DNA from: Clostridiales bacterium VE202-21
GTDB taxonomy: Bacteria; Bacillota; Clostridia; Lachnospirales; Lachnospiraceae
Length of the DNA: 64,000 nucleotides
NCBI GenBank assembly: GCA_000509105.1
Contig: BAIF02000054.1
Span: forward strand, 1 to 64,000
Reading direction: 5' to 3'
Shown here: positions 1-64,000 of the stretch, piece by piece
Position numbering within the stretch: the first letter of the stretch is position 1
How the letters are laid out: each line of letters starts with the position of its first letter
The notes under the pieces: model-generated
What the model saw: the letters and a program-made list of their open reading frames with translations, nothing else
Database searches by the model: none
What the model was told of the DNA's origin: nothing
Made by a program: the position numbers and the translations under genes

Positions 1-1
1 G

Positions 2-829
2 GGCGTTGGAAAAGCGGTAAATGAGTTAAATGACCTCAGAATATCTATGGTAACCGCTGCGTTTTTCATGAGCGGAAGACTACGGTATGGGGACAGCCGG
101 ATGTATGTGGCGGACATTCTTCCACAGGCGGATAAGCTTCTGAGAGAGAACCGCCCAATTGATTCCTCACAGATGCGGCGGTTTGAGAGTTCTGTTGAAG
201 CGATTGACGAGAGCGGAGTGAAACAGGTGATACGGGGCCTGTTTGAGGAATATCAGAAACAGAGTGATCAGAACTATATTCAGTACTTTTATATGGTAAC
301 GGAATTGGGGAACCGGCTTGCGGATGTTCTGGGCAGGCTGAATATCCATCCCCGGGAAACCCAGGAAGTGAAACGGCAGCTGCAGAGGCTCTCAGAGAAT
401 TGCGATACGATAACAATGCTGAGAAGCGTAACAGAAAAGTTCTGTGTTGATAACATGAATAAATATCTGGCTGGGAAAAAAGACCATGTGCTGGTTTATG
501 TACATTTCGCAAAGCAGTACATTGAAGAACATTATGCGGAAAATATTACCCTGAACAGGATTGCAGAAGAGGCCCATGTGAATCCGGTTTATTTGTCTAC
601 CATTTTTAAAGAGAGTACAGGGATCAACTATTCGGCATATCTTACTTCAATCAGGATTGAGAAGGCAAAGGAATTGTTAAAGAAGCTGGATTTGAATATA
701 TCTCAGATCGCCAATCAGGTTGGATATGCCAGCACCCGCTATTTCAGCAGGATTTTTGAGCAGGAAAGCGGGATGAAACCAAGTGAGTATCGAAGAATAT
801 ATTTGAAAGGACTGCGGGATGAAATGTAG
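2..829 (+). CDS. Response regulator, YesN/AraC type (5' end outside window)
   Basis: The frame is open from base 2, so the gene begins upstream and its receiver domain is not visible. What remains is a linker followed by an AraC-type double helix-turn-helix in the last ~100 residues (VHFAKQYIEEHYAENITL, then GYASTRYFSRIFEQESGMKP). In this family the protein is phosphorylated by a YesM-type kinase and activates nearby sugar-uptake genes. The kinase gene starts inside its last codons (11-nt overlap), which indicates translational coupling. The likely target is the ABC operon that begins at 2137. The internal ATG at 47 is not the true start because coding sequence continues upstream of it. Confidence 0.9.
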   Translation, partial: GVGKAVNELNDLRISMVTAAFFMSGRLRYGDSRMYVADILPQADKLLRENRPIDSSQMRRFESSVEAIDESGVKQVIRGLFEEYQKQSDQNYIQYFYMVTELGNRLADVLGRLNIHPRETQEVKRQLQRLSENCDTITMLRSVTEKFCVDNMNKYLAGKKDHVLVYVHFAKQYIEEHYAENITLNRIAEEAHVNPVYLSTIFKESTGINYSAYLTSIRIEKAKELLKKLDLNISQIANQVGYASTRYFSRIFEQESGMKPSEYRRIYLKGLRDEM

Positions 830-1799
830 AAAATTACTCGGGGGAGACTGCATAAAGCGGGAAAGAAGCATCCTGCATGGTCTTTATATTCAGGCAGGCT
901 TTGCTATAGCAGGAACCTTGTTATTCCTTCTACTGCTTCTGTGGGCCGCTGATTTCAAAACAGCAGTATTGCTTTTGGTGTATTACGTGCTTTTTCTGAG
1001 CCTGTTATGGGTTTCTGTCCGTAATACCAGACGTATGCATCGGGTGATCCTGCAAAAGGCAGAGTCAGAGAAGAAAGCGGTGGAGGCAGAACTTGAACAG
1101 AAACGCCAGCAGCTGCTTGCGCTGGAAAACCAGATAAATCCCCATTTTCTGTATAATACGCTGGATACGTTCCGTGGGCTTGCGCTTGAGAACGGAGACA
1201 GGCATCTAAGCGATATGATAGAAGCTCTTTCGGTGATGTTTAAGTACAGTGTGAATTACGATGTGGAAATGGTTAGTATTAACGCAGAACTGAATTATCT
1301 TTCCAAATATATTCAGCTGCAGCAGTTGAGATTTCCAGATCGGTTCGAATATCAGGAGGTGATTAACTGCACACCGGAACAGCTTCTGCTGGAGATGTGT
1401 CCTCGGTTTGTGTTGCAGCCGCTGGTGGAAAATGCCATCCGGCATGGCCTGAGAAATGTGCGAAGAGGAGGATGTATTACAGTTTCATTGGAGATCCGGG
1501 AAGGTGATTTTTATATTGATGTGGAGGACAATGGGTGTGGTATGAGCCAGCAGCAGGTAGCAAGTATAAATCAGAGATTCAAAAAGCCCGAACAGCCGGA
1601 GGATGGAAACAGGACGGCGGAAGGGCAGGAGGATACGAAAGTGAGAAAAGGGCAGGGCGGGATTGGCCTTGGAAATGTAAACAAGCGGATTAAGATGTTC
1701 TGCGGGGAAGAGTATGGCCTTAAGGTTATTAGCACGCCGGAGGTGGGAACTCAAATCGTAGTGTGCCTGCCTCTCTATAAGGAGGCAAGAGAAGGATAA
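819..1799 (+). CDS. Sensor histidine kinase, YesM/LytS-like
   Basis: A 326-aa membrane kinase. Two hydrophobic helices lie at about residues 22-66 and a short coiled coil at about 72-102. The His_kinase (PF06580) motif QINPHFLYNTLD puts the phosphoacceptor at H109. The HATPase part has an N box (PLVENAIRHGL, about 200) and a G box (GIGLGNVNKRI, about 281). It lacks the large extracellular Cache domain usual in YesM proteins, so signal sensing is probably in the membrane or through a partner such as the binding protein encoded at 2137. A charged insert at about 250-275 separates the D box from the G box. The start at 819 is supported by an AAAGG about 8 nt upstream and by overlap with the regulator stop. 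Confidence 0.9.
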   Translation: MKCRKLLGGDCIKRERSILHGLYIQAGFAIAGTLLFLLLLLWAADFKTAVLLLVYYVLFLSLLWVSVRNTRRMHRVILQKAESEKKAVEAELEQKRQQLLALENQINPHFLYNTLDTFRGLALENGDRHLSDMIEALSVMFKYSVNYDVEMVSINAELNYLSKYIQLQQLRFPDRFEYQEVINCTPEQLLLEMCPRFVLQPLVENAIRHGLRNVRRGGCITVSLEIREGDFYIDVEDNGCGMSQQQVASINQRFKKPEQPEDGNRTAEGQEDTKVRKGQGGIGLGNVNKRIKMFCGEEYGLKVISTPEVGTQIVVCLPLYKEAREG

Positions 1800-1801
1800 G
1801 A

Positions 1802-1950
1802 ATTACTATTCACGGGGCCGTGCACCACGCTGCACGGCATCCGAGCCAATAAAGTGATGGGGACGGGCATCTGGCTCCTCGCCACTGGCGACTTTAAATG
1901 AGACAGATGCTGTTACTATGCACGGCCCATAGGCCGTGCATAGTAACGAA
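1802..1950. repeat. Palindromic REP-like element, family 1 (composite)
   Basis: It contains a perfect 16-bp stem with a 4-nt loop (left arm 1912-1927, loop CATA, right arm 1932-1947, arm GTTACTATGCACGGCC). About 100 bp upstream is a related arm at 1802-1819 with its own hairpin, GCCGTGCA/TGCACGGC at 1817-1838. A diverged copy lies at 42779-42814. The size, symmetry and intergenic position fit REP/BIME-like elements. A role in mRNA stability or as a non-autonomous mobile repeat is inferred. Confidence 0.7.
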
Positions 1951-1963
1951 TAAGATATAGACT

Positions 1964-1988
1964 GCGGCCGTATTGACGGCCGCTTTTT
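1964..1988 (+). terminator. Rho-independent terminator after the kinase gene
   Basis: The stem GCGGCCGT/ACGGCCGC (1964-1971 and 1976-1983) has a 4-nt loop and is followed by TTTTT. It separates the two-component genes from the transporter operon, so the transporter needs its own, presumably regulator-dependent, promoter between about 1990 and 2120. I see no clear -35/-10 pair there. Confidence 0.85.
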
Positions 1989-2136
1989 CGATCTCCGAAA
2001 AAGTTTTGATTACATACTATGAAAAATGTGACACTTTTCTGAATATAGAGACATTAAAAAGATAACCAAAGATAGATAAAATAAAGACAAATAAAAGATA
2101 ACTGCATACCAAAAAGCAAAACAGGAGGTTAAGAAA

Positions 2137-3147
2137 ATGAGATTAAAAAAATGGATGGGAATTATTTTATCAGCGGCGATGCTGTTGGCGTTACTGACCG
2201 GTTGTTCTTCCAAAAGTCCGGCGGAGGCGGACAGCGGGAGTAAGCAGAGCAGCGAAAGCAAAGAAAAAACCGGTGGAACGGTTGGGATTCTCATTGTTAC
2301 AAGTGGTTCCCAGTGGTGCAATGACATTGTAGATTCTGTGACAGAAGCGGTAAAAGGGGAAGGGTATGATGTGGTCGTTTCGGACTCGCAGGTCTCTGTT
2401 GACAATGAACTGTCCGGGATGGAGAACCTGATTAATTCAGGGTGTAAGGCCATTGTAGTAAATGCCATGAATCCGGCCGGCTTATCAGATCTCTGTAAAC
2501 AGGCGCAGGAAAAGGGGATTTATATCATAGGATGGTCTGATCTGCTGGTGAACTATGATGCTCTTGTAGAAGAAAACCCGAAAGAGGAAGCGGAACTGAT
2601 CGCAGATGCCATGGCGGATTTTGTGGATGAAAGTGCAGGAGAGGGCAGTGAAATGGCTGCAATCTGGCTGTCTGACTCTGCAAACCCAGATACGACGGCA
2701 GGAGTATTCAAGGAAGCCCTGGAAGCTGAGTTTGAAGAGACATTGGTGAAGGGGAAGGGCGTCAATCTTGTAAACAGCCAGTATGCAACGGATTCCACGA
2801 AGGCAATGGATGTTACAGAGGCGATTCTCGCGGCAAACCCAAATGTAAAACTGATTTTCTGCCAAAGTGATGAGATGGGAGTTGCGGTTGCTCAGACACT
2901 GGAAGCAAAGGGGATTGGAAAAGACGAGGTTATGGTTTGCGGGCTGGACGGCAGCGAGGAGGCATTGAATGTGATTGCCGGAAATAATTCAACGCTCAGA
3001 AGCACAGTTTATGCAAATACAAAACTGATAGGACAGAAAGTCGGAGAGGCAATTTGTAAGTATATGACAGACAATACTGCAGAAAATGTAATCGCAGAAT
3101 ATGTATTAATTAACAGCGATAATGCGTCAGAGTATGTAACTCAATAA
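2137..3147 (+). CDS. Sugar ABC transporter substrate-binding lipoprotein
   Basis: A 336-aa periplasmic-binding protein of the RbsB type (Peripla_BP_4). The signal peptide ends in the lipobox LLTGC, with lipidation expected at C23, followed by a Ser/Lys/Glu-rich linker to about residue 45. The mature part has the usual two-lobe pattern (GTVGILIVTSGSQWCNDIV; MVCGLDGSEEALNVI near the end). An AGGAGG lies 8 nt before the start. It is the first gene of a transporter operon with 3174 and 4672. The RbsB type suggests a monosaccharide or small glycoside ligand, but the sugar cannot be read from sequence. Its neighbouring YesM-like kinase may sense the ligand-bound form; that is inference. Confidence 0.93.
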   Translation: MRLKKWMGIILSAAMLLALLTGCSSKSPAEADSGSKQSSESKEKTGGTVGILIVTSGSQWCNDIVDSVTEAVKGEGYDVVVSDSQVSVDNELSGMENLINSGCKAIVVNAMNPAGLSDLCKQAQEKGIYIIGWSDLLVNYDALVEENPKEEAELIADAMADFVDESAGEGSEMAAIWLSDSANPDTTAGVFKEALEAEFEETLVKGKGVNLVNSQYATDSTKAMDVTEAILAANPNVKLIFCQSDEMGVAVAQTLEAKGIGKDEVMVCGLDGSEEALNVIAGNNSTLRSTVYANTKLIGQKVGEAICKYMTDNTAENVIAEYVLINSDNASEYVTQ

Positions 3148-3173
3148 GAATGGAAAAAGGAAAGGATAAAACG

Positions 3174-4661
3174 GTGAAGAAAAAGATATTAGAGTTTCGC
3201 CATGTCAGTAAAGTCTATCCTGGAGTCAACGCATTGTCAGATGTTTCCCTTGACTTGTACGAGGGAGAAGTCCTTGCGCTGATGGGCGAGAATGGCGCTG
3301 GAAAATCTACACTGGTAAAATGCATTACCGGCGCCAATGAACCTACCTCCGGAACGATCACTGCAGACGGACATGAATATACGAGAATCACACCGGCAGA
3401 CGCAAGAAGTCTTGGAATTGGGGCGGTTTATCAGGAGTTCACTTTGGTGCCGGAACTGCCGGTAGTAGAGAATGTGTTTATGGGGAATCTGCGTGGAAAC
3501 GGTATATTGGTAAATAAAAAACAAATGATCCAGGATGCGGAAAAAATCTTTCATGATTTTGGAGTTCCGATTGATCCGATGGCAATGGTAAGTTCCCTCT
3601 CTCCGGCTATGATGCAGATTGTAGAGATTGCAAAAGCAGTTTCTTTGAAGACCAGAATTCTAATCCTGGATGAGCCGACGGCGCCTCTTACGGTTAGAGA
3701 GGTTGATACACTGTTTTCTATCATCCGCAAGTTAAAGAAAGACGGTGTGTCTATCGTATATATCAGCCATAGAATGGAAGAAATTTTCGAAATTACGGAC
3801 CGTGTTGTTGTCATGCGCGACGGATGCTACATCTGTGAAATGGAGACGGAGATGACTTCCAGACCGGAACTGATCCGCGCCATGATTGGGAGGAAACTAG
3901 ATGACATTACGTACCCACACAGTTACTGCGCGAAGGATGAAGTTGTTCTTAAAGCAGACAATGTAAGCGGTAATGGCGTCAGTAACATCAGCTTCGAACT
4001 GCACAGAGGAGAAATCTTAGGCTTCGCCGGACTGGTGGGCGCCGGCAGGACAGAACTCATGAGCGTACTATTTGGCGACGTGAGAAAAGAGAATGGCAGG
4101 ATATATATCCATGGAGAAGAGGTGGATATCAGGCATCCATATGAGGCTATTAAAGTGGGCATTGGACTCCTGCCGGAGGACAGAAAGGGCAAAGGGCTCC
4201 TCCTTGATAAGCCTGTATTTGCCAACATCACACTTTCCAGCCTGATGAAGTACTGTAAAATGGGGAAAATCAATAAGGCAAAAGAACAGGAGCATGTGCA
4301 GGAATATGTAGAAACACTGAAGATCAAGACCCCCGGTATCTGGCAGGAGGCACAGTATCTTTCTGGCGGTAACCAACAGAAGCTGATCGTGGCGAAATGG
4401 CTGGATGTTGACAGTGATATCCTGATTTTTGATGAGCCTACCAGAGGAATTGATGTGGGAGCAAGATTCGAGATCTATCAATTGATGCATGAACTTGTTG
4501 AAAGCGGAAAATCGATTATTATGGTATCTTCGGATTTTGAAGAATTAGTTGGAATGTCAGACCGCATTATCATCCTTGCTGAGGGGCAGCTTGCGGGAGA
4601 GGCAGGCAGTGAGGAGTTTGATAAAGAAATACTGCTGGATTTGGCATCCGGCAGCCGCTAA
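3174..4661 (+). CDS. Sugar ABC transporter ATPase, RbsA/MglA type (two ABC domains)
   Basis: About 495 aa with two ATPase halves, as in RbsA/MglA. The first half has Walker A GENGAGKST, Walker B ILILDEPTAPL and a weak signature LSPAMMQ. The second has a degenerate Walker A (GLVGAGRTE), signature LSGGNQQK and Walker B ILIFDEPTRGID. One competent and one degenerate site is normal for the family. I prefer the GTG at 3174, which has AAGGA 7 nt upstream. The in-frame ATG at 3150, three bases after the previous stop, has no ribosome binding site but cannot be excluded (503 aa). The permease follows at 4672 with 10 nt between stop and start. Confidence 0.92.
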   Translation: MKKKILEFRHVSKVYPGVNALSDVSLDLYEGEVLALMGENGAGKSTLVKCITGANEPTSGTITADGHEYTRITPADARSLGIGAVYQEFTLVPELPVVENVFMGNLRGNGILVNKKQMIQDAEKIFHDFGVPIDPMAMVSSLSPAMMQIVEIAKAVSLKTRILILDEPTAPLTVREVDTLFSIIRKLKKDGVSIVYISHRMEEIFEITDRVVVMRDGCYICEMETEMTSRPELIRAMIGRKLDDITYPHSYCAKDEVVLKADNVSGNGVSNISFELHRGEILGFAGLVGAGRTELMSVLFGDVRKENGRIYIHGEEVDIRHPYEAIKVGIGLLPEDRKGKGLLLDKPVFANITLSSLMKYCKMGKINKAKEQEHVQEYVETLKIKTPGIWQEAQYLSGGNQQKLIVAKWLDVDSDILIFDEPTRGIDVGARFEIYQLMHELVESGKSIIMVSSDFEELVGMSDRIIILAEGQLAGEAGSEEFDKEILLDLASGSR

Positions 4662-4671
4662 GGAGAAAAAT

Positions 4672-5625
4672 ATGAATACAACAGTGTTGATAAAAATAAA
4701 AAAATTTGTCGCGCAGATTCTGCTATTGCTTATTATCATTATTTTTGCGGCAATGAAACCGGCTACGTTTTTTACGCTGGAGAATTTACTTACCATTATA
4801 AGACAGGTAGCTACCATGGGTATCGTAGCATTGGGTGTCTCATTCCTGATGCTGACCGGCAGCCTTGATTTTTCGGTCGGAAAAGTTTACGCATTTGCAG
4901 GCGTGGTGTGTGCACTTTTGTATAAAGCAGGAATATCAATATGGATATCGGTGCTGATCTCTGTACTGGCCTGCATAGGAATCAGCATGATAACAGGGTA
5001 TATTTCCATGAAATTTGGCATTCCGATGCTGATCGTATCGATTGCGATGATGCAGGTAGTGGATGGGCTGAACATGATTTTAACGGACGGAGCTACCATA
5101 TACGGGCTGCCGGAGAGTATCAAATTCCTTGGACAGAACTATATCCTGGGGATTCCTGTGGCAGTCATCGTGTTTGCCGTGCTGGCCCTGATTGTGGCAT
5201 TCATATTAAATAAAACATATCTCGGGCGATACTTATTCGCGGTAGGCGGCAATAATGAGACAGCGCGGCTCTCAGGCATCCATGTGAATAAAATCAAAAT
5301 GATTGCAAGCATACTCTGTGGATTCCTGACAGGAATCGCCGGCATTATTATGATGTCCCGTTCTTTTTCGGGAAGTCCCTATAGCGGGAGCAATATAGGA
5401 AATGACGTAATCAGCGCTGCGGTTCTCGGCGGTGTCTCCATCTCAGGAGGAACCGGAAAGACCAGCGGTGTTGTAACGGGCGTATTGATTATCGGGGTAC
5501 TTTCCCAGGGGCTCGTTATGATCGGCCTGAGCAGCAACTATCAGAATATGATCAAAGGTGCAGTTCTTATTCTGGCGGTTATTATGGATACACGGTCGAA
5601 AATTGTGAAGAAGGCAAGTGTATAA
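4672..5625 (+). CDS. Sugar ABC transporter permease, RbsC type
   Basis: A 317-aa polytopic membrane protein of the BPD_transp_2 family with about 8-10 hydrophobic segments. Typical motifs are ALGVSFLMLTGSLDFSVG near residue 55 and GTGKTSGVVTGVLIIGVLSQG near 270. The start at 4672 is chosen because AAGGAG lies 6 nt upstream; the frame is open further upstream into the ATPase gene, but that part is shadow coding. With 2137 and 3174 it forms a complete RbsABC-type importer. Confidence 0.93.
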   Translation: MNTTVLIKIKKFVAQILLLLIIIIFAAMKPATFFTLENLLTIIRQVATMGIVALGVSFLMLTGSLDFSVGKVYAFAGVVCALLYKAGISIWISVLISVLACIGISMITGYISMKFGIPMLIVSIAMMQVVDGLNMILTDGATIYGLPESIKFLGQNYILGIPVAVIVFAVLALIVAFILNKTYLGRYLFAVGGNNETARLSGIHVNKIKMIASILCGFLTGIAGIIMMSRSFSGSPYSGSNIGNDVISAAVLGGVSISGGTGKTSGVVTGVLIIGVLSQGLVMIGLSSNYQNMIKGAVLILAVIMDTRSKIVKKASV

Positions 5626-5670
5626 CAATGCTATGAATATAAGAACGATGAAAAGCGGAGAAAAACAAAA

Positions 5671-7359
5671 ATGACAGACTTAAGTAAAACACCCTTTCAT
5701 TTGGGAAAAACACAGCAGGAATGGGTAAAAAAGACATTAGGCCAGATGTCTGTGGAGGAGAAGGCCGGACAATTGTTCCTGGTGATCGGCCAGTCGGATC
5801 ATGATGAGGATATCCTGGATATGTACCGGGAATTTCAATTTGGCGGGATCATGTATCGGCCGGACCGGGCAGACAAATTAAAGAATAGAAATGATAAACT
5901 ACAGGCGCTGGCGAAGATCCCTGTGCTGATTGCAGCGAATCTGGAGGCAGGCGGAAGCGGCGCCGTACTGGAGGGGACAAACTTTGCAAGCCAGTTGGAA
6001 GCGGCAGCCACCGGTGACGTCCGCCAGGCATATCATCTGGGAGATATCAGTGCTCGGGAAGGGAGCGCGGTCGGAGTGAATCTGGCTTTTGCCCCTGTAT
6101 GTGATATCGACAGAAACTGGCGGAACCCAATTACGAATACAAGAACCTATGGAAGTGATCCGGAAATTGTCCTCAGTATGTGTGAGGCGTATATGGACGG
6201 TGCAGCGAAGAATGGCGTTGCAGTCTCAATCAAGCATTTCCCGGGGGATGGCTGTGATGAACGGGATCAGCATCTGGTAGCATCCGTCAATGACTTAAGC
6301 TGTGAAGAATGGGATGCCACCTATGGGAAGATATATAAAAGCCTGATAGAAAAAGGCGCCCAGACCGTGATGGCAGGACATATCCTGCAGCCCGCATACA
6401 GCCGCAATTTTAGTCCGGAGCTTACAGAGGAGCAGATACTTCCGGCCTCCTGTTCTAAAGAACTGGTTCAGGGCCTGCTGAGGGGAAAACTTGGATTTCA
6501 GGGAGTTGTCCTTACCGATGCCGCAAATATGCTTGGCTACTGCACAGCTATGAAACGAAGAGATCTGATACCGACAACAATCAATGCCGGCGTTGATATG
6601 ATACTATTTGGCAAGAACCTTGCGGAAGATCTTTCCTATCTGATCGATGCAGTGCGTACAGGAGTCGTGAGCGTGGAGCGGCTTGATGAGGCAGTGACGC
6701 GTGTTCTGGCATTGAAAGCTTCTCTGGGGCTTCACGAAAAGAAACATTTTACTGCGGACAATTACCGCGGGCTGATCGCCGCACCAGAATCTTTGAGGCT
6801 GGCAGCAGAGTGTGCGGATCAGGCAATTACATTAGTAAAGGATACGCAGAATCTGCTCCCGGTTACGCCAAAAAAGCACAGACGGGTATGGCTCCATGTA
6901 AACGGGGATAAGCCGGGATTTACCGGCGGCAGCCGCTGCCGGGAAATGGTCATTCGCGCTTTGCAGAAGGCGGGATTTGAGGTAGATGTCTATGATGCCG
7001 AACATACAACAATGGAAGAGACAGTCGTTTCTACGGAGGAGATTGCGAAGAAATATGATGTCATCATGTATTTTTCCAATATCATCAATGCCAGTTACCA
7101 GACAACAGCCCGGATTCAATGGCAGGGCGCAGTGGCGCAGGAGGGACCGTATTTTGTAAAAGAGGTTCCTACCCTGATGGTATCTCTGGGAAATCCATAT
7201 GGATTTGCAGATGCACCCATGATTCCGACCATTATCAACACATACCACGTATCCCAGACAATCATCGATATGGTAGTCGAAAAGATCATGGGCAGGAGTC
7301 CTTTTAAAGGCATTTCTCCTGTAGATCCTTTCTGTGGAATGTTTGGAACCACCCTATAG
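5671..7359 (+). CDS. Glycoside hydrolase family 3 protein, NagZ-type, intracellular
   Basis: 562 aa with no signal peptide. The GH3 N-terminal TIM barrel covers about 1-350. The nucleophile is D283 in GVVLTDAANM. The loop KHFPGDG (188-194) is followed by a D199-x-H201 dyad, the acid/base arrangement of NagZ-type enzymes that act on beta-N-acetylglucosaminides. Some GH3 enzymes with this His were reported to be phosphorylases, so hydrolase versus phosphorylase is open. A smaller C-terminal domain follows. The gene lies 45 nt after the permease and just before a beta-phosphoglucomutase, so it probably acts on the imported glycoside in the cytoplasm. Confidence 0.88.
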   Translation: MTDLSKTPFHLGKTQQEWVKKTLGQMSVEEKAGQLFLVIGQSDHDEDILDMYREFQFGGIMYRPDRADKLKNRNDKLQALAKIPVLIAANLEAGGSGAVLEGTNFASQLEAAATGDVRQAYHLGDISAREGSAVGVNLAFAPVCDIDRNWRNPITNTRTYGSDPEIVLSMCEAYMDGAAKNGVAVSIKHFPGDGCDERDQHLVASVNDLSCEEWDATYGKIYKSLIEKGAQTVMAGHILQPAYSRNFSPELTEEQILPASCSKELVQGLLRGKLGFQGVVLTDAANMLGYCTAMKRRDLIPTTINAGVDMILFGKNLAEDLSYLIDAVRTGVVSVERLDEAVTRVLALKASLGLHEKKHFTADNYRGLIAAPESLRLAAECADQAITLVKDTQNLLPVTPKKHRRVWLHVNGDKPGFTGGSRCREMVIRALQKAGFEVDVYDAEHTTMEETVVSTEEIAKKYDVIMYFSNIINASYQTTARIQWQGAVAQEGPYFVKEVPTLMVSLGNPYGFADAPMIPTIINTYHVSQTIIDMVVEKIMGRSPFKGISPVDPFCGMFGTTL

Positions 7360-7411
7360 CAAAAATAAAGGAAAGGGGCGGGAAGGATACCTTCCCGTCA
7401 ATAACATAGTC

Positions 7412-8122
7412 ATGAAATGGAAAGGAATCATTTTTGATCTGGACGGCGTCCTCTGTTCTACTGATCAATACCACTATATGGCGTGGAAGCGGGTGGCAGA
7501 TCAGCTGCCGGTTTACTTTGATGAGGAGATCAACCAAAGGTTAAGAGGCGTGTCCAGAGCGGAGAGTCTGGAGATTATTCTGGAAAAATATACAGGAACG
7601 CCTCTACATACGTTAGAAAAACAAAAGATACTTGCAGAAAAGAATCAGATATACAGGACGGCACTGGAGCAGATGAATGAGCAGGATCTGTCCGCAGAGG
7701 TGCGCGATACGATTTTAAGACTGCGGGAAAAAGGGTACTCTCTAGCGGTTGGGTCCTCCAGCAAGAATGCACGGTTCATTTTGGGGCGTTTGGGCCTGTA
7801 CGCAGCGTCTGCCGGGCATACCGGAAAAGAGGCAGACATGACAATTGAAAAAAAGACAGGTCTGGCTAATGTATTCGATGCGATAATAGATGGTACTCAG
7901 ATCACACATTCAAAACCTCACCCGGAAGTATTTCAAAAGGCTGCCGCAGAACTCGGATTAAAACCAAAGGACTGCCTGGTAGTGGAGGATGCCGCCGCCG
8001 GAGTGGAGGCGGCACATAGGGCCGGGATGGAGGCTGCCTGCTTGGGACAGGCGGGAAAAGATCATTTAGGGGATTATAACCTGGAGAACTTTAAGGATAT
8101 TTTAAGCGTCTTGAATGAATGA
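7412..8122 (+). CDS. pgmB: Beta-phosphoglucomutase (HAD superfamily)
   Basis: 236 aa. The HAD nucleophile motif FDLDGVLCSTDQYHYMAW is at the N-terminus. Motif II is GSSSKN, and motifs III/IV are SKPHPEVF and LVVEDAAAGVEAAH. The family converts beta-glucose 1-phosphate to glucose 6-phosphate. Between GRLGLYA and NVFDAIIDG there is about 20 residues of extra sequence compared with usual PgmB. The start at 7412 matches the family N-terminus. No Shine-Dalgarno is adjacent; a purine run (7367-7377) is separated from the ATG by a perfect 8-bp hairpin (7379-7397, ATA loop). An in-frame ATG at 7334 inside the GH3 gene is a less likely alternative. Confidence 0.87.
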   Translation: MKWKGIIFDLDGVLCSTDQYHYMAWKRVADQLPVYFDEEINQRLRGVSRAESLEIILEKYTGTPLHTLEKQKILAEKNQIYRTALEQMNEQDLSAEVRDTILRLREKGYSLAVGSSSKNARFILGRLGLYAASAGHTGKEADMTIEKKTGLANVFDAIIDGTQITHSKPHPEVFQKAAAELGLKPKDCLVVEDAAAGVEAAHRAGMEAACLGQAGKDHLGDYNLENFKDILSVLNE

Positions 8123-8409
8123 TATATACGTATATTGATAATTATGAATTTTTGACGCGGCGTGGACCGGCAGATGCCGGATCTGCCTCGTCATTTGTGT
8201 TCCTGCTATGTCAACGAGTCTAAGTTCGTTGGCTGTTTGAATCTGCATCATCAGGCACTGCGGCATTTTCCGTCTTTGAATCTGAATGCTGGTCTGATAG
8301 CTATTTATAAAAGAACTCTTCATCTTTGCAGCAAACAACAGATATACAAAACAGGGAGGGCAAACAGTAACAACAGCAAAAAATGTTTCGAAAAGAAATA
8401 CATAGAAGG
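8123..8409. other. Intergenic stretch, no gene seen
   Basis: I find no open frame with a ribosome binding site and no strong terminator. A small 7-bp hairpin (GGCAGAT/ATCTGCC, near 8169-8187) is present. The rest looks like AT-rich spacer and leads into the promoter at 8410. Confidence 0.5.
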
Positions 8410-8438
8410 TTGCTATTTGAAACATATTGGGTTATACT
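8410..8438 (+). promoter_or_regulatory. Sigma-A type promoter for the XRE/AAA fusion gene
   Basis: TTGCTA (8410-8415), a 17-nt spacer and TATACT (8433-8438). It sits 27 nt before the ATG at 8466. It also shows that the longer open frame from 8427 is not the coding start, because that ATG falls between the -35 and -10 boxes. Confidence 0.7.
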
Positions 8439-8465
8439 AAAGAAAAAGGAAAGGTGTGGCCCGAG

Positions 8466-10397
8466 ATGAAAACAAAGTTTCATGAATATCTGGTCTTATT
8501 TCGGAAGCAGAGAGGATATACGCAGGTACAGATGGCGGAGAAACTGGAGATTTCCCGTTCCACCTACACGAATTATGAAATCGGGAACCGTTCCCCGGAT
8601 TTGGAGACTCTGGAGAGAATCAGCGAAGTATTGGAATGCTCCCTGGATGAATTGTTCGGAAGAGCACCGGCACGCACAGCGGATACGGTTAGGGAAGCAC
8701 CGGGGTCTTATAGAGCGGCCTCAAAAAAAGCTCAGAAGGTAAAGGAAAGAAAACTGGCAATTGGACTGCAGGATTTCCGCAGGTTACGTGAAAAGAATGG
8801 CTACTATGTAGACAAGACACAGTTGATAGAGAAGTTTTTGGAATCCGAATATCAGATTACACTGCTTACCCGACCAAGACGTTTTGGGAAGACGCTGAAT
8901 ATGTCTATGCTGTCAGAGTTTCTGGATTGTACAAAGCGCTCGGAAGATCTGTTTGCAGGCATGAAAGTCAGTGAGAGTTGTGTATTGGGAGAGATGAACA
9001 GGCATCCTGTTATTTTTGTTTCATTTCTTAATGTAAAAGGAGATACGGCAGATGGAATGCTGTACCAGTTAAAGTGTGTGCTCAGGGAAGAATACCAAAG
9101 GCAATTTGCTGTACTGGATGATGGAACACTTTCGGGCGAGCAGAGAAAAGAGCTGGATAATATTTACGAAGGATTGTGGCAGTCTCCTGATGCCATAGAG
9201 GCGGACAACTGCATCAGCAGGTCTGTTATCGTACTGTGCCAGGCACTGGAGCGGTATTACGGTAAGAAGGTATATCTCCTGATTGATGAGTATGATACGC
9301 CATTTATTGCTGCCAATGCCGGAGGATATTATGATGAGGTGAGAGGAATCCTAGCAGGCATGCTGAGCGCCTCTTTAAAAGGGAATCCGGCGCTGGAGAA
9401 GGCGATGCTTACGGGGATTCAGCGGGTGGCAAAGGAGAATATTTTTTCGGGACTGAATAACCTGGCAGTTTGTACAGTCTGTGATGAGGAGTACTCGGAC
9501 TGCTTTGGGTTCACTGAGGAGGAGACCGGAGAATTGCTGGAGTACTACGGCTTGGAGCTGTCAGAAGATATCAGGTTAATGTATGACGGCTACAGGTTCG
9601 GATCAACAGAAGTTTACAATCCATGGTCTGTCACATTTTATGCAGTAAGAAAAAAGCTGGAGCCATATTGGGTGAATACAAGTGAAAATAGTATGATCAA
9701 GAACGCACTTGACCAGAGAGGAGAGAAGTTTGCCTCTGCCTACAAGAAACTGATCGAAGAAGGTTCGGTCAATGTCAGGGCAGAGCTGGCAACATCTTAT
9801 TATGAGGAGCCGGACGATGCTTCCCTCTGGGGCATGCTGATCAATGCAGGGATGGTAACGGTTCAGGAAGAATTAGAGGAAGGCTTCTGCCGTCTGCGGA
9901 TACCAAATTATGAGGTGCGCAGGGCGTTTCAGGATTTGACTGCCTTCTATCTGAACTTAGAAGAAGGGCATATCGCAAGTATGCTGAGGTATCTGAGGCT
10001 GGGGGATATGGAAGAGTTTGCCGAGGAGTACCAGTGGATACTTCTGGATCTCCCGTCCTGCCATGACCTGAAAAGCGAGAACAGCTATCACATGATGATG
10101 CTTGGCATGTGCGCGTTCCTGTATAGATATTATGACGTGAAAAGCAATCGGGAAAGCGGGTCGGGCAGAAGCGATATTCTTCTCTATGCGAAGAAACCGG
10201 AACTGCCCCATATGATTCTGGAATTCAAATATACCAAAGAGGAATCACAGAATTTGAAAGAACTTGCGCAGGGAGCGGTTGAACAGATCAAAGCGAAGAA
10301 ATACGGTGCAGGCATGACCGGGCCGGTATATTACATTGGACTTGCACATTTTGGGAAGAATGTAGAAATGGAGTGGGAGAAAGCGGTGATTGAATAA
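8466..10397 (+). CDS. XRE-HTH / AAA-ATPase-like / PD-(D/E)XK fusion protein
   Basis: 643 aa. Residues ~3-62 are a complete XRE/Cro helix-turn-helix (FRKQRGYTQVQMAEKLEISR, then LECSLDELFG). A charged linker follows, then the AAA-ATPase_like domain (PF09820): GLQDFRRLREKNGYYVDKT, the phosphate-binding loop TRPRRFGKTLNMS and the Walker B strand VYLLIDEYDTPF. The C-terminus is a PDDEXK_9-type nuclease fold (PF08011) with SDILL and MILEFKYTK as the likely D...ExK site. The AAA/nuclease pair is greatly expanded in gut bacteria and its role is unknown. The attached DNA-binding domain is uncommon and suggests autoregulation or site-specific targeting; that is inference. It stands alone between a promoter and a terminator. 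Confidence 0.88.
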   Translation: MKTKFHEYLVLFRKQRGYTQVQMAEKLEISRSTYTNYEIGNRSPDLETLERISEVLECSLDELFGRAPARTADTVREAPGSYRAASKKAQKVKERKLAIGLQDFRRLREKNGYYVDKTQLIEKFLESEYQITLLTRPRRFGKTLNMSMLSEFLDCTKRSEDLFAGMKVSESCVLGEMNRHPVIFVSFLNVKGDTADGMLYQLKCVLREEYQRQFAVLDDGTLSGEQRKELDNIYEGLWQSPDAIEADNCISRSVIVLCQALERYYGKKVYLLIDEYDTPFIAANAGGYYDEVRGILAGMLSASLKGNPALEKAMLTGIQRVAKENIFSGLNNLAVCTVCDEEYSDCFGFTEEETGELLEYYGLELSEDIRLMYDGYRFGSTEVYNPWSVTFYAVRKKLEPYWVNTSENSMIKNALDQRGEKFASAYKKLIEEGSVNVRAELATSYYEEPDDASLWGMLINAGMVTVQEELEEGFCRLRIPNYEVRRAFQDLTAFYLNLEEGHIASMLRYLRLGDMEEFAEEYQWILLDLPSCHDLKSENSYHMMMLGMCAFLYRYYDVKSNRESGSGRSDILLYAKKPELPHMILEFKYTKEESQNLKELAQGAVEQIKAKKYGAGMTGPVYYIGLAHFGKNVEMEWEKAVIE

Positions 10398-10477
10398 GGG
10401 AATCCCCGTATAATATTTGAGTCAGTAAGGCGGTATATTCTGATGGTATGGCCGGTTTGCCAGGATTATGACGAAAG

Positions 10478-10522
10478 CTGCCATGTACAAAGCGATATTT
10501 TTGTACATGGCAGTTTTCTTTT
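10478..10522 (+). terminator. Rho-independent terminator
   Basis: A perfect 14-bp stem (CTGCCATGTACAAA 10478-10491; complement 10500-10513), an 8-nt loop, then TTTTCTTTT. It ends the XRE/AAA fusion transcript. Confidence 0.88.
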
Positions 10523-10605
10523 GTATAAGGGGGACAAAAAATCCCGGGCTTTTCCGTCCCCTTTCGGTTTCTATGTAAGCGCACTTCATTAACGCAGGAC
10601 GCATT

Positions 10606-10666
10606 CGGTTTTTAAACTTTACTGCGAACCCGCCTGCATGGGCTTGTGTTACGGGGTGCCCTTTGG
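10606..10666 (-). repeat. Structured 3' element, shared with 31657-31728
   Basis: Immediately downstream of the minus-strand aldolase stop. The plus-strand text TTTACTGCGAACC ... GTTACGGGGTGCCCTT is clearly related to the sequence right after the minus-strand MarR gene near 31730 (TTTACTGCAGACC ... GTTACGGGATGCCCTT). Both copies lie within about 30 nt of a minus-strand stop, so this may be a 3' processing or terminator-like unit spread through the genome. Confidence 0.5.
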
Positions 10667-11527
10667 TTATAAGATATTCTGATTCAAAAGTCTCATTCTC
10701 TGTTCTACCACTTCACTGATTGCCTCTTTTCCAGCCTGGAATGTAGTAGTTACATTGTACCGGAAATCTTCTGCCTGCTGTACTTCGGCAATCCTCTTAG
10801 CCGCTGCTGTCACCAGATCTGTAGCTATATTTATCTTCGCAATTCCATGGTTTACAGCTTCAGCAATCTTATCCTGCGGAGTGCCGCTGCCGCCATGCAT
10901 GACGAGTGGGATAGACACTTTCTTTTCGATTTCCATTAATCTTTGTATATTAATTTCAGGCTTAAATGACTTAGGATATGCGCCATGCATGGTTCCAATG
11001 GAAACAGCCAGTGCGTCAATGCCGGTCTGCTCTGCAAAGTAAGCCGCTTCATCCGGATCTGTCTGAAAGGACTCCTCGACCGTTACATCCTCGTCCCCTT
11101 CATTGCCAGGGAGCCTCCCGAGTTCCGCTTCTACACTGACACCTGCAGCATGAGCGACCTTCACAACTTCTTTTGTAAGGCGGATGTTCTCTTCCAGAGG
11201 AAAACGTGATGCATCAATCATGACAGATGAGTAACCTGCCACAATAGCCTGCACAATGGCATCGTAGGAACGGAAGTGGTCTGCGTGCAGTGCAATCGGA
11301 ACATCCACAGTTTTTGCAACACTCTCGGCGATACGCGCAACATTCGCAAAGCCTCCCATAGATATTGCTTCACCTTCGCCGATAATATAGATAGCGGGCA
11401 GGCCAAGCTTCTGCGCAGTGTCTGCTATAGCTTTGGCAGAATCATAATTCCAGATCATAAATCCTCCAACTGCGCATTTGTTTGTACGTGCATTCTTTAG
11501 CATTTGGGTCATTGGTACAAGTGTCAT
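10667..11527 (-). CDS. Class II fructose-bisphosphate-type aldolase (ketose-bisphosphate aldolase)
   Basis: 286 aa, the usual size for GatY/KbaY-like class II aldolases. Zn ligands and substrate motifs are visible in order: HADHF, VEAELGRLPG, a His in GTMHGAYPK, MHGGSGTP and GIAKINIATDL. Such enzymes split a ketose 1-phosphate or 1,6-bisphosphate into DHAP plus an aldehyde; the sugar specificity is unknown. The start at 11527 is set by AAAGGAGG 8 nt upstream; the frame is open beyond it but that stretch is promoter. It is transcribed divergently from the glycyl radical enzyme operon and shares one operator with it, which ties it to the same pathway. Confidence 0.92.
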   Translation of the reverse strand: MTLVPMTQMLKNARTNKCAVGGFMIWNYDSAKAIADTAQKLGLPAIYIIGEGEAISMGGFANVARIAESVAKTVDVPIALHADHFRSYDAIVQAIVAGYSSVMIDASRFPLEENIRLTKEVVKVAHAAGVSVEAELGRLPGNEGDEDVTVEESFQTDPDEAAYFAEQTGIDALAVSIGTMHGAYPKSFKPEINIQRLMEIEKKVSIPLVMHGGSGTPQDKIAEAVNHGIAKINIATDLVTAAAKRIAEVQQAEDFRYNVTTTFQAGKEAISEVVEQRMRLLNQNIL

Positions 11528-11573
11528 AATAAGTGCCTCCTTTAAATTAATTAATTTTTCTTCACGAGGTGTA

Positions 11574-11602
11574 TTGACAGATACAGAACTCGTTGCTATA
11601 AT
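11574..11602 (+). promoter_or_regulatory. Consensus promoter for the glycyl radical enzyme operon
   Basis: TTGACA (11574-11579), a 17-nt spacer and TATAAT (11597-11602): both hexamers match the sigma-A consensus exactly. The AACGTT operator lies just downstream (11612-11629), over the expected transcription start, which fits LacI-type repression. Confidence 0.88.
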
Positions 11603-11605
11603 TGT

Positions 11606-11634
11606 ATTATCGTTCATATTAACGTTCATGTCAA
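11606..11634 (-). promoter_or_regulatory. Divergent promoter for the aldolase with an operator in its spacer
   Basis: On the minus strand TTGACA (plus 11629-11634), a 17-nt spacer (11612-11628) and GATAAT (plus 11606-11611). The spacer contains ATGAACGTTAAT, nearly the same 12-mer as the operator at the LacI gene promoter (18159-18170). One bound repressor could close both divergent promoters. Confidence 0.82.
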
Positions 11635-11663
11635 TACCTTTTTTGAAAGTGAGGTAAAAAATA

Positions 11664-13757
11664 ATGACGGAAGAGATTAAAGATATTAAAAAGTATATAA
11701 TAAACAAAAAACATGTGAAATTTAGATTTAATGCAGAAGAAACGGAAAAATCATCTATAAGAAAAAGCTCGGAAATATGCGGGATTGACAGGGGAACGCT
11801 GCAGAACCGCAAGAAGGTGCGCCTGTGTTCGCTGCTGGAAGCGGAAAAGCCGGCGTTCATACCCGGGATGAACCTTGTATTTATGCGAACAACGATTACA
11901 AACGGGTGTATCGTTAATACAGAAGAGGAAAAAGAGCTTAGAAATCTATATTATTTACATGAGAAGGGGCACGTATGTAATATCTCTCCCGATTACAGCG
12001 GGATATTGGCAGAGGGGTTCCAAAGGCTGGAAAGAAAAATTGCAGCAGCAAGGGAAGCACTGAAAGTTTCTGATAAAGATACAGCGGATAAATATGAATA
12101 TGCAGATATACTCGAAGAGATTATTGAAAGTATTTATGCATTTGTTGAGAAATATGCCGCCGCACTTGAGAGTGACGGGCGCGGGGAAAAAGCAGAGTCT
12201 TTGAGAAGAAGCGTCCGCTCCGGTGCGGAAAGTTTTCCCGAGGCGCTCCAGCTGTTGCGGCTCCTCCATTATCTGGCATGGCTGGAGGGAGAATACCATA
12301 TCGGGCTTGGACGGTTTGACCAATATCTGTATCCATATTACAGACAGGATCGTGAACTTGGCAGGATAACGGAAGATGAAGCGCTTTCATACATAGAAGA
12401 ATTCTTCTTGTCCTGCAACATTGATAATGACCTGTATCCCGGAGTCCAGCAGGGAGACAACGGACAGAGCCTGATGCTGGGAGGTGTGGACACAGAGGGG
12501 AATGACTGCTTCAACGAATTGTCTAAGCTGTGTCTGCAGGCCAGCAGGGAACTGAAGCTGATTGATCCGAAAATCAATCTGAGAGTGAACAGCAGGACGA
12601 AAATAAGTCAATACGAGGAAGCCACCAGACTGACAAAAGCAGGGCTGGGATTTCCTCAATACTCAAACGATGATGTTGTAATTCCGGCACTGCTGCGCTG
12701 GGGATATGAACCGGAGGATGCGCGCAGCTATACGGTAGCGGCCTGCTGGGAGTTCATCATACCGGGAAAAGGAATGGATATCCCCAATATTGAAGCCGTA
12801 TCATTCCCGAAAATCGTAAACCGGTGTGCAGAGAAATATCTGGCCGATACAGACAGCATGGAGCAGTTCTGCGAGATGTTTCTCAGGGAACTAAAGGCAG
12901 AAGTGGACAGTATTACGGAGAAAGTAGATTCTGTTTTTATGTTTCCAGCCCCATATCTATCCATGCTGATGGAGGGATGTGCGGAGAACCTCCGGGATAT
13001 CTGCGAGGGAGGGATCTATAACAACTATGGGCTACATGGAACGGGAATAGCATGTGCCGCAGATTCTTTATATGCACTTGAGAAGTTTTACTACGAAGAC
13101 AGAAGGATTTCGGCGGATCAACTGGTACACGCAGTACAGGAGGACTTTTCCGGTGAGGAGGATTACCTAAAGCTGGTGAGGGAAGAGATGCACCATATGG
13201 GAGACGGGGATCCGGAAGTAGACAAATACGGAATCTGGCTCCTGGATACATTTGCAAAGGAAGTGGAAGGGAGAAAAAACAAGCTGGGGGGTATATACCG
13301 GGCAGGAACTGGTTCCGCGATGTATTATATACGTCATGCAGAGGAACTTGGGGCTTCTCCGGACGGCAGACGGAAAGGAGAATATTTCCCGGCGAATTAT
13401 TCACCCGGACTTTCTGTTAAGACCAAGGGGCCGTTATCTGTAATTAAGTCATTTACGGCGCCGGATTTAAGTAAGGCAGCAAACGGAGGTCCGCTGACAC
13501 TGGAGTTCCATGACAGTGTATTCAGGGGAGAAGACGGGATAAAAAAGGTGGCGGCGCTCGTGCAGTTGTTCGTGAAAAATGGCGGACATCAACTTCAGCT
13601 GAATGCCATCAATGCAGGTACACTGAAGGATGCACAGAAAAATCCCGAAAATTACCGGAACCTGATCGTAAGAGTCTGGGGATGGAGCGCTTATTTTGTA
13701 GAGCTGGATAAAGTTTACCAGGATCATCTGATACGAAGAGCGGAATATACCGTATAA
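11664..13757 (+). CDS. Glycyl radical enzyme, pyruvate formate-lyase family, short variant
   Basis: 697 aa, shorter than the 750-850 aa usual for PFL, diol dehydratases or choline lyase. Core motifs are clear: GLGRFDQYLYPYY, GGVDTEGNDCFNELS, GLGFPQYSNDDVV, GGIYNNYGLHGTG and HQLQLNAINAGTLKDAQ. The thiyl-radical cysteine should be C361 in TVAACWEF, with a glutamate two residues later (E363). The C-x-E spacing is that of dehydratase/lyase GREs (GCVE), while PFL itself has CC. The radical glycine is G673 in RVWGWSAYFV, 25 residues from the end; Trp on both sides is unusual. Its activase follows 16 nt downstream. The substrate is not assignable: the neighbourhood suggests a diol or a deoxy/anhydro sugar intermediate. 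Confidence 0.9.
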   Translation: MTEEIKDIKKYIINKKHVKFRFNAEETEKSSIRKSSEICGIDRGTLQNRKKVRLCSLLEAEKPAFIPGMNLVFMRTTITNGCIVNTEEEKELRNLYYLHEKGHVCNISPDYSGILAEGFQRLERKIAAAREALKVSDKDTADKYEYADILEEIIESIYAFVEKYAAALESDGRGEKAESLRRSVRSGAESFPEALQLLRLLHYLAWLEGEYHIGLGRFDQYLYPYYRQDRELGRITEDEALSYIEEFFLSCNIDNDLYPGVQQGDNGQSLMLGGVDTEGNDCFNELSKLCLQASRELKLIDPKINLRVNSRTKISQYEEATRLTKAGLGFPQYSNDDVVIPALLRWGYEPEDARSYTVAACWEFIIPGKGMDIPNIEAVSFPKIVNRCAEKYLADTDSMEQFCEMFLRELKAEVDSITEKVDSVFMFPAPYLSMLMEGCAENLRDICEGGIYNNYGLHGTGIACAADSLYALEKFYYEDRRISADQLVHAVQEDFSGEEDYLKLVREEMHHMGDGDPEVDKYGIWLLDTFAKEVEGRKNKLGGIYRAGTGSAMYYIRHAEELGASPDGRRKGEYFPANYSPGLSVKTKGPLSVIKSFTAPDLSKAANGGPLTLEFHDSVFRGEDGIKKVAALVQLFVKNGGHQLQLNAINAGTLKDAQKNPENYRNLIVRVWGWSAYFVELDKVYQDHLIRRAEYTV

Positions 13758-13773
13758 AAACAGGGGATTAGGT

Positions 13774-14493
13774 ATGAAGTCAGGAAGAATATTTGATATA
13801 AAGGAATTTGCCGTATATGACGGAGCGGGAATCAGGGTGACTTATTTCCTGCAGGGATGCCCTTTGAGATGCGAGTGGTGTCACAATCCGGAAGGCCAGG
13901 CAATGGAAGGCGGAAAAGTAAGAACCTCCGGGGAGGTTATTCGCGAGATCCTGGAGTATGCCTCTCTGTGGCAGGACTGTGAGGGGGGCGTCACATTTTC
14001 CGGCGGGGAGCCGCTGATGCAGGCAGGATTTCTGCTTGAGATTCTGGAGGGAATCGGAAATGTTTCAAAAGCGGTAGAGACTTCCGCCGCAGTATCAAAG
14101 GAGATATTCCAAAGCGTGCTGAATAGAGTGGACTTCGCTTATGTAGATTTGAAAATATATGATGAAGTATTACATATGCGTTATACAGGGTTAGGAAACC
14201 AGCTTATATTAGAGAACATACGGTGGCTGGCAGATACGGATATTCCATGTATCATACGGATTCCGATGATTCCCGGCGTGAGCGCAACGGAAGTGAATTA
14301 CAGGCAGACGGCCTCTTTTCTGGCGGATCTGCCCAGAAAGCTGCCGTTGGAGCTTCTTCCCTATAATACGCTGACAAAAGCCAAATATGACGCGGTTGGG
14401 CGGGAGTACAGCATTCAATTTCCGGAAGAAGGGCCCGTCTGTGACGATGTGCAGATTTTCCGAAGATGCGGATTATCTTGCAGGATATTATAA
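13774..14493 (+). CDS. Glycyl radical enzyme activating enzyme (radical SAM)
   Basis: 239 aa. The radical-SAM motif is CPLRCEWC (C29, C33, C36), spacing CxxxCxxC, followed by VTFSGGEPLMQ. It goes straight from HNPEGQ to the next helix, so it lacks the two-cluster ferredoxin insert that most GRE activases other than PFL-AE carry. It should make the glycyl radical on G673 of the upstream enzyme using SAM and one [4Fe-4S] cluster. The start has AGGGG and AGGT upstream. It is adjacent to and in operon with its substrate protein. Confidence 0.93.
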   Translation: MKSGRIFDIKEFAVYDGAGIRVTYFLQGCPLRCEWCHNPEGQAMEGGKVRTSGEVIREILEYASLWQDCEGGVTFSGGEPLMQAGFLLEILEGIGNVSKAVETSAAVSKEIFQSVLNRVDFAYVDLKIYDEVLHMRYTGLGNQLILENIRWLADTDIPCIIRIPMIPGVSATEVNYRQTASFLADLPRKLPLELLPYNTLTKAKYDAVGREYSIQFPEEGPVCDDVQIFRRCGLSCRIL

Positions 14494-14555
14494 AAAGGTC
14501 TGCCATGCCTTCATACATGGCTTTAAATAAAAAAGAAAAAAAGGAGTTGATGACA

Positions 14556-15740
14556 ATGCAAAATTTTGAATTTCGGAATCCTACGAAGATTATCTTTGGA
14601 AAAGGAACGGAAAATGAAGTAGGAAAAGAATGCAGCCGATATTCAAAAAAAGTTCTGCTGCATTACGGTAAAGGAAGCGTCGTACGCAGCGGGCTGCTTG
14701 ACCGTGTGAAGAAATCACTGGAAGCAGCGGAAGTAGGGTATGTAGAGTTAGGAGGCGTACAGCCAAATCCGAGGATCAGCCTGGTCAGGAAGGCGATTGC
14801 ACTTTGCAAGAGGGAAGATGTCGGATTTATCCTGGCAGTGGGCGGCGGAAGTGTAATTGATTCTGCAAAAGCTACGGCAATGGGGCTGAAGTATGACGGG
14901 GATGTGTGGGATCTGTATGCAAAGACTGCAGAGCCGCAGGGGGCCGTGGGGGTGGGCGTAGTCCTGACCATTCCGGCGGCAGGAAGTGAATCCAGCAATT
15001 CCTCTGTTTTGACAAATGAAGAGGAAGGGTTGAAGCGTTCCTGCGATTCCGATGATATTTACCCGAAGTTCTCAATACTGAACCCGGAACTGACCTATTC
15101 CATGCCGAAATATCAGATCGCATGCGGCAGTGTGGACATCATGGCGCATATTATGGAGCGTTACTTTACCCAGACCATGCATAACAGTGTATCGGACCGC
15201 ATGGCGGAGGCGCTTCTGAGGAATATGATAGAGTTTGCGCCAAAGGCCTTGGAAGAGCCGTTAAATTATGATTACCGTGCAGAGGTCATGTGGAACGGCA
15301 CGCTGGCTCACAATAATCTGATTAACTGCGGCAGACAGGCAGACTGGGCAAGCCACCCGATCGAGCACGAACTGAGCACGGAATATGATATGGCGCATGG
15401 CGGCGGGCTGGCAATTGTTTATCCGGCATTTATGAAATACGTTTATAAGCAGAGACTTTCTCAATTCATCCGCTTTGCAACAGCTGTCTGGAATGTGGAA
15501 TATGACAGAAACGATCCTGCGGCAACCGCATATGAAGGAATCGTGAGGCTGGAAAGATTCTTCCGATCCCTCGGGCTTCCTACTACCCTGGAGGATGCGG
15601 GTCTTGACTATGATGACGCAAAGCTGCGCTTTCTGGCGGAACGCTGTGACAGAAATGAACTGGGAAAAGTCGGGCACTTTGTGGAGTTAGAGACAGACGA
15701 TGTGGAAAAGATTTATCATTTAGCAAAAAAGGAGGGATAA
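14556..15740 (+). CDS. Iron-containing alcohol dehydrogenase, YqhD/BdhA type
   Basis: 394 aa. The N-terminus QNFEFRNPTKIIFGKG is typical, and the nucleotide-binding loop is AVGGGSVIDSAKA. The metal ligands are D194, H198, H267 and H281, the same positions as in E. coli YqhD, which supports the start at 14556 (AAGGAG 9 nt upstream) over the ATG two codons earlier. The family reduces short aldehydes and hydroxyaldehydes with NAD(P)H. Here it probably reduces the aldehyde released by the aldolase, or the product of the radical enzyme. It ends 3 nt before the isomerase gene. Confidence 0.92.
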   Translation: MQNFEFRNPTKIIFGKGTENEVGKECSRYSKKVLLHYGKGSVVRSGLLDRVKKSLEAAEVGYVELGGVQPNPRISLVRKAIALCKREDVGFILAVGGGSVIDSAKATAMGLKYDGDVWDLYAKTAEPQGAVGVGVVLTIPAAGSESSNSSVLTNEEEGLKRSCDSDDIYPKFSILNPELTYSMPKYQIACGSVDIMAHIMERYFTQTMHNSVSDRMAEALLRNMIEFAPKALEEPLNYDYRAEVMWNGTLAHNNLINCGRQADWASHPIEHELSTEYDMAHGGGLAIVYPAFMKYVYKQRLSQFIRFATAVWNVEYDRNDPAATAYEGIVRLERFFRSLGLPTTLEDAGLDYDDAKLRFLAERCDRNELGKVGHFVELETDDVEKIYHLAKKEG

Positions 15741-15743
15741 GTT

Positions 15744-17168
15744 ATGGCGGACACAACAGTGAAGATCGGGTATGCAGCTACAAGAAGAGGCTGTTTTACC
15801 CATCCGGAGGGAAAGGAATACCGGGAGAAAATCAAAGAAACCGTTGCAGGCTGGGGCGCAGAGCTGGTTGATATCGGCGGTATCAATGAAGAAGGACTGC
15901 TTGTTAAACCGGCAGACGTGGAGAAAGCCGTGAAAGTATTCAAAGATGCAGATGTGGATGGAATCTTTATCGCCAACTGCAATTTTGGAGAAGAATCTGT
16001 GGCAGCCATGGTTGCAAAAGAACTTAACAAGCCAATTCTGCTGTGGGGACCGAGGGACAATACCCCGGCGCCGGATGAGGACCGCACCAGGGATACACAG
16101 TGCGGGCTGTTTGCAATCGGCAAGGCATTACGCCGTTATAATCTGCCGTTCACCTACATTCCCAATGTAGCACTGGAAGATCCCACATTTGAAAGAGGCT
16201 ACAAGTCATTTGCGGCAGTATGTTCGATCGTTAAGAACTTCAAAAAGACCAGAATACTGCAGATCAGCACCCGCCCGCAGCCGTTCTGGAGCGTGATATG
16301 CAACGAAGGCGAGCTGGTAGAAAAATTTGGGATTGAAGTATTCCCGGTTACAATCCAGGATGTAAAAGACATGACAGAAGAACTGGAGAAAACGGACAGT
16401 CCTCTGGTAAAGGAAGCAAGGGCTCGTTTTGAAAACAGCCTTTCTTTGGGCGGCATTTCAGAGGAACAGTTACTAAACAGCGTCCGCCTCTACGTGGCAG
16501 TGAAAGAATTGTGCAGGATCAACGGATGCAATTCCGTAGCAATCCACTGCTGGGGGCCGCTCCAGAAAGCGGTTAAGTCGGCAACATGCACCGTAAACAG
16601 CCTCCTGACGGAAGACGGGATACCGGTTGCCTGCGAAACAGATATTCATGGCGCAATTACATCTATTATTTTGCAGTCAGCGGTATTCTGCACGAAATCT
16701 ATTTTCTTTGCAGACCTGACAATCCGCCATCCGGAAAATGATAACGCAGAACTTTTGTGGCATTGCGGCAACTTCCCGCCTTCACTGGCAATAGAAGGGG
16801 CGGAACACAAAGTGGAACTGCTGTGCCAGGATCTGGGTCCGATGCCGACGCAGAACCATTGGGAAATCAAGCATGGCGATATGACAATATGCCGGTTTGA
16901 TGGAGACCATGGCGAATATCAATTACTCATCGGGGAAGGAAAAGGAGTGGAAGGACCGAAGACACGGGGAACCTACAGCTGGTTTGAAGTAAATGACTGG
17001 CCGATGTGGGAGGAGCACCTAGTAAAAGGTCCTTACATCCACCACTGTGCAGGCGTACATGGAAAAGTTGCACATATCTTGTATGAGGCCTGCAAGTACA
17101 TTGGCGTGAATGCCGACCCGGTTTCCCCCACAAAAGAGGAAATAGAAGCTTACTGGAGAGGGAGATAA
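15744..17168 (+). CDS. L-fucose/L-arabinose isomerase-like protein
   Basis: 474 aa, shorter than FucI (about 590 aa). The Rossmann-like N-terminal part has DVDGIFIANCNFGEES and LLWGPRD. The C-terminal barrel-like half has acidic/His residues that may bind Mn (VACETDIHGAITSI; FADLTIRHPENDNAELLWHC; YIHHCAGVHGKV). Proteins of this superfamily interconvert aldoses and ketoses, and here it should supply the ketose for the PfkB kinase directly downstream. The precise sugar is unknown. It has a GGAGG site upstream and sits inside the operon. Confidence 0.85.
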   Translation: MADTTVKIGYAATRRGCFTHPEGKEYREKIKETVAGWGAELVDIGGINEEGLLVKPADVEKAVKVFKDADVDGIFIANCNFGEESVAAMVAKELNKPILLWGPRDNTPAPDEDRTRDTQCGLFAIGKALRRYNLPFTYIPNVALEDPTFERGYKSFAAVCSIVKNFKKTRILQISTRPQPFWSVICNEGELVEKFGIEVFPVTIQDVKDMTEELEKTDSPLVKEARARFENSLSLGGISEEQLLNSVRLYVAVKELCRINGCNSVAIHCWGPLQKAVKSATCTVNSLLTEDGIPVACETDIHGAITSIILQSAVFCTKSIFFADLTIRHPENDNAELLWHCGNFPPSLAIEGAEHKVELLCQDLGPMPTQNHWEIKHGDMTICRFDGDHGEYQLLIGEGKGVEGPKTRGTYSWFEVNDWPMWEEHLVKGPYIHHCAGVHGKVAHILYEACKYIGVNADPVSPTKEEIEAYWRGR

Positions 17169-17183
17169 GATCGGAGGAAACAT

Positions 17184-18140
17184 ATGGATGTTGTAGGAGT
17201 GGGATATCCTGTACAGGATATGCTTGTTAGAATCGAGCAGATACCAAAAGCGCGTGTCCATGTCCTGTCCAAAATACTTTCTTCCAGCTGGCAGGGAGGC
17301 GGCATGGTATCTACCGGGCTGGTAGCAGCCTCTGTACTGGGCGCATCCGCAGGAATGATAGGAGTAGTAGGCGGTGATCTGTACGGTAAGGCATGTATCA
17401 ATGATTTCCGGATGAACGGGGTTGACACAAGCCATCTTCTGATCGATGAAGGTGAGACAACAAATTATACTATTGTTTTGACGGAGACCTCTACTAAGGA
17501 ACGCTGTTTCGTGGCAAATGACGGGAGCAAGAGAGAGCTTGCCGTGGAGGAGCTTGATGAAGCATATATCCGACAGGCAAAATACCTGCTAATCACCGAA
17601 ATGGATGAGGTAAGCATCAGGGCTGCGGAAATTGCAAAGGCGAACGGTGTGAAGGTAGTGATAGATGCGGACCTGTATGAAAAAAGGACAATGGATCATA
17701 TTCATCTGATCGATGTATTTATCTGTTCCGAGGAATTTTATCGGGGACTCTTCCAGGATGAGAAGTACGTCATACATTGCAGGGAAATACAGGCAATGGG
17801 TCCGGAAGCAGCAGTCGTGACTCTCGGGGACAAAGGATGCAGGGGCGTTTATGGAGATACGGTCATTGATCAGAAGGCATTTACAGATATTGAGGTTGTG
17901 GATACCAATGGTGCGGGCGATGTTTTCCACGGCGCATTCATCTACGGGATGGCACAGGGATGGGAGCCGGAGTATATTGCCAGATTTGCATCTGCGGTGT
18001 CGGCTATAAAATGCACCAGACAGGGAGGAAGAGCTGGAATTCCAGATGCTGAAACCACTAAAAAATTCCTAGAAACTGGCAGGATCGACTATACTGAAAT
18101 CGACAAACGTGTAGAAATTTATAAAAATGGCTTATTTTAA
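17184..18140 (+). CDS. PfkB-family carbohydrate kinase
   Basis: 318 aa ribokinase fold. The N-terminal Gly-Gly motif is WQGGGMVSTGLVAASVLGA and the ATP/anion-hole motif is DTNGAGDVFHGAF, with catalytic base D246 (Asn replaces the usual Thr in DTxGAGD). It likely phosphorylates the ketose made by the isomerase, giving the aldolase substrate. A CGGAGGAAAC site precedes the ATG. It is the last gene before the internal LacI promoter. Confidence 0.9.
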   Translation: MDVVGVGYPVQDMLVRIEQIPKARVHVLSKILSSSWQGGGMVSTGLVAASVLGASAGMIGVVGGDLYGKACINDFRMNGVDTSHLLIDEGETTNYTIVLTETSTKERCFVANDGSKRELAVEELDEAYIRQAKYLLITEMDEVSIRAAEIAKANGVKVVIDADLYEKRTMDHIHLIDVFICSEEFYRGLFQDEKYVIHCREIQAMGPEAAVVTLGDKGCRGVYGDTVIDQKAFTDIEVVDTNGAGDVFHGAFIYGMAQGWEPEYIARFASAVSAIKCTRQGGRAGIPDAETTKKFLETGRIDYTEIDKRVEIYKNGLF

Positions 18141-18150
18141 CTCTCTTGTT

Positions 18151-18179
18151 TTGCAATAATTAACGTTAATATATATAAT
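18151..18179 (+). promoter_or_regulatory. LacI gene promoter with internal operator
   Basis: TTGCAA (18151-18156), 17-nt spacer, TATAAT (18174-18179). The spacer contains the 12-bp perfect palindrome ATTAACGTTAAT (18159-18170). The same core is in the aldolase/radical-enzyme divergent region at 11618-11629, so the regulator probably represses itself and the cluster. Confidence 0.85.
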
Positions 18180-18208
18180 AGAGAAAAAAGAGAGAGGAAG
18201 CAACCATA

Positions 18209-19207
18209 ATGAATAATAGAAGAGTAACATTAAAAGATATCGCGGAAAAAACAGGATTTTCAATTAATACGGTTTCTCTGGCATTAAAAGGGCAGCGAGT
18301 CAGCGAAGAAACAAGAGATTTGATCATGAAGACAGCGGAGGAGATGGGGTATATCGGGAATGCCCTTGCAAGTTCCATGCGTTCCGGGCTTACAGGGACG
18401 ATTGCCATCATTGTTGGAGATATTGCCAACCCATATTTTTCGGCTATTATAAAGGGTACGGTCAATATGCTGAGTGCGAAACAGTACAGTACAATTATTT
18501 ACAATACAGAGGAGCGGGAGGACTATGAAAAAAGCAGCATCCTTTCGGCACTGCGACAGAATGTAGATGGAATTATGTACTGTCCGGTTGTAAAAGACGG
18601 GCCAAATACGGAACTGTTGAAAAAGTCGAATATTCCGTTTTTGATATTTGGAGGCGTCAGCCAGGATCCTGAAATTAATACTGTCTGCCTGGACGATGAA
18701 AAAGGCGGGTACATTGCCGCGAAATATCTTCTGGAAAGAGGGCATCGCGATATTGTATTTCTGAATGGACCGGATTATGCCCACAGCAGCAAGGAAAGAC
18801 TAAACGGCTATAAGCAGGCGCTGCTAGAAGCAGGCGTGCCATACGATGAAAATAAGGTGCTGCACTGCGACTTGAAAAACGACAAGCTGATATGGGATCA
18901 GGTCAAGTACCAGCTCAGCCAGGTCTTGGATTACACGGCTGTGATTGCATACAGCGATATGACGGCGATGCGGCTATATTCATTATTGGACAGCGAAGAT
19001 TTTAAGGATAAGGCGATAGGGGCTAAAGATATTGTAGGATTTGATAATGTTATGGCGACATTTCCTTTACCAATAAAGACGGCGAGCGTTGGTGCGAAAG
19101 ACATTAAAATGTCGGTCGTTGCGCCCAGTCTTCTTCTGGATCTGATACACGGAAATTCACAGGGCGTGAAAAAGATTGTGTTGGATGTAAAGGTCTATGT
19201 CCCATAA
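18209..19207 (+). CDS. LacI family transcriptional regulator
   Basis: 332 aa. The N-terminal LacI helix-turn-helix is VTLKDIAEKTGFSINTVSLA (with a hinge helix NALASSMRSG), followed by a periplasmic-binding-protein-like effector domain. An AGAGG lies upstream of the ATG. AACGTT-centred palindromes, a form many LacI proteins recognise, are present in its own promoter and between the divergent aldolase and radical-enzyme genes. The inducer is probably a sugar or sugar phosphate of the pathway. Confidence 0.93.
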   Translation: MNNRRVTLKDIAEKTGFSINTVSLALKGQRVSEETRDLIMKTAEEMGYIGNALASSMRSGLTGTIAIIVGDIANPYFSAIIKGTVNMLSAKQYSTIIYNTEEREDYEKSSILSALRQNVDGIMYCPVVKDGPNTELLKKSNIPFLIFGGVSQDPEINTVCLDDEKGGYIAAKYLLERGHRDIVFLNGPDYAHSSKERLNGYKQALLEAGVPYDENKVLHCDLKNDKLIWDQVKYQLSQVLDYTAVIAYSDMTAMRLYSLLDSEDFKDKAIGAKDIVGFDNVMATFPLPIKTASVGAKDIKMSVVAPSLLLDLIHGNSQGVKKIVLDVKVYVP

Positions 19208-19222
19208 AGTGAAGGAGATCGA

Positions 19223-19882
19223 ATGGAACCGATATATCATGTGACAGACGAGAAATTTACCCGTTACGGCAGAATTCTTAGCAGCTTTCCAGTTAAACGG
19301 CTGGCAGAAAAGGCGGCAGGCTTTGACCGTACCTTTGACGGGGTGAAATATGAACGTTCAATTGCAGAACTGGAAGAGCTGGAGGAATTTCAGCATATAC
19401 AGCGCTGGTTCGGCGGAGAGAGCAGGCTTCAGTGCGGACTTTGCTGGGGGCACAATGTAAAAATGAACGCAGTGGAATACCACCGTTCTTCCGAGATCAA
19501 TATCGGCGCAGAAGACATGATTCTGATGCTCGGTGATCTGAGGGATGTAAAAGACAACCAATATGATTCAAAATTGCTGGAATTGTTTTTCGTACCCAGG
19601 GAGACGGCGGTAGAGCTCTTTGGGACAACGCTTCATTTTGCACCCTGCCAGACATCAGATGTAGGCTTTAGTACGGTGATCATACTGCCGGATATGACAA
19701 ATGCACCTTTGAGTGAGAAAATCCGGGAGGAGATTCCGTTGAAGAAGGGAGAAGAAAGACTTTTATTCGGTAATAATAAGTGGCTGATCGCACACCCGGA
19801 ATGTGATGACGCAAAAAACAGCTTTGCTTATCCGGGAGTACAGGGGGAGAACAGAACCGCTGTATGGGACGGGATAGGATAG
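19223..19882 (+). CDS. DUF4867 family protein
   Basis: 219 aa, recognised as DUF4867 from the central block GLCWGHNVKMNAVEYHRSSE and the following AEDMILMLGDLRDV. The conserved His/Glu pattern and predicted beta-rich core look cupin-like, so a metal-dependent sugar isomerase, epimerase or lyase role is possible but unproven. It lies 15 nt after the LacI stop with an AAGGAG site and precedes an aldose epimerase, so it belongs to the sugar cluster. Confidence 0.75.
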   Translation: MEPIYHVTDEKFTRYGRILSSFPVKRLAEKAAGFDRTFDGVKYERSIAELEELEEFQHIQRWFGGESRLQCGLCWGHNVKMNAVEYHRSSEINIGAEDMILMLGDLRDVKDNQYDSKLLELFFVPRETAVELFGTTLHFAPCQTSDVGFSTVIILPDMTNAPLSEKIREEIPLKKGEERLLFGNNKWLIAHPECDDAKNSFAYPGVQGENRTAVWDGIG

Positions 19883-19940
19883 ATAACAGATTGTAAGGAT
19901 CAATAGATCCTGGACTGGTAAAAAAGAAGGATGTGTACGG

Positions 19941-20924
19941 GTGAAGGAACAATTTTATTGTGAGACTGTGAAACATCAGGAGTATGGAGAGATTATAGTC
20001 TTAAAAAGTGAGGACAGAGAGTCAGGAAAAACGCAGAAAATATATCTTACGCCGGAATATGGCTTTAACTTGGCAAAGTATGAGGTTGATGGAGAAGACT
20101 TGATTTATACGATGCCGGATGTGTTGAGAGAGGAAGGATTTTCAGGCATTCCGATTCTTTACCCCACACCGAACCGTGTCAGGGATGCACAATTCCGATT
20201 TAAAGGGCAGAGTTATCTGCAGCAGAAAAAGGGAGAACGCAGATATTTGCACGGACTGGTTTACGATGAAAGATGGACAGCAGGCAGGCCTATGCTGACA
20301 GAGCAGGGAGCGCAGGTAAGCGCCTGGATTGACTTTGAAGAGGATAAAATCTGGTTTCAGAGCTTTCCGTGGAAGCACAGACTGACCGTTACCTGGAAAC
20401 TGAAAAGCAGCGGTATCCGCCTGGAATATGAAGTCCACAACCAGGACGAAAAGGAACTGCCGTACGGATTCGCAATACACCCATATTTTCCCGTAAAAGC
20501 ATATGGAGAGACAGCAGCAGTATGCGTACCGGCCAAGAAAATGTTTGAGAGTACGCAAGAGAGATTCCCTACAGGAAACATATTCGATATAACAGGTACG
20601 GAATATGACCTGTGTAAAAGCCGGATAGTTACGGAACTGAAACTAGACGACGTCTATACAGGACTTGGGAGAACAGAAAGCGAGATTCGTTATGGCAGCC
20701 ACGGTCTGATTTTGTCAGCATCAGAGGAATTTAAACAAATGGTAGTCTATACGCCGGAAATGGATTTCTTCTGCCTGGAGAATCAGACCTGCATGACAGA
20801 CGCGCATAATTTTTATGACAAGGGTTATAAAAACAGCGGAATTATTTTGGTCAGGCCGGGCGGCGTTCGCAGTGGATGGATAGAATTAGACAGTACCAGG
20901 ACAGGAACTCTTAATGAAAAGTAA
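19941..20924 (+). CDS. Aldose 1-epimerase family protein
   Basis: 327 aa, galactose mutarotase-like beta-sandwich. Motifs include PILYPTPNRVRDAQF, LHGLVYDE (catalytic-type His), PYGFAIHPYFPV (second His) and FFCLENQTCMTDAHNF (Glu in the usual C-terminal position). It would interconvert sugar anomers after uptake. The start is GTG, with AAGAAGGA about 10 nt upstream. The next gene, a binding protein, begins 24 nt after the stop. Confidence 0.85.
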   Translation: MKEQFYCETVKHQEYGEIIVLKSEDRESGKTQKIYLTPEYGFNLAKYEVDGEDLIYTMPDVLREEGFSGIPILYPTPNRVRDAQFRFKGQSYLQQKKGERRYLHGLVYDERWTAGRPMLTEQGAQVSAWIDFEEDKIWFQSFPWKHRLTVTWKLKSSGIRLEYEVHNQDEKELPYGFAIHPYFPVKAYGETAAVCVPAKKMFESTQERFPTGNIFDITGTEYDLCKSRIVTELKLDDVYTGLGRTESEIRYGSHGLILSASEEFKQMVVYTPEMDFFCLENQTCMTDAHNFYDKGYKNSGIILVRPGGVRSGWIELDSTRTGTLNEK

Positions 20925-20948
20925 GTGTGATGAAAGGGAGGTACTAAT

Positions 20949-22295
20949 ATGAGAAGAAAAAATTTATATTCAAGAATTGCAGCGGTTGTAATGTGTGTGG
21001 CAATGAGCGCGGCTCTGGTTGTTGGATGTGGTTCAGGAACAGATTCAGACGGCGGCGGAGACAGCGGAAAATCTGATAAAGGCGGCGGTGGAAAAGTCCA
21101 GACAGTAGAGATTCTGACACAGTTTGGTGAGGCTGGCAAAAAGGCAGGGCTTGAAGCAATCAGCAAAGAAGTGGAAAAAGAACACCCGGAGTATAAATTT
21201 GAAATTATCTGCCTGTCGTATGACAAGTACGTGGAACGGCTGAAACAGGAAATGTCTGCAGGGGATCCTCCGAGCATTTTTACGGGACGCCCGAAAGAAT
21301 TCCCGGAATTCGTAGAAGCGGGGCAGGTATTAGACCTTACGGATTATGATTTTATCAATGACTTTGACGAGAAACTCCGTGAAGAGGTAACGAAGGACGG
21401 AAAAGTATGGTCCGTACCTTACGATAAAGAGATTTACGGCGTATTTTACCGCCAGGAGCTGCTGGATGAGTATAATCTGGAAATCCCGACAACGAAAGAA
21501 GAATGGATTAAGGTATGCGACACCCTGAAAGAAAACGGTGTGACACCGGTTGCATTTGGCGGTGCAGATACCGATCCGTGTAACTATACACTGGAGACAT
21601 TCTGGGATGCGGCATTAATCAGCGGAGGCAATACAGACGCAATCCAGAAGGTAATGGACAAAGAAATCTCAATTAAAGAGGTTCCGGAATTCAAAACTGC
21701 CCTTAAGAATGCCTATGAGATGCTGATTCCTTATATCGAAGTAAACGATATGAGTATCACAAGAGACACGGCATACGAGAATTTCTGCTCACTTGACCGC
21801 GCATTTACAATCCACGGCAATTTCTGTGCCAGCATCCTGAGAGATGGTGCACCGGACGGAGAGATCGGGATCTTTCCTCTTCCATGGAGCGATGATCCGG
21901 CAGACGCTAAGCTCCGTTATGGCGTAGACGATGCAATGATGATTGCCGCAGAGGGGAATACGGAAGCTGCGATCGCATGGATGGAATATGCAACATCAAC
22001 AGACGGCCTGAGTATCTGGGCAGAGAACAGTAAATCTTATTCTGCATCTAAATTAGTTGGTGAGATTGAAAACCCGGATCCGATTAACCAGGACATTAAC
22101 AAATATTTTGACGCGGGCGAATACTATTTTAAGGGCGACCTGAAATATTTTGATGGAAGTTATCTTTCAGAATGGCAGAATATGGCGCAAAAATTTTTCT
22201 CAGACGGACTGGAGGCATATGGTAAAGGACAGAATTCAGAAGAATTCGTTACAAGTTTCCTCGACGAAGTGGATTCCAGATTTTCCGCTTTCTAG
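20949..22295 (+). CDS. Carbohydrate ABC transporter substrate-binding lipoprotein (family 1)
   Basis: 448 aa. The signal peptide has lipobox ALVVGC (C27), followed by a Gly/Ser/Asp-rich linker. The mature part is an SBP_bac_1 (MalE/MsmE-like) protein with VEILTQFGEAGKKAGLEAIS at its start and DPPSIFTGRPKEFPEF. The usual ligands are oligosaccharides or glycosides. It is the first gene of a MalEFG-type importer; GGGAGG precedes the ATG. Confidence 0.93.
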   Translation: MRRKNLYSRIAAVVMCVAMSAALVVGCGSGTDSDGGGDSGKSDKGGGGKVQTVEILTQFGEAGKKAGLEAISKEVEKEHPEYKFEIICLSYDKYVERLKQEMSAGDPPSIFTGRPKEFPEFVEAGQVLDLTDYDFINDFDEKLREEVTKDGKVWSVPYDKEIYGVFYRQELLDEYNLEIPTTKEEWIKVCDTLKENGVTPVAFGGADTDPCNYTLETFWDAALISGGNTDAIQKVMDKEISIKEVPEFKTALKNAYEMLIPYIEVNDMSITRDTAYENFCSLDRAFTIHGNFCASILRDGAPDGEIGIFPLPWSDDPADAKLRYGVDDAMMIAAEGNTEAAIAWMEYATSTDGLSIWAENSKSYSASKLVGEIENPDPINQDINKYFDAGEYYFKGDLKYFDGSYLSEWQNMAQKFFSDGLEAYGKGQNSEEFVTSFLDEVDSRFSAF

Positions 22296-22323
22296 CAGGA
22301 ACTGGATTACGGAGCTGATGTGA

Positions 22324-22359
22324 GTTTACGGGGGCATCTGTCCGATGCCCCGCGTAAAC
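22324..22359 (+). promoter_or_regulatory. Intercistronic hairpin between binding protein and permease
   Basis: A stem of 15 bp with one bulge (GTTTACG-GGGGCATC / GATGCCCC-g-CGTAAAC, loop TGTCC) and no following T run. Such hairpins after binding-protein genes are known to protect the upstream mRNA and give a surplus of binding protein over permease. Confidence 0.7.
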
Positions 22360-22393
22360 AGGCAGAAATGCCCGGGAAAGGAACGGTGGAAAA

Positions 22394-23236
22394 GTGAAGC
22401 GGTATTGGAAAAGAGAACGGGTTTACATATTATTCCTGCTTCCCACCCTATTGTTCATGATTGTTTTCTTATACTATCCATTGATTAAAGGAATACCAAT
22501 TGCCTTTACAGACTGGGATGGTTTCAGCCAGACGTCAAACTTTGTCGGCCTGGATAATTTTAAGAGGGTATTGAGAGACATCAATATCCCAAGAGATTTA
22601 AAAAACACACTATTGTTTACCGTTATAGAAACCGTTTTTTGTAATGTAATCGGTCTTGCGATGGCATTAGCAGTTAAGAAAGCAACAAGATTAAACAACT
22701 TAATGAGGACAATGTTTTTCATGCCTTTTGTAATCAGTCTTGTCTTGTCCTCCTATATGGTTCAGTATCTGATCTACCAGGTATGCCAGACATTTTCATG
22801 GACCAGCCCGCTGGCGGTGCCTAGCCAGGTTATTCCGGGGCTTGCGCTGATCGCGATTTGGAGGGATTCGGGATATTGTATGATCATATACATTGCGGCG
22901 ATCCTCGGGGTGGATGAATGTATGTATGAGAGTGCTGCCATTGAAGGCGCAACAAGATTTCAGCAGTTCAAAAAGATTACGCTGCCAATGATCGTACCAG
23001 CGTTTACTGCTAACGTGACGCTGTTACTGTCATGGGGCCTGAAGCTTTTTGACTATTCTATGACAGCGGTGAAAGGTGATGCATCGGAGTCTATTAATGT
23101 ATACGTATACCGGATGATTTTCCCGGGGTACCAGGCCGGGTATGGGCAGGCGGTTGCGCTGCTGTGGCTGGTTGTTGTATTTATCATTACGAACTTTGTA
23201 TCAAAAACGCTGCGAAAGAGGGAGGTTGAACTATGA
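22394..23236 (+). CDS. Sugar ABC transporter permease, MalF/MsmF type
   Basis: 280 aa with six predicted membrane helices. The EAA loop appears as YESAAIEGATRFQQFKKITL followed by P. The start is GTG at 22394, with GGAAAGGAACGG upstream. It overlaps the next permease by 4 nt. Confidence 0.92.
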   Translation: MKRYWKRERVYILFLLPTLLFMIVFLYYPLIKGIPIAFTDWDGFSQTSNFVGLDNFKRVLRDINIPRDLKNTLLFTVIETVFCNVIGLAMALAVKKATRLNNLMRTMFFMPFVISLVLSSYMVQYLIYQVCQTFSWTSPLAVPSQVIPGLALIAIWRDSGYCMIIYIAAILGVDECMYESAAIEGATRFQQFKKITLPMIVPAFTANVTLLLSWGLKLFDYSMTAVKGDASESINVYVYRMIFPGYQAGYGQAVALLWLVVVFIITNFVSKTLRKREVEL

Positions 23237-24078
23237 CCAGAAAAAGACGTCTCTCTGCAATTACCCAGAATACTTTTAAAATATTGATTTTGATCGTTTT
23301 TATGAGCCCGTTTTACGTGGCCCTGAATTACGCTTTAAAGACAAAGCAGGAAATTGCCCAGACAGGCCTGGCATGGCCTGAGGCATTCCACTTTGAGAAT
23401 TTTACAGAAGCAATACGCCAGACTTATGTTGCAGGGATGCCTTTCTTTAAGGTGCTGATGAATACAGTTGCTGCAACAGTAGTGGGAACGATTGTTATTG
23501 TATTTATCTCGGCCATGGCGGCCTATTCCATTGCTAGAAGGAAAGGAAAAATATATTCCCTGTGCTATACACTGATGGTTGTTACGCTGCTTGTCCCGAT
23601 TCAGGCATACATGTTCCCCTTGTATGATGAACTCAGGGCCATGGGACTGCTGAATACAACGCTCGGGTTTATATTTGCAAAGGTAGGGGCGCAGGTAGGA
23701 TACAGCGTCATCATAACGACAGGATTTGTAAAAAATATTTCGGTTGAAATAGAAGAAGCCGCTTTGATCGATGGCGCCAGCATTCTGAAAATGTTTGTGA
23801 AAATTGTAATGCCTCTTTTAAAACCAATTTTCATGACGTCCATAGTGATTAATGCGTTGAGTATATGGAATGATTTTGGACTGGCATTTATTATACTGAC
23901 AAAACCGGCAAACTATGTTCTGCCATTACTCCAGTTCACATTCATCACGTCAAATACATCCATGCTGAATCTAGCGTTTGCTTTATTCCTTCTGACAATG
24001 CTGCCGATTCTGATTCTTTATCTTTTTCTTCAGAAATATATCGTCAGCGGCATCATGCTTGGATCTGTTAAGGGATAG
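23233..24078 (+). CDS. Sugar ABC transporter permease, MalG/MsmG type
   Basis: 281 aa, six helices, EAA loop EEAALIDGASILKMFVKIVM. It forms a heterodimer channel with the preceding permease. No ATPase gene lies in this cluster, so a shared MsmK-type ATPase encoded elsewhere is expected, as is usual for CUT1 importers in Firmicutes. Confidence 0.92.
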   Translation: MTRKRRLSAITQNTFKILILIVFMSPFYVALNYALKTKQEIAQTGLAWPEAFHFENFTEAIRQTYVAGMPFFKVLMNTVAATVVGTIVIVFISAMAAYSIARRKGKIYSLCYTLMVVTLLVPIQAYMFPLYDELRAMGLLNTTLGFIFAKVGAQVGYSVIITTGFVKNISVEIEEAALIDGASILKMFVKIVMPLLKPIFMTSIVINALSIWNDFGLAFIILTKPANYVLPLLQFTFITSNTSMLNLAFALFLLTMLPILILYLFLQKYIVSGIMLGSVKG

Positions 24079-24197
24079 TAAATGCAGAGTGTGAGCATTA
24101 AAGTGATTCTGTATCCGTGAATATAGGCGCGGCATGTACGGAACGAAAAGAAACGTATTTAGTATAAGATAACAATATGAAAACAGGAGTGAAGAAT

Positions 24198-25139
24198 ATG
24201 AGAAAAATTAGGTTAGGCGGTGCGCTGGAGGTTTCGGCGGTTGGCCTGGGGTGTATGCGCATGGAAGATATGGAAGCGGCTGATGTGCGCAAGGTAATTG
24301 AGACGTCATGTGAAGCCGGCATTACATTTTTTGACCATGCGGACTGCTATGGATTTGGAAAATCAGAATCTGTATTCTCCGAAGCTATGGAGGCAGCAGG
24401 AATAAAAAGAGAAGATGTGGTTCTGCAGTCCAAATGCGGGATCAAAAAAGGACGCGGCCGATATCCATTTTGCAAGCAATATTATGATTTCTCGAAAGCG
24501 CATATTATCGAGGCAGCAGACGGGATACTGAGCAGGTTGAAAACGGATTATTTGGATATCCTACTTTTACACAGGCCGGATACACTGGTTGAGCCGGAGG
24601 AGGTTGCAGAAGCATTTGACATTCTGGCATCTAAGGGAAAAGTACGTTACTTTGGCGTGAGCAATGAGTCTCCGGCGCTTGTGAAACTGCTGCAAAAGGG
24701 ACTCAACCAGCGTCTGATAGTTAATCAGCTTCAGTTCAGCCCGGCTCACGCGTGGATGGTGAACCAGCAGATTTATATGAATATGAATGAGGAACAGTCG
24801 GTTGGGCGCTCATGCGAGATCCTGGAGTACTGCCGAGAGAAAAATATCACAATACAGGCTTGGTCTCCGTTCCAGCACGGATTCTTTGAAGGGACATTTT
24901 TAGGCAATGACAGGTATCAGGATTTGAATCTGGTGCTCAATGATCTGGCAAAGGAAAAAGGAGTGACACCGGAGGCGGTCGTTATCGCATGGATCATGAG
25001 GCATCCGGCAACGATTCAGCCGATCATAGGAACGATGAATCCGCAGAGAATCCAGAATATTGCGGCGGCAGCAGAGATGGAGATTACACGGGAAGAGTGG
25101 TATGAGATATACAGTGCGGCGGGGAATGTATTGCCGTAG
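24198..25139 (+). CDS. Aldo/keto reductase
   Basis: 313 aa TIM barrel. The catalytic tetrad is visible: D and Y in FFDHADCYGFGKSE, K in VVLQSKCGI and H in DILLLHRPD. The closest resemblance is to YdhF-like reductases. The start at 24198 is chosen for AGGAG 9 nt upstream; another in-frame ATG lies at 24177. It may reduce a sugar or keto intermediate of the upstream pathway using NAD(P)H; this role is inferred from position only. Confidence 0.85.
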   Translation: MRKIRLGGALEVSAVGLGCMRMEDMEAADVRKVIETSCEAGITFFDHADCYGFGKSESVFSEAMEAAGIKREDVVLQSKCGIKKGRGRYPFCKQYYDFSKAHIIEAADGILSRLKTDYLDILLLHRPDTLVEPEEVAEAFDILASKGKVRYFGVSNESPALVKLLQKGLNQRLIVNQLQFSPAHAWMVNQQIYMNMNEEQSVGRSCEILEYCREKNITIQAWSPFQHGFFEGTFLGNDRYQDLNLVLNDLAKEKGVTPEAVVIAWIMRHPATIQPIIGTMNPQRIQNIAAAAEMEITREEWYEIYSAAGNVLP

Positions 25140-25220
25140 GTCAGGCGGCTGAAAGGGGCGCAGAATAAAGGGATAGGCTCCTGGAATGCAGAACCGATGA
25201 CATCCCAGGAGTCTGAACTT

Positions 25221-25767
25221 TTAAAACAACAACTCAGATAAAGAATCCAGAGAGAGGGGATCCTGGCGGGATTCTATATAATATTCGGTCAGAAGCAGAT
25301 TACCTGTAATAATTCCGTTTACCAGGTATATCAGATTTTTGTCTATGGTATCATTTGAATTCGCAGTCCATCCATACACTTTTTTATCCTGTATCCTGAT
25401 AGCATTCGTAATATCTATGGATAGTGAGGTCGTTTCCAGACATTATCCGTCAATATAGTCAATGTCAAAGTCTCTCGAATAGAGCAGGGGCGTAATATAA
25501 ACGGTTTCTATTCTGGGTTCCAGTTCTTTTACTTTTTCCAGCACCTGAAGGTTCATGGAGGCAATCGCACACTGGTGAAGCATATCGTACCTCTTGATCA
25601 GTTCAAGCGTCTGCCTCTCCAGGATGCCTTTCTGCTCATGGCCTGTCAGCTTCAGTTCAATCATCAGATGTATCTTATTTTTTGCATGTTTCAGCTTTAT
25701 CTTTAACTTCTCTGAAAAGATTTCCAAAAAATTTCTAAAGAAAAATCTTATTTTATTTCCATATCCC
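25221..25767 (-). pseudogene. Glycerophosphodiester phosphodiesterase (GDPD) remnant
   Basis: The minus-strand frame reads as the C-terminal half of a GDPD (FLEIFSEKLKIKLKHAKNKI, then HLMIELKLTGHEQKGILERQ), runs into an in-frame TAA at 25443-25445, and continues in the same frame with KKVYGWTANSNDT and NGIITGN, the usual GDPD ending, to a stop at 25221. The catalytic N-terminal half (HRG motif) and a start with ribosome binding site are missing. Upstream the frame closes at about 25768. It is therefore a 5'-truncated gene with a nonsense mutation. Confidence 0.75.
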
Positions 25768-26085
25768 AGTCAACATTCAAGGCAGAGTGGTTGCACTGCT
25801 ACGCCCTTTAAGGGGCATAACTATTTAACACAGGGGGCGCGTTTTTGAATTCTACTGACAATAGACTGGCGCTTAAGTGATTATTATGCTAAGATATTTT
25901 AAAAGCATGAATATATTTCTAAAACTTCTAAACGGGCAACCCCGGATCTGGTATCATTTCTAATGACAGATATCAATGCAAGAAATCTCAATGCTTTGGA
26001 TTCCAATTTAAACAGCAGAGAGGTTTCAGTAATAGCTATTTGGGGTAGAAGGAGCCTCCTGCATAATTACGAAGGAGGCAGATAT
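25768..26085. other. Spacer before the Rpn-type gene
   Basis: AT-rich, no gene. At its end, GCCTCCT (26054-26060) can pair with AGGAGGC (26073-26079), which is the ribosome binding site of the gene at 26086. The stem could hide that site. Confidence 0.5.
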
Positions 26086-27099
26086 ATGCAGAAAGATGTA
26101 CAAAACAAAGAAACAGCGCAACGGCAAGAACATGGGGCGGTTAATGAAAACGCCAGCGGGATGCATGCAAAACGTACCTACAAATCCAGACTTTTTGAAA
26201 TGATATTTAGTGAGAAGAGGGCATTACTTGACTTGTATAACGCAATGAATGGAACGGAGTATAATGATCCTGAACTACTGGAAATTAATACTCTGGAAAA
26301 TGCAATTTACATGTCAATGAAGAATGACCTGTCGTTTATAATCGACTCCCGTCTGACATTATATGAGCATCAGTCTACATTCAGTCCGAACTTACCGCTG
26401 AGATGCCTGATGTATGTGTCGGATTTATATTCGGTCATGACAAGAGATGAAAACTTATATGGAACGAAGACCATACAGATCCCAACTCCAAGGTTTGTGA
26501 TCTTTTACAACGGGACTGAAAAAATGGAGGATATCAAGGTATTAAGGCTGTCTGATGCCTTTACGGTACCTGAACAGGAGTATGCTCTTGAGTTGACGGC
26601 AGTTATGTTAAATATAAATCCAGGACACAATACAAAACTATTAGATACGTGCAAGACACTAAAAGATTATTCAGAGTATGTGTCGAGGGTAAGGGAATAT
26701 GCCGGCAGTATGGGCCTTGAGGCTGCAGTGGAACTGGCGATCACGGAATGTATCAGAGAAAATATTCTGTCGGAATTTCTTAGTAAGAATAGAGCGGAGG
26801 TGAAAAGCGTGAGTATCTATGAATATGATGAGGAAAAACATATGCGGCAGGTGAAAGAAGAAGGGTTCCAGGAGGGGCATCAGAGGGGGATAGAGGAAGG
26901 ACGCCAAAAAGGGTTACAGGAAGGGCATGAAAAGGGCGTACAGGAAGGTCATGAAAAGGGCGTACAGGAAGGAATACAGGTATTGATTGAGTTTTGCCGC
27001 GAGGTGAAATTTTCCAGGGAAAAGACGAAAGCGAAGGCGGCAGAGAAATTCAGCCTGGAGCCGGCAGAGGCTGAAAAGTACATGGAGAAGTTCTGGTAA
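26086..27099 (+). CDS. Rpn family recombination-promoting nuclease / PD-(D/E)XK transposase-like
   Basis: 337 aa. It has the PDDEXK transposase-family N-terminal domain (PF12784): KSRLFEMIFSEKRALLDLYN, SFIIDSRLTLYEHQS (catalytic-type D...E-x-Q) and IQIPTPRFVIFYNG. The C-terminal tail is a Gly/Glu-rich repeat (EGx, e.g. QEGHEKGVQEGHEKGVQEG) typical of these proteins. The family is widespread and multicopy in gut Clostridia and related to E. coli RpnA nucleases. The start at 26086 is set by GAAGGAGGC; the upstream open frame is not coding. I see no terminal inverted repeats that would make it a mobile element by itself. Confidence 0.85.
   Translation: MQKDVQNKETAQRQEHGAVNENASGMHAKRTYKSRLFEMIFSEKRALLDLYNAMNGTEYNDPELLEINTLENAIYMSMKNDLSFIIDSRLTLYEHQSTFSPNLPLRCLMYVSDLYSVMTRDENLYGTKTIQIPTPRFVIFYNGTEKMEDIKVLRLSDAFTVPEQEYALELTAVMLNINPGHNTKLLDTCKTLKDYSEYVSRVREYAGSMGLEAAVELAITECIRENILSEFLSKNRAEVKSVSIYEYDEEKHMRQVKEEGFQEGHQRGIEEGRQKGLQEGHEKGVQEGHEKGVQEGIQVLIEFCREVKFSREKTKAKAAEKFSLEPAEAEKYMEKFW
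26917..26972 (+). repeat. 24-bp tandem repeat within the Rpn gene
   Basis: Two and one third copies of a 24-bp unit (26917-26940, 26941-26964, then 8 bp) with one mismatch, encoding QEGHEKGV. Copy-number change would keep frame and alter tail length. Confidence 0.85.
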
Positions 27100-27271
27100 A
27101 ATCCTGACGGCGGATGGGGATGCGATAGGAAAGGGACAGTATTGAAAGCATGAAAAAGAGGGAACCTGTGGATAAGAGTAGAAAAATATTTAGCTATAGA
27201 TTGGCCCTCCGTTTCCCACCACCTGCAGATACTGAAAGATGCAGGGACTGTTAATATGAGAGGAGTATTCT

Positions 27272-27808
27272 ATGTTTACGGATATTAGAAGTCAAAAAGT
27301 GGTTTTTATAGCACATTGCCTGTTGAATCAGAATTCTATATCAGATGGTACTGCAGTGTACCCTGCTGCTTTCAAAGATATGATACAAATGTTTCTTGAT
27401 GCAGATGTGGGAATCGTTCAGATGCCGTGTCCGGAGCTCTGCTGTCTGGGGCTGGACAGGGGAAACATACGGGGAGCGGACAGCCCCGTTGTAGTAGAAA
27501 ACACCCGGATCCGGAGAGAGATGCAGAAGACAGATACGTATGATAAGCTGACGTACCTTGTAGATTACGTGATGCGGCAGCTTATGGAGTACCAAAAATA
27601 TGGATTTCAAATTCTCGGAATCATAGGAGCGAACCGTTCTCCAAACTGCGGCATAGAGACGACTTCCGAGTGTAATCAGGAGACGGAAGGAATGGGTTTG
27701 TTCATGGAGGCGCTTAGCAGACGGCTTGCAGCAGAGAATCTGAGCATTCCTATGCTGGGGATAAAAGGCTCTGACAATGTGGCGGAAAAGGTAAAACTAC
27801 TTTTATAA
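27272..27808 (+). CDS. TudS-related / DUF523-like protein
   Basis: 178 aa. Conserved Cys positions suggest an Fe-S or thiol site: AHCLLNQNS, PCPELCCLGLDRG and SPNCGIETTSECN. The family includes desulfidases acting on thiouracil-type compounds; activity here is unknown. AGAGGAG lies before the ATG. It appears to be monocistronic, followed by a terminator. Confidence 0.75.
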   Translation: MFTDIRSQKVVFIAHCLLNQNSISDGTAVYPAAFKDMIQMFLDADVGIVQMPCPELCCLGLDRGNIRGADSPVVVENTRIRREMQKTDTYDKLTYLVDYVMRQLMEYQKYGFQILGIIGANRSPNCGIETTSECNQETEGMGLFMEALSRRLAAENLSIPMLGIKGSDNVAEKVKLLL

Positions 27809-27840
27809 AGAGACTTGTTCTGAAACAATAAGGCAAATAT

Positions 27841-27880
27841 AAAACTACTAACCAATGCACGAAGAGTTAGTAGTTTTTTC
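27841..27880. terminator. Rho-independent terminator (can act on both strands)
   Basis: A perfect 12-bp stem AAAACTACTAAC (27841-27852) / GTTAGTAGTTTT (27866-27877) with flanking A and T runs. It lies between convergent genes 27272 (+) and 27895 (-). Confidence 0.85.
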
Positions 27881-27894
27881 ACACAGAAAAATAC

Positions 27895-28077
27895 CTATAT
27901 ATTAGAAACGGACTGGTCATCACATGGACAATTGGCTTCATTTACCAGAATTGTTGCCAGTGTATCCCCAAGCTGCGAAAAGATGGCGGCCAGCATTTCG
28001 AGTTCCTCCGTAGAGCAGTTTTTTGAGAGAAAACATGCAATGGATGATATATAAGTAACGAGTTCACAGGAATTCAT
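27895..28077 (-). CDS. DUF6774 family small protein
   Basis: 60 aa. The start ATG at 28077 has GGAGGTGAC 6 nt upstream. The pattern ELVTYISSIACFLSKNCSTE and LEMLAAIFSQLGDTLATI matches DUF6774, short helical proteins of Lachnospiraceae with no known function. The frame is open upstream but that part lacks a ribosome binding site. Confidence 0.8.
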   Translation of the reverse strand: MNSCELVTYISSIACFLSKNCSTEELEMLAAIFSQLGDTLATILVNEANCPCDDQSVSNI

Positions 28078-28411
28078 ATTAGTCACCTCCATATATATAC
28101 TATGCATGGACGTCATAATAAGTGAGAGCCCTAAATCAGATTAAATGCGGCAGCCGCTGCATTACTGTTAAAAACGCCATATATAAGTATAGTAAGAATG
28201 TGATTTATAATGGCGTTAACCTGCTCTATGTAGTATAATTTTCGTATCACATCTTAAATAAATCTCTCAGAACGTCAGATAACGGACTTCTGGCCCCTCT
28301 GCACATTGAGGCGGTCTGGCAGATGAGAAACGGCCTGTTTGATGAGCTGGAAGAGCAGGGGAGAGCGACTCTCTGGTTCCGGTATCAAAACATGGAAAGG
28401 AGGAATGGAGT
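28078..28411. other. Intergenic region with a possible gene remnant
   Basis: The plus-strand frame 28239-28436 has no start but looks coding in its middle (NGLLAPLHIEAVWQMRNGLF, then DELEEQGRATLWFRYQ) and runs out of frame into the next gene. It may be the tail of a deleted gene. I do not recognise the family. No terminator or promoter is obvious. Confidence 0.35.
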
Positions 28412-29233
28412 ATGCTTGAGCTGCCGGAGGTATTAACGACAGCATCGCAGTTAAAAGATGCGACTGCAGGAAGAACTGTCAGCGAAGTTCTGCCGCCTAC
28501 CAAAGTACACAGATTTTGCTGGTATAACGGGGAACCTGCTGCATATAATACGGTCTTAAAAGGAAAGAAAATTAAGTCGTCAGAGGGATTTGGGATTTTT
28601 GCCGAAATCATCTTTGAGGAGGGATACAGGCTTTGTTTTAACGACGGTGTGAATGTCCGCCTGATACCCCGGGAAAAAGTTCCTAAAAATTATCAGCTCT
28701 TAATCGCGTTAGACGACGGCATGGCACTGGTATTTACAGTAGCTATGTATGGGGGCATGATTGTCCACAGGGGAGACTATGCTGATGAATACTATGAGAA
28801 AAGCAGAAATGCTGTTTCTCCTTTTTCTGATGAATTTAAGATTTACTTTTATGACATGATAAAAAGGTGTAAGCCGGTGAGCAGTGTAAAAGCACTGCTT
28901 GCAACGGATCAGCATTTTCCGGGAATAGGGAATGGAGTTCTGCAGGATATTCTGTTCGAGGCGGGGATCCATCCTAAGAGAAAGCTGCAGGCACTGGGCG
29001 AAGAGGAGAAGCAGAGATTGTTTTCCTGCACGGTCAGCGTGCTGACGGCGATGGCAGAGCAGGGCGGCCGTGATACGGAGAAAGATCTGTTTGGTAATCC
29101 GGGAGGATACCGGACAAAAATGTCAAAGAACACGTGGAAGGAACCATGCCCGGTCTGTGGCGGGGCCATCAACAAAGAAACCTATATGGGGGGATCGGTC
29201 TACTACTGTCCGGTATGTCAGCCGCTGGATTGA
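28412..29233 (+). CDS. Fpg/Nei-like DNA glycosylase family protein (no N-terminal Pro)
   Basis: 273 aa. The N-terminus reads MLELPEV, where active Fpg/Nei enzymes have MPELPEV: the catalytic Pro after Met is Leu. The helix-two-turn-helix PGIGNGVLQDILFEAGI and a C-terminal zinc finger CPVCGGAINKE...YYCPVC are intact. The fold should bind DNA, but lyase chemistry through Pro2 is not possible; it may use another amine, or only bind DNA. GGAGGAATGGAG precedes the ATG, so the start is firm and does not hide a Pro. Confidence 0.82.
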   Translation: MLELPEVLTTASQLKDATAGRTVSEVLPPTKVHRFCWYNGEPAAYNTVLKGKKIKSSEGFGIFAEIIFEEGYRLCFNDGVNVRLIPREKVPKNYQLLIALDDGMALVFTVAMYGGMIVHRGDYADEYYEKSRNAVSPFSDEFKIYFYDMIKRCKPVSSVKALLATDQHFPGIGNGVLQDILFEAGIHPKRKLQALGEEEKQRLFSCTVSVLTAMAEQGGRDTEKDLFGNPGGYRTKMSKNTWKEPCPVCGGAINKETYMGGSVYYCPVCQPLD

Positions 29234-29274
29234 AAATCATCGGAAAAAGGCTATTTTTTTAAAGAGGAAGACAG

Positions 29275-30018
29275 ATGACGAAATATAAAACAGCAGAAGT
29301 TGCAGCAATTATAGGAATCCATCCCAATACGGTGCGGCTGTACGAAGAACTGGAACTGATACCGAAGCCTAGGCGGCAGCCCAACGGGTACCGCATTTTT
29401 ACCGATGTTCATATCGAACAACTCAGGCTTACCCGCCTTGCCTTTCAGATTGAGGTACTGCAAAATGGCCTGCGGAAAAAAATCATTCAAATGGTAAAGG
29501 TATCGGCCGGTGGGGATTATGATACGGCCGCCGCACTTACGCAGGAATATTTAAAACAGGTGCGTCAGGAGAGGAAGAACGCAGAAGAGGCCGTAGAGCT
29601 GGTCAAACAGATTCTACTGGGAAAGCCCTGTGAAAATAAGCGCTTTTTAAAGAGGAAAGAAGTGTCCAGGTATCTGGACATTTCGATGGACACTCTGCGG
29701 AACTGGGAGATGAACGGCTTATTGAAGATCCGGCGCAGAGAAAATGGATATCGGGTTTATACGGACGAAGATATACGGCGGCTTAAAATAATCCGCTCCC
29801 TGCGGTGCGCAAACTACTCTTTGGAATCAATCCTGCATATGCTCAGCCTGTTATCAGAAAACCCGGATCTTGATATTGGAGGCGCACTTAATACACCAAA
29901 GGAGGACACAGACATTATCGCAGTATGCGATAAGCTTATGACCTCTCTCTCAGAGGCAGAACAGAATGCGCTGAAAATACTGGATATGCTGCAGAAAATG
30001 AAAAATAAATTTTCATAA
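29275..30018 (+). CDS. MerR-type regulator with two MerR DNA-binding domains
   Basis: 247 aa. The first MerR HTH is at about 4-72 (YKTAEVAAIIGIHPNTVRLY) and the second at about 122-190 (RKEVSRYLDISMDTLRNWEM). A single polypeptide with two HTH domains could bind an operator without dimerising. It directly precedes an ABC exporter operon, and a 10-bp palindrome lies between them. GAGGAAG precedes the ATG. Confidence 0.87.
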   Translation: MTKYKTAEVAAIIGIHPNTVRLYEELELIPKPRRQPNGYRIFTDVHIEQLRLTRLAFQIEVLQNGLRKKIIQMVKVSAGGDYDTAAALTQEYLKQVRQERKNAEEAVELVKQILLGKPCENKRFLKRKEVSRYLDISMDTLRNWEMNGLLKIRRRENGYRVYTDEDIRRLKIIRSLRCANYSLESILHMLSLLSENPDLDIGGALNTPKEDTDIIAVCDKLMTSLSEAEQNALKILDMLQKMKNKFS

Positions 30019-30028
30019 CCCTCCACTT

Positions 30029-30054
30029 TACCACCAATGTTTTGATTGGTGGTA
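30029..30054 (+). promoter_or_regulatory. Palindrome: MerR operator or terminator
   Basis: TACCACCAAT (30029-30038) / ATTGGTGGTA (30045-30054) with a 6-nt loop. It lies between a possible -35 TTTACC and -10 TATTCT separated by 20 nt, the long spacer with a central dyad used by MerR activators. It is also followed by TTCTTTT, so a terminator for the regulator gene is the alternative. Confidence 0.6.
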
Positions 30055-30101
30055 TTCTTTTGCAGTAAAAAGCACCCTAAAAAAGAAATGGAGGTAATAA
30101 C

Positions 30102-30836
30102 ATGCAGGAAGTAATCAAAGTCAGGCAGCTTACAAAATCTTATCATAATCTGCCTGCGGCAGACAACGTAAGCTTTTCTGTGAACAAAGGCATGGTGTTC
30201 GGACTGCTCGGGGCCAATGGCGCAGGGAAGAGTACAACGATCGAATGTATCTTAGGCACAAAGAAAGCAGACAGGGGCGAGATCTCCGTTTTGGGAATGA
30301 ATCCACTGACAGACCGGAAAAAGCTGTTTGAAAAAGTTGGCGTTCAGTTCCAGGAGACCAGCTGTCAGGAACAGATCACAGTGGACGAGCTCTGTGAGGT
30401 GACTGCGTCTTTATACCACAATGCTGCGGATCCAGCGAAATTACTCGAAAGATTTGGTATCTCGGACAAGAAAAAAAGTCTGGTAAAGGATTTATCAGGA
30501 GGACAAAGACAACGCCTGTTCATTGTCCTTGCGCTTATTCCGAATCCGGAGCTTGTATTTTTGGACGAACTGACAACCGGGCTTGATGCCAGGGCACGCC
30601 GTGAAGTTTGGAAAATTCTTTCCATATTAAAAGAAAAAGGCTTAACCATTCTATTGACGTCTCATTTTATGGATGAAGTGGAAGCACTATGTGACCAGAT
30701 CTGTATTTTAAAAAAGGGAAAAATCGTGTTTTACGGAACCGTATCCGAAGCGGTTCAAACCAGTCCGTATGACAAGTTTGAGGACGCGTATCTTTGGTAT
30801 TCAGACGGGGAGGAAGAGGCAGATGAAGACTTTTAA
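30102..30836 (+). CDS. ABC transporter ATP-binding protein (drug/antibiotic export type)
   Basis: 244 aa. Walker A GANGAGKSTT, signature DLSGGQRQR, Walker B LVFLDELTTGLD, switch His in LLTSHFMDE. It belongs to the CcmA/DrrA-like export class. GGAGG lies before the ATG, and the last 14 nt overlap the permease start. It is likely induced by the upstream double-MerR regulator. Confidence 0.92.
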   Translation: MQEVIKVRQLTKSYHNLPAADNVSFSVNKGMVFGLLGANGAGKSTTIECILGTKKADRGEISVLGMNPLTDRKKLFEKVGVQFQETSCQEQITVDELCEVTASLYHNAADPAKLLERFGISDKKKSLVKDLSGGQRQRLFIVLALIPNPELVFLDELTTGLDARARREVWKILSILKEKGLTILLTSHFMDEVEALCDQICILKKGKIVFYGTVSEAVQTSPYDKFEDAYLWYSDGEEEADEDF

Positions 30837-31566
30837 GACAATGCTGAAAACGGAGTTGAAGTTATCATTACGGGGAATGGATATGTTCATATTTGCCATA
30901 TGTGTCCCTCTTGTTGTGTTGATCATTCTGGGCATTATTTACGGAAACAAGCCAGCCTTTGCCGGAGCAGAGTATTCCTTTCTGGAACAATCATTCGGCG
31001 CACTCACGACAATCTCAATCTGCGCGGGTGGTGTGATGGGACTACCGTTAGTAGTATCAGACTATCGCAGCCGGCATATCCTAAAGCGTTACAAAGTAAC
31101 GCCCATCAGCCCCGCGCTGATCCTGCTGGTACAGGTAGCCATCTATACAATATACGCAGTGCTTTCCCTTTTGCTGTTGTTCCTTGCAGCTAAATGTTTC
31201 TTTGGATATCAGTTCCGTGGCTCAATTTCCGGCTTTCTGGGCGGATATATTTTAGTCATAATTTCTATCTTCAGCATAGGCATGATGGTAGGAGGCATAG
31301 CACCCAATACAAAAATGGCCGGAGTCATTGCAAGCATACTCTATTTTCCAATGTTAATATTTTCAGGGGCAACGCTTCCCTACGAGGTCATGCCTCCGGC
31401 ACTGCAGAAAGCAGCCGATCTTTTACCCATGACTCAGGGGATCAAACTGCTCAAAGCGGCATCTCTAGGTATTAAAAGCGAAACAGTCCTCCTTTCGGTA
31501 ATCGTAATGATACTTATCGCTGCCGTCTGCATCGGAATCTCATTAAAATTCTTCAAATGGGAATAG
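30823..31566 (+). CDS. ABC-2 type transporter permease
   Basis: 247 aa, six predicted membrane helices. MFIFAICVPLVVLIILGIIY is the first helix, then GGVMGLPLVVSDYRSRHIL, and YFPMLIFSGATLPYEVMPP is typical of ABC2_membrane permeases. The start at 30823 overlaps the ATPase and has GAGGAAGAGG upstream. It pairs with the preceding ATPase as a drug or peptide exporter. Confidence 0.9.
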   Translation: MKTFKTMLKTELKLSLRGMDMFIFAICVPLVVLIILGIIYGNKPAFAGAEYSFLEQSFGALTTISICAGGVMGLPLVVSDYRSRHILKRYKVTPISPALILLVQVAIYTIYAVLSLLLLFLAAKCFFGYQFRGSISGFLGGYILVIISIFSIGMMVGGIAPNTKMAGVIASILYFPMLIFSGATLPYEVMPPALQKAADLLPMTQGIKLLKAASLGIKSETVLLSVIVMILIAAVCIGISLKFFKWE

Positions 31567-31597
31567 AGGCTGTAGAAAATAGGTTTGTTAACACAAC

Positions 31598-31648
31598 CAT
31601 GAAAAAACCGCCCATACAGCAAATTACCAGTTGGGCGGCTTTTTCATG
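31598..31648. terminator. Bidirectional terminator
   Basis: The stem CATGAAAAAACCGCCCA / TGGGCGGCTTTTTCATG with an 18-nt loop has A and T tracts on the two sides. It separates the exporter operon (+) from the MarR gene (-). Confidence 0.8.
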
Positions 31649-31656
31649 CGAAACAG

Positions 31657-31728
31657 AGCATCCCTCCTCCTGCAGTTTTACTGCAGACCGGCTCATCAGA
31701 GCGTGAGTTACGGGATGCCCTTGAGTTT
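31657..31728 (-). repeat. Structured 3' element, second copy
   Basis: Directly after the MarR stop (minus strand). It contains GCATCCC...GGGATGC outer pairing and an inner CTGCAG-TTTTA-CTGCAG hairpin. Its sequence is related to 10606-10666, which also follows a minus-strand stop. Confidence 0.5.
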
Positions 31729-32295
31729 TCAATCTTCTGCAGGCGCCGTAAGCTTTTCCAGAAGAGCAAGCAAAGACATCTTTTCGTCCTCACTCAAATT
31801 ATGAAACAGAAACTGCATCTGCTCAGCCTGTTCATCCTGAACCTCAAAAGCCCTGGCTTTTCCCTTTTCCGTCAGAAAAATAAGCGTGGCCCTCTTATCA
31901 CTCTCATCCACCCGTCTCTCCAGATATCCATCTGATTCCAGCTTATAAATCAATTCAGACATAGAAGAAGGATTAATTCCCAGCTCTTTTGCAATCTGCT
32001 TCTGCCGTATGCCATCCTCATGTTCCAGAATAATCCTTAAAACACGTTCCCTGCCAAGGGGCCCCTTTCGATCCGGGGGCCCCTCATGCAAAGGCCCACG
32101 TCCCAACCCCCTCATCTCAGAATGAGGAGGCTCAGGAGGTCCCGGATGCCTGAAATGCTCCCCATGAAAACCAGGCCCGCCGAATCCCGGCCCTCTGCCA
32201 TCATGTCCCCGATGCCCGCCCGGCCCGTCCGGCCGCATATTCCTAAAAAACAGCGTCAACTTCTCAAACAACAACTCATCAATCGTTTTTTCCAT
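31729..32295 (-). CDS. MarR family regulator with Gly/Pro/His-rich insert
   Basis: 188 aa. The winged-helix core covers about 80-160 (RVLRIILEHEDGIRQKQIAK, then ELGINPSSMSELIYKLESDG). Residues 21-82 form a low-complexity segment rich in Gly, Pro, His and Arg (e.g. GGHRGHDGRGPGFGGPGFHG), unlike any ordinary MarR N-terminus; it may bind metal or be disordered. Two palindromes flank its promoter, so it is probably autorepressed. Confidence 0.87.
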   Translation of the reverse strand: MEKTIDELLFEKLTLFFRNMRPDGPGGHRGHDGRGPGFGGPGFHGEHFRHPGPPEPPHSEMRGLGRGPLHEGPPDRKGPLGRERVLRIILEHEDGIRQKQIAKELGINPSSMSELIYKLESDGYLERRVDESDKRATLIFLTEKGKARAFEVQDEQAEQMQFLFHNLSEDEKMSLLALLEKLTAPAED

Positions 32296-32320
32296 AACGA
32301 AACATCTCCTTACAATATTT

Positions 32321-32336
32321 ATTCCGGTACCGTAAT
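32321..32336 (-). promoter_or_regulatory. MarR operator 1 (downstream of -10)
   Basis: ATTCCGGTACCGTAAT, an imperfect 16-bp palindrome centred on GGTACC, just downstream of the MarR -10 box (read on the minus strand). Confidence 0.72.
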
Positions 32337-32339
32337 ATT

Positions 32340-32368
32340 ATGATAGCACACACATATCCATGTGTCAA
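32340..32368 (-). promoter_or_regulatory. MarR gene promoter
   Basis: On the minus strand TTGACA (plus 32363-32368), 17-nt spacer, TATCAT (plus 32340-32345). It is bracketed by two operator palindromes. Confidence 0.8.
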
Positions 32369-32370
32369 TA

Positions 32371-32388
32371 TATTTCGGTGCCGAAATA
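32371..32388 (-). promoter_or_regulatory. MarR operator 2 (upstream of -35)
   Basis: TATTTCGGTGCCGAAATA, an 18-bp near-perfect palindrome of the same type as operator 1. A 17-nt near match is at 42651-42667. Confidence 0.75.
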
Positions 32389-32586
32389 AAAAATGCAAAA
32401 TTCCCCCCATTTTTATCACAGAATGTAAACACATCTTCAGCCAAAAGCCAAACATGCCCCCGCTCCCCATCTCAGACAGGCGTCCCCCTTTAGCCAATTC
32501 TTAAATCCCCTCATTCTCAATTTTCCCCCTATTTTTATAAGGTGATTTGTGGTAAACTTACCCCAATGGCATAGTTCGCAGGAATC

Positions 32587-32611
32587 CAGCAGGGTAAGAG
32601 TTTCCCTGCTG
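32587..32611 (+). promoter_or_regulatory. Leader hairpin of helD
   Basis: CAGCAGGG / CCCTGCTG with a 9-nt loop, followed by ATTTTAT, 25 nt before the helD start. It could be an attenuator-like stem in the leader, or the end of a short upstream transcript. Confidence 0.5.
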
Positions 32612-32636
32612 ATTTTATATGAAAGGTGATATTTGA

Positions 32637-34865
32637 ATGGAATACAAACAGTCTGAACTGGAATTTGAGAATCATAGATTCGAGGATACAAAGGCGCTGG
32701 CACTGAAACAGCTGGAACGTGCCCGTAAGCGCAATGAGGAAAACAAATCGGATATTATAAAAGCCAAGAAGGAAATGCGTGATAACACGTCTCACTCGAT
32801 ACCGGACCTCTGGTCCTCGGATGGTTTTGAGGCGCTTGCCGAACTAAGTCAGGATATGAATTTTGTGACGGATAAGATTGTGGCCTATGAGGAAATGGAA
32901 CATAAAATATCTTTGCTGGAGAAGATCATAAAGTCACCTTATTTTGCCCGGATTGATTTTAAATTCGAGGGGGAAGACGATTTCGAGAAAATCTATATAG
33001 GACGCGCTTCTCTAAAGGAAGAAACATCGCATGAAATGTATATTTATGACTGGAGATCACCCATTGCCAGTGTTTTCTACCGCTTCCTGACCGGTAAGGT
33101 TTTTTATGATGCGCCTGCTGGCCGGATTGCAGGCGAGGTAAACCTGAAGCGGCAGTATGAGATTCGTGACGGGAAGCTGGAATATTTTTTTGATGCGGAT
33201 GTACAGATCGTCGATGAATTTCTGCGGCAGCTGCTGTCCAGAAACACTTCCACCAAGATGAAAGCAATTGTTGAGACAATACAGCGGGAGCAGGATCTGG
33301 TTATCCGGGATATGGAAAATGATTTGATGATGGTGCAGGGTGTTGCGGGAAGCGGAAAAACTTCGATTGCGCTGCACCGGGCCGCATATCTGATGTATCA
33401 GGGCCTTTCGGGAAGGCTGGCGGCAAATAATATCTTGATTATCTCGCCCAATTCCCTGTTTGAACACTACATCTCAGAGGTACTGCCGGAGCTGGGGGAA
33501 AGTAATGTTGTCTCCATCGTATTCGAAGATATCCTTGCCTCCGTCCTGAAGACAAAACGCATCCAGTCCAAGAATAAATTTCTGGAGAATCTGATTACAA
33601 GCAGGGAATACCATAAGATAATAAAAAGCAGCATTGAGTTTAAAACTTCTCTTCAATTCCTGGATATTTTAAACCAGTTTATCAAAGATCTGCCACATAA
33701 GTGGATTGAGTTTGAAGATGTGTACTATGAGGATAAGTGTATTGTGAGAAAAGAGGCTTTGCGCAATAAAGTACTGGGCAGAGAAGAAACTCCCCTGGGA
33801 ATTAAGCTTAAGCAGCTCGAAGGTATTATTCTGGACTTAATCCGTGATTCAAATAAGGGAAGAATCCGGAAAGCGGAAAAGATAATGATCAAGCAGGAGA
33901 TTCAAAAATTTACGGAGCCTGATCTTTTCAGCCTCTACCAGAAACTGTTCTGCGATAAAGCATACTTCCGCAGTCTGTCGGGAGATTCACTGGCCTGCAG
34001 CAGCCTGGACGAGATACTGGATTATACACAGGAAAATTTGGATACCGGTTATTTATATTACGATGATGCCATTGCCCTGGCATATTTACATCTGAAAATG
34101 AACGGAGCAGGCAGGTATTCGCAGAGAGACCCCCAGAACGCATATTCTGCAGCAGGGGGAGCAGAGGGCGGCAGGATCAGGTATCAGGACATCAAACAAG
34201 TGGTAATAGATGAAGCACAGGACTATTATCCTCTTCAATATGAGATCTTTCACCTGTTGTTTTCTAACTCCAAATTCACAATTCTGGGAGATATTAACCA
34301 GACGCTGGAAAAACAGGAGAACCTGTCTCTATATGAACAGATAAGGAATATCCTGAATATGAGAAGATCCTCTCTGATAACCATGGATAAGAGTTTCCGA
34401 TGCACGAATGAGATATTGAACTACAGCCTGAAATTTATTGAACACAGGCCAGAAATTAAAAGCTTTAACCGTAAAGGGGATGAGCCGGAGATTCATATGG
34501 CCGGCAGTCAGAGGGAGCTGGACGCTATGATTGCCGATGAGGTCGATTTCTGCCTTGAGAACGGATACCGGTCCATTGGGCTGCTCTGCAAGAGTGAGAA
34601 AAATGCCCGTGACTTGTTTGAAAGCCTGAGGGACAGGATGGAGATTCAGCTGATACAGGAGGGGAGCATGCCGAAGCTTGTGGGAGGATTTGTCATGCCT
34701 GTCTATATGTCAAAAGGGCTGGAGTTTGATGCGGTTCTTATATGCGATGCCAACCTGGAAAACTACAGCAGCAAAGAAGATAAAAACCTCTTATATATCG
34801 CATGTACAAGAGCCCTTCATCGTCTCGGGGTATTCGGCATCGGAGAGGCAAGCCCATTACTTTAA
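32637..34865 (+). CDS. helD: HelD-like RNA polymerase recycling helicase (UvrD/Rep superfamily I)
   Basis: 742 aa. The N-terminal coiled coil (about 1-110) is typical of the HelD arm that enters RNA polymerase. Walker A is GVAGSGKTSIA (about 236-246), motif II VVIDEAQDYYPLQ, then GDINQTLEK; motif VI is YIACTRALHRLG near the end. HelD displaces RNA polymerase from stalled complexes using ATP. AAAGGTGAT lies 6 nt before the ATG. It is a single-gene unit. Confidence 0.88.
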   Translation: MEYKQSELEFENHRFEDTKALALKQLERARKRNEENKSDIIKAKKEMRDNTSHSIPDLWSSDGFEALAELSQDMNFVTDKIVAYEEMEHKISLLEKIIKSPYFARIDFKFEGEDDFEKIYIGRASLKEETSHEMYIYDWRSPIASVFYRFLTGKVFYDAPAGRIAGEVNLKRQYEIRDGKLEYFFDADVQIVDEFLRQLLSRNTSTKMKAIVETIQREQDLVIRDMENDLMMVQGVAGSGKTSIALHRAAYLMYQGLSGRLAANNILIISPNSLFEHYISEVLPELGESNVVSIVFEDILASVLKTKRIQSKNKFLENLITSREYHKIIKSSIEFKTSLQFLDILNQFIKDLPHKWIEFEDVYYEDKCIVRKEALRNKVLGREETPLGIKLKQLEGIILDLIRDSNKGRIRKAEKIMIKQEIQKFTEPDLFSLYQKLFCDKAYFRSLSGDSLACSSLDEILDYTQENLDTGYLYYDDAIALAYLHLKMNGAGRYSQRDPQNAYSAAGGAEGGRIRYQDIKQVVIDEAQDYYPLQYEIFHLLFSNSKFTILGDINQTLEKQENLSLYEQIRNILNMRRSSLITMDKSFRCTNEILNYSLKFIEHRPEIKSFNRKGDEPEIHMAGSQRELDAMIADEVDFCLENGYRSIGLLCKSEKNARDLFESLRDRMEIQLIQEGSMPKLVGGFVMPVYMSKGLEFDAVLICDANLENYSSKEDKNLLYIACTRALHRLGVFGIGEASPLL

Positions 34866-34938
34866 AATTCTGGATATGGAGATCGGCTTCAATACAATAG
34901 AGTGGTGAAGAGAAGAATAAACACATAGCACGCTATGC

Positions 34939-34966
34939 AAAAAGGCCCGGGCTTATTCTGCCCGGT
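34939..34966 (-). terminator. Terminator overlapping the AraC gene stop
   Basis: On the minus strand CCGGGC-AGAATAA-GCCCGG followed by GCCTTTTTG. The stop codon (34953-34955) is in the loop. Confidence 0.75.
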
Positions 34967-35849
34967 GACGCTTTCTGAAGTCATTTGGCGTGCACCCATA
35001 GTTTTGCATAAAAATTTTCGAGTAATAGCTGTGGTGATTGAATCCACATGCTGTTGCGACCTGTGTGATCCTGAGTGCGGTGGTTTTCAGCAGGCTGCAG
35101 CTGACCTCGAGCCGGTAATGATTTAAGAAATCTATAGGGGACTGCTGCAGATAAAGTTTAAAGATGATACAGCATTTGCTGCGGCTGACGTTCCCCGCGG
35201 CGGCTATGTCGTCTAGTGTTAACTTTTCAGCGTAATTCTGATAAATGAACGATACCATGTCTTTTTGAATTGTAAGATCGGAGTCGGGACGCGCCTCCGG
35301 TGCTTGGGAGGCCATCTGCGGGAGACTGAGAAGACGGCTCCACATGAGCAGCATAGAGCCGGCCACTTCCAGTTCATATCCAGGGGCAGCCTGTTCCTTC
35401 CGCCGCATGGTCTGGTCAAGGAACGCCATCATTTCATGATGAAGTGCATCCTGCGGACGGAAGTGGAGATACTCCAGGCAGGAATTATCTAATATGGGCG
35501 CAAAGTATTTCTGTTTCAGCAGTTGGTTTGCCGTAAGCAGACCCGGGTGAATCAGAATACATATAAATATACAATTCTGCTGGTTCTGAGAATACCCATA
35601 GTGCATCTGTTTTGCATTCACCATGAGGCAGTCATTTTCATTCAATAATATTTTTTTCCCATTGATGCTGTAATTCATCCTGCCTTTCAGGATCCGGATA
35701 AATTCGATATCCTCATGCCAGTGGCAGAGGGCGCGCTTATCCGGATAATGATCCAGACTGCCGGTTCTGATATATAAAGGGATACCTGCCGTATCATAAT
35801 GGACAATTTCAGAAGCATCATGCATAAGATCCAGAGTGACTTTAGCCAT
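34953..35849 (-). CDS. AraC family regulator with N-terminal cupin
   Basis: 298 aa. The N-terminal AraC-binding cupin (CHWHEDIEFIRILKGRMNYS, ENDCLMVNAKQMHYGYS) is followed by the C-terminal double HTH (LTLDDIAAAGNVSRSKCCII, CGFNHHSYYSKIFMQNYGC). Start 35849 has GAGGTG 5 nt upstream; the extra 30 codons of open frame are hydrophobic non-coding sequence. Its target is not evident; the nearest divergent gene is the MATE pump at 36105. Confidence 0.9.
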   Translation of the reverse strand: MAKVTLDLMHDASEIVHYDTAGIPLYIRTGSLDHYPDKRALCHWHEDIEFIRILKGRMNYSINGKKILLNENDCLMVNAKQMHYGYSQNQQNCIFICILIHPGLLTANQLLKQKYFAPILDNSCLEYLHFRPQDALHHEMMAFLDQTMRRKEQAAPGYELEVAGSMLLMWSRLLSLPQMASQAPEARPDSDLTIQKDMVSFIYQNYAEKLTLDDIAAAGNVSRSKCCIIFKLYLQQSPIDFLNHYRLEVSCSLLKTTALRITQVATACGFNHHSYYSKIFMQNYGCTPNDFRKRHRAE

Positions 35850-35969
35850 AAAACACCTCACAAATACGATTATTATAAAAATTAAAGAAGATATTGATAG
35901 AATTAAGCGGGTTTCAATAATATTATTATAATATATCACAAGAAAAACCCGAGGAATCTATTCTTATCA

Positions 35970-36001
35970 TGTAACAGTTCAGGCAGACCAGGACTGTTAC
36001 C
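35970..36001. repeat. Palindromic element, family 2
   Basis: GTAACAGTTCAGGC ... GGACTGTTAC forms a hairpin between divergent genes. A related unit with the same GTAACAGTTC(A/G)GGC arm is at 39153-39183. Confidence 0.6.
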
Positions 36002-36014
36002 TTATCATATCATA

Positions 36015-36040
36015 CTAGTACATCAAATAATAATTAACTT
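36015..36040 (+). repeat. 26-bp dispersed repeat, copy 1
   Basis: CTAGTACATCAAATAATAAT followed by TAACTT. It matches 62085-62110 at 24 of 26 positions. Both copies lie about 60-120 nt before a plus-strand gene. Confidence 0.6.
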
Positions 36041-36104
36041 ACTGTTAAACTGACCTAAATAACGATCAACTTGACAATACGCTGAATTTGTGGGGGGGGA
36101 GGCA

Positions 36105-37460
36105 ATGAAAATAAAAAAGAATGAATTTTATAGAAAACTGTTTGTCCTTGTTTTACCAATTACCATGCAGAATCTGATGGCAGCCCTGGTCAGCGCGTCA
36201 GACGCCCTAATGCTGGGTTTTTTAAATCAGAGCGCCCTGGCGGCTGTATCCCTGGCAGCCCAGGTGCAATTTGTACTGAACTTGTTTTATGCGGCACTGG
36301 CTATTGGGACTACTGTCCTGGCGGCACAGTACTGGGGAAAAGGCGATACGGAATCAATGGAAAAGATTCTGGCGGTTGTCCTGCGCTTGTCTGGTGTGGT
36401 CTCAGGCATGTTCTTTCTAGGCGCGGCATTGATTCCCGGAGCGCTGATGCGCATTTTTACAAATAATGGAGAGCTGATCCTGTTGGGAATTCCGTATCTT
36501 AAAATTGTTAGTCCATCCTATCTGTTTACAAGTGTTTCCCAGATCTATCTGTGTATGATGAAGAACAGCGGCAGGACGATGAAAAGTACAGCATACGGCT
36601 CCATCTCCGTTGTCCTGAATATCATATTAAATGCAGCTTTGATATTTGGACTTTTAGGCTTTCCCAATATGGGAATCGCAGGGGCTGCCCTTGCAACAAC
36701 GATTTCAAGGGCCGTGGAATTGCTGCTGGTACTTCTCGAAAACAGAAAGAAAGATGCGGTGCGCATCCGATGGAAATATATGGCGATGGATCAGAGAAGG
36801 CTGAAAAAAGATTTTTATCGCTATACTGTACCCGTACTGGCAAATGAACTGGTATGGGGCTGTGGATTTGCCATGTTTTCCGTGATTATGGGGCGCCTGG
36901 GAAGCGATGCAGTTGCGGCCAATTCCATTGCCAATATTGTGAAAAATATTATCGCATGTATGTGTCTTGGAATTGGAACCGGCAGTGGAATTCTGATTGG
37001 AAATGAACTCGGAAGAGGAGAACTGAAACTGGCAAAGGAATATGGCGGCAGGCTTTGCAGGCTGTCGCTTGCCGCGGGGGCGGCGTCAGGGATCCTGATT
37101 CTTGCATGCAGTCCGCTGGTCATCCGTTTCGCAGCCGGCCTCAGTGGCCAGGCACAGGAATACCTGAAAATCATGCTGCTCATATGTGCCTATTACATGA
37201 TAGGAAAGTCCTTGAATTCTACCACAATTGCCGGAATCTTTTGCGCCGGGGGCGACACCAGGTTTGGCCTTTTCTGCGATCTGGTAACAATGTGGGTGAT
37301 TATTGTACCCATTGGGATACTGGCGGCATTTGTATGGAAGATTCCGGTTCCTGCAGTTTATTTCCTGCTGAACCTGGACGAATTCGTGAAGCTTCCCGCA
37401 GTATACCGGCATTATAAAAAATATGGATGGATGAAAAATCTGACAACTGATACAATATAA
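36105..37460 (+). CDS. MATE family efflux transporter
   Basis: 451 aa, 12 predicted helices in two MatE halves. The first half begins KLFVLVLPITMQNLMAALVS with ASDALMLGFL; the second contains YTVPVLANELVWGCG. The family exports drugs or metabolites in exchange for Na+ or H+. The start at 36105 is preceded by a G-rich site GGGGGGGGAGGC. Confidence 0.92.
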   Translation: MKIKKNEFYRKLFVLVLPITMQNLMAALVSASDALMLGFLNQSALAAVSLAAQVQFVLNLFYAALAIGTTVLAAQYWGKGDTESMEKILAVVLRLSGVVSGMFFLGAALIPGALMRIFTNNGELILLGIPYLKIVSPSYLFTSVSQIYLCMMKNSGRTMKSTAYGSISVVLNIILNAALIFGLLGFPNMGIAGAALATTISRAVELLLVLLENRKKDAVRIRWKYMAMDQRRLKKDFYRYTVPVLANELVWGCGFAMFSVIMGRLGSDAVAANSIANIVKNIIACMCLGIGTGSGILIGNELGRGELKLAKEYGGRLCRLSLAAGAASGILILACSPLVIRFAAGLSGQAQEYLKIMLLICAYYMIGKSLNSTTIAGIFCAGGDTRFGLFCDLVTMWVIIVPIGILAAFVWKIPVPAVYFLLNLDEFVKLPAVYRHYKKYGWMKNLTTDTI

Positions 37461-37521
37461 ACAATCATCAAAAATGGAAGAAACAATAAGAATCAGAGAT
37501 AAAGATCAGGAGGGAATGAAT

Positions 37522-38142
37522 ATGGATAACAGAAAACGAAGGGATCTGGGAATGGCATATATTTCGGATGATGCCGTAATGGAGGAACAGAAGAGATGCA
37601 GAAGGCTGATGCAGAAGCTGAACTCTGTGGACCGCTCCGACTATGAGGAGATAAAAAAGATCATAAAAGAAATGCTGGGTAAATCGGAAGATGCTTTTAT
37701 TAATCCTCCGTTTTATTGTGATTATGGTTTTAACATTGAGGCAGGAAAGAACTTCTTTGCAAATTATAACTGTACGATTATAGACGTGGCGAAAGTAACA
37801 ATCGGTGACAATTGCCAGCTGGCCCCGAATGTCGCCATCTATACGGCCGGCCATCCGGTGCATCCGGTATCGAGAAACTCGAAGTATGAATATGGCATAG
37901 AGGTCACCCTAGGTGATAATGTGTGGATCGGCGGAAATACAGTGATTCTTCCTGGGGTACATATCGGAAGCAATACGGTCATCGGTGCGGGGAGTGTGGT
38001 GACAAAGAACATCCCTGACTGGGTAGTAGCAGGGGGAAATCCCTGCAAGGTGATCCGGATGATTACGGAGGAAGATAAAAAGTTTTATTACAAAGACAGG
38101 GAATTTGATACGGAGGCCTGGGAAGTGGTACAGAACCTCTGA
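37522..38142 (+). CDS. Sugar O-acetyltransferase (LacA/Maa type)
   Basis: 206 aa left-handed beta-helix protein. The Mac N-terminal domain is followed by hexapeptide repeats; the catalytic His lies in IYTAGHPVHPVSR. The ending GGNTVILPGVHIGSNTVIGA, then GSVVTKNIPDWVVAGGNPCK is diagnostic. It transfers acetyl from acetyl-CoA to a sugar. The start 37522 has AGGAGGG 7 nt upstream; the ATGs at 37474 and 37516 are less likely. Confidence 0.92.
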   Translation: MDNRKRRDLGMAYISDDAVMEEQKRCRRLMQKLNSVDRSDYEEIKKIIKEMLGKSEDAFINPPFYCDYGFNIEAGKNFFANYNCTIIDVAKVTIGDNCQLAPNVAIYTAGHPVHPVSRNSKYEYGIEVTLGDNVWIGGNTVILPGVHIGSNTVIGAGSVVTKNIPDWVVAGGNPCKVIRMITEEDKKFYYKDREFDTEAWEVVQNL

Positions 38143-38177
38143 ACCGAAAGAAAATGGTGATCATGAATGATAGATTT

Positions 38178-38309
38178 ATGATATAATGTACGCAGAGCGT
38201 ACCATTATATCATTGCGCATCAGGCAGTTTCTGCGGAACCGCAGAAAGCTGCTGCGCATCCGCCGGAGGCATCATGACCGCTTGCGGTCATGATATAATG
38301 TACGCAGAG
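38178..38309. repeat. Cluster of hairpins with a 20-bp direct repeat
   Basis: Three hairpins in a row: 38178-38213 (ATGATATAATGTACGC, one bulge), 38224-38250 (TTTCTGCGG/CCGCAGAAA) and 38271-38294 (ATCATGACCGC/GCGGTCATGAT, perfect). ATGATATAATGTACGCAGAG occurs exactly at 38178-38197 and 38290-38309. The position between genes suggests a palindromic mobile unit or composite terminator. Confidence 0.7.
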
Positions 38310-38357
38310 TGGTTATGATAGAAAAGAAAAAATCACATCAGTGCAGGAGGAGCGTCT

Positions 38358-39104
38358 ATGATTTTTTATTTTTCCGGTACGGGAAACAGCGAATATGCAG
38401 CAAAACGAATAGCGGAGGTTCTGGGAGAACCGGCCGTGTTTTTGAATGACAAGATTAAGGAGAAAGAAGGGGCTCAAGTAAAACAAGAAGAAAGACTTGT
38501 TTTTGTCTTACCAACCTATGGTTGGCGGATACCGAGACTGGTGGAGGCATGGATTCAACGGGCCAGATTTAAGGGACCGCACGAGGTATATTTTGTTATG
38601 ACCTGCGGCGGCGGAGTCGGGAATGCAGAGAAGTATCTGAAGAGGCTTTGTGAGCAAAAGAATTTCATATATATGGGGTGTGCAGAGATTGTAATGCCTG
38701 AGAACTATATTGCCATGTATCCGGCACCGGAGGAAATGGAAGCGAAAATGATTGTGAAAAAGGCCCTGCCGGAGATTCAGAAGGCGGCAGAGTATATTCG
38801 TGATGGAAAGAATCTTCCTGAAATGAAGATTACGACGAGAGATAAAATCAAGAGCAGTATTGTCAATGACCTTTATTATCCTCTATATGTTCATGCAGAT
38901 AAGTTTTATGCTAAGGATACTTGTATCGGATGTGGAAAGTGCGAGAAAGCCTGTCCGCTCAATAATATAAAGCTCGTGGATCACCGTCCGGTCTGGGGAA
39001 AGCGCTGTACACACTGTATGGCCTGTATCTGCGGCTGCCCGGTGGAGGCAATCGAATATGGGAAAAAGAGCATGGGACAGCCGCGCTATCAGTGCCCGCT
39101 TTAA
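38358..39104 (+). CDS. EFR1 family ferredoxin (flavodoxin plus 2[4Fe-4S])
   Basis: 248 aa. The N-terminal flavodoxin-like domain begins IFYFSGTGNSEYAAKRIAE. The C-terminal domain binds two [4Fe-4S] clusters: CIGCGKCEKACPLNN and CTHCMACICGCPVEA. It is a cytoplasmic electron carrier of unknown partner. GGAGGAG precedes the ATG. Confidence 0.92.
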   Translation: MIFYFSGTGNSEYAAKRIAEVLGEPAVFLNDKIKEKEGAQVKQEERLVFVLPTYGWRIPRLVEAWIQRARFKGPHEVYFVMTCGGGVGNAEKYLKRLCEQKNFIYMGCAEIVMPENYIAMYPAPEEMEAKMIVKKALPEIQKAAEYIRDGKNLPEMKITTRDKIKSSIVNDLYYPLYVHADKFYAKDTCIGCGKCEKACPLNNIKLVDHRPVWGKRCTHCMACICGCPVEAIEYGKKSMGQPRYQCPL

Positions 39105-39152
39105 GCGTGCAAGAACACCCCGTTTGGAATAGGAAATAAGTGTTCGGTAATA

Positions 39153-39183
39153 TGTAACAGTTCGGGCCTGTCTGAACTGTTAT
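39153..39183. repeat. Palindromic element, family 2, second copy
   Basis: GTAACAGTTCGGGC ... GAACTGTTATAG, a hairpin related to 35970-36001. Confidence 0.6.
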
Positions 39184-39212
39184 AGTAATATTGGAGTTTT
39201 ACTTAATGCCTG

Positions 39213-39235
39213 GGCATCCAATTTGGATGCCTTTT
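39213..39235 (+). terminator. Terminator after EFR1 ferredoxin gene
   Basis: GGCATCCA-ATT-TGGATGCC followed by TTTT. Confidence 0.82.
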
Positions 39236-39292
39236 CGGTAGCACCTGACTATATGACATCGAATTATTAAGTGAAAAGAAGGTGAGATAACC

Positions 39293-39823
39293 ATGGTATT
39301 GGAAACAAAGCGATTATATTTACGCAAAATGAATCAGGGTGATTACGACGCACTCTGCAGGATTCTGCAGGACCCAGAGGTCATGTATGCATATGAACAT
39401 GCATTTTCAGACGAAGAGGTGCAGGATTGGCTGGACCGGCAGATCCGGAGATATGAAAAATATGGCTTTGGCCTTTGGGCGGTTATATTAAAAGAAAATG
39501 AAGAAATGATCGGCCAGTGTGGGCTGACCATGCAGGACGCAGGCGGCCGGGAAGTCGTGGAGGCAGGCTACCTTTTCCAGAAGGCATACTGGCATAAAGG
39601 ATATGCCACAGAGGCGGCCATTGCATGCAGGGATTATGCGTTCGAGAAATTACATATTGAGGAAGTGTATTCTATCATCCGAGACAACAACATTCCTTCA
39701 CAGAATGTGGCAATACGAAATGGTATGGCTGTCTGCGGAGGGTTTACAAAACATTATTACGGAATAGATATGCCCCACCTGGTATATTCAGTAAAACGGG
39801 AGAACCAGTCAATAAAAAGTTAA
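39293..39823 (+). CDS. GNAT N-acetyltransferase, RimJ/RimL type
   Basis: 176 aa. It begins with the typical LETKRLYLRKMNQGDYDALC. Acetyl-CoA binding is at EAGYLFQKAYWHKGYATEAA, and the late motif is VYSIIRDNNIPSQNVAIRNG. Substrate unknown. It is followed 15 nt later by a second GNAT, so the pair may be co-transcribed. Confidence 0.9.
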   Translation: MVLETKRLYLRKMNQGDYDALCRILQDPEVMYAYEHAFSDEEVQDWLDRQIRRYEKYGFGLWAVILKENEEMIGQCGLTMQDAGGREVVEAGYLFQKAYWHKGYATEAAIACRDYAFEKLHIEEVYSIIRDNNIPSQNVAIRNGMAVCGGFTKHYYGIDMPHLVYSVKRENQSIKS

Positions 39824-39838
39824 GAGGCGAGTACAATC

Positions 39839-40300
39839 ATGAATCTTCATTTTGAACCAATAACGAACGAGAACAGAGTAACAGCCCTGAAATTAAAAAT
39901 TGCCGGCAGCCAGCATGGTTTTATCGAGTCCGTAGAGCAGTGCCTCTCTGAGGCAGACCGGTGTAAGCGCTGGCATCCGGTAGGCATCTATGACGGTGAT
40001 ACAATGGTTGGCTTCGCCATGTATGGATTCTTCCTATGGCAGTACCTTCCCTTTGGCAGACTGTGGATGGATCGTCTGCTGATTGATAAAAAATATCAGG
40101 GGAAGGGGTACGGGACCGCCGCTTTATCCGAACTGCTTAAATTGCTGATCCAAAATTACCGCTGTAGGAAAATTTATCTGAGTGTGATTGAAGGGAACGA
40201 GGCAGCGATCCACCTGTATGAAAAGTTTGGCTTTTCTTTTAACGGAAAACGGGATCTGCATGGGGAGCATATCATGGTATATAAGGTGAAGCCTGATTAG
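39839..40300 (+). CDS. GNAT N-acetyltransferase, SpeG/BltD-like
   Basis: 153 aa. The acetyl-CoA loop DKKYQGKGYGTAALSELLKL is clear, as is the C-terminal GNEAAIHLYEKFGFSFNGKR. The ending resembles diamine/spermidine acetyltransferases (BltD/SpeG type), but the substrate is unproven. Confidence 0.87.
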   Translation: MNLHFEPITNENRVTALKLKIAGSQHGFIESVEQCLSEADRCKRWHPVGIYDGDTMVGFAMYGFFLWQYLPFGRLWMDRLLIDKKYQGKGYGTAALSELLKLLIQNYRCRKIYLSVIEGNEAAIHLYEKFGFSFNGKRDLHGEHIMVYKVKPD

Positions 40301-40312
40301 GAGGATGCCCTG

Positions 40313-40999
40313 CTAATCATCCTCCTGCTCCATGAGCCGCAGCCCCGCAGTTTCCGTAACAGGCAGGGAAAACACAATCGCTTTTGCCTTACTTCCCAGT
40401 CCGGCCTGATCCATGACAGCCCTCATAATGCTGCTTTTGTCTTCGCTTTTAGCCACAATGAAGATCATTTCCTTTTCAGAAGCCAATGAAACCCCCAGGA
40501 AATGCTCGTATTTTTTCATCCCCGTTCCTTTTGCATGAATGACTGTGCCTCCGCCCGCTTTTGCGCCTCTGGCGGCATCCATAATCAGTTCTGTATATCC
40601 CTGGTTAGCTATCACAACGAGAAGCTCATGTTTCGTGTCCTTCAACGTACTTTCCTCCTCTTTCTCAAAATTACGTCCTTCGGTTATAAACTGCAGCTGT
40701 TTTTTTCCGCCGACGCTGCTTACCGGTACGATAAAGACGATCCCGGTGCCCGGAATATCAATTTTAACTTGTTTTTCCAGGCCGCTCTTTATTGTCTTCC
40801 ACTCTTTAGTTGTAACCATGGCAAAAAGGACGGCCTTTTCTGATGCCTCGAAGCCGAAGGAATGCAGCACATCATCTTCAGCAGTTCCCCGTCCCATGGA
40901 GATCAATATGATATTAACGTTATATTCTTTATAAAATGCCAGAAACCTTCGGATCTGGTTCCGGTCACTGATCGTAACCATCAGATTTAATTCACTCAT
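40313..40999 (-). CDS. Tandem P-II-like protein, partner of DUF1538
   Basis: 228 aa with two copies of a P-II/ferredoxin-like fold: about 4-112 (LMVTISDRNQIRRFLAFY...) and about 122-220 (ELLVVIANQGYTELIMDAAR, GGGTVIHAKGT). It lies 23 nt after the DUF1538 membrane protein and is probably co-transcribed, so it may gate or sense for that protein in the way GlnK does for AmtB. That role is inference. Confidence 0.78.
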   Translation of the reverse strand: MSELNLMVTISDRNQIRRFLAFYKEYNVNIILISMGRGTAEDDVLHSFGFEASEKAVLFAMVTTKEWKTIKSGLEKQVKIDIPGTGIVFIVPVSSVGGKKQLQFITEGRNFEKEEESTLKDTKHELLVVIANQGYTELIMDAARGAKAGGGTVIHAKGTGMKKYEHFLGVSLASEKEMIFIVAKSEDKSSIMRAVMDQAGLGSKAKAIVFSLPVTETAGLRLMEQEDD

Positions 41000-41022
41000 A
41001 AAATCCTCGATTCTTATTTGAA

Positions 41023-42558
41023 TTATAAGTCTATAATTGCATCATCATCCAGCATCTCAAAATCACTTGCCGGCTGTGCAGGTATGGTATCCTGCCCGCT
41101 TCTGCTGTTTACAAGTTTTGCATAAAGCCCCATGACCTGAATCGTAATGAGCGGTGTCATGGCAACCATTGCTACTAATCCAAATGCATCCGTTACGATA
41201 TTTCCGCCCAGGGTCACGCATGCTCCCTGTGCCAGCGGCAGCAGGAAGGCAGCCGTCATGGGGCCGGAAGCCACGCCGCCGGAGTCAAAAGCGATGGCAG
41301 TATAGATCTTGGGCACAAAAAACGAGATACCCAGCGCAAGAGCATAACCCGGGATTAAGAACCAGAGAATAGAAATCCCTGTCATCACCCGGATCATTGC
41401 GATGCCAAGTGAGATCGCCACACCCACAGAGAGTCCGATTCCCATAGCTTTTGCCGAAATAGCGCCGTCTGTAATTTCCTCTACCTGCTTATTCAGCACA
41501 TATACGGCAGGCTCGGCTTTTACAATGTAATATCCCATCACCATTGCAATCGGAATCAGCGTCCAGTGATGTTCCAGGCCCGCGAGTACCTGGCCCAGAT
41601 AATTTCCGGCGGGCATAAATCCCACATTAACCCCGGTCAAAAACAGAACCAGACCGATATATGTATAGATAAGACCCATAAATATTTTCATAAGCGTACG
41701 TTTTGACAGTTTTAAAACTAAAAGCTGAAAAGCAAGGAAAAACAGCACAATAGGCAGCAGAGAAAGGGCAATTTCTTTCATATAAGTAGGAAACTCAACA
41801 GCGAACAGATGCCATAGCTCCGTTGAATTTTCAATGTCCGGAATGACAGGCGGTACATATGCGCTTTCCTTCGGATTGTAGATCATTCCCAGAATCATAA
41901 CCGCCAGTATCGGGCCAATCGAGCAGAGCGCAACAAGACCGAAACTGTCATCCGCTGCATGCCGGTCACTTCGGATTGAGGAAATACCAATACCTAAAGC
42001 CATGATAAATGGAACTGTCATAGGACCCGTTGTCACGCCACCGGAGTCAAAGGCTACACCCAGAAAATCTTCAGGCACGAAAAATGCCAGCACAAAGATA
42101 ATAAAATAGAAAATCAGAAGCAAAGGCGGCAGCGGTATTCCAAACAGCATACGCAAAAATGAAACGACCAGAAAAACACCCACACCACACGCTACAGATA
42201 AAATCAATACCATATTTGGAACGGATGGAACCTGTTGTGCAAGAACCTGCAGATCCGGCTCCGATATTGTGATAATTGCCCCAAGTAAAAAAGAAATTCC
42301 AACTACGAGCAACAGCTTCTTACTTTTGGTCAGACAGGTGCCGACCCGTTCACCCATCGGTGTCATTGCAACCTCTGCACCGAGCGTAAAAAACATCATG
42401 CCCAGCAAAAGCAGTACGGCTCCGATCAAAAAGCAAAGTAAGATACTTGGGGAAATCGGCGCTACTCCAAAGCATAAAAAGAGTACGATACCGATAATCG
42501 GCAGAACAGCGCTTACCGCCTCCCGCCATTTCTCATTTAATTTTTTTGTAATACTCAA
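41023..42558 (-). CDS. DUF1538 family membrane protein (two repeats)
   Basis: 511 aa, about 12-14 hydrophobic segments and an internal duplication: FDSGGVTTGPMTVPFIMALG in the first half and FDSGGVASGPMTAAFLLPLA in the second. The repeat suggests a two-fold transporter, but the substrate is unknown. The start is uncertain: the first in-frame codon is TTG at 42558, 13 nt from a GGAG. An ATG nearer that site (plus 42567-42569) is out of frame and stops after four codons. The next in-frame Met would remove the first ~50 residues including membrane segments. Confidence 0.83.
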   Translation of the reverse strand: MSITKKLNEKWREAVSAVLPIIGIVLFLCFGVAPISPSILLCFLIGAVLLLLGMMFFTLGAEVAMTPMGERVGTCLTKSKKLLLVVGISFLLGAIITISEPDLQVLAQQVPSVPNMVLILSVACGVGVFLVVSFLRMLFGIPLPPLLLIFYFIIFVLAFFVPEDFLGVAFDSGGVTTGPMTVPFIMALGIGISSIRSDRHAADDSFGLVALCSIGPILAVMILGMIYNPKESAYVPPVIPDIENSTELWHLFAVEFPTYMKEIALSLLPIVLFFLAFQLLVLKLSKRTLMKIFMGLIYTYIGLVLFLTGVNVGFMPAGNYLGQVLAGLEHHWTLIPIAMVMGYYIVKAEPAVYVLNKQVEEITDGAISAKAMGIGLSVGVAISLGIAMIRVMTGISILWFLIPGYALALGISFFVPKIYTAIAFDSGGVASGPMTAAFLLPLAQGACVTLGGNIVTDAFGLVAMVAMTPLITIQVMGLYAKLVNSRSGQDTIPAQPASDFEMLDDDAIIDL

Positions 42559-42923
42559 ACTTTCACCATGACTCCTTTCTAGAACGTGTCTGAAAAAATT
42601 GTACAGTTACCGAGAATTGCTCTCATTATAAGTATTAGTATAACATAAATTCTTTGGCACCGAAATATTTTTTTTATGAAAAGTTCATAAAAAATGTATC
42701 GGTGCTGCTTTTTATGAAAGTGGGGTAGGGTATGCTCGCCCCCATTCGCCGGCAAGTCTAAAGTTATGCAAATATATTGATACTATGCACGGTCCATAGG
42801 ACGTGAATAGTATCAATATCTTGTGTCACAAGAGAATCAGCAGGAGGAGACCGCTTGTATAACATTTTAGGGTATGTTAAAGTTAAGTAGCTTATAAAAC
42901 GAGACATGGAGAGGAGATCATGT
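42559..42923. promoter_or_regulatory. Divergent intergenic region with MarR-like box and palindromes
   Basis: It contains a near copy of the MarR operator (TATTTCGGTGCCAAAGA on the minus strand, plus 42651-42667), an AT-rich perfect hairpin (TTTTTTATGAA-AAG-TTCATAAAAAA, about 42670-42694) and a family 1 palindrome at 42779-42814 (GATACTATGCACGGTCC ... GGACGTGAATAGTATC). A -10-like TATACT on the minus strand lies near 42639. No gene is seen. Confidence 0.55.
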
Positions 42924-43784
42924 ATGCTGACATTTCACAATATATACCGTCCGCTGACCGCCCGTCCTTTTTTAGCGGACGATACTTACAGAGAGTACAG
43001 TCCATGCGTTTCCCTGTCACCTTATGTGGCATGTTACTGGACGGAGGGGGATTACATACCTATAGACGGCAGACAGAATAGCTGTCACAATTATAAAGGA
43101 AGCAGCAGGGAGGTGCTGGTGATACCGGATACCTGTATGGATATTATTGTAAATGTAAACCATACCAGCCAGAAGATTACCGGTTATTTGTGCGGGATAC
43201 AGGACAAGCCGTTTCTGGCACAGTCACGGGAAGATACGGACATAGTCAGCAGTTTTGCCATTCGTTTTCACTTTTGGGCCGCCAGTTTTTTCTTTTCTAT
43301 GAATCTGAAAGATGCGTGTAATCAGACAACGGAGCTGGAGGCTCTGGGAGAAGGCTGGGGCCGGCTCTTTGACCCGTTCTTTTATCTGACGGAGGTGGAA
43401 GAGCGGATAGCATATGTGGAGGCATTTTTGCTGCAGAAGCTGGAAAAGGCAGAGGAAAATTCAGATCTGCTCAATTCGATACAACGAATATTGTCTGCAT
43501 CGGGCGCGGTGGCTGTCCGGGATATCTGTGAGTACAGTGCGGTCAGCCAGAGACAGATCGAGCGCCTGTTTCTGCAGAAGATAGGCATGCCTCCGAAAAA
43601 GATTGCCAGCCTGGTGCGTTACCAGAATGTATGGCGGGAGATCGTGACGTCGGAGTCATTTAACGCGCAGAACGCAGTATACCGTTACGGGTACACAGAC
43701 CAGGCGCATCTATTAAAGGAATTCAGGCGTTTTCACGGTACAAACCCGGAGGGGGCTAAGAAAATTGCCATAAAAAACCAATGA
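42924..43784 (+). CDS. AraC family regulator with DUF6597-like N-terminal domain
   Basis: 286 aa. The N-terminus SPYVACYWTEGDY plus VIPDTCMDIIVN is the pattern of DUF6597 regulators; the C-terminal HTH contains VRDICEYSAVSQRQIERLFL and YRYGYTDQAHLLKEFRRFHG. The start 42924 has GAGGAG 7 nt upstream. It is likely to control the adjacent gene at 43859 or itself; the effector is unknown. Confidence 0.88.
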   Translation: MLTFHNIYRPLTARPFLADDTYREYSPCVSLSPYVACYWTEGDYIPIDGRQNSCHNYKGSSREVLVIPDTCMDIIVNVNHTSQKITGYLCGIQDKPFLAQSREDTDIVSSFAIRFHFWAASFFFSMNLKDACNQTTELEALGEGWGRLFDPFFYLTEVEERIAYVEAFLLQKLEKAEENSDLLNSIQRILSASGAVAVRDICEYSAVSQRQIERLFLQKIGMPPKKIASLVRYQNVWREIVTSESFNAQNAVYRYGYTDQAHLLKEFRRFHGTNPEGAKKIAIKNQ

Positions 43785-43858
43785 CCATGTCGTTTTTTTA
43801 CAATACGGACAGGCCTGATTCTGATAATATTTCTGTAAAAGACTGATGGAGGAATAGG

Positions 43859-44818
43859 ATGATGAAGACGCTCAAACAAAAAGATTATCAGGAAATACGT
43901 ACATGGTTTCACAGAAACGCAAGACCACTGGAGATGGCCCTGTGGAATTATTTTCATGAAGACGGGACGCGGGAGGCGGTTGCAGAGGAACTGTCATATT
44001 ATCAGAATGAGGACGGCAGATTTGGAAACGCGGTAGAACCCGACGGCTGGAACCCGGAATCTTCTCCCTACGCTACAATGACAGCAGCTATTACGCTTAG
44101 AAAAATAGAGTTAATGGAGCATGCAGGCACGGATCACCCTATGGTTCAGGGAATCTTACGTTATCTGGACAGCGGGGTTTACAGCGATGAAGACGGATGG
44201 TTTTTCTCAATCCCATCCAGTGACAATTACCCTCATGCGCCATGGTGGACATTCAGTGAAAAAGAAAACAAACTGCAGAGCCTGGGAATCACTGCAGGCC
44301 TTTGCTCTTTCATTCTGCATTACGCAGAACCGGAGACATCTGTATATAATAAGGCGCTGAAGTATACAGAACAGCTTCTTAAAAAAGCGGAATCCACGGA
44401 AGATTTTGGAGAAATGGGGGCCGGCGGCATGTGCGTGCTTTTGATAGATGTGTTGCAGAAAGGCCTGTTTCCGGATCTGGAATGCGGGAGGCTTCTGGAG
44501 AAAATGGGAGAGGCTTCTAATAGCAGAATTGAGCGGAACCCGGAAAAGTGGGCAATGTACACACCTAGGCCGTCGGAATTTATCGAGTCGCCAAACAGTC
44601 CATTGTATAAAGGAAACGAAGAAATCGTAGAGAAAGAGCTGGATTATCTGATAGATACGCGTAATCCGGGCGGAGTATGGGATATCACATGGAGCTGGTT
44701 TGATCTGGGGGAGAAATACGCAAAAGAATTTGCAATCAGCGCAAATTGGTGGATGGGAGTGAAGGCCATCGATAAGGTGGGGTTCCTTAAAAGCTTTGGG
44801 AGGGTGGACGCTTTATAG
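43859..44818 (+). CDS. Predicted alpha/alpha-toroid protein, prenyltransferase-like fold
   Basis: 319 aa, no signal or membrane segment. Repeated helix pairs with QNEDGRFGNAVEPDGWNPES and YSDEDGWFFSIPSSDNYPHA, then ITAGLCSFILHY and NPGGVWDITWSWFD resemble squalene-cyclase/prenyltransferase toroids (QDGxFG-type turns). No catalytic motif I can name. The gene is common in Lachnospiraceae as a hypothetical protein. The stop codon lies inside the left arm of the long inverted repeat at 44811. Confidence 0.6.
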   Translation: MMKTLKQKDYQEIRTWFHRNARPLEMALWNYFHEDGTREAVAEELSYYQNEDGRFGNAVEPDGWNPESSPYATMTAAITLRKIELMEHAGTDHPMVQGILRYLDSGVYSDEDGWFFSIPSSDNYPHAPWWTFSEKENKLQSLGITAGLCSFILHYAEPETSVYNKALKYTEQLLKKAESTEDFGEMGAGGMCVLLIDVLQKGLFPDLECGRLLEKMGEASNSRIERNPEKWAMYTPRPSEFIESPNSPLYKGNEEIVEKELDYLIDTRNPGGVWDITWSWFDLGEKYAKEFAISANWWMGVKAIDKVGFLKSFGRVDAL

Positions 44819-45121
44819 AAGCCCATAACGGAAGACACCCTACGGAACATGATATAGGGGGCTGAAAAAGCGTAGGCACGGCTGTAAGCTGGAGTAGAGT
44901 AAAAAAGCAGAAAAACAGAAAAATCGGGGTAACCTGGACACATCACTGAAGCCTGGATGGCTTCACGCGCTGGGGTCAGGGATTTTTGTGACTCGGTATC
45001 ACAAAAATCACCCCGGTTTTTCTGCTTTTTTTCTCAGCTCCAGCTTACAGCCGTGCCTACGCTCTTCCAGCCCCCGATATCATGTTCCGGGGGGGGGGGC
45101 TTCCGTTTGGGTTTCTATAAC
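44811..45121. repeat. Long inverted repeat, about 310 bp
   Basis: The left arm starts at the stop of the preceding gene and the right arm ends at TTTCTATAACG. The best block, GGAACATGATAT to GGAGTAGAG (44844-44899), pairs with 45032-45088 with only a few mismatches. The pairing continues inward through AAAAAAGCAGAAAAAC and CGGGGT to about 45010, and outward to TTATAGAA. The central loop contains GAAGCC/GGCTTC and GATTTTTGTGA/TCACAAAAATC hairpins. An 11-G run (45089-45099) is in the right arm. It could be a MITE-like element or a long structured RNA; it has no open frame with a start site. Confidence 0.85.
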
Positions 45122-45230
45122 GCTGGTGCGTCCGGGCGGGAGGCGGAGCAGCGGAAAGTGGCGGGGAAGGCGGATTGAATTGAGGGGTCATACAATTGAC
45201 CAGTAAGAAATAGGTAAGTTTTCCAAATTT

Positions 45231-45259
45231 TCACTTTATGTTATACTTATTTTATTAGT
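45231..45259 (+). promoter_or_regulatory. Possible promoter of the treble-clef nuclease gene
   Basis: TATACT near 45243-45248, 17 nt after TTTTCC. The -35 box is weak. It is the only promoter-like pair between the inverted repeat and the gene start at 45278. Confidence 0.45.
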
Positions 45260-45277
45260 GTTTTTAGGAGAATACAT

Positions 45278-47626
45278 ATGAGAATATCTTTTTATGATTA
45301 TTGTAAGAGGCATGGGCGGGAAGAGGTGCTTGAACAGTGGGATTATGAGGTGAATGGGCTTTCTCCAGAGGAGGTGCCGAGTAGTTCCAGAGAGGCGGTT
45401 TCCTGGAGGTGCGGGCGGGGGCATACGTGGACAGCTCCTCCTGCATGGCGTAATAGGTGTAAGTATACGGACTGCCCTTATTGTTCTCACAGGCGGGTAT
45501 CGGAGGAGTATAATCTGGAACGGATTTATCCGGAGCTGGCAAAGTGCTGGGATTATGAGAAGAATGAGAGGACCCCGGATCAGGTGCTTCCCGGTTCGGG
45601 TAAGAAATTCTGGTGGAAATGTGATCGCGGGCACAGCTGGTATAAGAGCCCGAATGAGCAGGGGGATTTTAAGGGATGCTGCTACTGCCGGGGAGAGCTG
45701 GTAAGTGAAGAGTATAATTTGCAGGCGCTGTTTCCGGGGATTGCACGGGAATGGGATTATGAAAAAAATGACCTGAAACCGGAAGAAATACATCCATTCA
45801 GCGGGAAGAAGGTTTACTGGCAGTGCAGCTTTAACCCCACGCATAGGTGGCGGGCGTTTGTGTCAAACAGGACGCAGCATGCACAGGGCTGTCCGGTTTG
45901 CAAAAAGCAGGGGAAAACTTCTTTCCCGGAACAGGTGATTTATTATTATATGAAGAAAATTTTCCCGGAATGCACCAACAGAGCTGTGATCGATTGTTTT
46001 GAAGTGGATGTCTTTATACCGGACCTTCAGCTGGGGATTGAGTATAATGGAGTGTTCCATGAGATATATGACCGGGCGGATTATGATAATCGTAAAGCGG
46101 ACTATCTGCAAAGCATCGGGATCGGGGTGCTGACGGTCAGAGAGCAGACAGGGGAACGGGACTGGGAAGCAAAAGGAACAAAAGAGCAGAAACAAGAGAC
46201 AAAACGAGAGATTGTCTGCAGTGTTGACCATTCGTATAAGTATATGAATGAGGTTGTGTCCGCGATTGTGAGATACATAAACAGCCATTATGGGATGAAC
46301 ATAAAGATGGATGTGGATGTCGTCCGCGATGCCCAGTATATCCGTACGCTTCTGGTGGAAGGTAAAAAGAAAAACAGCCTGGCGTCCAGATATCCGGAGC
46401 TCGCAGGGGAATGGCATAAGGAGGCGAACTGGCCGATTACTCCCGAGATGGTGGAATACGGAGCAGGAACTGATTATACTTGGCAGTGCGAAAAAGGGCA
46501 TGTCTGGAAAATGTCCCCAAATAAACGGACCAACCGCGGTTATGGCTGCCCTTTTTGTTCCGGGCACAGAGTGAGCAATGAGAACCGGCTGTCAGTGCAG
46601 AATCCGGGGATTGCGAAGATGTGGGATACCGAAGGCAATGATGGGCTTACGCCGGATGACGTATCGGTAGGCTCCCACGCAATAGTCAGCTGGCGCTGCG
46701 AAAAGGGCCATACGTGGAGGCGGAATGTCAGAGAGATGGTGAAAAGCGGAAGGTGCCCCTACTGCAGCGGCAGAAGGCTCACAAGGGAGAACAGCCTGGC
46801 TGCAAAAAAACCGGAGCTTTTGGAACAATGGGACTGGGAGAAAAACGAGGGCTCTCCGTGGGAGTTATCCTGTGCGAATAACAACTATGCCTATTGGATC
46901 TGTGAAAAAGGCCATTCCTGGAAGGCTAAGATATCCAACCGCAGTGTTCTGGGGCGGGGCTGCCCTTATTGCTCCGGTCGCAGGCCGACAGAAGGGGAGA
47001 ACCTGGAGGCTGTATACCCGCATGTTGCGGCTGAATGGAATTATGAGAAAAACGATCCGCTAACTCCAAAGGATGTGCGGCCGAAATCCAATAAAAAAGT
47101 ATGGTGGATCTGTTCTGCCGGGCATGAATGGGAAAAGGAGATTCAGGCCAGAACTGCAGGCAGCAGATGTCCTGTATGCCGCAGCCGGTATGTGCGCGGC
47201 GGGAACAGCCTGGATAAGACGCATCCGGAGGTGGCAGCCCGCTGGCATTATGGTAAAAATAAAATGCTGCATCCCAAAAATGTTTCAGCCGGATCCGGAG
47301 AAAAAGTCTGGTGGCAGTGCACGAAGTATCCGCATCATGAATGGTGCAGGAGGATCTCGCATGAGGTGGGCAGCAAAAAGGGCTGCCCCTACTGCGCCGG
47401 ATACCGGGTATGCAGGGAAAATTCGCTGGCAGCTTGTTTTCCGGCCCTGGTAAGGGAGTGGGATTACAGGAAAAACGGTTCGCTTCAGCCCCATGACCTG
47501 ACCTGTACAAGCAGAAAACCGGTCTTTTGGATCTGCGAAAAAGGACACTCATGGCAGGCAGACGCCGCAAGCAGGACGCAGAAGAACAAAACGTGTCCGT
47601 ACTGTGAGGAAGGCGGACGTTATTGA
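45278..47626 (+). CDS. Nine treble-clef zinc modules around a nuclease-like core
   Basis: 782 aa, no signal or membrane segment. Nine modules of about 55-65 aa (DUF4379-type treble clef), each with WxCxxGHxW and a later CPxC: three before residue 210 and six after 367 (e.g. YTWQCEKGHVW, VSWRCEKGHTW, VWWICSAGHEW). Between them, residues ~212-300 hold a Vsr/DUF559-like PD-(D/E)XK pattern: SFPEQVIYYYMKKIFP, EVDVFIPDLQLGIEYNG (E...D...ExN) and DNRKADYLQSIGIGVLTVRE. It is most likely a DNA-binding endonuclease for repair, defence or homing. AGGAG precedes the ATG by 7 nt. It stands alone, right after the long inverted repeat. Confidence 0.85.
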   Translation: MRISFYDYCKRHGREEVLEQWDYEVNGLSPEEVPSSSREAVSWRCGRGHTWTAPPAWRNRCKYTDCPYCSHRRVSEEYNLERIYPELAKCWDYEKNERTPDQVLPGSGKKFWWKCDRGHSWYKSPNEQGDFKGCCYCRGELVSEEYNLQALFPGIAREWDYEKNDLKPEEIHPFSGKKVYWQCSFNPTHRWRAFVSNRTQHAQGCPVCKKQGKTSFPEQVIYYYMKKIFPECTNRAVIDCFEVDVFIPDLQLGIEYNGVFHEIYDRADYDNRKADYLQSIGIGVLTVREQTGERDWEAKGTKEQKQETKREIVCSVDHSYKYMNEVVSAIVRYINSHYGMNIKMDVDVVRDAQYIRTLLVEGKKKNSLASRYPELAGEWHKEANWPITPEMVEYGAGTDYTWQCEKGHVWKMSPNKRTNRGYGCPFCSGHRVSNENRLSVQNPGIAKMWDTEGNDGLTPDDVSVGSHAIVSWRCEKGHTWRRNVREMVKSGRCPYCSGRRLTRENSLAAKKPELLEQWDWEKNEGSPWELSCANNNYAYWICEKGHSWKAKISNRSVLGRGCPYCSGRRPTEGENLEAVYPHVAAEWNYEKNDPLTPKDVRPKSNKKVWWICSAGHEWEKEIQARTAGSRCPVCRSRYVRGGNSLDKTHPEVAARWHYGKNKMLHPKNVSAGSGEKVWWQCTKYPHHEWCRRISHEVGSKKGCPYCAGYRVCRENSLAACFPALVREWDYRKNGSLQPHDLTCTSRKPVFWICEKGHSWQADAASRTQKNKTCPYCEEGGRY

Positions 47627-47639
47627 ACCGCGATTTTCG

Positions 47640-47668
47640 TTGTGTTTTAAGCCGGGATTCAGTATAAT
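47640..47668 (+). promoter_or_regulatory. Promoter for the SnoaL-PAS hybrid kinase
   Basis: TTGTGT (47640-47645), 17-nt spacer, TATAAT (47663-47668), about 90 nt before the GTG start. Confidence 0.7.
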
Positions 47669-47755
47669 TAAGAAACAACCGAATTACCTGCCAGGTGCGA
47701 AAGAAATACCGCATGTGGGACTGGTTAAAATAATAAGAAAGCGGGTTTAGACGGC

Positions 47756-50700
47756 GTGAGAACAAAAACAGACAGAGAGTACAATCAACGTTTGGAGGAT
47801 GTGAAAAACCTGGCCAGCAGTATGATGCACATGCATTACTGCGATCATGATATGGAGGGGATTACGGCATTGTTTTCTCCCCAGTTTTCCTGGCTCGGCA
47901 CCGGAGAAGATGAGTGCCTCTCAGGCCGGGAAGCCTGTACGAAGCAGTTTCTGAATTACGGCGGGGTCATACCGAAATGCATGATATGGGATGAAGAATA
48001 TGATGTCATTGTTCCGGTGGAAGATGTATACGTGGTGATGGGGCGCATGTGGATTGCCACAGACCCCAATACCGAGATGTACCTTAAAGCACATCAGAGG
48101 GTGACATTTGTATTCCGGGATACGGATGAGGGGCTGCGCTGTTCCCATATCCATTGTTCCAATCCCTACCAGGAACTGCTGGAGGGGGAACTGTTTCCGG
48201 ATAAGATCGGCAGACAGTCCTATGAATATGTGCAGGAGCGCCTTCTGGCTCTGGAGGAGGAGAAGAAGCAGCAGAACCGGCAGATGGAAGTGATCATGTC
48301 CTCAATTGCGGGCGGACTTAAAATCAGCAATGACGATGATACCTATTCTTTTGCATTTGTGAGCAGGGAGGCGGCCGGCCTGTTTGGCTATACGGTGGAG
48401 GAGTTTATGGAGGCCACAGGCGGCACTGCGGTGGGGACAGTATACCCTCCGGACCTGGAACAGGCGCTGGCCGACTGCGCGGAAGCCTTCAAAGACGGCG
48501 GGCTGGAGTATTCCACAAAATACCGGGTCCGGTGTAAGGACGGAAGTCTGAAGTGGATTATTGACAGTGGAAAAAAGGCACAGGACGCGGACGGAAACTG
48601 GATGGTCAACAGCCTGTATCTGGATATAACGGGATCTGAGGAGGATGCCCAGCGTCTTCGCGAGCAGACCGAACTGCTGACGAGTATCTACGATACCGTA
48701 CCCTGCGGGATTATACGCTTTGTTCAATGCCGTGACGGCAGTTACCGCTTAATTTCTCTTAACTGGGCCGTTGTTTTACTGATGGGATATCACAGTATAG
48801 AAGAGGGGATGGGGGACTGGCAGGAAGGTGTGCTTGGGGCAGTGAGCGCGGAAGACCGGGAAGTTCTGCATGAGATATATTATGGGCTGAATAAAATCGG
48901 GGATTACAAGGATAATGAGTACCGCGTTATCTGGAAAGACGGTTCTGTCCACTGGATGCAGGGTACCACTATGATTGTGGGAACCACGTCTGAAGGTGAA
49001 AATATCCTGCAGCGCACTGTTATAGATATCACGCAGAGAAAGATCCTTCAGGAGCAGCTGAACCGGGAGCAGGAAATGTACCGTGTGGCCATGGAGGTCA
49101 GCTCTGCCGTCATGTTTGAATACGATATGGAGGCAGACCGTTTTATCAGCTATGAACCGATCACGGGCGAGGGGGTTCTTCGCAACGAGATAGAAAATTA
49201 TTCTAAAGCACTGCTGGAGCAGGAGATTGTGCATCCCGATGATGTCCCAATGGTAATGGATAACATATGCAAAGGGCGGACCGAAGTGTTTGAGGTGCGC
49301 TGTTCAACTCCGCGGACAGGTCTTGGCAGTTATTTATGGTATAGGGCAAACGGACGGCTCGTGATGGATAATGGAAAGCCGGCCCGCGTGGTAGGCGCAC
49401 TCTATAATATCCATAGGATGAAGTCGGAGCTCTCAGAAAACAGTGAACGCCTCTACATGAACCAGTCTGCGCTCCGGGCAATCAATGGCGTGTATGTGAG
49501 TATTTTCTATGTGAATCTGGAGGAAGACACTTATTATGCGGTTCGGCTGCCCGAGGCGGGAAGTGTAATGGCGCCTCCCAGAAACGGTTCCTATTCCGGC
49601 CAGCTCCGCAGTTATATTTTGCGGGAAATTAATCTTGCTGACTGGAATAAGGTATCTGATATCTGCAGAAAAGAAAATCTTCTGAGAGAGTTAAAAACAG
49701 AGAACCGGCATATGGAGGTGGAATTCCGGAACAGACAGTCCGAGCTGTGGCTGCGTATGGAAGTGCATCTCAGAAAGGCGGAGAACGAAAAACCAGATAC
49801 TGCAATCATCGCGTTTCGTAATATCAGTGCAGAAAAACAGAAGGAACTGGAATATTATGAGGAAGAAAAACGGGCTAAGCACGCACTGGAAGAAGCTTAT
49901 GATTCCCTGAATAAGGCAAACCAGGCGAAGTCTGATTTCCTTTCAAAGATGAGCCATGATATCAGAACTCCGATGAATGCGATTCTGGGCATGACCACCA
50001 TTGCCAAGAATCATATGGAGGATAAGGAAAAGATGGAAGACTGCCTGAATAAGATCGATCTGTCCGGAGGGCATCTTCTCGAATTAATCAATAAAGTGCT
50101 GGATATGTCCAAGATTGAAGCGGGCAGCGTAGCGCTCAGTGAGGATAAGTTTCGGATTGACGGCGTACTGGAGGAGGTGTCGGAGATCATCCGCCCCGAT
50201 GCGGACAGCCATAAGCTGGCTTACACAGCCTGTGTAAAGCAGCCAAAACACTGCTGGGTGTATGGGGATGCCGTGCGTGTAAAGCAAATTCTGCTTAATC
50301 TGCTTTCTAATGCAGTAAAGTATACCAATGAAAACGGTCATATCAATGTCCGGCTGGAAGAAAAGCTTTCAGGAAGGAATGGGATCGGATGCTACGAATT
50401 TGTTGTGGAAGACGACGGAATAGGCATGTCGGAACCGTTTAAAAGCAAGATGTTCCTGCCCTTTGAACGGGCAGAAGATTCCCGTGTGAGCAGAATTCAG
50501 GGAACTGGCCTGGGACTGGCTATTACCCGCAATCTGGTACAGATGATGAACGGCAACATCCAGGTGGAGAGTGAGTTAAATAAGGGATCCCGTTTTACTG
50601 TCACGATCTTCCTAAAACTTGCACAGGAGGAAGAGGGAGCTGTATATCCCCATTTTTCGGTACAGCCGGGGCCCGAGGCGGGATTCGCCGGGCATATGAG

Positions 50701-51079
50701 GATACTGCTGGTGGAGGACAATGCGCTGAACCGGGAAATCGCCGAGGAACTGCTGACTGCTTATGGGCTGGATGTTATATGTGCTTCCAACGGACAGGAG
50801 GCCGTGGATCTCTTCTGCGCCGGAATGCCGGGAGAGTTTGCCCTCATTTTGATGGATATCCAGATGCCGGTGCTGGATGGCTACGGCGCTGCAAGGGCGA
50901 TCCGGAAACTTGCAGAAAACGGACAGCGCCCGGATGCAGAGAAGATCCCAATTATTGCTCTGACGGCCAACGCATTTGCGGATGACGCTTACAGGGCAAA
51001 ACAGGCGGGGATGAACGAGCATGTAGCAAAACCACTGGAGATCGGACGGCTGCTGGAAGTTATGCATCGCTGGATTTGA
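47756..51079 (+). CDS. Soluble hybrid histidine kinase, SnoaL-like + PAS repeats + HK + receiver
   Basis: 1107 aa, no membrane segment. Residues ~1-140 are SnoaL-like (nuclear transport factor 2 fold), a domain rarely seen on a kinase. Three or four PAS/PAC units (about 175-700; YRVRCKDGSLKWIIDSG and YRVIWKDGSVHWMQG) follow. The kinase core has SHDIRTPMN with H734 and HATPase motifs NLLSNAVKYT, GTGLGLAIT. The C-terminal receiver has D1034 in LILMDIQMPVLDG. The signal is presumably cytoplasmic. The start is GTG with a weak ribosome site; an earlier start is blocked by an upstream in-frame TAA at 47726. The last 20 nt overlap the convergent FUSC gene. Confidence 0.87.
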   Translation: MRTKTDREYNQRLEDVKNLASSMMHMHYCDHDMEGITALFSPQFSWLGTGEDECLSGREACTKQFLNYGGVIPKCMIWDEEYDVIVPVEDVYVVMGRMWIATDPNTEMYLKAHQRVTFVFRDTDEGLRCSHIHCSNPYQELLEGELFPDKIGRQSYEYVQERLLALEEEKKQQNRQMEVIMSSIAGGLKISNDDDTYSFAFVSREAAGLFGYTVEEFMEATGGTAVGTVYPPDLEQALADCAEAFKDGGLEYSTKYRVRCKDGSLKWIIDSGKKAQDADGNWMVNSLYLDITGSEEDAQRLREQTELLTSIYDTVPCGIIRFVQCRDGSYRLISLNWAVVLLMGYHSIEEGMGDWQEGVLGAVSAEDREVLHEIYYGLNKIGDYKDNEYRVIWKDGSVHWMQGTTMIVGTTSEGENILQRTVIDITQRKILQEQLNREQEMYRVAMEVSSAVMFEYDMEADRFISYEPITGEGVLRNEIENYSKALLEQEIVHPDDVPMVMDNICKGRTEVFEVRCSTPRTGLGSYLWYRANGRLVMDNGKPARVVGALYNIHRMKSELSENSERLYMNQSALRAINGVYVSIFYVNLEEDTYYAVRLPEAGSVMAPPRNGSYSGQLRSYILREINLADWNKVSDICRKENLLRELKTENRHMEVEFRNRQSELWLRMEVHLRKAENEKPDTAIIAFRNISAEKQKELEYYEEEKRAKHALEEAYDSLNKANQAKSDFLSKMSHDIRTPMNAILGMTTIAKNHMEDKEKMEDCLNKIDLSGGHLLELINKVLDMSKIEAGSVALSEDKFRIDGVLEEVSEIIRPDADSHKLAYTACVKQPKHCWVYGDAVRVKQILLNLLSNAVKYTNENGHINVRLEEKLSGRNGIGCYEFVVEDDGIGMSEPFKSKMFLPFERAEDSRVSRIQGTGLGLAITRNLVQMMNGNIQVESELNKGSRFTVTIFLKLAQEEEGAVYPHFSVQPGPEAGFAGHMRILLVEDNALNREIAEELLTAYGLDVICASNGQEAVDLFCAGMPGEFALILMDIQMPVLDGYGAARAIRKLAENGQRPDAEKIPIIALTANAFADDAYRAKQAGMNEHVAKPLEIGRLLEVMHRWI

Positions 51080-52747
51080 CCAGATTCCAGCGCATAGAGC
51101 CGGATGAACCGTGATTTTTATGGTCTTCCTCCGCATTTCGTATGAGTTTATCTTCCTGCAGATGAGTCAGAATAACCAGGGTATAGTATAGTTGAGAATC
51201 CGGCTTTTCTGTGTGCTTAATTTTGTCCAGCAGTTCCATATTGGACTGATATTTCTTCCAGAGCGCGCGGGTCGCTCTGTCACGGCTGTAAGGGAACATC
51301 ATATAGTTCAGTACATATGCCGCAGCCGCACCAACCAATATATACGAGAAGCGGACCAGGAACATCTCGGTTACTGCCTGGAAACCAAATGCGTTCATAA
51401 AGACCGCTCCTCCGAGTGCTCCGATGGTAGAGCATGCATAAGTTTCTGTGTAATCTGCAAAAAAGAAAGACAGGTATCCTGACAGCATCATTGCAACGGT
51501 CCGTCCGACTGGAGAGGGGACTAGAGAATAGATGACAACGGAGATCAGGCCGCCTGCAATTGTAGCTATGATACGTTTTCTCATTTTCTGGGGGACATCG
51601 TCTGCGTAGGGCAGTGATACGGAAGCAGGGTAAAGAGAAGCCATTTTCCGTGGGGCAGTGCCAAATACTGTACGAGCGCTGTGGCACAGGTCAGGATCAT
51701 TGCAACCCGCAGTGCATAGATTCCCCGCACAGGGCTCCAGTCCAGAGCCATCTGAAGCTGTATTTTCAGAGAAAGAGCCGTTTTACGGTAGTGCAGCTTT
51801 TTCTCCGGGTCCGACATATGCAGCAGTTTTTGATAAATAAAGGTTAAATGTTCCCCTACGCGTCCGGCTGTTTCTGTTGCATGTATGCCGGACAAGACAG
51901 GGGCGGCTGGCGGCCGCAAGTCTGCAGTCTCTGCATTTATATAAGCGCGGTACATCTTTAACTGGGATTGAATATACTGGAGCAGGTTTTTTTCAGAATG
52001 TACCGTTTTCCGTGGAATCTCCTGAAGATAGGCCAGCAGGTGTTCCAGGCCGCGTCCAGCCTCAACCATGCAGAAACCGGCGTCCGAGATACAGAGTGCT
52101 TTTTTTCTTCTGTCATAGACGATCTGGCTCAGGCTGCACAGCTTGTGACGTATATCGGAGAGATCCGGCTTATCAGGCGATTCCAGCAGCAGCCAGGCAA
52201 TATAACCTGAGATATCGTCTATCATTTCAGTGAGTACATCCTGTGCAGTCTCAGCGACACGTTTTCTTCCCATGACCCATTGATACAGAATAATGGACAG
52301 GGCGCCCACCAGCATGCCAACAAGTCTTTTTGGCAGATGGGCGGCATCCACCGGCGTGATGAAGATGAGAAACAGGTAGGAAAGAATATAAGGAAAGTAC
52401 ATATGGGTGGAATATTCGTAAGTAAAAGCATACAAAATCATAAATAGTGTGATAAAATTAATGACGAGGGACAGCGGCATCGGCAGATATACAACCCAGC
52501 ATGCCGCCAGTGCGATCCAGACCAGTACGGCGGACTGGAGGATCAGATGCCTTACCGGAGTAGCGGTCAGATCACGGACCATAGAAGCGGACATCATTAT
52601 AGTAAAGATAACGCCCACAATGGAATTTTCAGGACCAAAGATATGCTGAAAGATATTAACGTAGGCGATAATAAAAATAAAACTCAGCGTACCGAAACGA
52701 AATTTATCTTTTACATTTTCAATGAAATTTTGTATGTAGTTTTTCAT
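51060..52747 (-). pseudogene. FUSC family (aromatic acid exporter-like) protein, frameshifted
   Basis: Two minus-strand frames read as one FUSC protein of about 560 aa. The first (to 51581) ends GKWLLFTLLPYHCPTQTMS; the second starts within it and reads SVSLPYADDVPQKMRKR. Joining them after GKWLLFTL restores the family sequence. One missing base, probably a G, in ACCCTGCTTCCG near 51629-51635 explains this. The N-terminal half has the membrane helices and a cytoplasmic region, the second half the FUSC_2 helices. If real, the product is truncated; a sequencing error is possible. AAAGGAG lies before the start; either 52759 or 52747 may be used. It is divergent from the MarR at 52909. Confidence 0.8.
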
Positions 52748-52759
52748 AAACAGCGTCAT

Positions 52760-52908
52760 CTCCTTTAATTGTTTAGTTTGGCATGGATAGTATTTGAATT
52801 TAGAAATTGGTGATGGTACAATAAAGATTAAACAATGATGATAGTCATATTTTATTTACTAATTTAAAAGCATAACACGATCAACTTTATTTGTCAACGG
52901 AGAGAAAG
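52760..52908. promoter_or_regulatory. Divergent region, FUSC/MarR
   Basis: 149 nt, AT-rich, between the FUSC gene (-) and MarR (+). It must hold both promoters and any MarR operator, but I cannot single out a convincing palindrome. Confidence 0.4.
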
Positions 52909-53355
52909 ATGAAAAAAGAAAAATATTCGGAACAATTTGTTAAAAATCTGCTTTTGGTAATGCCGGATTGGCATTCAAAACTGGTGCGTCCGTTTAAAGA
53001 GACACTGCACCGGGAGATGAGCCTGGAGACTTACTACTGTCTGGAAACAGTCAGGAAATGTGAGACAGTGACAATGACGGAGCTGGCACAGCAGCTGAAG
53101 GTTCCGAAACAGCAGGTCACCAAGCTGGTGGATAAGCTTGATAAGTATGGATTTATAGAACGGCAGTACCATGAGAATGACAGGCGGATGATCTGGCTGC
53201 GGCTTACTCCGAAGGCCACTGCCTATTTAGATGAATATTATCTGAAAAATAAAGATTTTCTTCGTTCCCTGGAAGAAAAGCTGAGCCAGGAAGAACTGAG
53301 TAGACTGAATGAGGCTGTTGAGGTACTGGGGGAGATTCTGCCGAGACTGGAATAG
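52909..53355 (+). CDS. MarR family regulator
   Basis: 148 aa winged helix. ETVTMTELAQQLKVPKQQVT is the recognition HTH and ERQYHENDRRMIWLRLTPKA the wing. The start ATG 52909 has GGAG 6 nt upstream; the TTG at 52891 is less likely. It is divergent from the FUSC exporter gene and probably its repressor, responding to an aromatic acid or drug; this is inferred from arrangement. Confidence 0.9.
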   Translation: MKKEKYSEQFVKNLLLVMPDWHSKLVRPFKETLHREMSLETYYCLETVRKCETVTMTELAQQLKVPKQQVTKLVDKLDKYGFIERQYHENDRRMIWLRLTPKATAYLDEYYLKNKDFLRSLEEKLSQEELSRLNEAVEVLGEILPRLE

Positions 53356-53461
53356 ACGCTGGCAGAGGAATGGAAAGGTATTTGCGAACAGGCCGCATCG
53401 GCAGGGCACGTATGATATAATCAGAAGCGGCAAAACCAATATGAAAAAGGAGCTCTGGGAT

Positions 53462-56251
53462 ATGAAGATACTATGGAAGGGGAGAATGAAAAACTGCATC
53501 ATGCTGTTGGCAGCTGCATTGTTTTGTTCAGCGGCGCCTGTGCAGGCGGAAGAGCAGACAGAACAGCGTGTCCTTCGGGTTGCTTTTCCGGAATTGGAAG
53601 GATTTACGGAGACAAGTGAGGATGGAACGAGGCATGGTATCGTGGTGGATTATCTAAATGAGATCGCCAAGTATACAGGCTGGAAGTATGAATATATCGA
53701 CACAACAGGTGAAACCATGATTGACGAGTTTCTAGCGGGTGAATACGATTTGATGGGCGGCAGTTTTTATCTGGAAGGAATGGAAGAATATTTTGCATAT
53801 CCGGATTACAACACCGGCTACAGCAAATCTATCCTTTTAGCGAGAAAAGGCGATGAGAGTATAAAGGCTTTTGACTGGAAAAGTATGTCCGGAAAAAAGA
53901 TCGGCGTATATAAAAATGCGGCTGAGAATATCCGCCGCCTTAAGGTTTTTTTGGACAGCAACGAAATAAATGCTGAATTGATTGAATTACCGCGGGAACA
54001 GCATATAAATGGAAATTTTTATCATTTACTGGAAGACGGCAGCGTGGATATGCTTCTGGGAAACAGTACAGAAGATTCCGGAAGGTTCCGATTGGTAGCA
54101 AAGTTTGATTCACAGCCCCACTATATCGTGACAACAGGGAATAATCAGGAAGTTCTTGATGGATTGAATATGGCAATGGCAAAAATTATCGACTCTAATC
54201 CGAATTTTGCCGAGGAGCGTTACGAGGCTAATTTTCCCGATTCCGGAATGTCTGCTATTTATTTGAATCAGCCTGAACTGGATTACATCAGCCAGAAGAA
54301 AACGGTAACAGTAGCTGTATTGAAAAAGTGGCATCCTCTGTATTGCATAGAAGATGATGACGGCCAGCACGACGGCATGATACCGGATGTGCTGAAAAAG
54401 GTGGAGGAGTTTACCGGGCTGAAGTTTGAGTTTGTTTATGCGGACAGTTACAGCGATTCACTGGACTTGGTGAAACAGGGAAAAGCGGACATGCTCGGCT
54501 CTTTTCTTGGCACCGATAACGAAGGCGCCCAGATGAATCTGGCAGTAACAAAGCCGTATGCGGTTCTGAATGACATCATAGCACGTAATAAGTCTGTGAC
54601 ATTTCCTTCGGAAGGGCTCATCGGGGCAGTGACCAAAGGGCGGGTGATGCCTGGCAGCATCCATGTATCAAAGGTAAAGTACTATGAGACTGTGACCGAA
54701 GCGTTGCGTGCAGTTAATAGCGGAGAAGTCGACTTTTATTATGGCCTTTCTTCAAGAATCGAGCAGGAAATACAGGCGAATCAGTTTAAAAATGTCGTCC
54801 CGAATACTGTGATCAATGAAAAAAATGATATGAGTTTTGCAATGCCCAGTCCGGTTGAGGGAGAGCTGCTGACGATCATGAACAAAGCCATTAACACAAT
54901 GACCAGTGATGAGAAGGAGACGATAGAGAGCCGGAATATGATATCCATAGGCACAGGTCATCTTTCGGCAAGCCAGATGATTTATGCGAATCCTATGCTG
55001 TTTATAACCATACTGGCAGGGATATCTATTCTGGTAGTCATCTTTATCCTGATCATGGCGCGCTATCGTATTCATGCGGCAAAGATGCAGGTAAACCTGG
55101 AGCGGGCTGAAGCTGAAAGCCGTGCGAAAGGGGAATTTTTGTCCAGGATGAGTCATGAGATCAGAACCCCCATGAATGCAATTGTCGGTATCAGCGACCT
55201 GACCTGTATGATGGACAGCGTACCGGATAACGTAAGGGAGAATCTTTCCAAGATACGTGCCTCTTCCCGTTATCTGCTGAGTTTGATCAGTGACATCCTG
55301 GATATGAGCAGAATTGAAAGCGGTATGATGACAGTGGCAAGCGAGCCGTTCTCTTTGGAGCAGATTCTGGATGAATTGGAAAGCATGATGACGGCGGAAG
55401 CAAAAAGGCGGGGATTAGATTTTTGGATGAAGAAGGAGATTCAGGACGACGTGATTGTCGGGGACTCAGTACGCCTGAAGCAGGTGCTTGCTAACCTGAT
55501 TTCGAATGCCTTTAAGTTTACCCCTGAGGACGGAAGGGTCAGAGTATGTGTGACGCAGATGCAGAGTTCTGAAAAGAAAGCGGCATATAGATTCCAGGTT
55601 ATTGATAATGGTATGGGGATCTCCGAGGCAAATCAGAATCGCATCTTTGAGGCATTTGAACAGGTAGGCACGAGCTTTTCCAAAAGCCAGGGAACCGGAT
55701 TGGGACTGGCTATCAGCAGGACGCTCATAAGGCTGATGGGGGGTGAACTGAAGCTTGCCAGCCAGGAAGGAAAGGGCAGTGAATTTTATTTCACTATTGA
55801 ATTTCCAATTGGGGCGCTGGAGCCAAAACCGGAAAAGACGAAGAACGATCACTTCCTGGAGCACATGAATTTTATCCTTGCCGAGGATAATGACCTAAAT
55901 GCAGAGATCGCCATTGAGCTGCTGAAGATGCAGGGTGCAGCGGTGAAGCGGGCAGAGAATGGAAAACAAGCGCTCGATTTATTCCTGGAAAGCAGCCCGG
56001 GTGAATATCAGGCGGTTCTGATGGATATTCAGATGCCCGTCATGGACGGGCTGGAAGCGTGCAGGGCCATTCGCAGCCAGAATCGGGCCGATGCGGCAGA
56101 GATTCCTGTTATTGCTATGACTGCGAATACGTTTAAAGAGGACGCCGATGCTGCGGCTGATGCCGGAATGAATGGCTTTGTGACAAAACCGGTGGATGTT
56201 GAGTACCTCTACCAGGTACTGGCAAGTCTTATTCAACCAAAGAAATATTGA
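53462..56251 (+). CDS. Hybrid sensor kinase with two extracellular SBP_bac_3 domains
   Basis: 929 aa. A signal peptide (MKNCIMLLAAALFCSAAPVQ region) leads to two SBP_bac_3 (glutamine-binding-like) domains at about 37-270 and 280-490, a membrane helix near 505-525 (MLFITILAGISILVVIFILI), and HisKA SHEIRTPMN with H565. The HATPase has NLISNAFKFT and GTGLGLAIS. The receiver has D855 in VLMDIQMPVMDG. The two binding domains suggest BvgS/EvgS-like ligand sensing, perhaps of an amino acid. I prefer the start at 53462 (AAGGAG 9 nt upstream); ATG 53441 is an alternative. No HPt domain is present, so an external HPt or separate regulator is needed. Confidence 0.88.
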   Translation: MKILWKGRMKNCIMLLAAALFCSAAPVQAEEQTEQRVLRVAFPELEGFTETSEDGTRHGIVVDYLNEIAKYTGWKYEYIDTTGETMIDEFLAGEYDLMGGSFYLEGMEEYFAYPDYNTGYSKSILLARKGDESIKAFDWKSMSGKKIGVYKNAAENIRRLKVFLDSNEINAELIELPREQHINGNFYHLLEDGSVDMLLGNSTEDSGRFRLVAKFDSQPHYIVTTGNNQEVLDGLNMAMAKIIDSNPNFAEERYEANFPDSGMSAIYLNQPELDYISQKKTVTVAVLKKWHPLYCIEDDDGQHDGMIPDVLKKVEEFTGLKFEFVYADSYSDSLDLVKQGKADMLGSFLGTDNEGAQMNLAVTKPYAVLNDIIARNKSVTFPSEGLIGAVTKGRVMPGSIHVSKVKYYETVTEALRAVNSGEVDFYYGLSSRIEQEIQANQFKNVVPNTVINEKNDMSFAMPSPVEGELLTIMNKAINTMTSDEKETIESRNMISIGTGHLSASQMIYANPMLFITILAGISILVVIFILIMARYRIHAAKMQVNLERAEAESRAKGEFLSRMSHEIRTPMNAIVGISDLTCMMDSVPDNVRENLSKIRASSRYLLSLISDILDMSRIESGMMTVASEPFSLEQILDELESMMTAEAKRRGLDFWMKKEIQDDVIVGDSVRLKQVLANLISNAFKFTPEDGRVRVCVTQMQSSEKKAAYRFQVIDNGMGISEANQNRIFEAFEQVGTSFSKSQGTGLGLAISRTLIRLMGGELKLASQEGKGSEFYFTIEFPIGALEPKPEKTKNDHFLEHMNFILAEDNDLNAEIAIELLKMQGAAVKRAENGKQALDLFLESSPGEYQAVLMDIQMPVMDGLEACRAIRSQNRADAAEIPVIAMTANTFKEDADAAADAGMNGFVTKPVDVEYLYQVLASLIQPKKY

Positions 56252-56276
56252 TTTTGGCCTTTCCAGGATAGAACGG

Positions 56277-57371
56277 TTAAATGTTACTGCGTATATTTTG
56301 CTCAGATTCTGACGCAGTGTACCAGCCATCTTCCAGGCAGGTATCGTACATAGCGAGTACATTCTCAACCGGAGTCTCTTCCAGAAGGTAGTCATGGCTC
56401 GGGGAAAGAATGTAGCCGCCTCCGGGCTTCATGCATTTGATGGTTTCACGGGTTACCCTGACTGTATCTTCTATGCTTCCATTTATAAGTACGCTGATTG
56501 AATCGATACATCCATTGAGGATAAGCCTTTCTCCGAAGCGTTTTTTCAGGTTAGCCGGCTGCATTTCCCTGGTGATCGGCTGCAGGCTCTGGACGGCGGA
56601 GATGCCGCTCTCAATTAGCGCCGGCATAAGCTGGGCATAGCTGCCGCAGCAGTGCATCATCGTAGGAAGTCCGTATTCCCTGCCAAGATCCGCCAGCCGC
56701 TTCAAATAAGGATATAGAAATTTGCGGAACAATTCTTCGCCCAGCAGAGGTCCGGTCTGGCTGCCCAGGTCATTTCCGATAAAGAAAATATCGATTGCCC
56801 CTTGGGCCGCCTCAAATTCTCTTGCTGACAGCTCATAATAGAAATCTGTGATGTGGGAAAGCACGGCGTGTACGATATCCGGGTCTTCATACATAAGGAT
56901 CAACATATTTTCCATGCCGAGCAGGTCGATGGCATCATGAAAAATAGGGCACCATTCCCCGCCCAGGACAGCATATTGATTCTTCCATGCCAGTGCGTCT
57001 TCTCTGATATGTGAGACATCAAACCAGTCGGGGGACGGCCAGGCATAGGTATGGATTTCTTCGATTTCAGCATTGGCAAGGGGATGTGCCGCTGCCTGGC
57101 CATAGCCAATGCCTTCTCTTTCAATGCCAAATATGGATTTTGTCTTTCCATTTATGGGACCACAGTCCGGATTAAATTTGTCCGGGCCGGCATAACGTGA
57201 ATAAACCCGACGGAAATCGTCATGGAAACGCCGCAGAACCTCTTCGTCATTCTTAACATTCAGAAAGCTGCGCGCCTTTGCCATAAAATCAGGAGACGCA
57301 CCGCACCACATGGGAATACGGTCCGGAATCTGATGGGAAAATACTGCCATTACGCGTTCTTTTGAAGTCAT
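56277..57371 (-). CDS. Uroporphyrinogen decarboxylase family (methyltransferase-like) protein
   Basis: 364 aa URO-D fold. Motifs are VMAVFSHQIPDRIPMWCGAS, DIFFIGNDLGSQTGPLLGEE and MMHCCGSYAQLMPAL, the last with an HxC-like zinc site as in MtaA/CmuA-type methyltransferases. These act on methylated amines, alcohols or ethers through corrinoid proteins, but no corrinoid protein or reactivase is in this window. GGAGG lies 8 nt before the ATG at 57371. It is convergent with the hybrid kinase. Confidence 0.87.
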   Translation of the reverse strand: MTSKERVMAVFSHQIPDRIPMWCGASPDFMAKARSFLNVKNDEEVLRRFHDDFRRVYSRYAGPDKFNPDCGPINGKTKSIFGIEREGIGYGQAAAHPLANAEIEEIHTYAWPSPDWFDVSHIREDALAWKNQYAVLGGEWCPIFHDAIDLLGMENMLILMYEDPDIVHAVLSHITDFYYELSAREFEAAQGAIDIFFIGNDLGSQTGPLLGEELFRKFLYPYLKRLADLGREYGLPTMMHCCGSYAQLMPALIESGISAVQSLQPITREMQPANLKKRFGERLILNGCIDSISVLINGSIEDTVRVTRETIKCMKPGGGYILSPSHDYLLEETPVENVLAMYDTCLEDGWYTASESEQNIRSNI

Positions 57372-57589
57372 ATAGAATCCTCCTTGTATCTTTTTTCTTT
57401 CATTTTAGATGCTTGTGACAGGATTAACAATGCACCAGATTCCTTTAAAATAGTACGGAAATCGCTTCTGCCAGAGATACAGACAGACACTAGGGCGGTA
57501 TCAGATAACTTTCGTAGAAATATGGTCAGGAAATTTATTTTTCCGGAGTTAAAAATGCACAAAGTAGTATTAACAACTATATAAAATAG

Positions 57590-57618
57590 TTGACATAACT
57601 GTGATATACGAGTAAGAT
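57590..57618 (+). promoter_or_regulatory. DegV gene promoter
   Basis: TTGACA (57590-57595), 17-nt spacer, TAAGAT (57613-57618). It is 37 nt before the GTG start at 57655. Confidence 0.75.
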
Positions 57619-57654
57619 AAAATTATAAATGCAGCAGAAAAGGGGGAGAGGATT

Positions 57655-58542
57655 GTGGAAAATTATGCATTAAGCTGTTGCTCGACTGCGGATTTGTCGC
57701 CGGAGCATTTTAAAGAACGGGATATCTCATTCATATGCTTTCATTATTATTTGGACGGTGTGGAATATACGGATGATTTGGGGCAGAGTATGCCCTTTGA
57801 TGTTTTTTATGCCAGAATGAAAGAAGGAGCCGATACCAAGACTTCTCAGGTAAATGCGGGGGAATTTATGGAGTATTTCCGCAGCATACTTATCCAGGGA
57901 AAGGACATTCTGCATGTGTGCCTGTCATCCGGGCTGTCCGGAGTGGTTAATTCTGCGGAGACTGCGAAAGAGGCACTGTTGGAGGAGTTTCCGGACAGGA
58001 AGATTTTTATTGTGGATTCACTGGGGGCTTCTTCCGGTTACGGACTGCTTATGGACCGTCTGGCCGACCTGCGGGACGAAGGTAAGGGCCTGGAGGAAGT
58101 GTACCAATGGGCAGAGGCTCACAAATTGAATCTGCACCACTGGTTTTTTTCAACAGATCTCACCTTTTATGTAAAAGGGGGCCGTATATCCAAGGTTTCC
58201 GGTTGGTTTGGAACAGCGCTGGAGATCTGTCCGCTGCTCAACATGGATCACACCGGGCACTTGATCCCCCGCTTTAAGATCCGGGGAAAGAAGAAAGTAA
58301 TCCGGGAGATCGTAAAGAAAATGGAACTGTTTGCAGAGAACAGGCTGGATTACTCCGGAAAGTGTTTTATATCCCATTCGGACTGCTACAATGATGCGAG
58401 AAAAGTGGCGGATATGATAGAAGAGCGTTTTCCAAAGCTGAATGGAAAAGTTGTAATCAACAGTGTTGGGACAACGATCGGAAGCCATACAGGCACCGGA
58501 ACGGTGGCCCTGTTCTTCTGGGGGGACACAAGGAAAGACTGA
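57655..58542 (+). CDS. DegV family fatty-acid-binding protein
   Basis: 295 aa. EDD/DegV fold: IFIVDSLGASSGYGLLM, WFFSTDLTFYVKGGRISKVS and NSVGTTIGSHTGTGTVALFF at the end. DegV (FakB) proteins present fatty acids to the FakA kinase. The start is GTG with AGGGGGAGAGG upstream. It is followed by a terminator before the hydrogenase-like gene. Confidence 0.9.
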   Translation: MENYALSCCSTADLSPEHFKERDISFICFHYYLDGVEYTDDLGQSMPFDVFYARMKEGADTKTSQVNAGEFMEYFRSILIQGKDILHVCLSSGLSGVVNSAETAKEALLEEFPDRKIFIVDSLGASSGYGLLMDRLADLRDEGKGLEEVYQWAEAHKLNLHHWFFSTDLTFYVKGGRISKVSGWFGTALEICPLLNMDHTGHLIPRFKIRGKKKVIREIVKKMELFAENRLDYSGKCFISHSDCYNDARKVADMIEERFPKLNGKVVINSVGTTIGSHTGTGTVALFFWGDTRKD

Positions 58543-58579
58543 CATACAGCGAAAAGAATTATTATACATGGTTCGTCTG

Positions 58580-58611
58580 CGCCCGGTGCCGTTACGGCAT
58601 CCGGGCGTTTT
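58580..58611 (+). terminator. Terminator after DegV
   Basis: CGCCCGGTGCC / GGCATCCGGGCG (one bulge), 5-nt loop, then TTTT. Confidence 0.78.
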
Positions 58612-58682
58612 GCATGTGCATAAAAACAGAACGCTCCGCCCATAATAACTGGTAATATCAGTTAGAAATGGGAGAAATTAAA

Positions 58683-59915
58683 ATGAAAACATTTGAAGAG
58701 CTGTACCGGGAGATTCTGAACCGGAAAATATCACTAAAAGCGCCTCTGCCGCCTGAGTACCACCCCTATCATCTGGATTGTCTTCTACATCCCCAGAGCC
58801 ATGCACCGGTCGTCTTTAATGAGCCGTGCGAGGAGTGTGAATATGAGCGTGCGTGCCAGAACAGCTGTATCTTTGACGCAATTGAGGTCGGGGAGGATGG
58901 AAAATTATTCATCAACCCGGAGCTGTGTACCGGGTGTGAGGCGTGTATTGAGGCATGCAAGACAGATAAAATCACAGCGGGCAGGGACGTGCTTCCGGCA
59001 ATGAAGGCCGTAAGGGAGTCAGAAGGGCCTGTATACATGATGGTTGCCCCGGCGTTTTTGGGACAGTTTTCGGAAAAAGTAACTCCGGGAAAGCTGCGGA
59101 CCGCTTTTCAGGCCCTGGGCTTCACGGGAATGGTGGAGGTTGCTCTTTTTGCGGATATCCTGACCTTAAAGGAAGCGCTGGAGTTTGATAAACATGTCAA
59201 CGAAGAAGGGGATTACCAGCTTACAAGCTGCTGCTGTCCAATCTGGATCTCTATGATCCGCAAGATGTATCATGAATTGATGCCCCATGTGCCGGGGGCC
59301 GTATCTCCCATGGTTGCCTGCGGGCGAATGATAAAACAGCTGCATCCGGATGCACTCACTGTATTTGCAGGTCCCTGTCTGGCAAAGAAGAGCGAGGCAA
59401 AAGAGCCGGATATTGCCGGGGCTGTGGATTACGTGCTGACATTTCAGGAAATACAGGATATCTTTGAGGCCGCGGACATCCACCCGGAGGAACTGGCCGA
59501 TAAAGAAAAGGAGCATTCCTCCAGGGCAGGCCGGATCTACGCAAGGACCGGCGGCGTGAGCGAGGCCGTGCAGGAGACCGAAAAGCAGCTGAGACCGGAT
59601 CGGAAGATAAAGGTGAAGGCAGAGCAGGCAGACGGTATACCGGCCTGCCGGGAATTAATTAAACGGATTCAGAACAAAGAGACGGATGCCAATTTCTTCG
59701 AAGGAATGGGGTGCCAGGGTGGATGCGTGGGAGGTCCCAAAGCCATCTTGAACCGAAAAGAAGGGCGCAGGCAGGTAAATGCATATGGAGAAAGCGCTCC
59801 CTTTGCGACCCCGCTGGAAAACCCTTATGTAATGAAAATGCTTGAAGAGTCTGGGTTTGATACAATCGAGGTCTTTATAGAAAAAAGCGATCTCTTAGTC
59901 CGGAACTTCTCCTGA
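58683..59915 (+). CDS. [FeFe]-hydrogenase-like protein with N-terminal ferredoxin domain
   Basis: 410 aa. A ferredoxin-type region at about 45-100 has an irregular first cluster (CEECEYERACQNSC) and a regular second (CTGCEACIEACK). The hydrogenase core has the H-cluster motifs in altered form: L1 TSCCCPIWI, L2 GPCLAKKSEA (the usual MPC is GPC) and L3 EGMGCQGGCVGGPKA (usual ACPGGC). All four cluster cysteines remain, so an H-cluster is possible, but the changes match non-prototypical groups and a sensory or non-H2 role cannot be ruled out. There is no HydE/F/G nearby. The start 58683 has GGAG 8 nt upstream. Confidence 0.83.
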   Translation: MKTFEELYREILNRKISLKAPLPPEYHPYHLDCLLHPQSHAPVVFNEPCEECEYERACQNSCIFDAIEVGEDGKLFINPELCTGCEACIEACKTDKITAGRDVLPAMKAVRESEGPVYMMVAPAFLGQFSEKVTPGKLRTAFQALGFTGMVEVALFADILTLKEALEFDKHVNEEGDYQLTSCCCPIWISMIRKMYHELMPHVPGAVSPMVACGRMIKQLHPDALTVFAGPCLAKKSEAKEPDIAGAVDYVLTFQEIQDIFEAADIHPEELADKEKEHSSRAGRIYARTGGVSEAVQETEKQLRPDRKIKVKAEQADGIPACRELIKRIQNKETDANFFEGMGCQGGCVGGPKAILNRKEGRRQVNAYGESAPFATPLENPYVMKMLEESGFDTIEVFIEKSDLLVRNFS

Positions 59916-60082
59916 CTCTCACATCGGGATTTAGCGACGAAATTTAGTCTCGGCGCGGACGGGACGCTTCATAAATGGATAGCCGAAAACCTTCCGGAGA
60001 ACATCCATTCATGAAGCGTCCCCGTCCGTTGACTAGGCTAAAGCTAGCCGACTAAATCCCGATAAGTACTTGACTCTCACAT
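59913..60082. repeat. Inverted repeat flanked by a 12-bp direct repeat
   Basis: TGACTCTCACAT occurs at 59913-59924 and 60071-60082. Between the copies is an imperfect palindrome of about 137 bp: the outer arms CGGGATTTAG / CTAAATCCCG and the inner arms (GGACGGGACGCTTCATAAAT and its counterpart near 60002-60028) pair strongly, the middle less so. The first direct repeat contains the stop codon of the hydrogenase-like gene. A non-autonomous insertion with a target duplication, or a structured 3' element, are the options. Confidence 0.75.
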
Positions 60083-60142
60083 TATGGTATACTGTATGGT
60101 ATAAATGAGCTCAGAAACAGACACATGTGAAAGGTGGTACCA

Positions 60143-60961
60143 ATGTTAAAAATAGGAGATTTTTCGAAGTTGTCAAGAATCAGTATCCGTATGCTGCGCC
60201 ATTATGATGAGATTGGCCTGCTGAAGCCGGAGGTCGTGGATGACCTCTCCGGTTACCGCTACTATGGCGTATCCCAGCTGCCGCTGGCTGAAAGAATCCA
60301 GGTATTGAAAAGCATGGGTTTTGGCCTTGCAGTGATCGGGGAGATCTTAGAAAAGTATGATGATCCCCGGGCTATAGAAGAGTTTCTGCTGGTTAAGCGC
60401 AGGGAGCTGGAGGAGCAGGAACGGCTGACAAAGGAACGGTTACAGGTTCTGGACAATACGATCAGATGGTTGAGAAAGGATGGTAATCTTATGAATTACG
60501 AAGTAACGTTAAAGACGCTCCCCCAGAGGTATGTAGCCAGTGTGCGCCAGGTAATTCCGGCATATGATGCGGAAGGAATGCTGTGGCAGATGTTAAATGA
60601 GGAGACTGCTTCCCAGAATTTGAAACAGGCCGTGCCGTGCTATGGACTTGCAATATTCCACGACGAGGGGTACAAAGACGGCGATGTAGATGTTGAAATA
60701 CAGGCTTGCGTGGAGGGATCTTATAATGACACCGAACATGTGAGATTCAAGACCGTGGCGCCGGTTCAGATGGCTTCAGCAACATACAGCGGAAGCTATG
60801 ACCAGATCACAAAGGTGAACGAATCTGTTGCCAGATGGATTCAGGAGAACGGCTATGAATTCGACGGCCCCTCGTTCTGTATTTACCATGTAAGCCCCTA
60901 TGAGGCGAAAAGCCCGGACGATCTGGTGACAGAAGTATGTTATCCGGTTAAAAAGAAATAA
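60143..60961 (+). CDS. MerR family regulator with GyrI-like effector domain
   Basis: 272 aa. The MerR HTH is IGDFSKLSRISIRMLRHYDE, with a dimerisation helix at about 75-115. The C-terminal GyrI-like/BmrR domain covers about 120-270 (LPQRYVASVRQVIPAYDAEG and SATYSGSYDQITKVNESV). Such proteins sense drug-like cations. The start ATG 60143 has AAAGGTGG upstream; the in-frame GTG 60134 is less likely. Its target is not evident. Confidence 0.9.
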   Translation: MLKIGDFSKLSRISIRMLRHYDEIGLLKPEVVDDLSGYRYYGVSQLPLAERIQVLKSMGFGLAVIGEILEKYDDPRAIEEFLLVKRRELEEQERLTKERLQVLDNTIRWLRKDGNLMNYEVTLKTLPQRYVASVRQVIPAYDAEGMLWQMLNEETASQNLKQAVPCYGLAIFHDEGYKDGDVDVEIQACVEGSYNDTEHVRFKTVAPVQMASATYSGSYDQITKVNESVARWIQENGYEFDGPSFCIYHVSPYEAKSPDDLVTEVCYPVKKK

Positions 60962-61030
60962 AGACGACACACAGCTGTCCTGATTATTGTGGTATGATAC
61001 ATGAGAATACAAACTTACGGAGGAAATATC

Positions 61031-61486
61031 ATGGGATGGATTGAAGCATATACAAGAGAGGACAAACCTGAATTTGAGGACATCAGCGCTTATGTGGACT
61101 GTCCGTTTTGGGAAGGGCTGTGTGAATTTATTGAAGAGACGTATTCCATAAAGCCGGCCATAGAATACAGCAGATGTTCCGGGGCGCCGGGATGGAATGT
61201 GAAATATAAGAAAAGCAGCAGGGCATTGTGCACGTTATATCCGAATAAAGGATATTTCACCTGCCTCATATCGATTGGGAGAAAAGAAGCGCCGGAGACG
61301 GAACTGATGCTGGGATCCTTCAGCTCATATCTGCAGGAACTTTATAAGAATACTAATGTATTTAACGGCTCCAGATGGCTAATGATCGATGTGGCTACTG
61401 AAAAGATTTTTGAGGAAGTAAAAGAACTGCTCTGTATCCGGATACATCCTCCAAAGAAAAAAGCTGCGGATGGAACCAGCAGATAA
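61031..61486 (+). CDS. DUF3788 family protein
   Basis: 151 aa. EYSRCSGAPGWNVKYKKSSR and YFTCLISIGRKEAPETELML are typical DUF3788 blocks. The function is unknown; the ligand-binding-like fold is near the GyrI effector family and it sits next to a GyrI-type regulator. ACGGAGG lies before ATG 61031. Confidence 0.82.
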   Translation: MGWIEAYTREDKPEFEDISAYVDCPFWEGLCEFIEETYSIKPAIEYSRCSGAPGWNVKYKKSSRALCTLYPNKGYFTCLISIGRKEAPETELMLGSFSSYLQELYKNTNVFNGSRWLMIDVATEKIFEEVKELLCIRIHPPKKKAADGTSR

Positions 61487-61578
61487 CTAGTGCTATTATT
61501 ATTTAACAAGAAAAGTGAAAATCTCCCACTTCTATAGGGGGAAGAGAATAATCACTAAAAACAAGAATACGTGTAATG

Positions 61579-61620
61579 AAAGGTCATTTTCTTGATTTTA
61601 TACAGGAAAATGACCTTTTG
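61579..61620. terminator. Terminator, 13-bp stem
   Basis: AAAGGTCATTTTC / GAAAATGACCTTT with a 14-nt loop, then TTG. It ends the DUF3788 transcript; the flanking runs suit either strand. Confidence 0.8.
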
Positions 61621-61692
61621 TGTTAGAAGTATTTTGCACATAGAACTTGGCATATCTCATATTTTAGTGTCCGGTCTTTCTTCTTTACTGCT

Positions 61693-61830
61693 CTAATCCT
61701 GCTTTTCTGACGGCGTATAAGCAATCAGTACAATTTCCTGGTTGGTTTTTTCTTTCAGAGTTTTCTGCAGCTTGTCAATCTCATGGACACATTGACCGGA
61801 TATGTCGGCTATCTGATAGTTTTGATCCAT
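61693..61830 (-). CDS. Small hypothetical protein (45 aa)
   Basis: MDQNYQIADISGQCVHEIDK leads into LQKTLKEKTNQEIVLIAYTP and ends SEKQD. GAGGAGG lies 7 nt before the ATG (minus strand), a strong signal for so short a frame. The composition is helix then a hydrophobic strand (IVLIAY), and similar short proteins are common in Lachnospiraceae; the function is unknown. Confidence 0.7.
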   Translation of the reverse strand: MDQNYQIADISGQCVHEIDKLQKTLKEKTNQEIVLIAYTPSEKQD

Positions 61831-62208
61831 TTGGACACCTCCTCATAAATAAAATTATGGCTTTATTATTATGAGTAAAATAAAGGCTGATTATGCGGGA
61901 TATGATAGATTGCAGTATGAACCTGAAGGCAGAAGGTAAATTAATTAAATTCATATGGAAATAATTTCCTATAATTTTTTCAATATGCTGAAACTTTTCA
62001 ATCTATTTATTTATCTAATTAGTATCAATCGATTGAATAAAAATATGAATACTATTATCTAAGACAGAGCAGGTGTGATAACCGCTAGTACCTCGAATAA
62101 TAATTAACTTGCTACTTATTTTCGATGTAATAGTCCCGCTGGACAAAATGTTTGGGCGTGACGATGAAATATCAGACATAAGCTGCGATACAAAGGGGGA
62201 GTGTGAAG
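61831..62208. other. AT-rich intergenic region before the sigma factor gene
   Basis: No gene seen. It holds the second copy of the 26-bp repeat (62085-62110). The autoregulated ECF promoter that might be expected is not obvious. Confidence 0.45.
62085..62110 (+). repeat. 26-bp dispersed repeat, copy 2
   Basis: CTAGTACCTCGAATAATAAT then TAACTT; 24 of 26 positions match 36015-36040. Confidence 0.6.
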
Positions 62209-62742
62209 TTGAAAAATCTGGTAAAAAGGGCGCAGGCCGGTAATAAGGAAGCTTTTATAACATTAATGGAAGAGCACAAGCAGGCTTTGTATAAAATTGC
62301 AGTCAGCATGCTGAAAAATGATGCAGACGCTGCAGACGCGATGCAGGACACGGTTTTGAGCAGCTTTGAAAATTTGCAGGGCCTGCGGCAGCCGGAATTT
62401 TTTAAGACGTGGCTGACCAGAATACTAATTAATCACTGTAACCGCATATTAAAGGAGCGTGGAAAAATGGTGCCGATATATGAACATCCAGAACTGGAGG
62501 AAATGCAGGTGGATACGTCTGGCAGGGAGTTTTTAGGCCTGTTGAATCAGCTGGAGGATCAGTACCGCATTGTCTTGCTGCTTTACTATGTGGAAGGCTT
62601 TAGTATCAAAGAAATCGGCTCTATACTGGAGATGAACGAGAATACCGTAAAAACGAGGTTATCGCGGGGGCGGAACTCCTTTAAAAAAATATATCTGAAG
62701 GAAAACCCGTCGTCAGCATATGGAATGGAGGTGCAGGGATGA
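62209..62742 (+). CDS. ECF-type RNA polymerase sigma factor
   Basis: About 177 aa. Sigma region 2 is DADAADAMQDTVLSSFENLQ with TWLTRILINHCN, and region 4 is YVEGFSIKEIGSILEMNENT followed by VKTRLSRGR. I choose TTG 62209, 7 nt after AGGGGGAG; GTG 62203 is only 1 nt from it but would add two residues. The next gene starts inside its stop (ATGA), so the two are coupled. Confidence 0.88.
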   Translation: MKNLVKRAQAGNKEAFITLMEEHKQALYKIAVSMLKNDADAADAMQDTVLSSFENLQGLRQPEFFKTWLTRILINHCNRILKERGKMVPIYEHPELEEMQVDTSGREFLGLLNQLEDQYRIVLLLYYVEGFSIKEIGSILEMNENTVKTRLSRGRNSFKKIYLKENPSSAYGMEVQG

Positions 62743-63911
62743 ACAGGCAGGATCATGATATTGAACTGAAAGAAGCATTGCAGAATGATATAAAGATACC
62801 GGAAATTGTAGACGGCCGTATGGAGGAAATGTATGACAAAATCCGCAGCGGTGAGGTGCGTATGAAGCAACTTAAGGGCGGCAGCCAAAAGAAAAGGCTG
62901 TACAGAGGGCTGGGGATTGCTGCTGCAGCAGCATGCCTGGTCATTGTACTATCGGGCGTATTTTATGTAAACCCGGCGCTGGCAAAGGATATCCCGCTAT
63001 TGGGAGATGTATTCGGCCGCCTGCAGAAGATGCGGGAGGATAACCCTTACCCCGAGAAAGACAAGACCGCGTACAGCAATATCGAGAAGCATTCCAAGCC
63101 GGTAGTAACAGAGCCCGAAGAGGAGATCACAAATGTAGCGGAAGACCAGGGAATCACCATCAGCGTGACAGATGCATATTGTGACGGACTGGATTTATAT
63201 TTTACCCTTTCCATGCGCTCAGAGGATCCGGAGTTGAACACCGCCGACAGACTCGATCTGCTCACCTACAAGGAAGGGGATCCGGTTTCCTTCTGGGCCT
63301 GGCTTACAGTAGATGGAAAAGAGGCATACACCACTGAAATATTATCCGGAAAAAAATCTGAGGACGGAGTCTATGTATCCCTCATGAGGATACCTTTATC
63401 GTATGTAGAAAATGGTGAATTCACCGAAAATACAGCAGTAGAAATACACGCAGACGCCATAGGAGCCCACAGATTCGGTGAAGAGGAAGACACAACCCTG
63501 GAGAATTACGGCAAAGTAGACTTCAGCAGACTTGGATTCAAAAGCATAAAAGGCAGCTGGACTTTGAAATTCAAGCCAACCATGGATACAACTCAGAACA
63601 AAGAAGCAGAGCCAAATGCAGAAAACAACGGATTCATTGTACAGAAAGTAACACAAACACCAAGTAACATGCACATCGAACTCTTCATGCCCGAAGAATA
63701 TATAGAAAGAAACCCTGCAGTCATCCTGACAGACACCAATGGAAACCGCGTATATGAAGAATTCGGCAGCAACACTACAGACACAGAAAACGGAGGCCAG
63801 ATACAGGGAATGGTATTCGACCACTCCGACGCCACACAATTTATACTACAAGTAATAGACAAAAACGGCGACATGAATGTACTGGCAGAGATTCCTTTCG
63901 GAATGGAGTAG
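62739..63911 (+). CDS. DUF4179 anti-sigma-factor-like membrane protein
   Basis: 390 aa. The N-terminal ~50 residues are cytoplasmic and could hold the sigma factor. A membrane helix follows (LGIAAAAACLVIVLSGVFYV, about 58-77). The extracellular part is DUF4179-like (ITISVTDAYCDGLDLYFTLS). It overlaps the sigma gene by 4 nt, and is predicted to inhibit the sigma factor until an extracytoplasmic signal arrives. Confidence 0.87.
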   Translation: MNRQDHDIELKEALQNDIKIPEIVDGRMEEMYDKIRSGEVRMKQLKGGSQKKRLYRGLGIAAAAACLVIVLSGVFYVNPALAKDIPLLGDVFGRLQKMREDNPYPEKDKTAYSNIEKHSKPVVTEPEEEITNVAEDQGITISVTDAYCDGLDLYFTLSMRSEDPELNTADRLDLLTYKEGDPVSFWAWLTVDGKEAYTTEILSGKKSEDGVYVSLMRIPLSYVENGEFTENTAVEIHADAIGAHRFGEEEDTTLENYGKVDFSRLGFKSIKGSWTLKFKPTMDTTQNKEAEPNAENNGFIVQKVTQTPSNMHIELFMPEEYIERNPAVILTDTNGNRVYEEFGSNTTDTENGGQIQGMVFDHSDATQFILQVIDKNGDMNVLAEIPFGME

Positions 63912-64000
63912 CATCGAAAGGGTACACACCATTATCAGCCAGTGATGAAAGAATTCACATCTCATGTCTCCTAACCGGTTACAAAAACGTGCCCCATCCC

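Follow-up and report, generated by a model that had tools for sequence, protein, structure and literature searches.

What does a glycyl radical enzyme (GRE) do when tryptophan stands beside both of its catalytic residues? The question is raised by a gene in the window analysed here, a stretch of 64,000 nucleotides from Clostridiales bacterium VE202-21 (contig BAIF02000054.1); many abundant gut GREs are of no known function (PMC11574389). At a probability of about 0.5, we read this enzyme as belonging to an apparently uncharacterised subfamily of GRE eliminases in which the radical site has been rebuilt; the member here would most likely cleave a C-O bond of a sugar or polyol and supply an aldolase pathway, with a substrate that we infer.

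A GRE with tryptophan on both catalytic loops

The gene (11664-13757, forward strand) encodes a 697-aa GRE, which its open reading frame, Pfam matches, predicted fold and membership of a clade of 59 assign to an ACWE/WGW subfamily. Its PFL-like domain (PF02901, E = 1.5e-83, 282 bits) and C-terminal Gly_radical domain (PF01228, E = 1.2e-19, 71 bits) both score above the cut-off, placing the protein in the GRE superfamily, and its start codon is supported by a 'gtgagg' Shine-Dalgarno sequence and consensus promoters. AlphaFold2, run with 59 sequences, returned a model (pLDDT 92.7, pTM 0.93) with a predicted ten-stranded GRE barrel that matches solved GREs of the PFL-like group at Z 30-41. The best matches, tied within error, are glycerol dehydratase (1r8w, Z 40.9), PflD (8yjo, 40.6) and propanediol dehydratase (5i2g, 40.5). 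As modelled, the fold is an ordinary GRE barrel.

The open reading frame and alignment locate the Cys loop, TVAACWEF (12732-12755, forward strand), with the thiyl Cys361 (codon 12744-12746), Trp362 and Glu363 of the CxE motif encoded by TGC TGG GAG. The Gly loop, RVWGWSAYFV (13671-13700, forward strand), identified in the same way and by the published fingerprint, carries Trp672, the radical Gly673 (codon 13680-13682) and Trp674. Both motifs thus read from the codons as the sequence-only reading had claimed. The published GRE fingerprint is RVXG[FWY] (PMC11528403); RVWGW, together with C361 as the Cys-loop cysteine, agrees with it.

We compared residues in 59 aligned subfamily members with those in 50 other GREs. 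Of the latter, 42 have V and one has W at position 362, and 44 have A and one has W at position 672, the exception being L005, the nearest branch, both times; at position 674, 44 have Y, six have F and none has Trp. The earlier claim that Trp is atypical at all three positions stands. Since Trp674 nevertheless fits the fingerprint, W362 and W672 are the strangest residues. The alignment to other GREs that had been proposed as a check revealed no characterised GRE with ACWE or WGW, and none of the characterised diol dehydratases found in the analysis has the motif.

The motif marks a widespread clade

Relatives were searched for in 61 related genomes and then, with the window GRE and the three orthologues found there as queries, in a GTDB-wide scan. 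The related genomes yielded three clear orthologues (47-49% identity), the next matches dropping to 34% or less; the scan added about 60 members at 38-51% identity, with other GREs at about 34% or below. The 59 aligned members are 38-51% identical and 636-705 aa long, and C361, W362, E363, W672, G673 and W674 occur in every one, giving A-C-W-E and W-G-W throughout. The motif is unusual, as the sequence-only reading had it, but is the invariant signature of a whole clade and not the oddity of a single enzyme. Retention of the CxE spacing, also claimed there, holds across all 59 members; CxE is the feature that GRE eliminases of known structure have in common (PMC8473560). The same conservation rules out chance or sequencing error as the source of the motif, and Gly673 in 59/59 rules out an aminoacyl radical enzyme with Ala, Ser or Thr replacing the radical Gly.

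Members come from Bacillota, Planctomycetota (including Thermoguttaceae), Bacteroidota, Spirochaetota and Verrucomicrobiota, with Treponema and other spirochaetes as well as Victivallales among them; a subfamily GRE is present in 11 of the 299 genomes from the window's own family. In a maximum-likelihood tree, a 22-member sample forms a single clade (SH-aLRT 98), which L005 joins at 99, a position made less sure by its long branch. Glycerol and propanediol dehydratases do not cluster with the subfamily, which stands separate, joined only by L005. All NCBIfam equivalog cut-offs (CutC, HypD, sulfopropanediol dehydratase, indoleacetate and hydroxyphenylacetate decarboxylase, PFL) are far from reached, HypD scoring 256 bits against a cut-off of 1100, and a phmmer search of solved GRE structures found none in the clade, the best score being 255 bits to PflD. 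The ACWE/WGW GREs are thus very probably a coherent clade, none of whose members is characterised in the sources available: an apparently uncharacterised but widespread group of radical enzymes, sensitive to oxygen, from bacteria of the gut and rumen.

The window's genome holds about 20 GRE matches. Two further GRE matches there contain an in-frame stop (TGA and TAG; G000:C111:28780-29154 and G000:C33:20254-20424) and are possibly decayed genes or sequencing errors.

Changes around the radical site

Profile alignment to 1r8w places Asn106 (11979-11981, forward strand) at the position of glycerol dehydratase His164 and Asn375 (12786-12788, forward strand) at that of Asp447, two residues which, from the 1r9d work, we take to be diol contacts. 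Asn106 is present in 59/59 members, with His in 33/50 other GREs; Asn375 is likewise invariant in the subfamily, the other GREs (n = 50) having Asp in 24 and Asn in eight. The window GRE therefore lacks both of the equivalents by which glycerol and propanediol dehydratases are recognised.

Further substitutions lie elsewhere in the barrel. A subfamily strand, D301-P-K-I-N305 (12564-12578, forward strand), aligns with a strand of the QPSLS type in other GREs, so that positions 301, 303 and 305 are D, K and N in place of Q, S and S types. Subfamily T612 corresponds to Asn in 49/50 other GREs, E614 to Lys in 43/50 and Q643 to His in 43/50. The alignment also shows a shortened GDNGQS loop (12453-12470, forward strand) that brings Gly267 to the position 94 residues before the catalytic cysteine (Cys-94).

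In CutC and HypD, Cys489 and Cys434, the cysteines given by their CxE numbering, each follow an aromatic residue by 94 positions. The aromatics at Cys-94 are CutC Phe395, HypD Phe340 and IslA Trp374, the last lying 94 residues before IslA Cys468 (PMC8473560). By our alignment, Phe or Tyr occupies this position in diol dehydratases and HypD, and Gly occupies it in PflD and in the window enzyme, which thus lacks a feature common in GRE eliminases but not universal. Because PflD also has Gly, we do not take the Cys-94 aromatic as defining GRE eliminases.

With the barrel aromatic lost at Cys-94 and Trps present on the Cys and Gly loops, the radical site appears rearranged, and we hypothesise that the loop Trps fill the space of the lost aromatic. 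In IslA, the Trp at Cys-94 is in contact with both the Gly loop and the Cys loop and modulates the amount of radical (PMC8473560); by analogy, it is plausible that the Trp residues alter pocket shape, as the sequence-only reading had proposed. Judged from the alignment, Asn106, Asn375, the D-P-K-I-N strand, Gly267 and Glu614 for Lys are larger changes than the loop Trps.

An operon of sugar genes

The GRE gene is preceded by a divergent promoter region (11574-11634) with TTGACA-17-TATAAT on the forward strand (11574-11602) and TTGACA-17-GATAAT on the reverse strand (11634-11606), which match the consensus at 12/12 and 11/12 positions and are the top two in 15.6 kb. The reverse promoter faces a class II aldolase of the ketose-bisphosphate type (10667-11527, reverse strand; PF01116, E = 1.6e-87; TIGR01859), whose true start lies near 11527, a longer reading frame overlapping the GRE promoter.

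Downstream of the GRE, on the forward strand, lies the partner activase expected of the superfamily, a 239-aa radical SAM protein with CxxxCxxC (13774-14493; TIGR02494). It lacks the auxiliary [4Fe-4S] ferredoxin insert, its linker being 39 aa long where that of most orthologues has about 82. The activases of L057 and L099 are shortened in this way as well, and that of L164 is short too (263 aa); all three are distant members.

The remaining genes, all on the forward strand, encode a YqhD-like Fe-containing alcohol dehydrogenase (Fe-ADH; 14556-15740; PF00465; PRK15138, E = 9e-91; start 14556 picked from the sequence), a fucose-isomerase-fold sugar isomerase distantly like SftI (15744-17168; PF02952; NF048012, E = 1e-33, under the cut-off), a PfkB sugar kinase (17184-18140; PF00294), a LacI-family regulator (18209-19207; PF00356, PF00532), a DUF4867 cupin-like protein (19223-19882; PF16161, E = 6e-65), an aldose 1-epimerase family protein or mutarotase (19941-20924; PF01263), an ABC sugar transporter (20949-24078; binding protein, PF01547, and two permeases assigned by homology to sugar permeases) and an aldo/keto reductase (24177-25139; PF00248).

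FGGY kinase and split transketolase genes are frequent neighbours of the isomerase's nearest homologues (48-51%). Such homologues occur in L168, L169, L170 and L171, gut genomes of the window's family, in what are possibly D-apiose clusters. The genes of a D-apiose cluster are apsI, aplK, aptA and aptB (PMC13001218), and the arrangement of the isomerase-homologue loci resembles it. Cupins like ureidoglycolate lyase or DUF4867 recur near clade members or the isomerase (L104:8445-8936, L156, L159 and window 19223-19882), the L104 protein matching both Pfam families. Elsewhere in the window, positions 47-8122 hold a second sugar-uptake cluster with an AraC-type regulator, a histidine kinase, an RbsB/A/C-type ABC transporter, a GH3 enzyme and a HAD phosphatase.

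Gene neighbourhoods across the subfamily

We compared 71 subfamily loci with 19 control loci of other GREs from the same scan. There are fewer controls than subfamily loci, and many of them are shorter; each marker was queried with a single sequence, and the query for bacterial microcompartment (BMC) shell genes is generic and self-written; the enrichment figures are therefore indications. LacI/AraC regulators occur in 31/71 subfamily loci and 0/19 controls (p = 2e-4), and in 19/46 versus 0/9 when loci of at least 16 kb are considered (p = 0.02). The listed glycoside hydrolases occur in 16/71 versus 0/19 (p = 0.02), an excess that is not significant in loci of at least 16 kb alone (p = 0.10). 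A tally of near against far Pfam neighbours gave a modest excess of AraC regulators (9 versus 2 of 118). Aldolases are not enriched (7/71 versus 4/19, p = 0.24), so the aldolase link depends on individual operons.

Apart from the activase, no gene was found to be common to most loci; many contain the GRE and activase alone, and neighbouring enzymes differ between loci. GH127 beta-L-arabinofuranosidase family genes lie near the GRE in L047, L049, L063 and L087, GH78 and GH88 in L100, GH106 in L083, and arabinofuranosidase-type proteins in L057 and L078. Genes for a DeoC aldolase, an aldo/keto reductase, a Zn-ADH and SMP-30 surround the GRE in L156 and L157, and L156 also has an FGGY kinase. The related loci L005, L099 and L164 lie among apparent polysaccharide-synthesis genes. 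This setting and the varied neighbours suggest that substrates may differ within the clade.

In L164 (8976-12887), the clade member adjoins a protein with a GlfT2 N-terminal galactofuranosyltransferase domain (PF17994, 3e-8), with the activase on the opposite side. In L166 (296-11118), which has the same GRE as L005, the neighbours resemble, by eye, genes of phosphonate and polysaccharide synthesis (phosphonopyruvate decarboxylase-like, nucleotidyltransferase, LicD-like and flippase).

Proposed reaction and its alternatives

An eliminase with a sugar-sized polyol as its substrate is the reading favoured by the CxE motif and the gene setting, and the neighbouring genes suggest that the enzyme takes oxygen off plant-derived sugars. 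The activase would place a radical on Gly673, from where it would move to Cys361; the thiyl would abstract hydrogen from an OH-bearing carbon of a sugar, alditol or sugar derivative, Glu363 would assist deprotonation of that OH, and cleavage of the adjacent C-O bond would leave a deoxy-sugar carbonyl. In the window, the isomerase and PfkB kinase would act on this product, and the co-regulated class II aldolase would then split it into triose phosphate and a short aldehyde, which the Fe-ADH or aldo/keto reductase would reduce for redox balance. More tentatively, the substrate may stem from plant polysaccharides (L-arabinose- or L-rhamnose-linked), as a free monosaccharide, an alditol or a related derivative that is dehydrated by radical chemistry to a deoxy-sugar, with the loop Trps replacing the barrel aromatic.

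This sugar-type reading draws on the retention of CxE and the radical Gly in 59/59, the changed diol contacts (H164 to N106, D447 to N375) and the loss of the Cys-94 aromatic to Gly, as in PflD, a GRE acting on an anhydrosugar phosphate (PMC12441222). It draws equally on the isomerase, kinase, mutarotase, ABC sugar transporter and ADH of the operon, the divergent aldolase promoter, the excess of LacI/AraC regulators and glycoside hydrolases, the GH127, GH78 and GH106 neighbours, and the two DeoC loci. Literature searches found no paper linking GREs with anhydroglucitol, and nothing relevant for glycyl radical with arabinose, rhamnose or pectin.

The motif by itself does not decide between this reading and its rivals. 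Membership of the diol dehydratases, judged by motif, was rejected on Asn at 106 and 375 and the separate clade in the tree, and survives as a rival in which an ordinary short-diol dehydratase ends a fucose/rhamnose-like route: isomerase, kinase and aldolase would give DHAP and an aldehyde, the Fe-ADH would make the diol, and the GRE would dehydrate it. The gene order, with Fe-ADH in the GRE operon, is compatible with such a route, CxE is retained, and the nearest folds include glycerol and propanediol dehydratases; yet both contact positions are Asn in 59/59, Fe-ADH occurs in only 2/71 subfamily loci, and BMC shell genes in none, against 2/19 controls. The same genome also encodes a canonical propanediol dehydratase elsewhere (L033, 985 bits against 5i2a), so the ACWE/WGW GRE is not needed for that reaction, and we consider this route unlikely.

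Ring opening by a YbiW/PflD-like C-O lyase, acting on a cyclic polyol such as an anhydro-sugar or on the phosphate of one and yielding a deoxy-ketose that an aldolase would cut, seems distinctly unlikely. It would suit the Gly that PflD, among the top folds at Z 40.6, shares at Cys-94, the fructose-6-phosphate aldolase FsaA adjoining YbiW, and the several aldolase classes near some subfamily members; the YbiW/PflD chemistry is summarised in PMC12441222. Against it, PflD and YbiW retain His at the 164 position and PflD retains Asp at 447, both Asn in the subfamily, sequence identity is low, the tree keeps the groups apart, and the window operon showed no PTS gene. Replacement of barrel residues fixed in other GREs (K by E614, N by T612, H by Q643, Q by D301) could instead point to different chemistry, such as C-C cleavage or sugar isomerisation with the CxE residues reused; the invariant Glu363 and the association of CxE with structurally known eliminases (PMC8473560) make this improbable.

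If the more tentative reading, radical dehydration of such a sugar or alditol from plant polysaccharides, is true, these enzymes would represent a new GRE reaction type and open an anaerobic route for sugars that has gone unrecognised among bacteria of the gut and rumen. The clade has its own radical-site architecture in gut, rumen and sediment anaerobes of several phyla, and the genes around it suggest carbohydrate chemistry. It also offers a natural experiment on what Trp next to the glycyl radical and the thiyl Cys does to radical transfer.

Comparison with known systems

The B12-independent glycerol and 1,2-propanediol dehydratases (1r8w, 5i2g, 9rco) share with the window GRE the barrel fold (Z 40-41), CxE, the radical Gly and a partner activase. 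Identity is about 25%, however, and they are 80-150 aa longer, read GCVEP and RVAGYS, and possess His164, Asp447 and the Cys-94 aromatic, none of which the window GRE has. The anhydrosugar-phosphate lyases PflD and YbiW are similar in fold (Z 40.6 and 38.8), in the Gly at Cys-94 of PflD and in the aldolase gene adjoining ybiW, as in the window; they differ in GCVE or GCIE, RVAGYS, His at the 164 position and, in PflD, Asp at the 447 position, and form separate clades. In the isethionate sulfite-lyase IslA, a Trp packs against the Gly and Cys loops, and the window GRE may do likewise, although the IslA residue is Trp374 at Cys-94, where the window GRE has Gly, its Trps being on the loops and its setting not that of a sulfonate. 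The nearest branch is the GRE of L005 (G046; about 676 aa; SACWEP/RVWGFS), which has Trp after the Cys and before the Gly like the subfamily, together with Asn106, D301, K303, Asn375 and Gly267; it differs in its 31% identity, in Phe after the Gly and in its place among apparent polysaccharide-synthesis genes.
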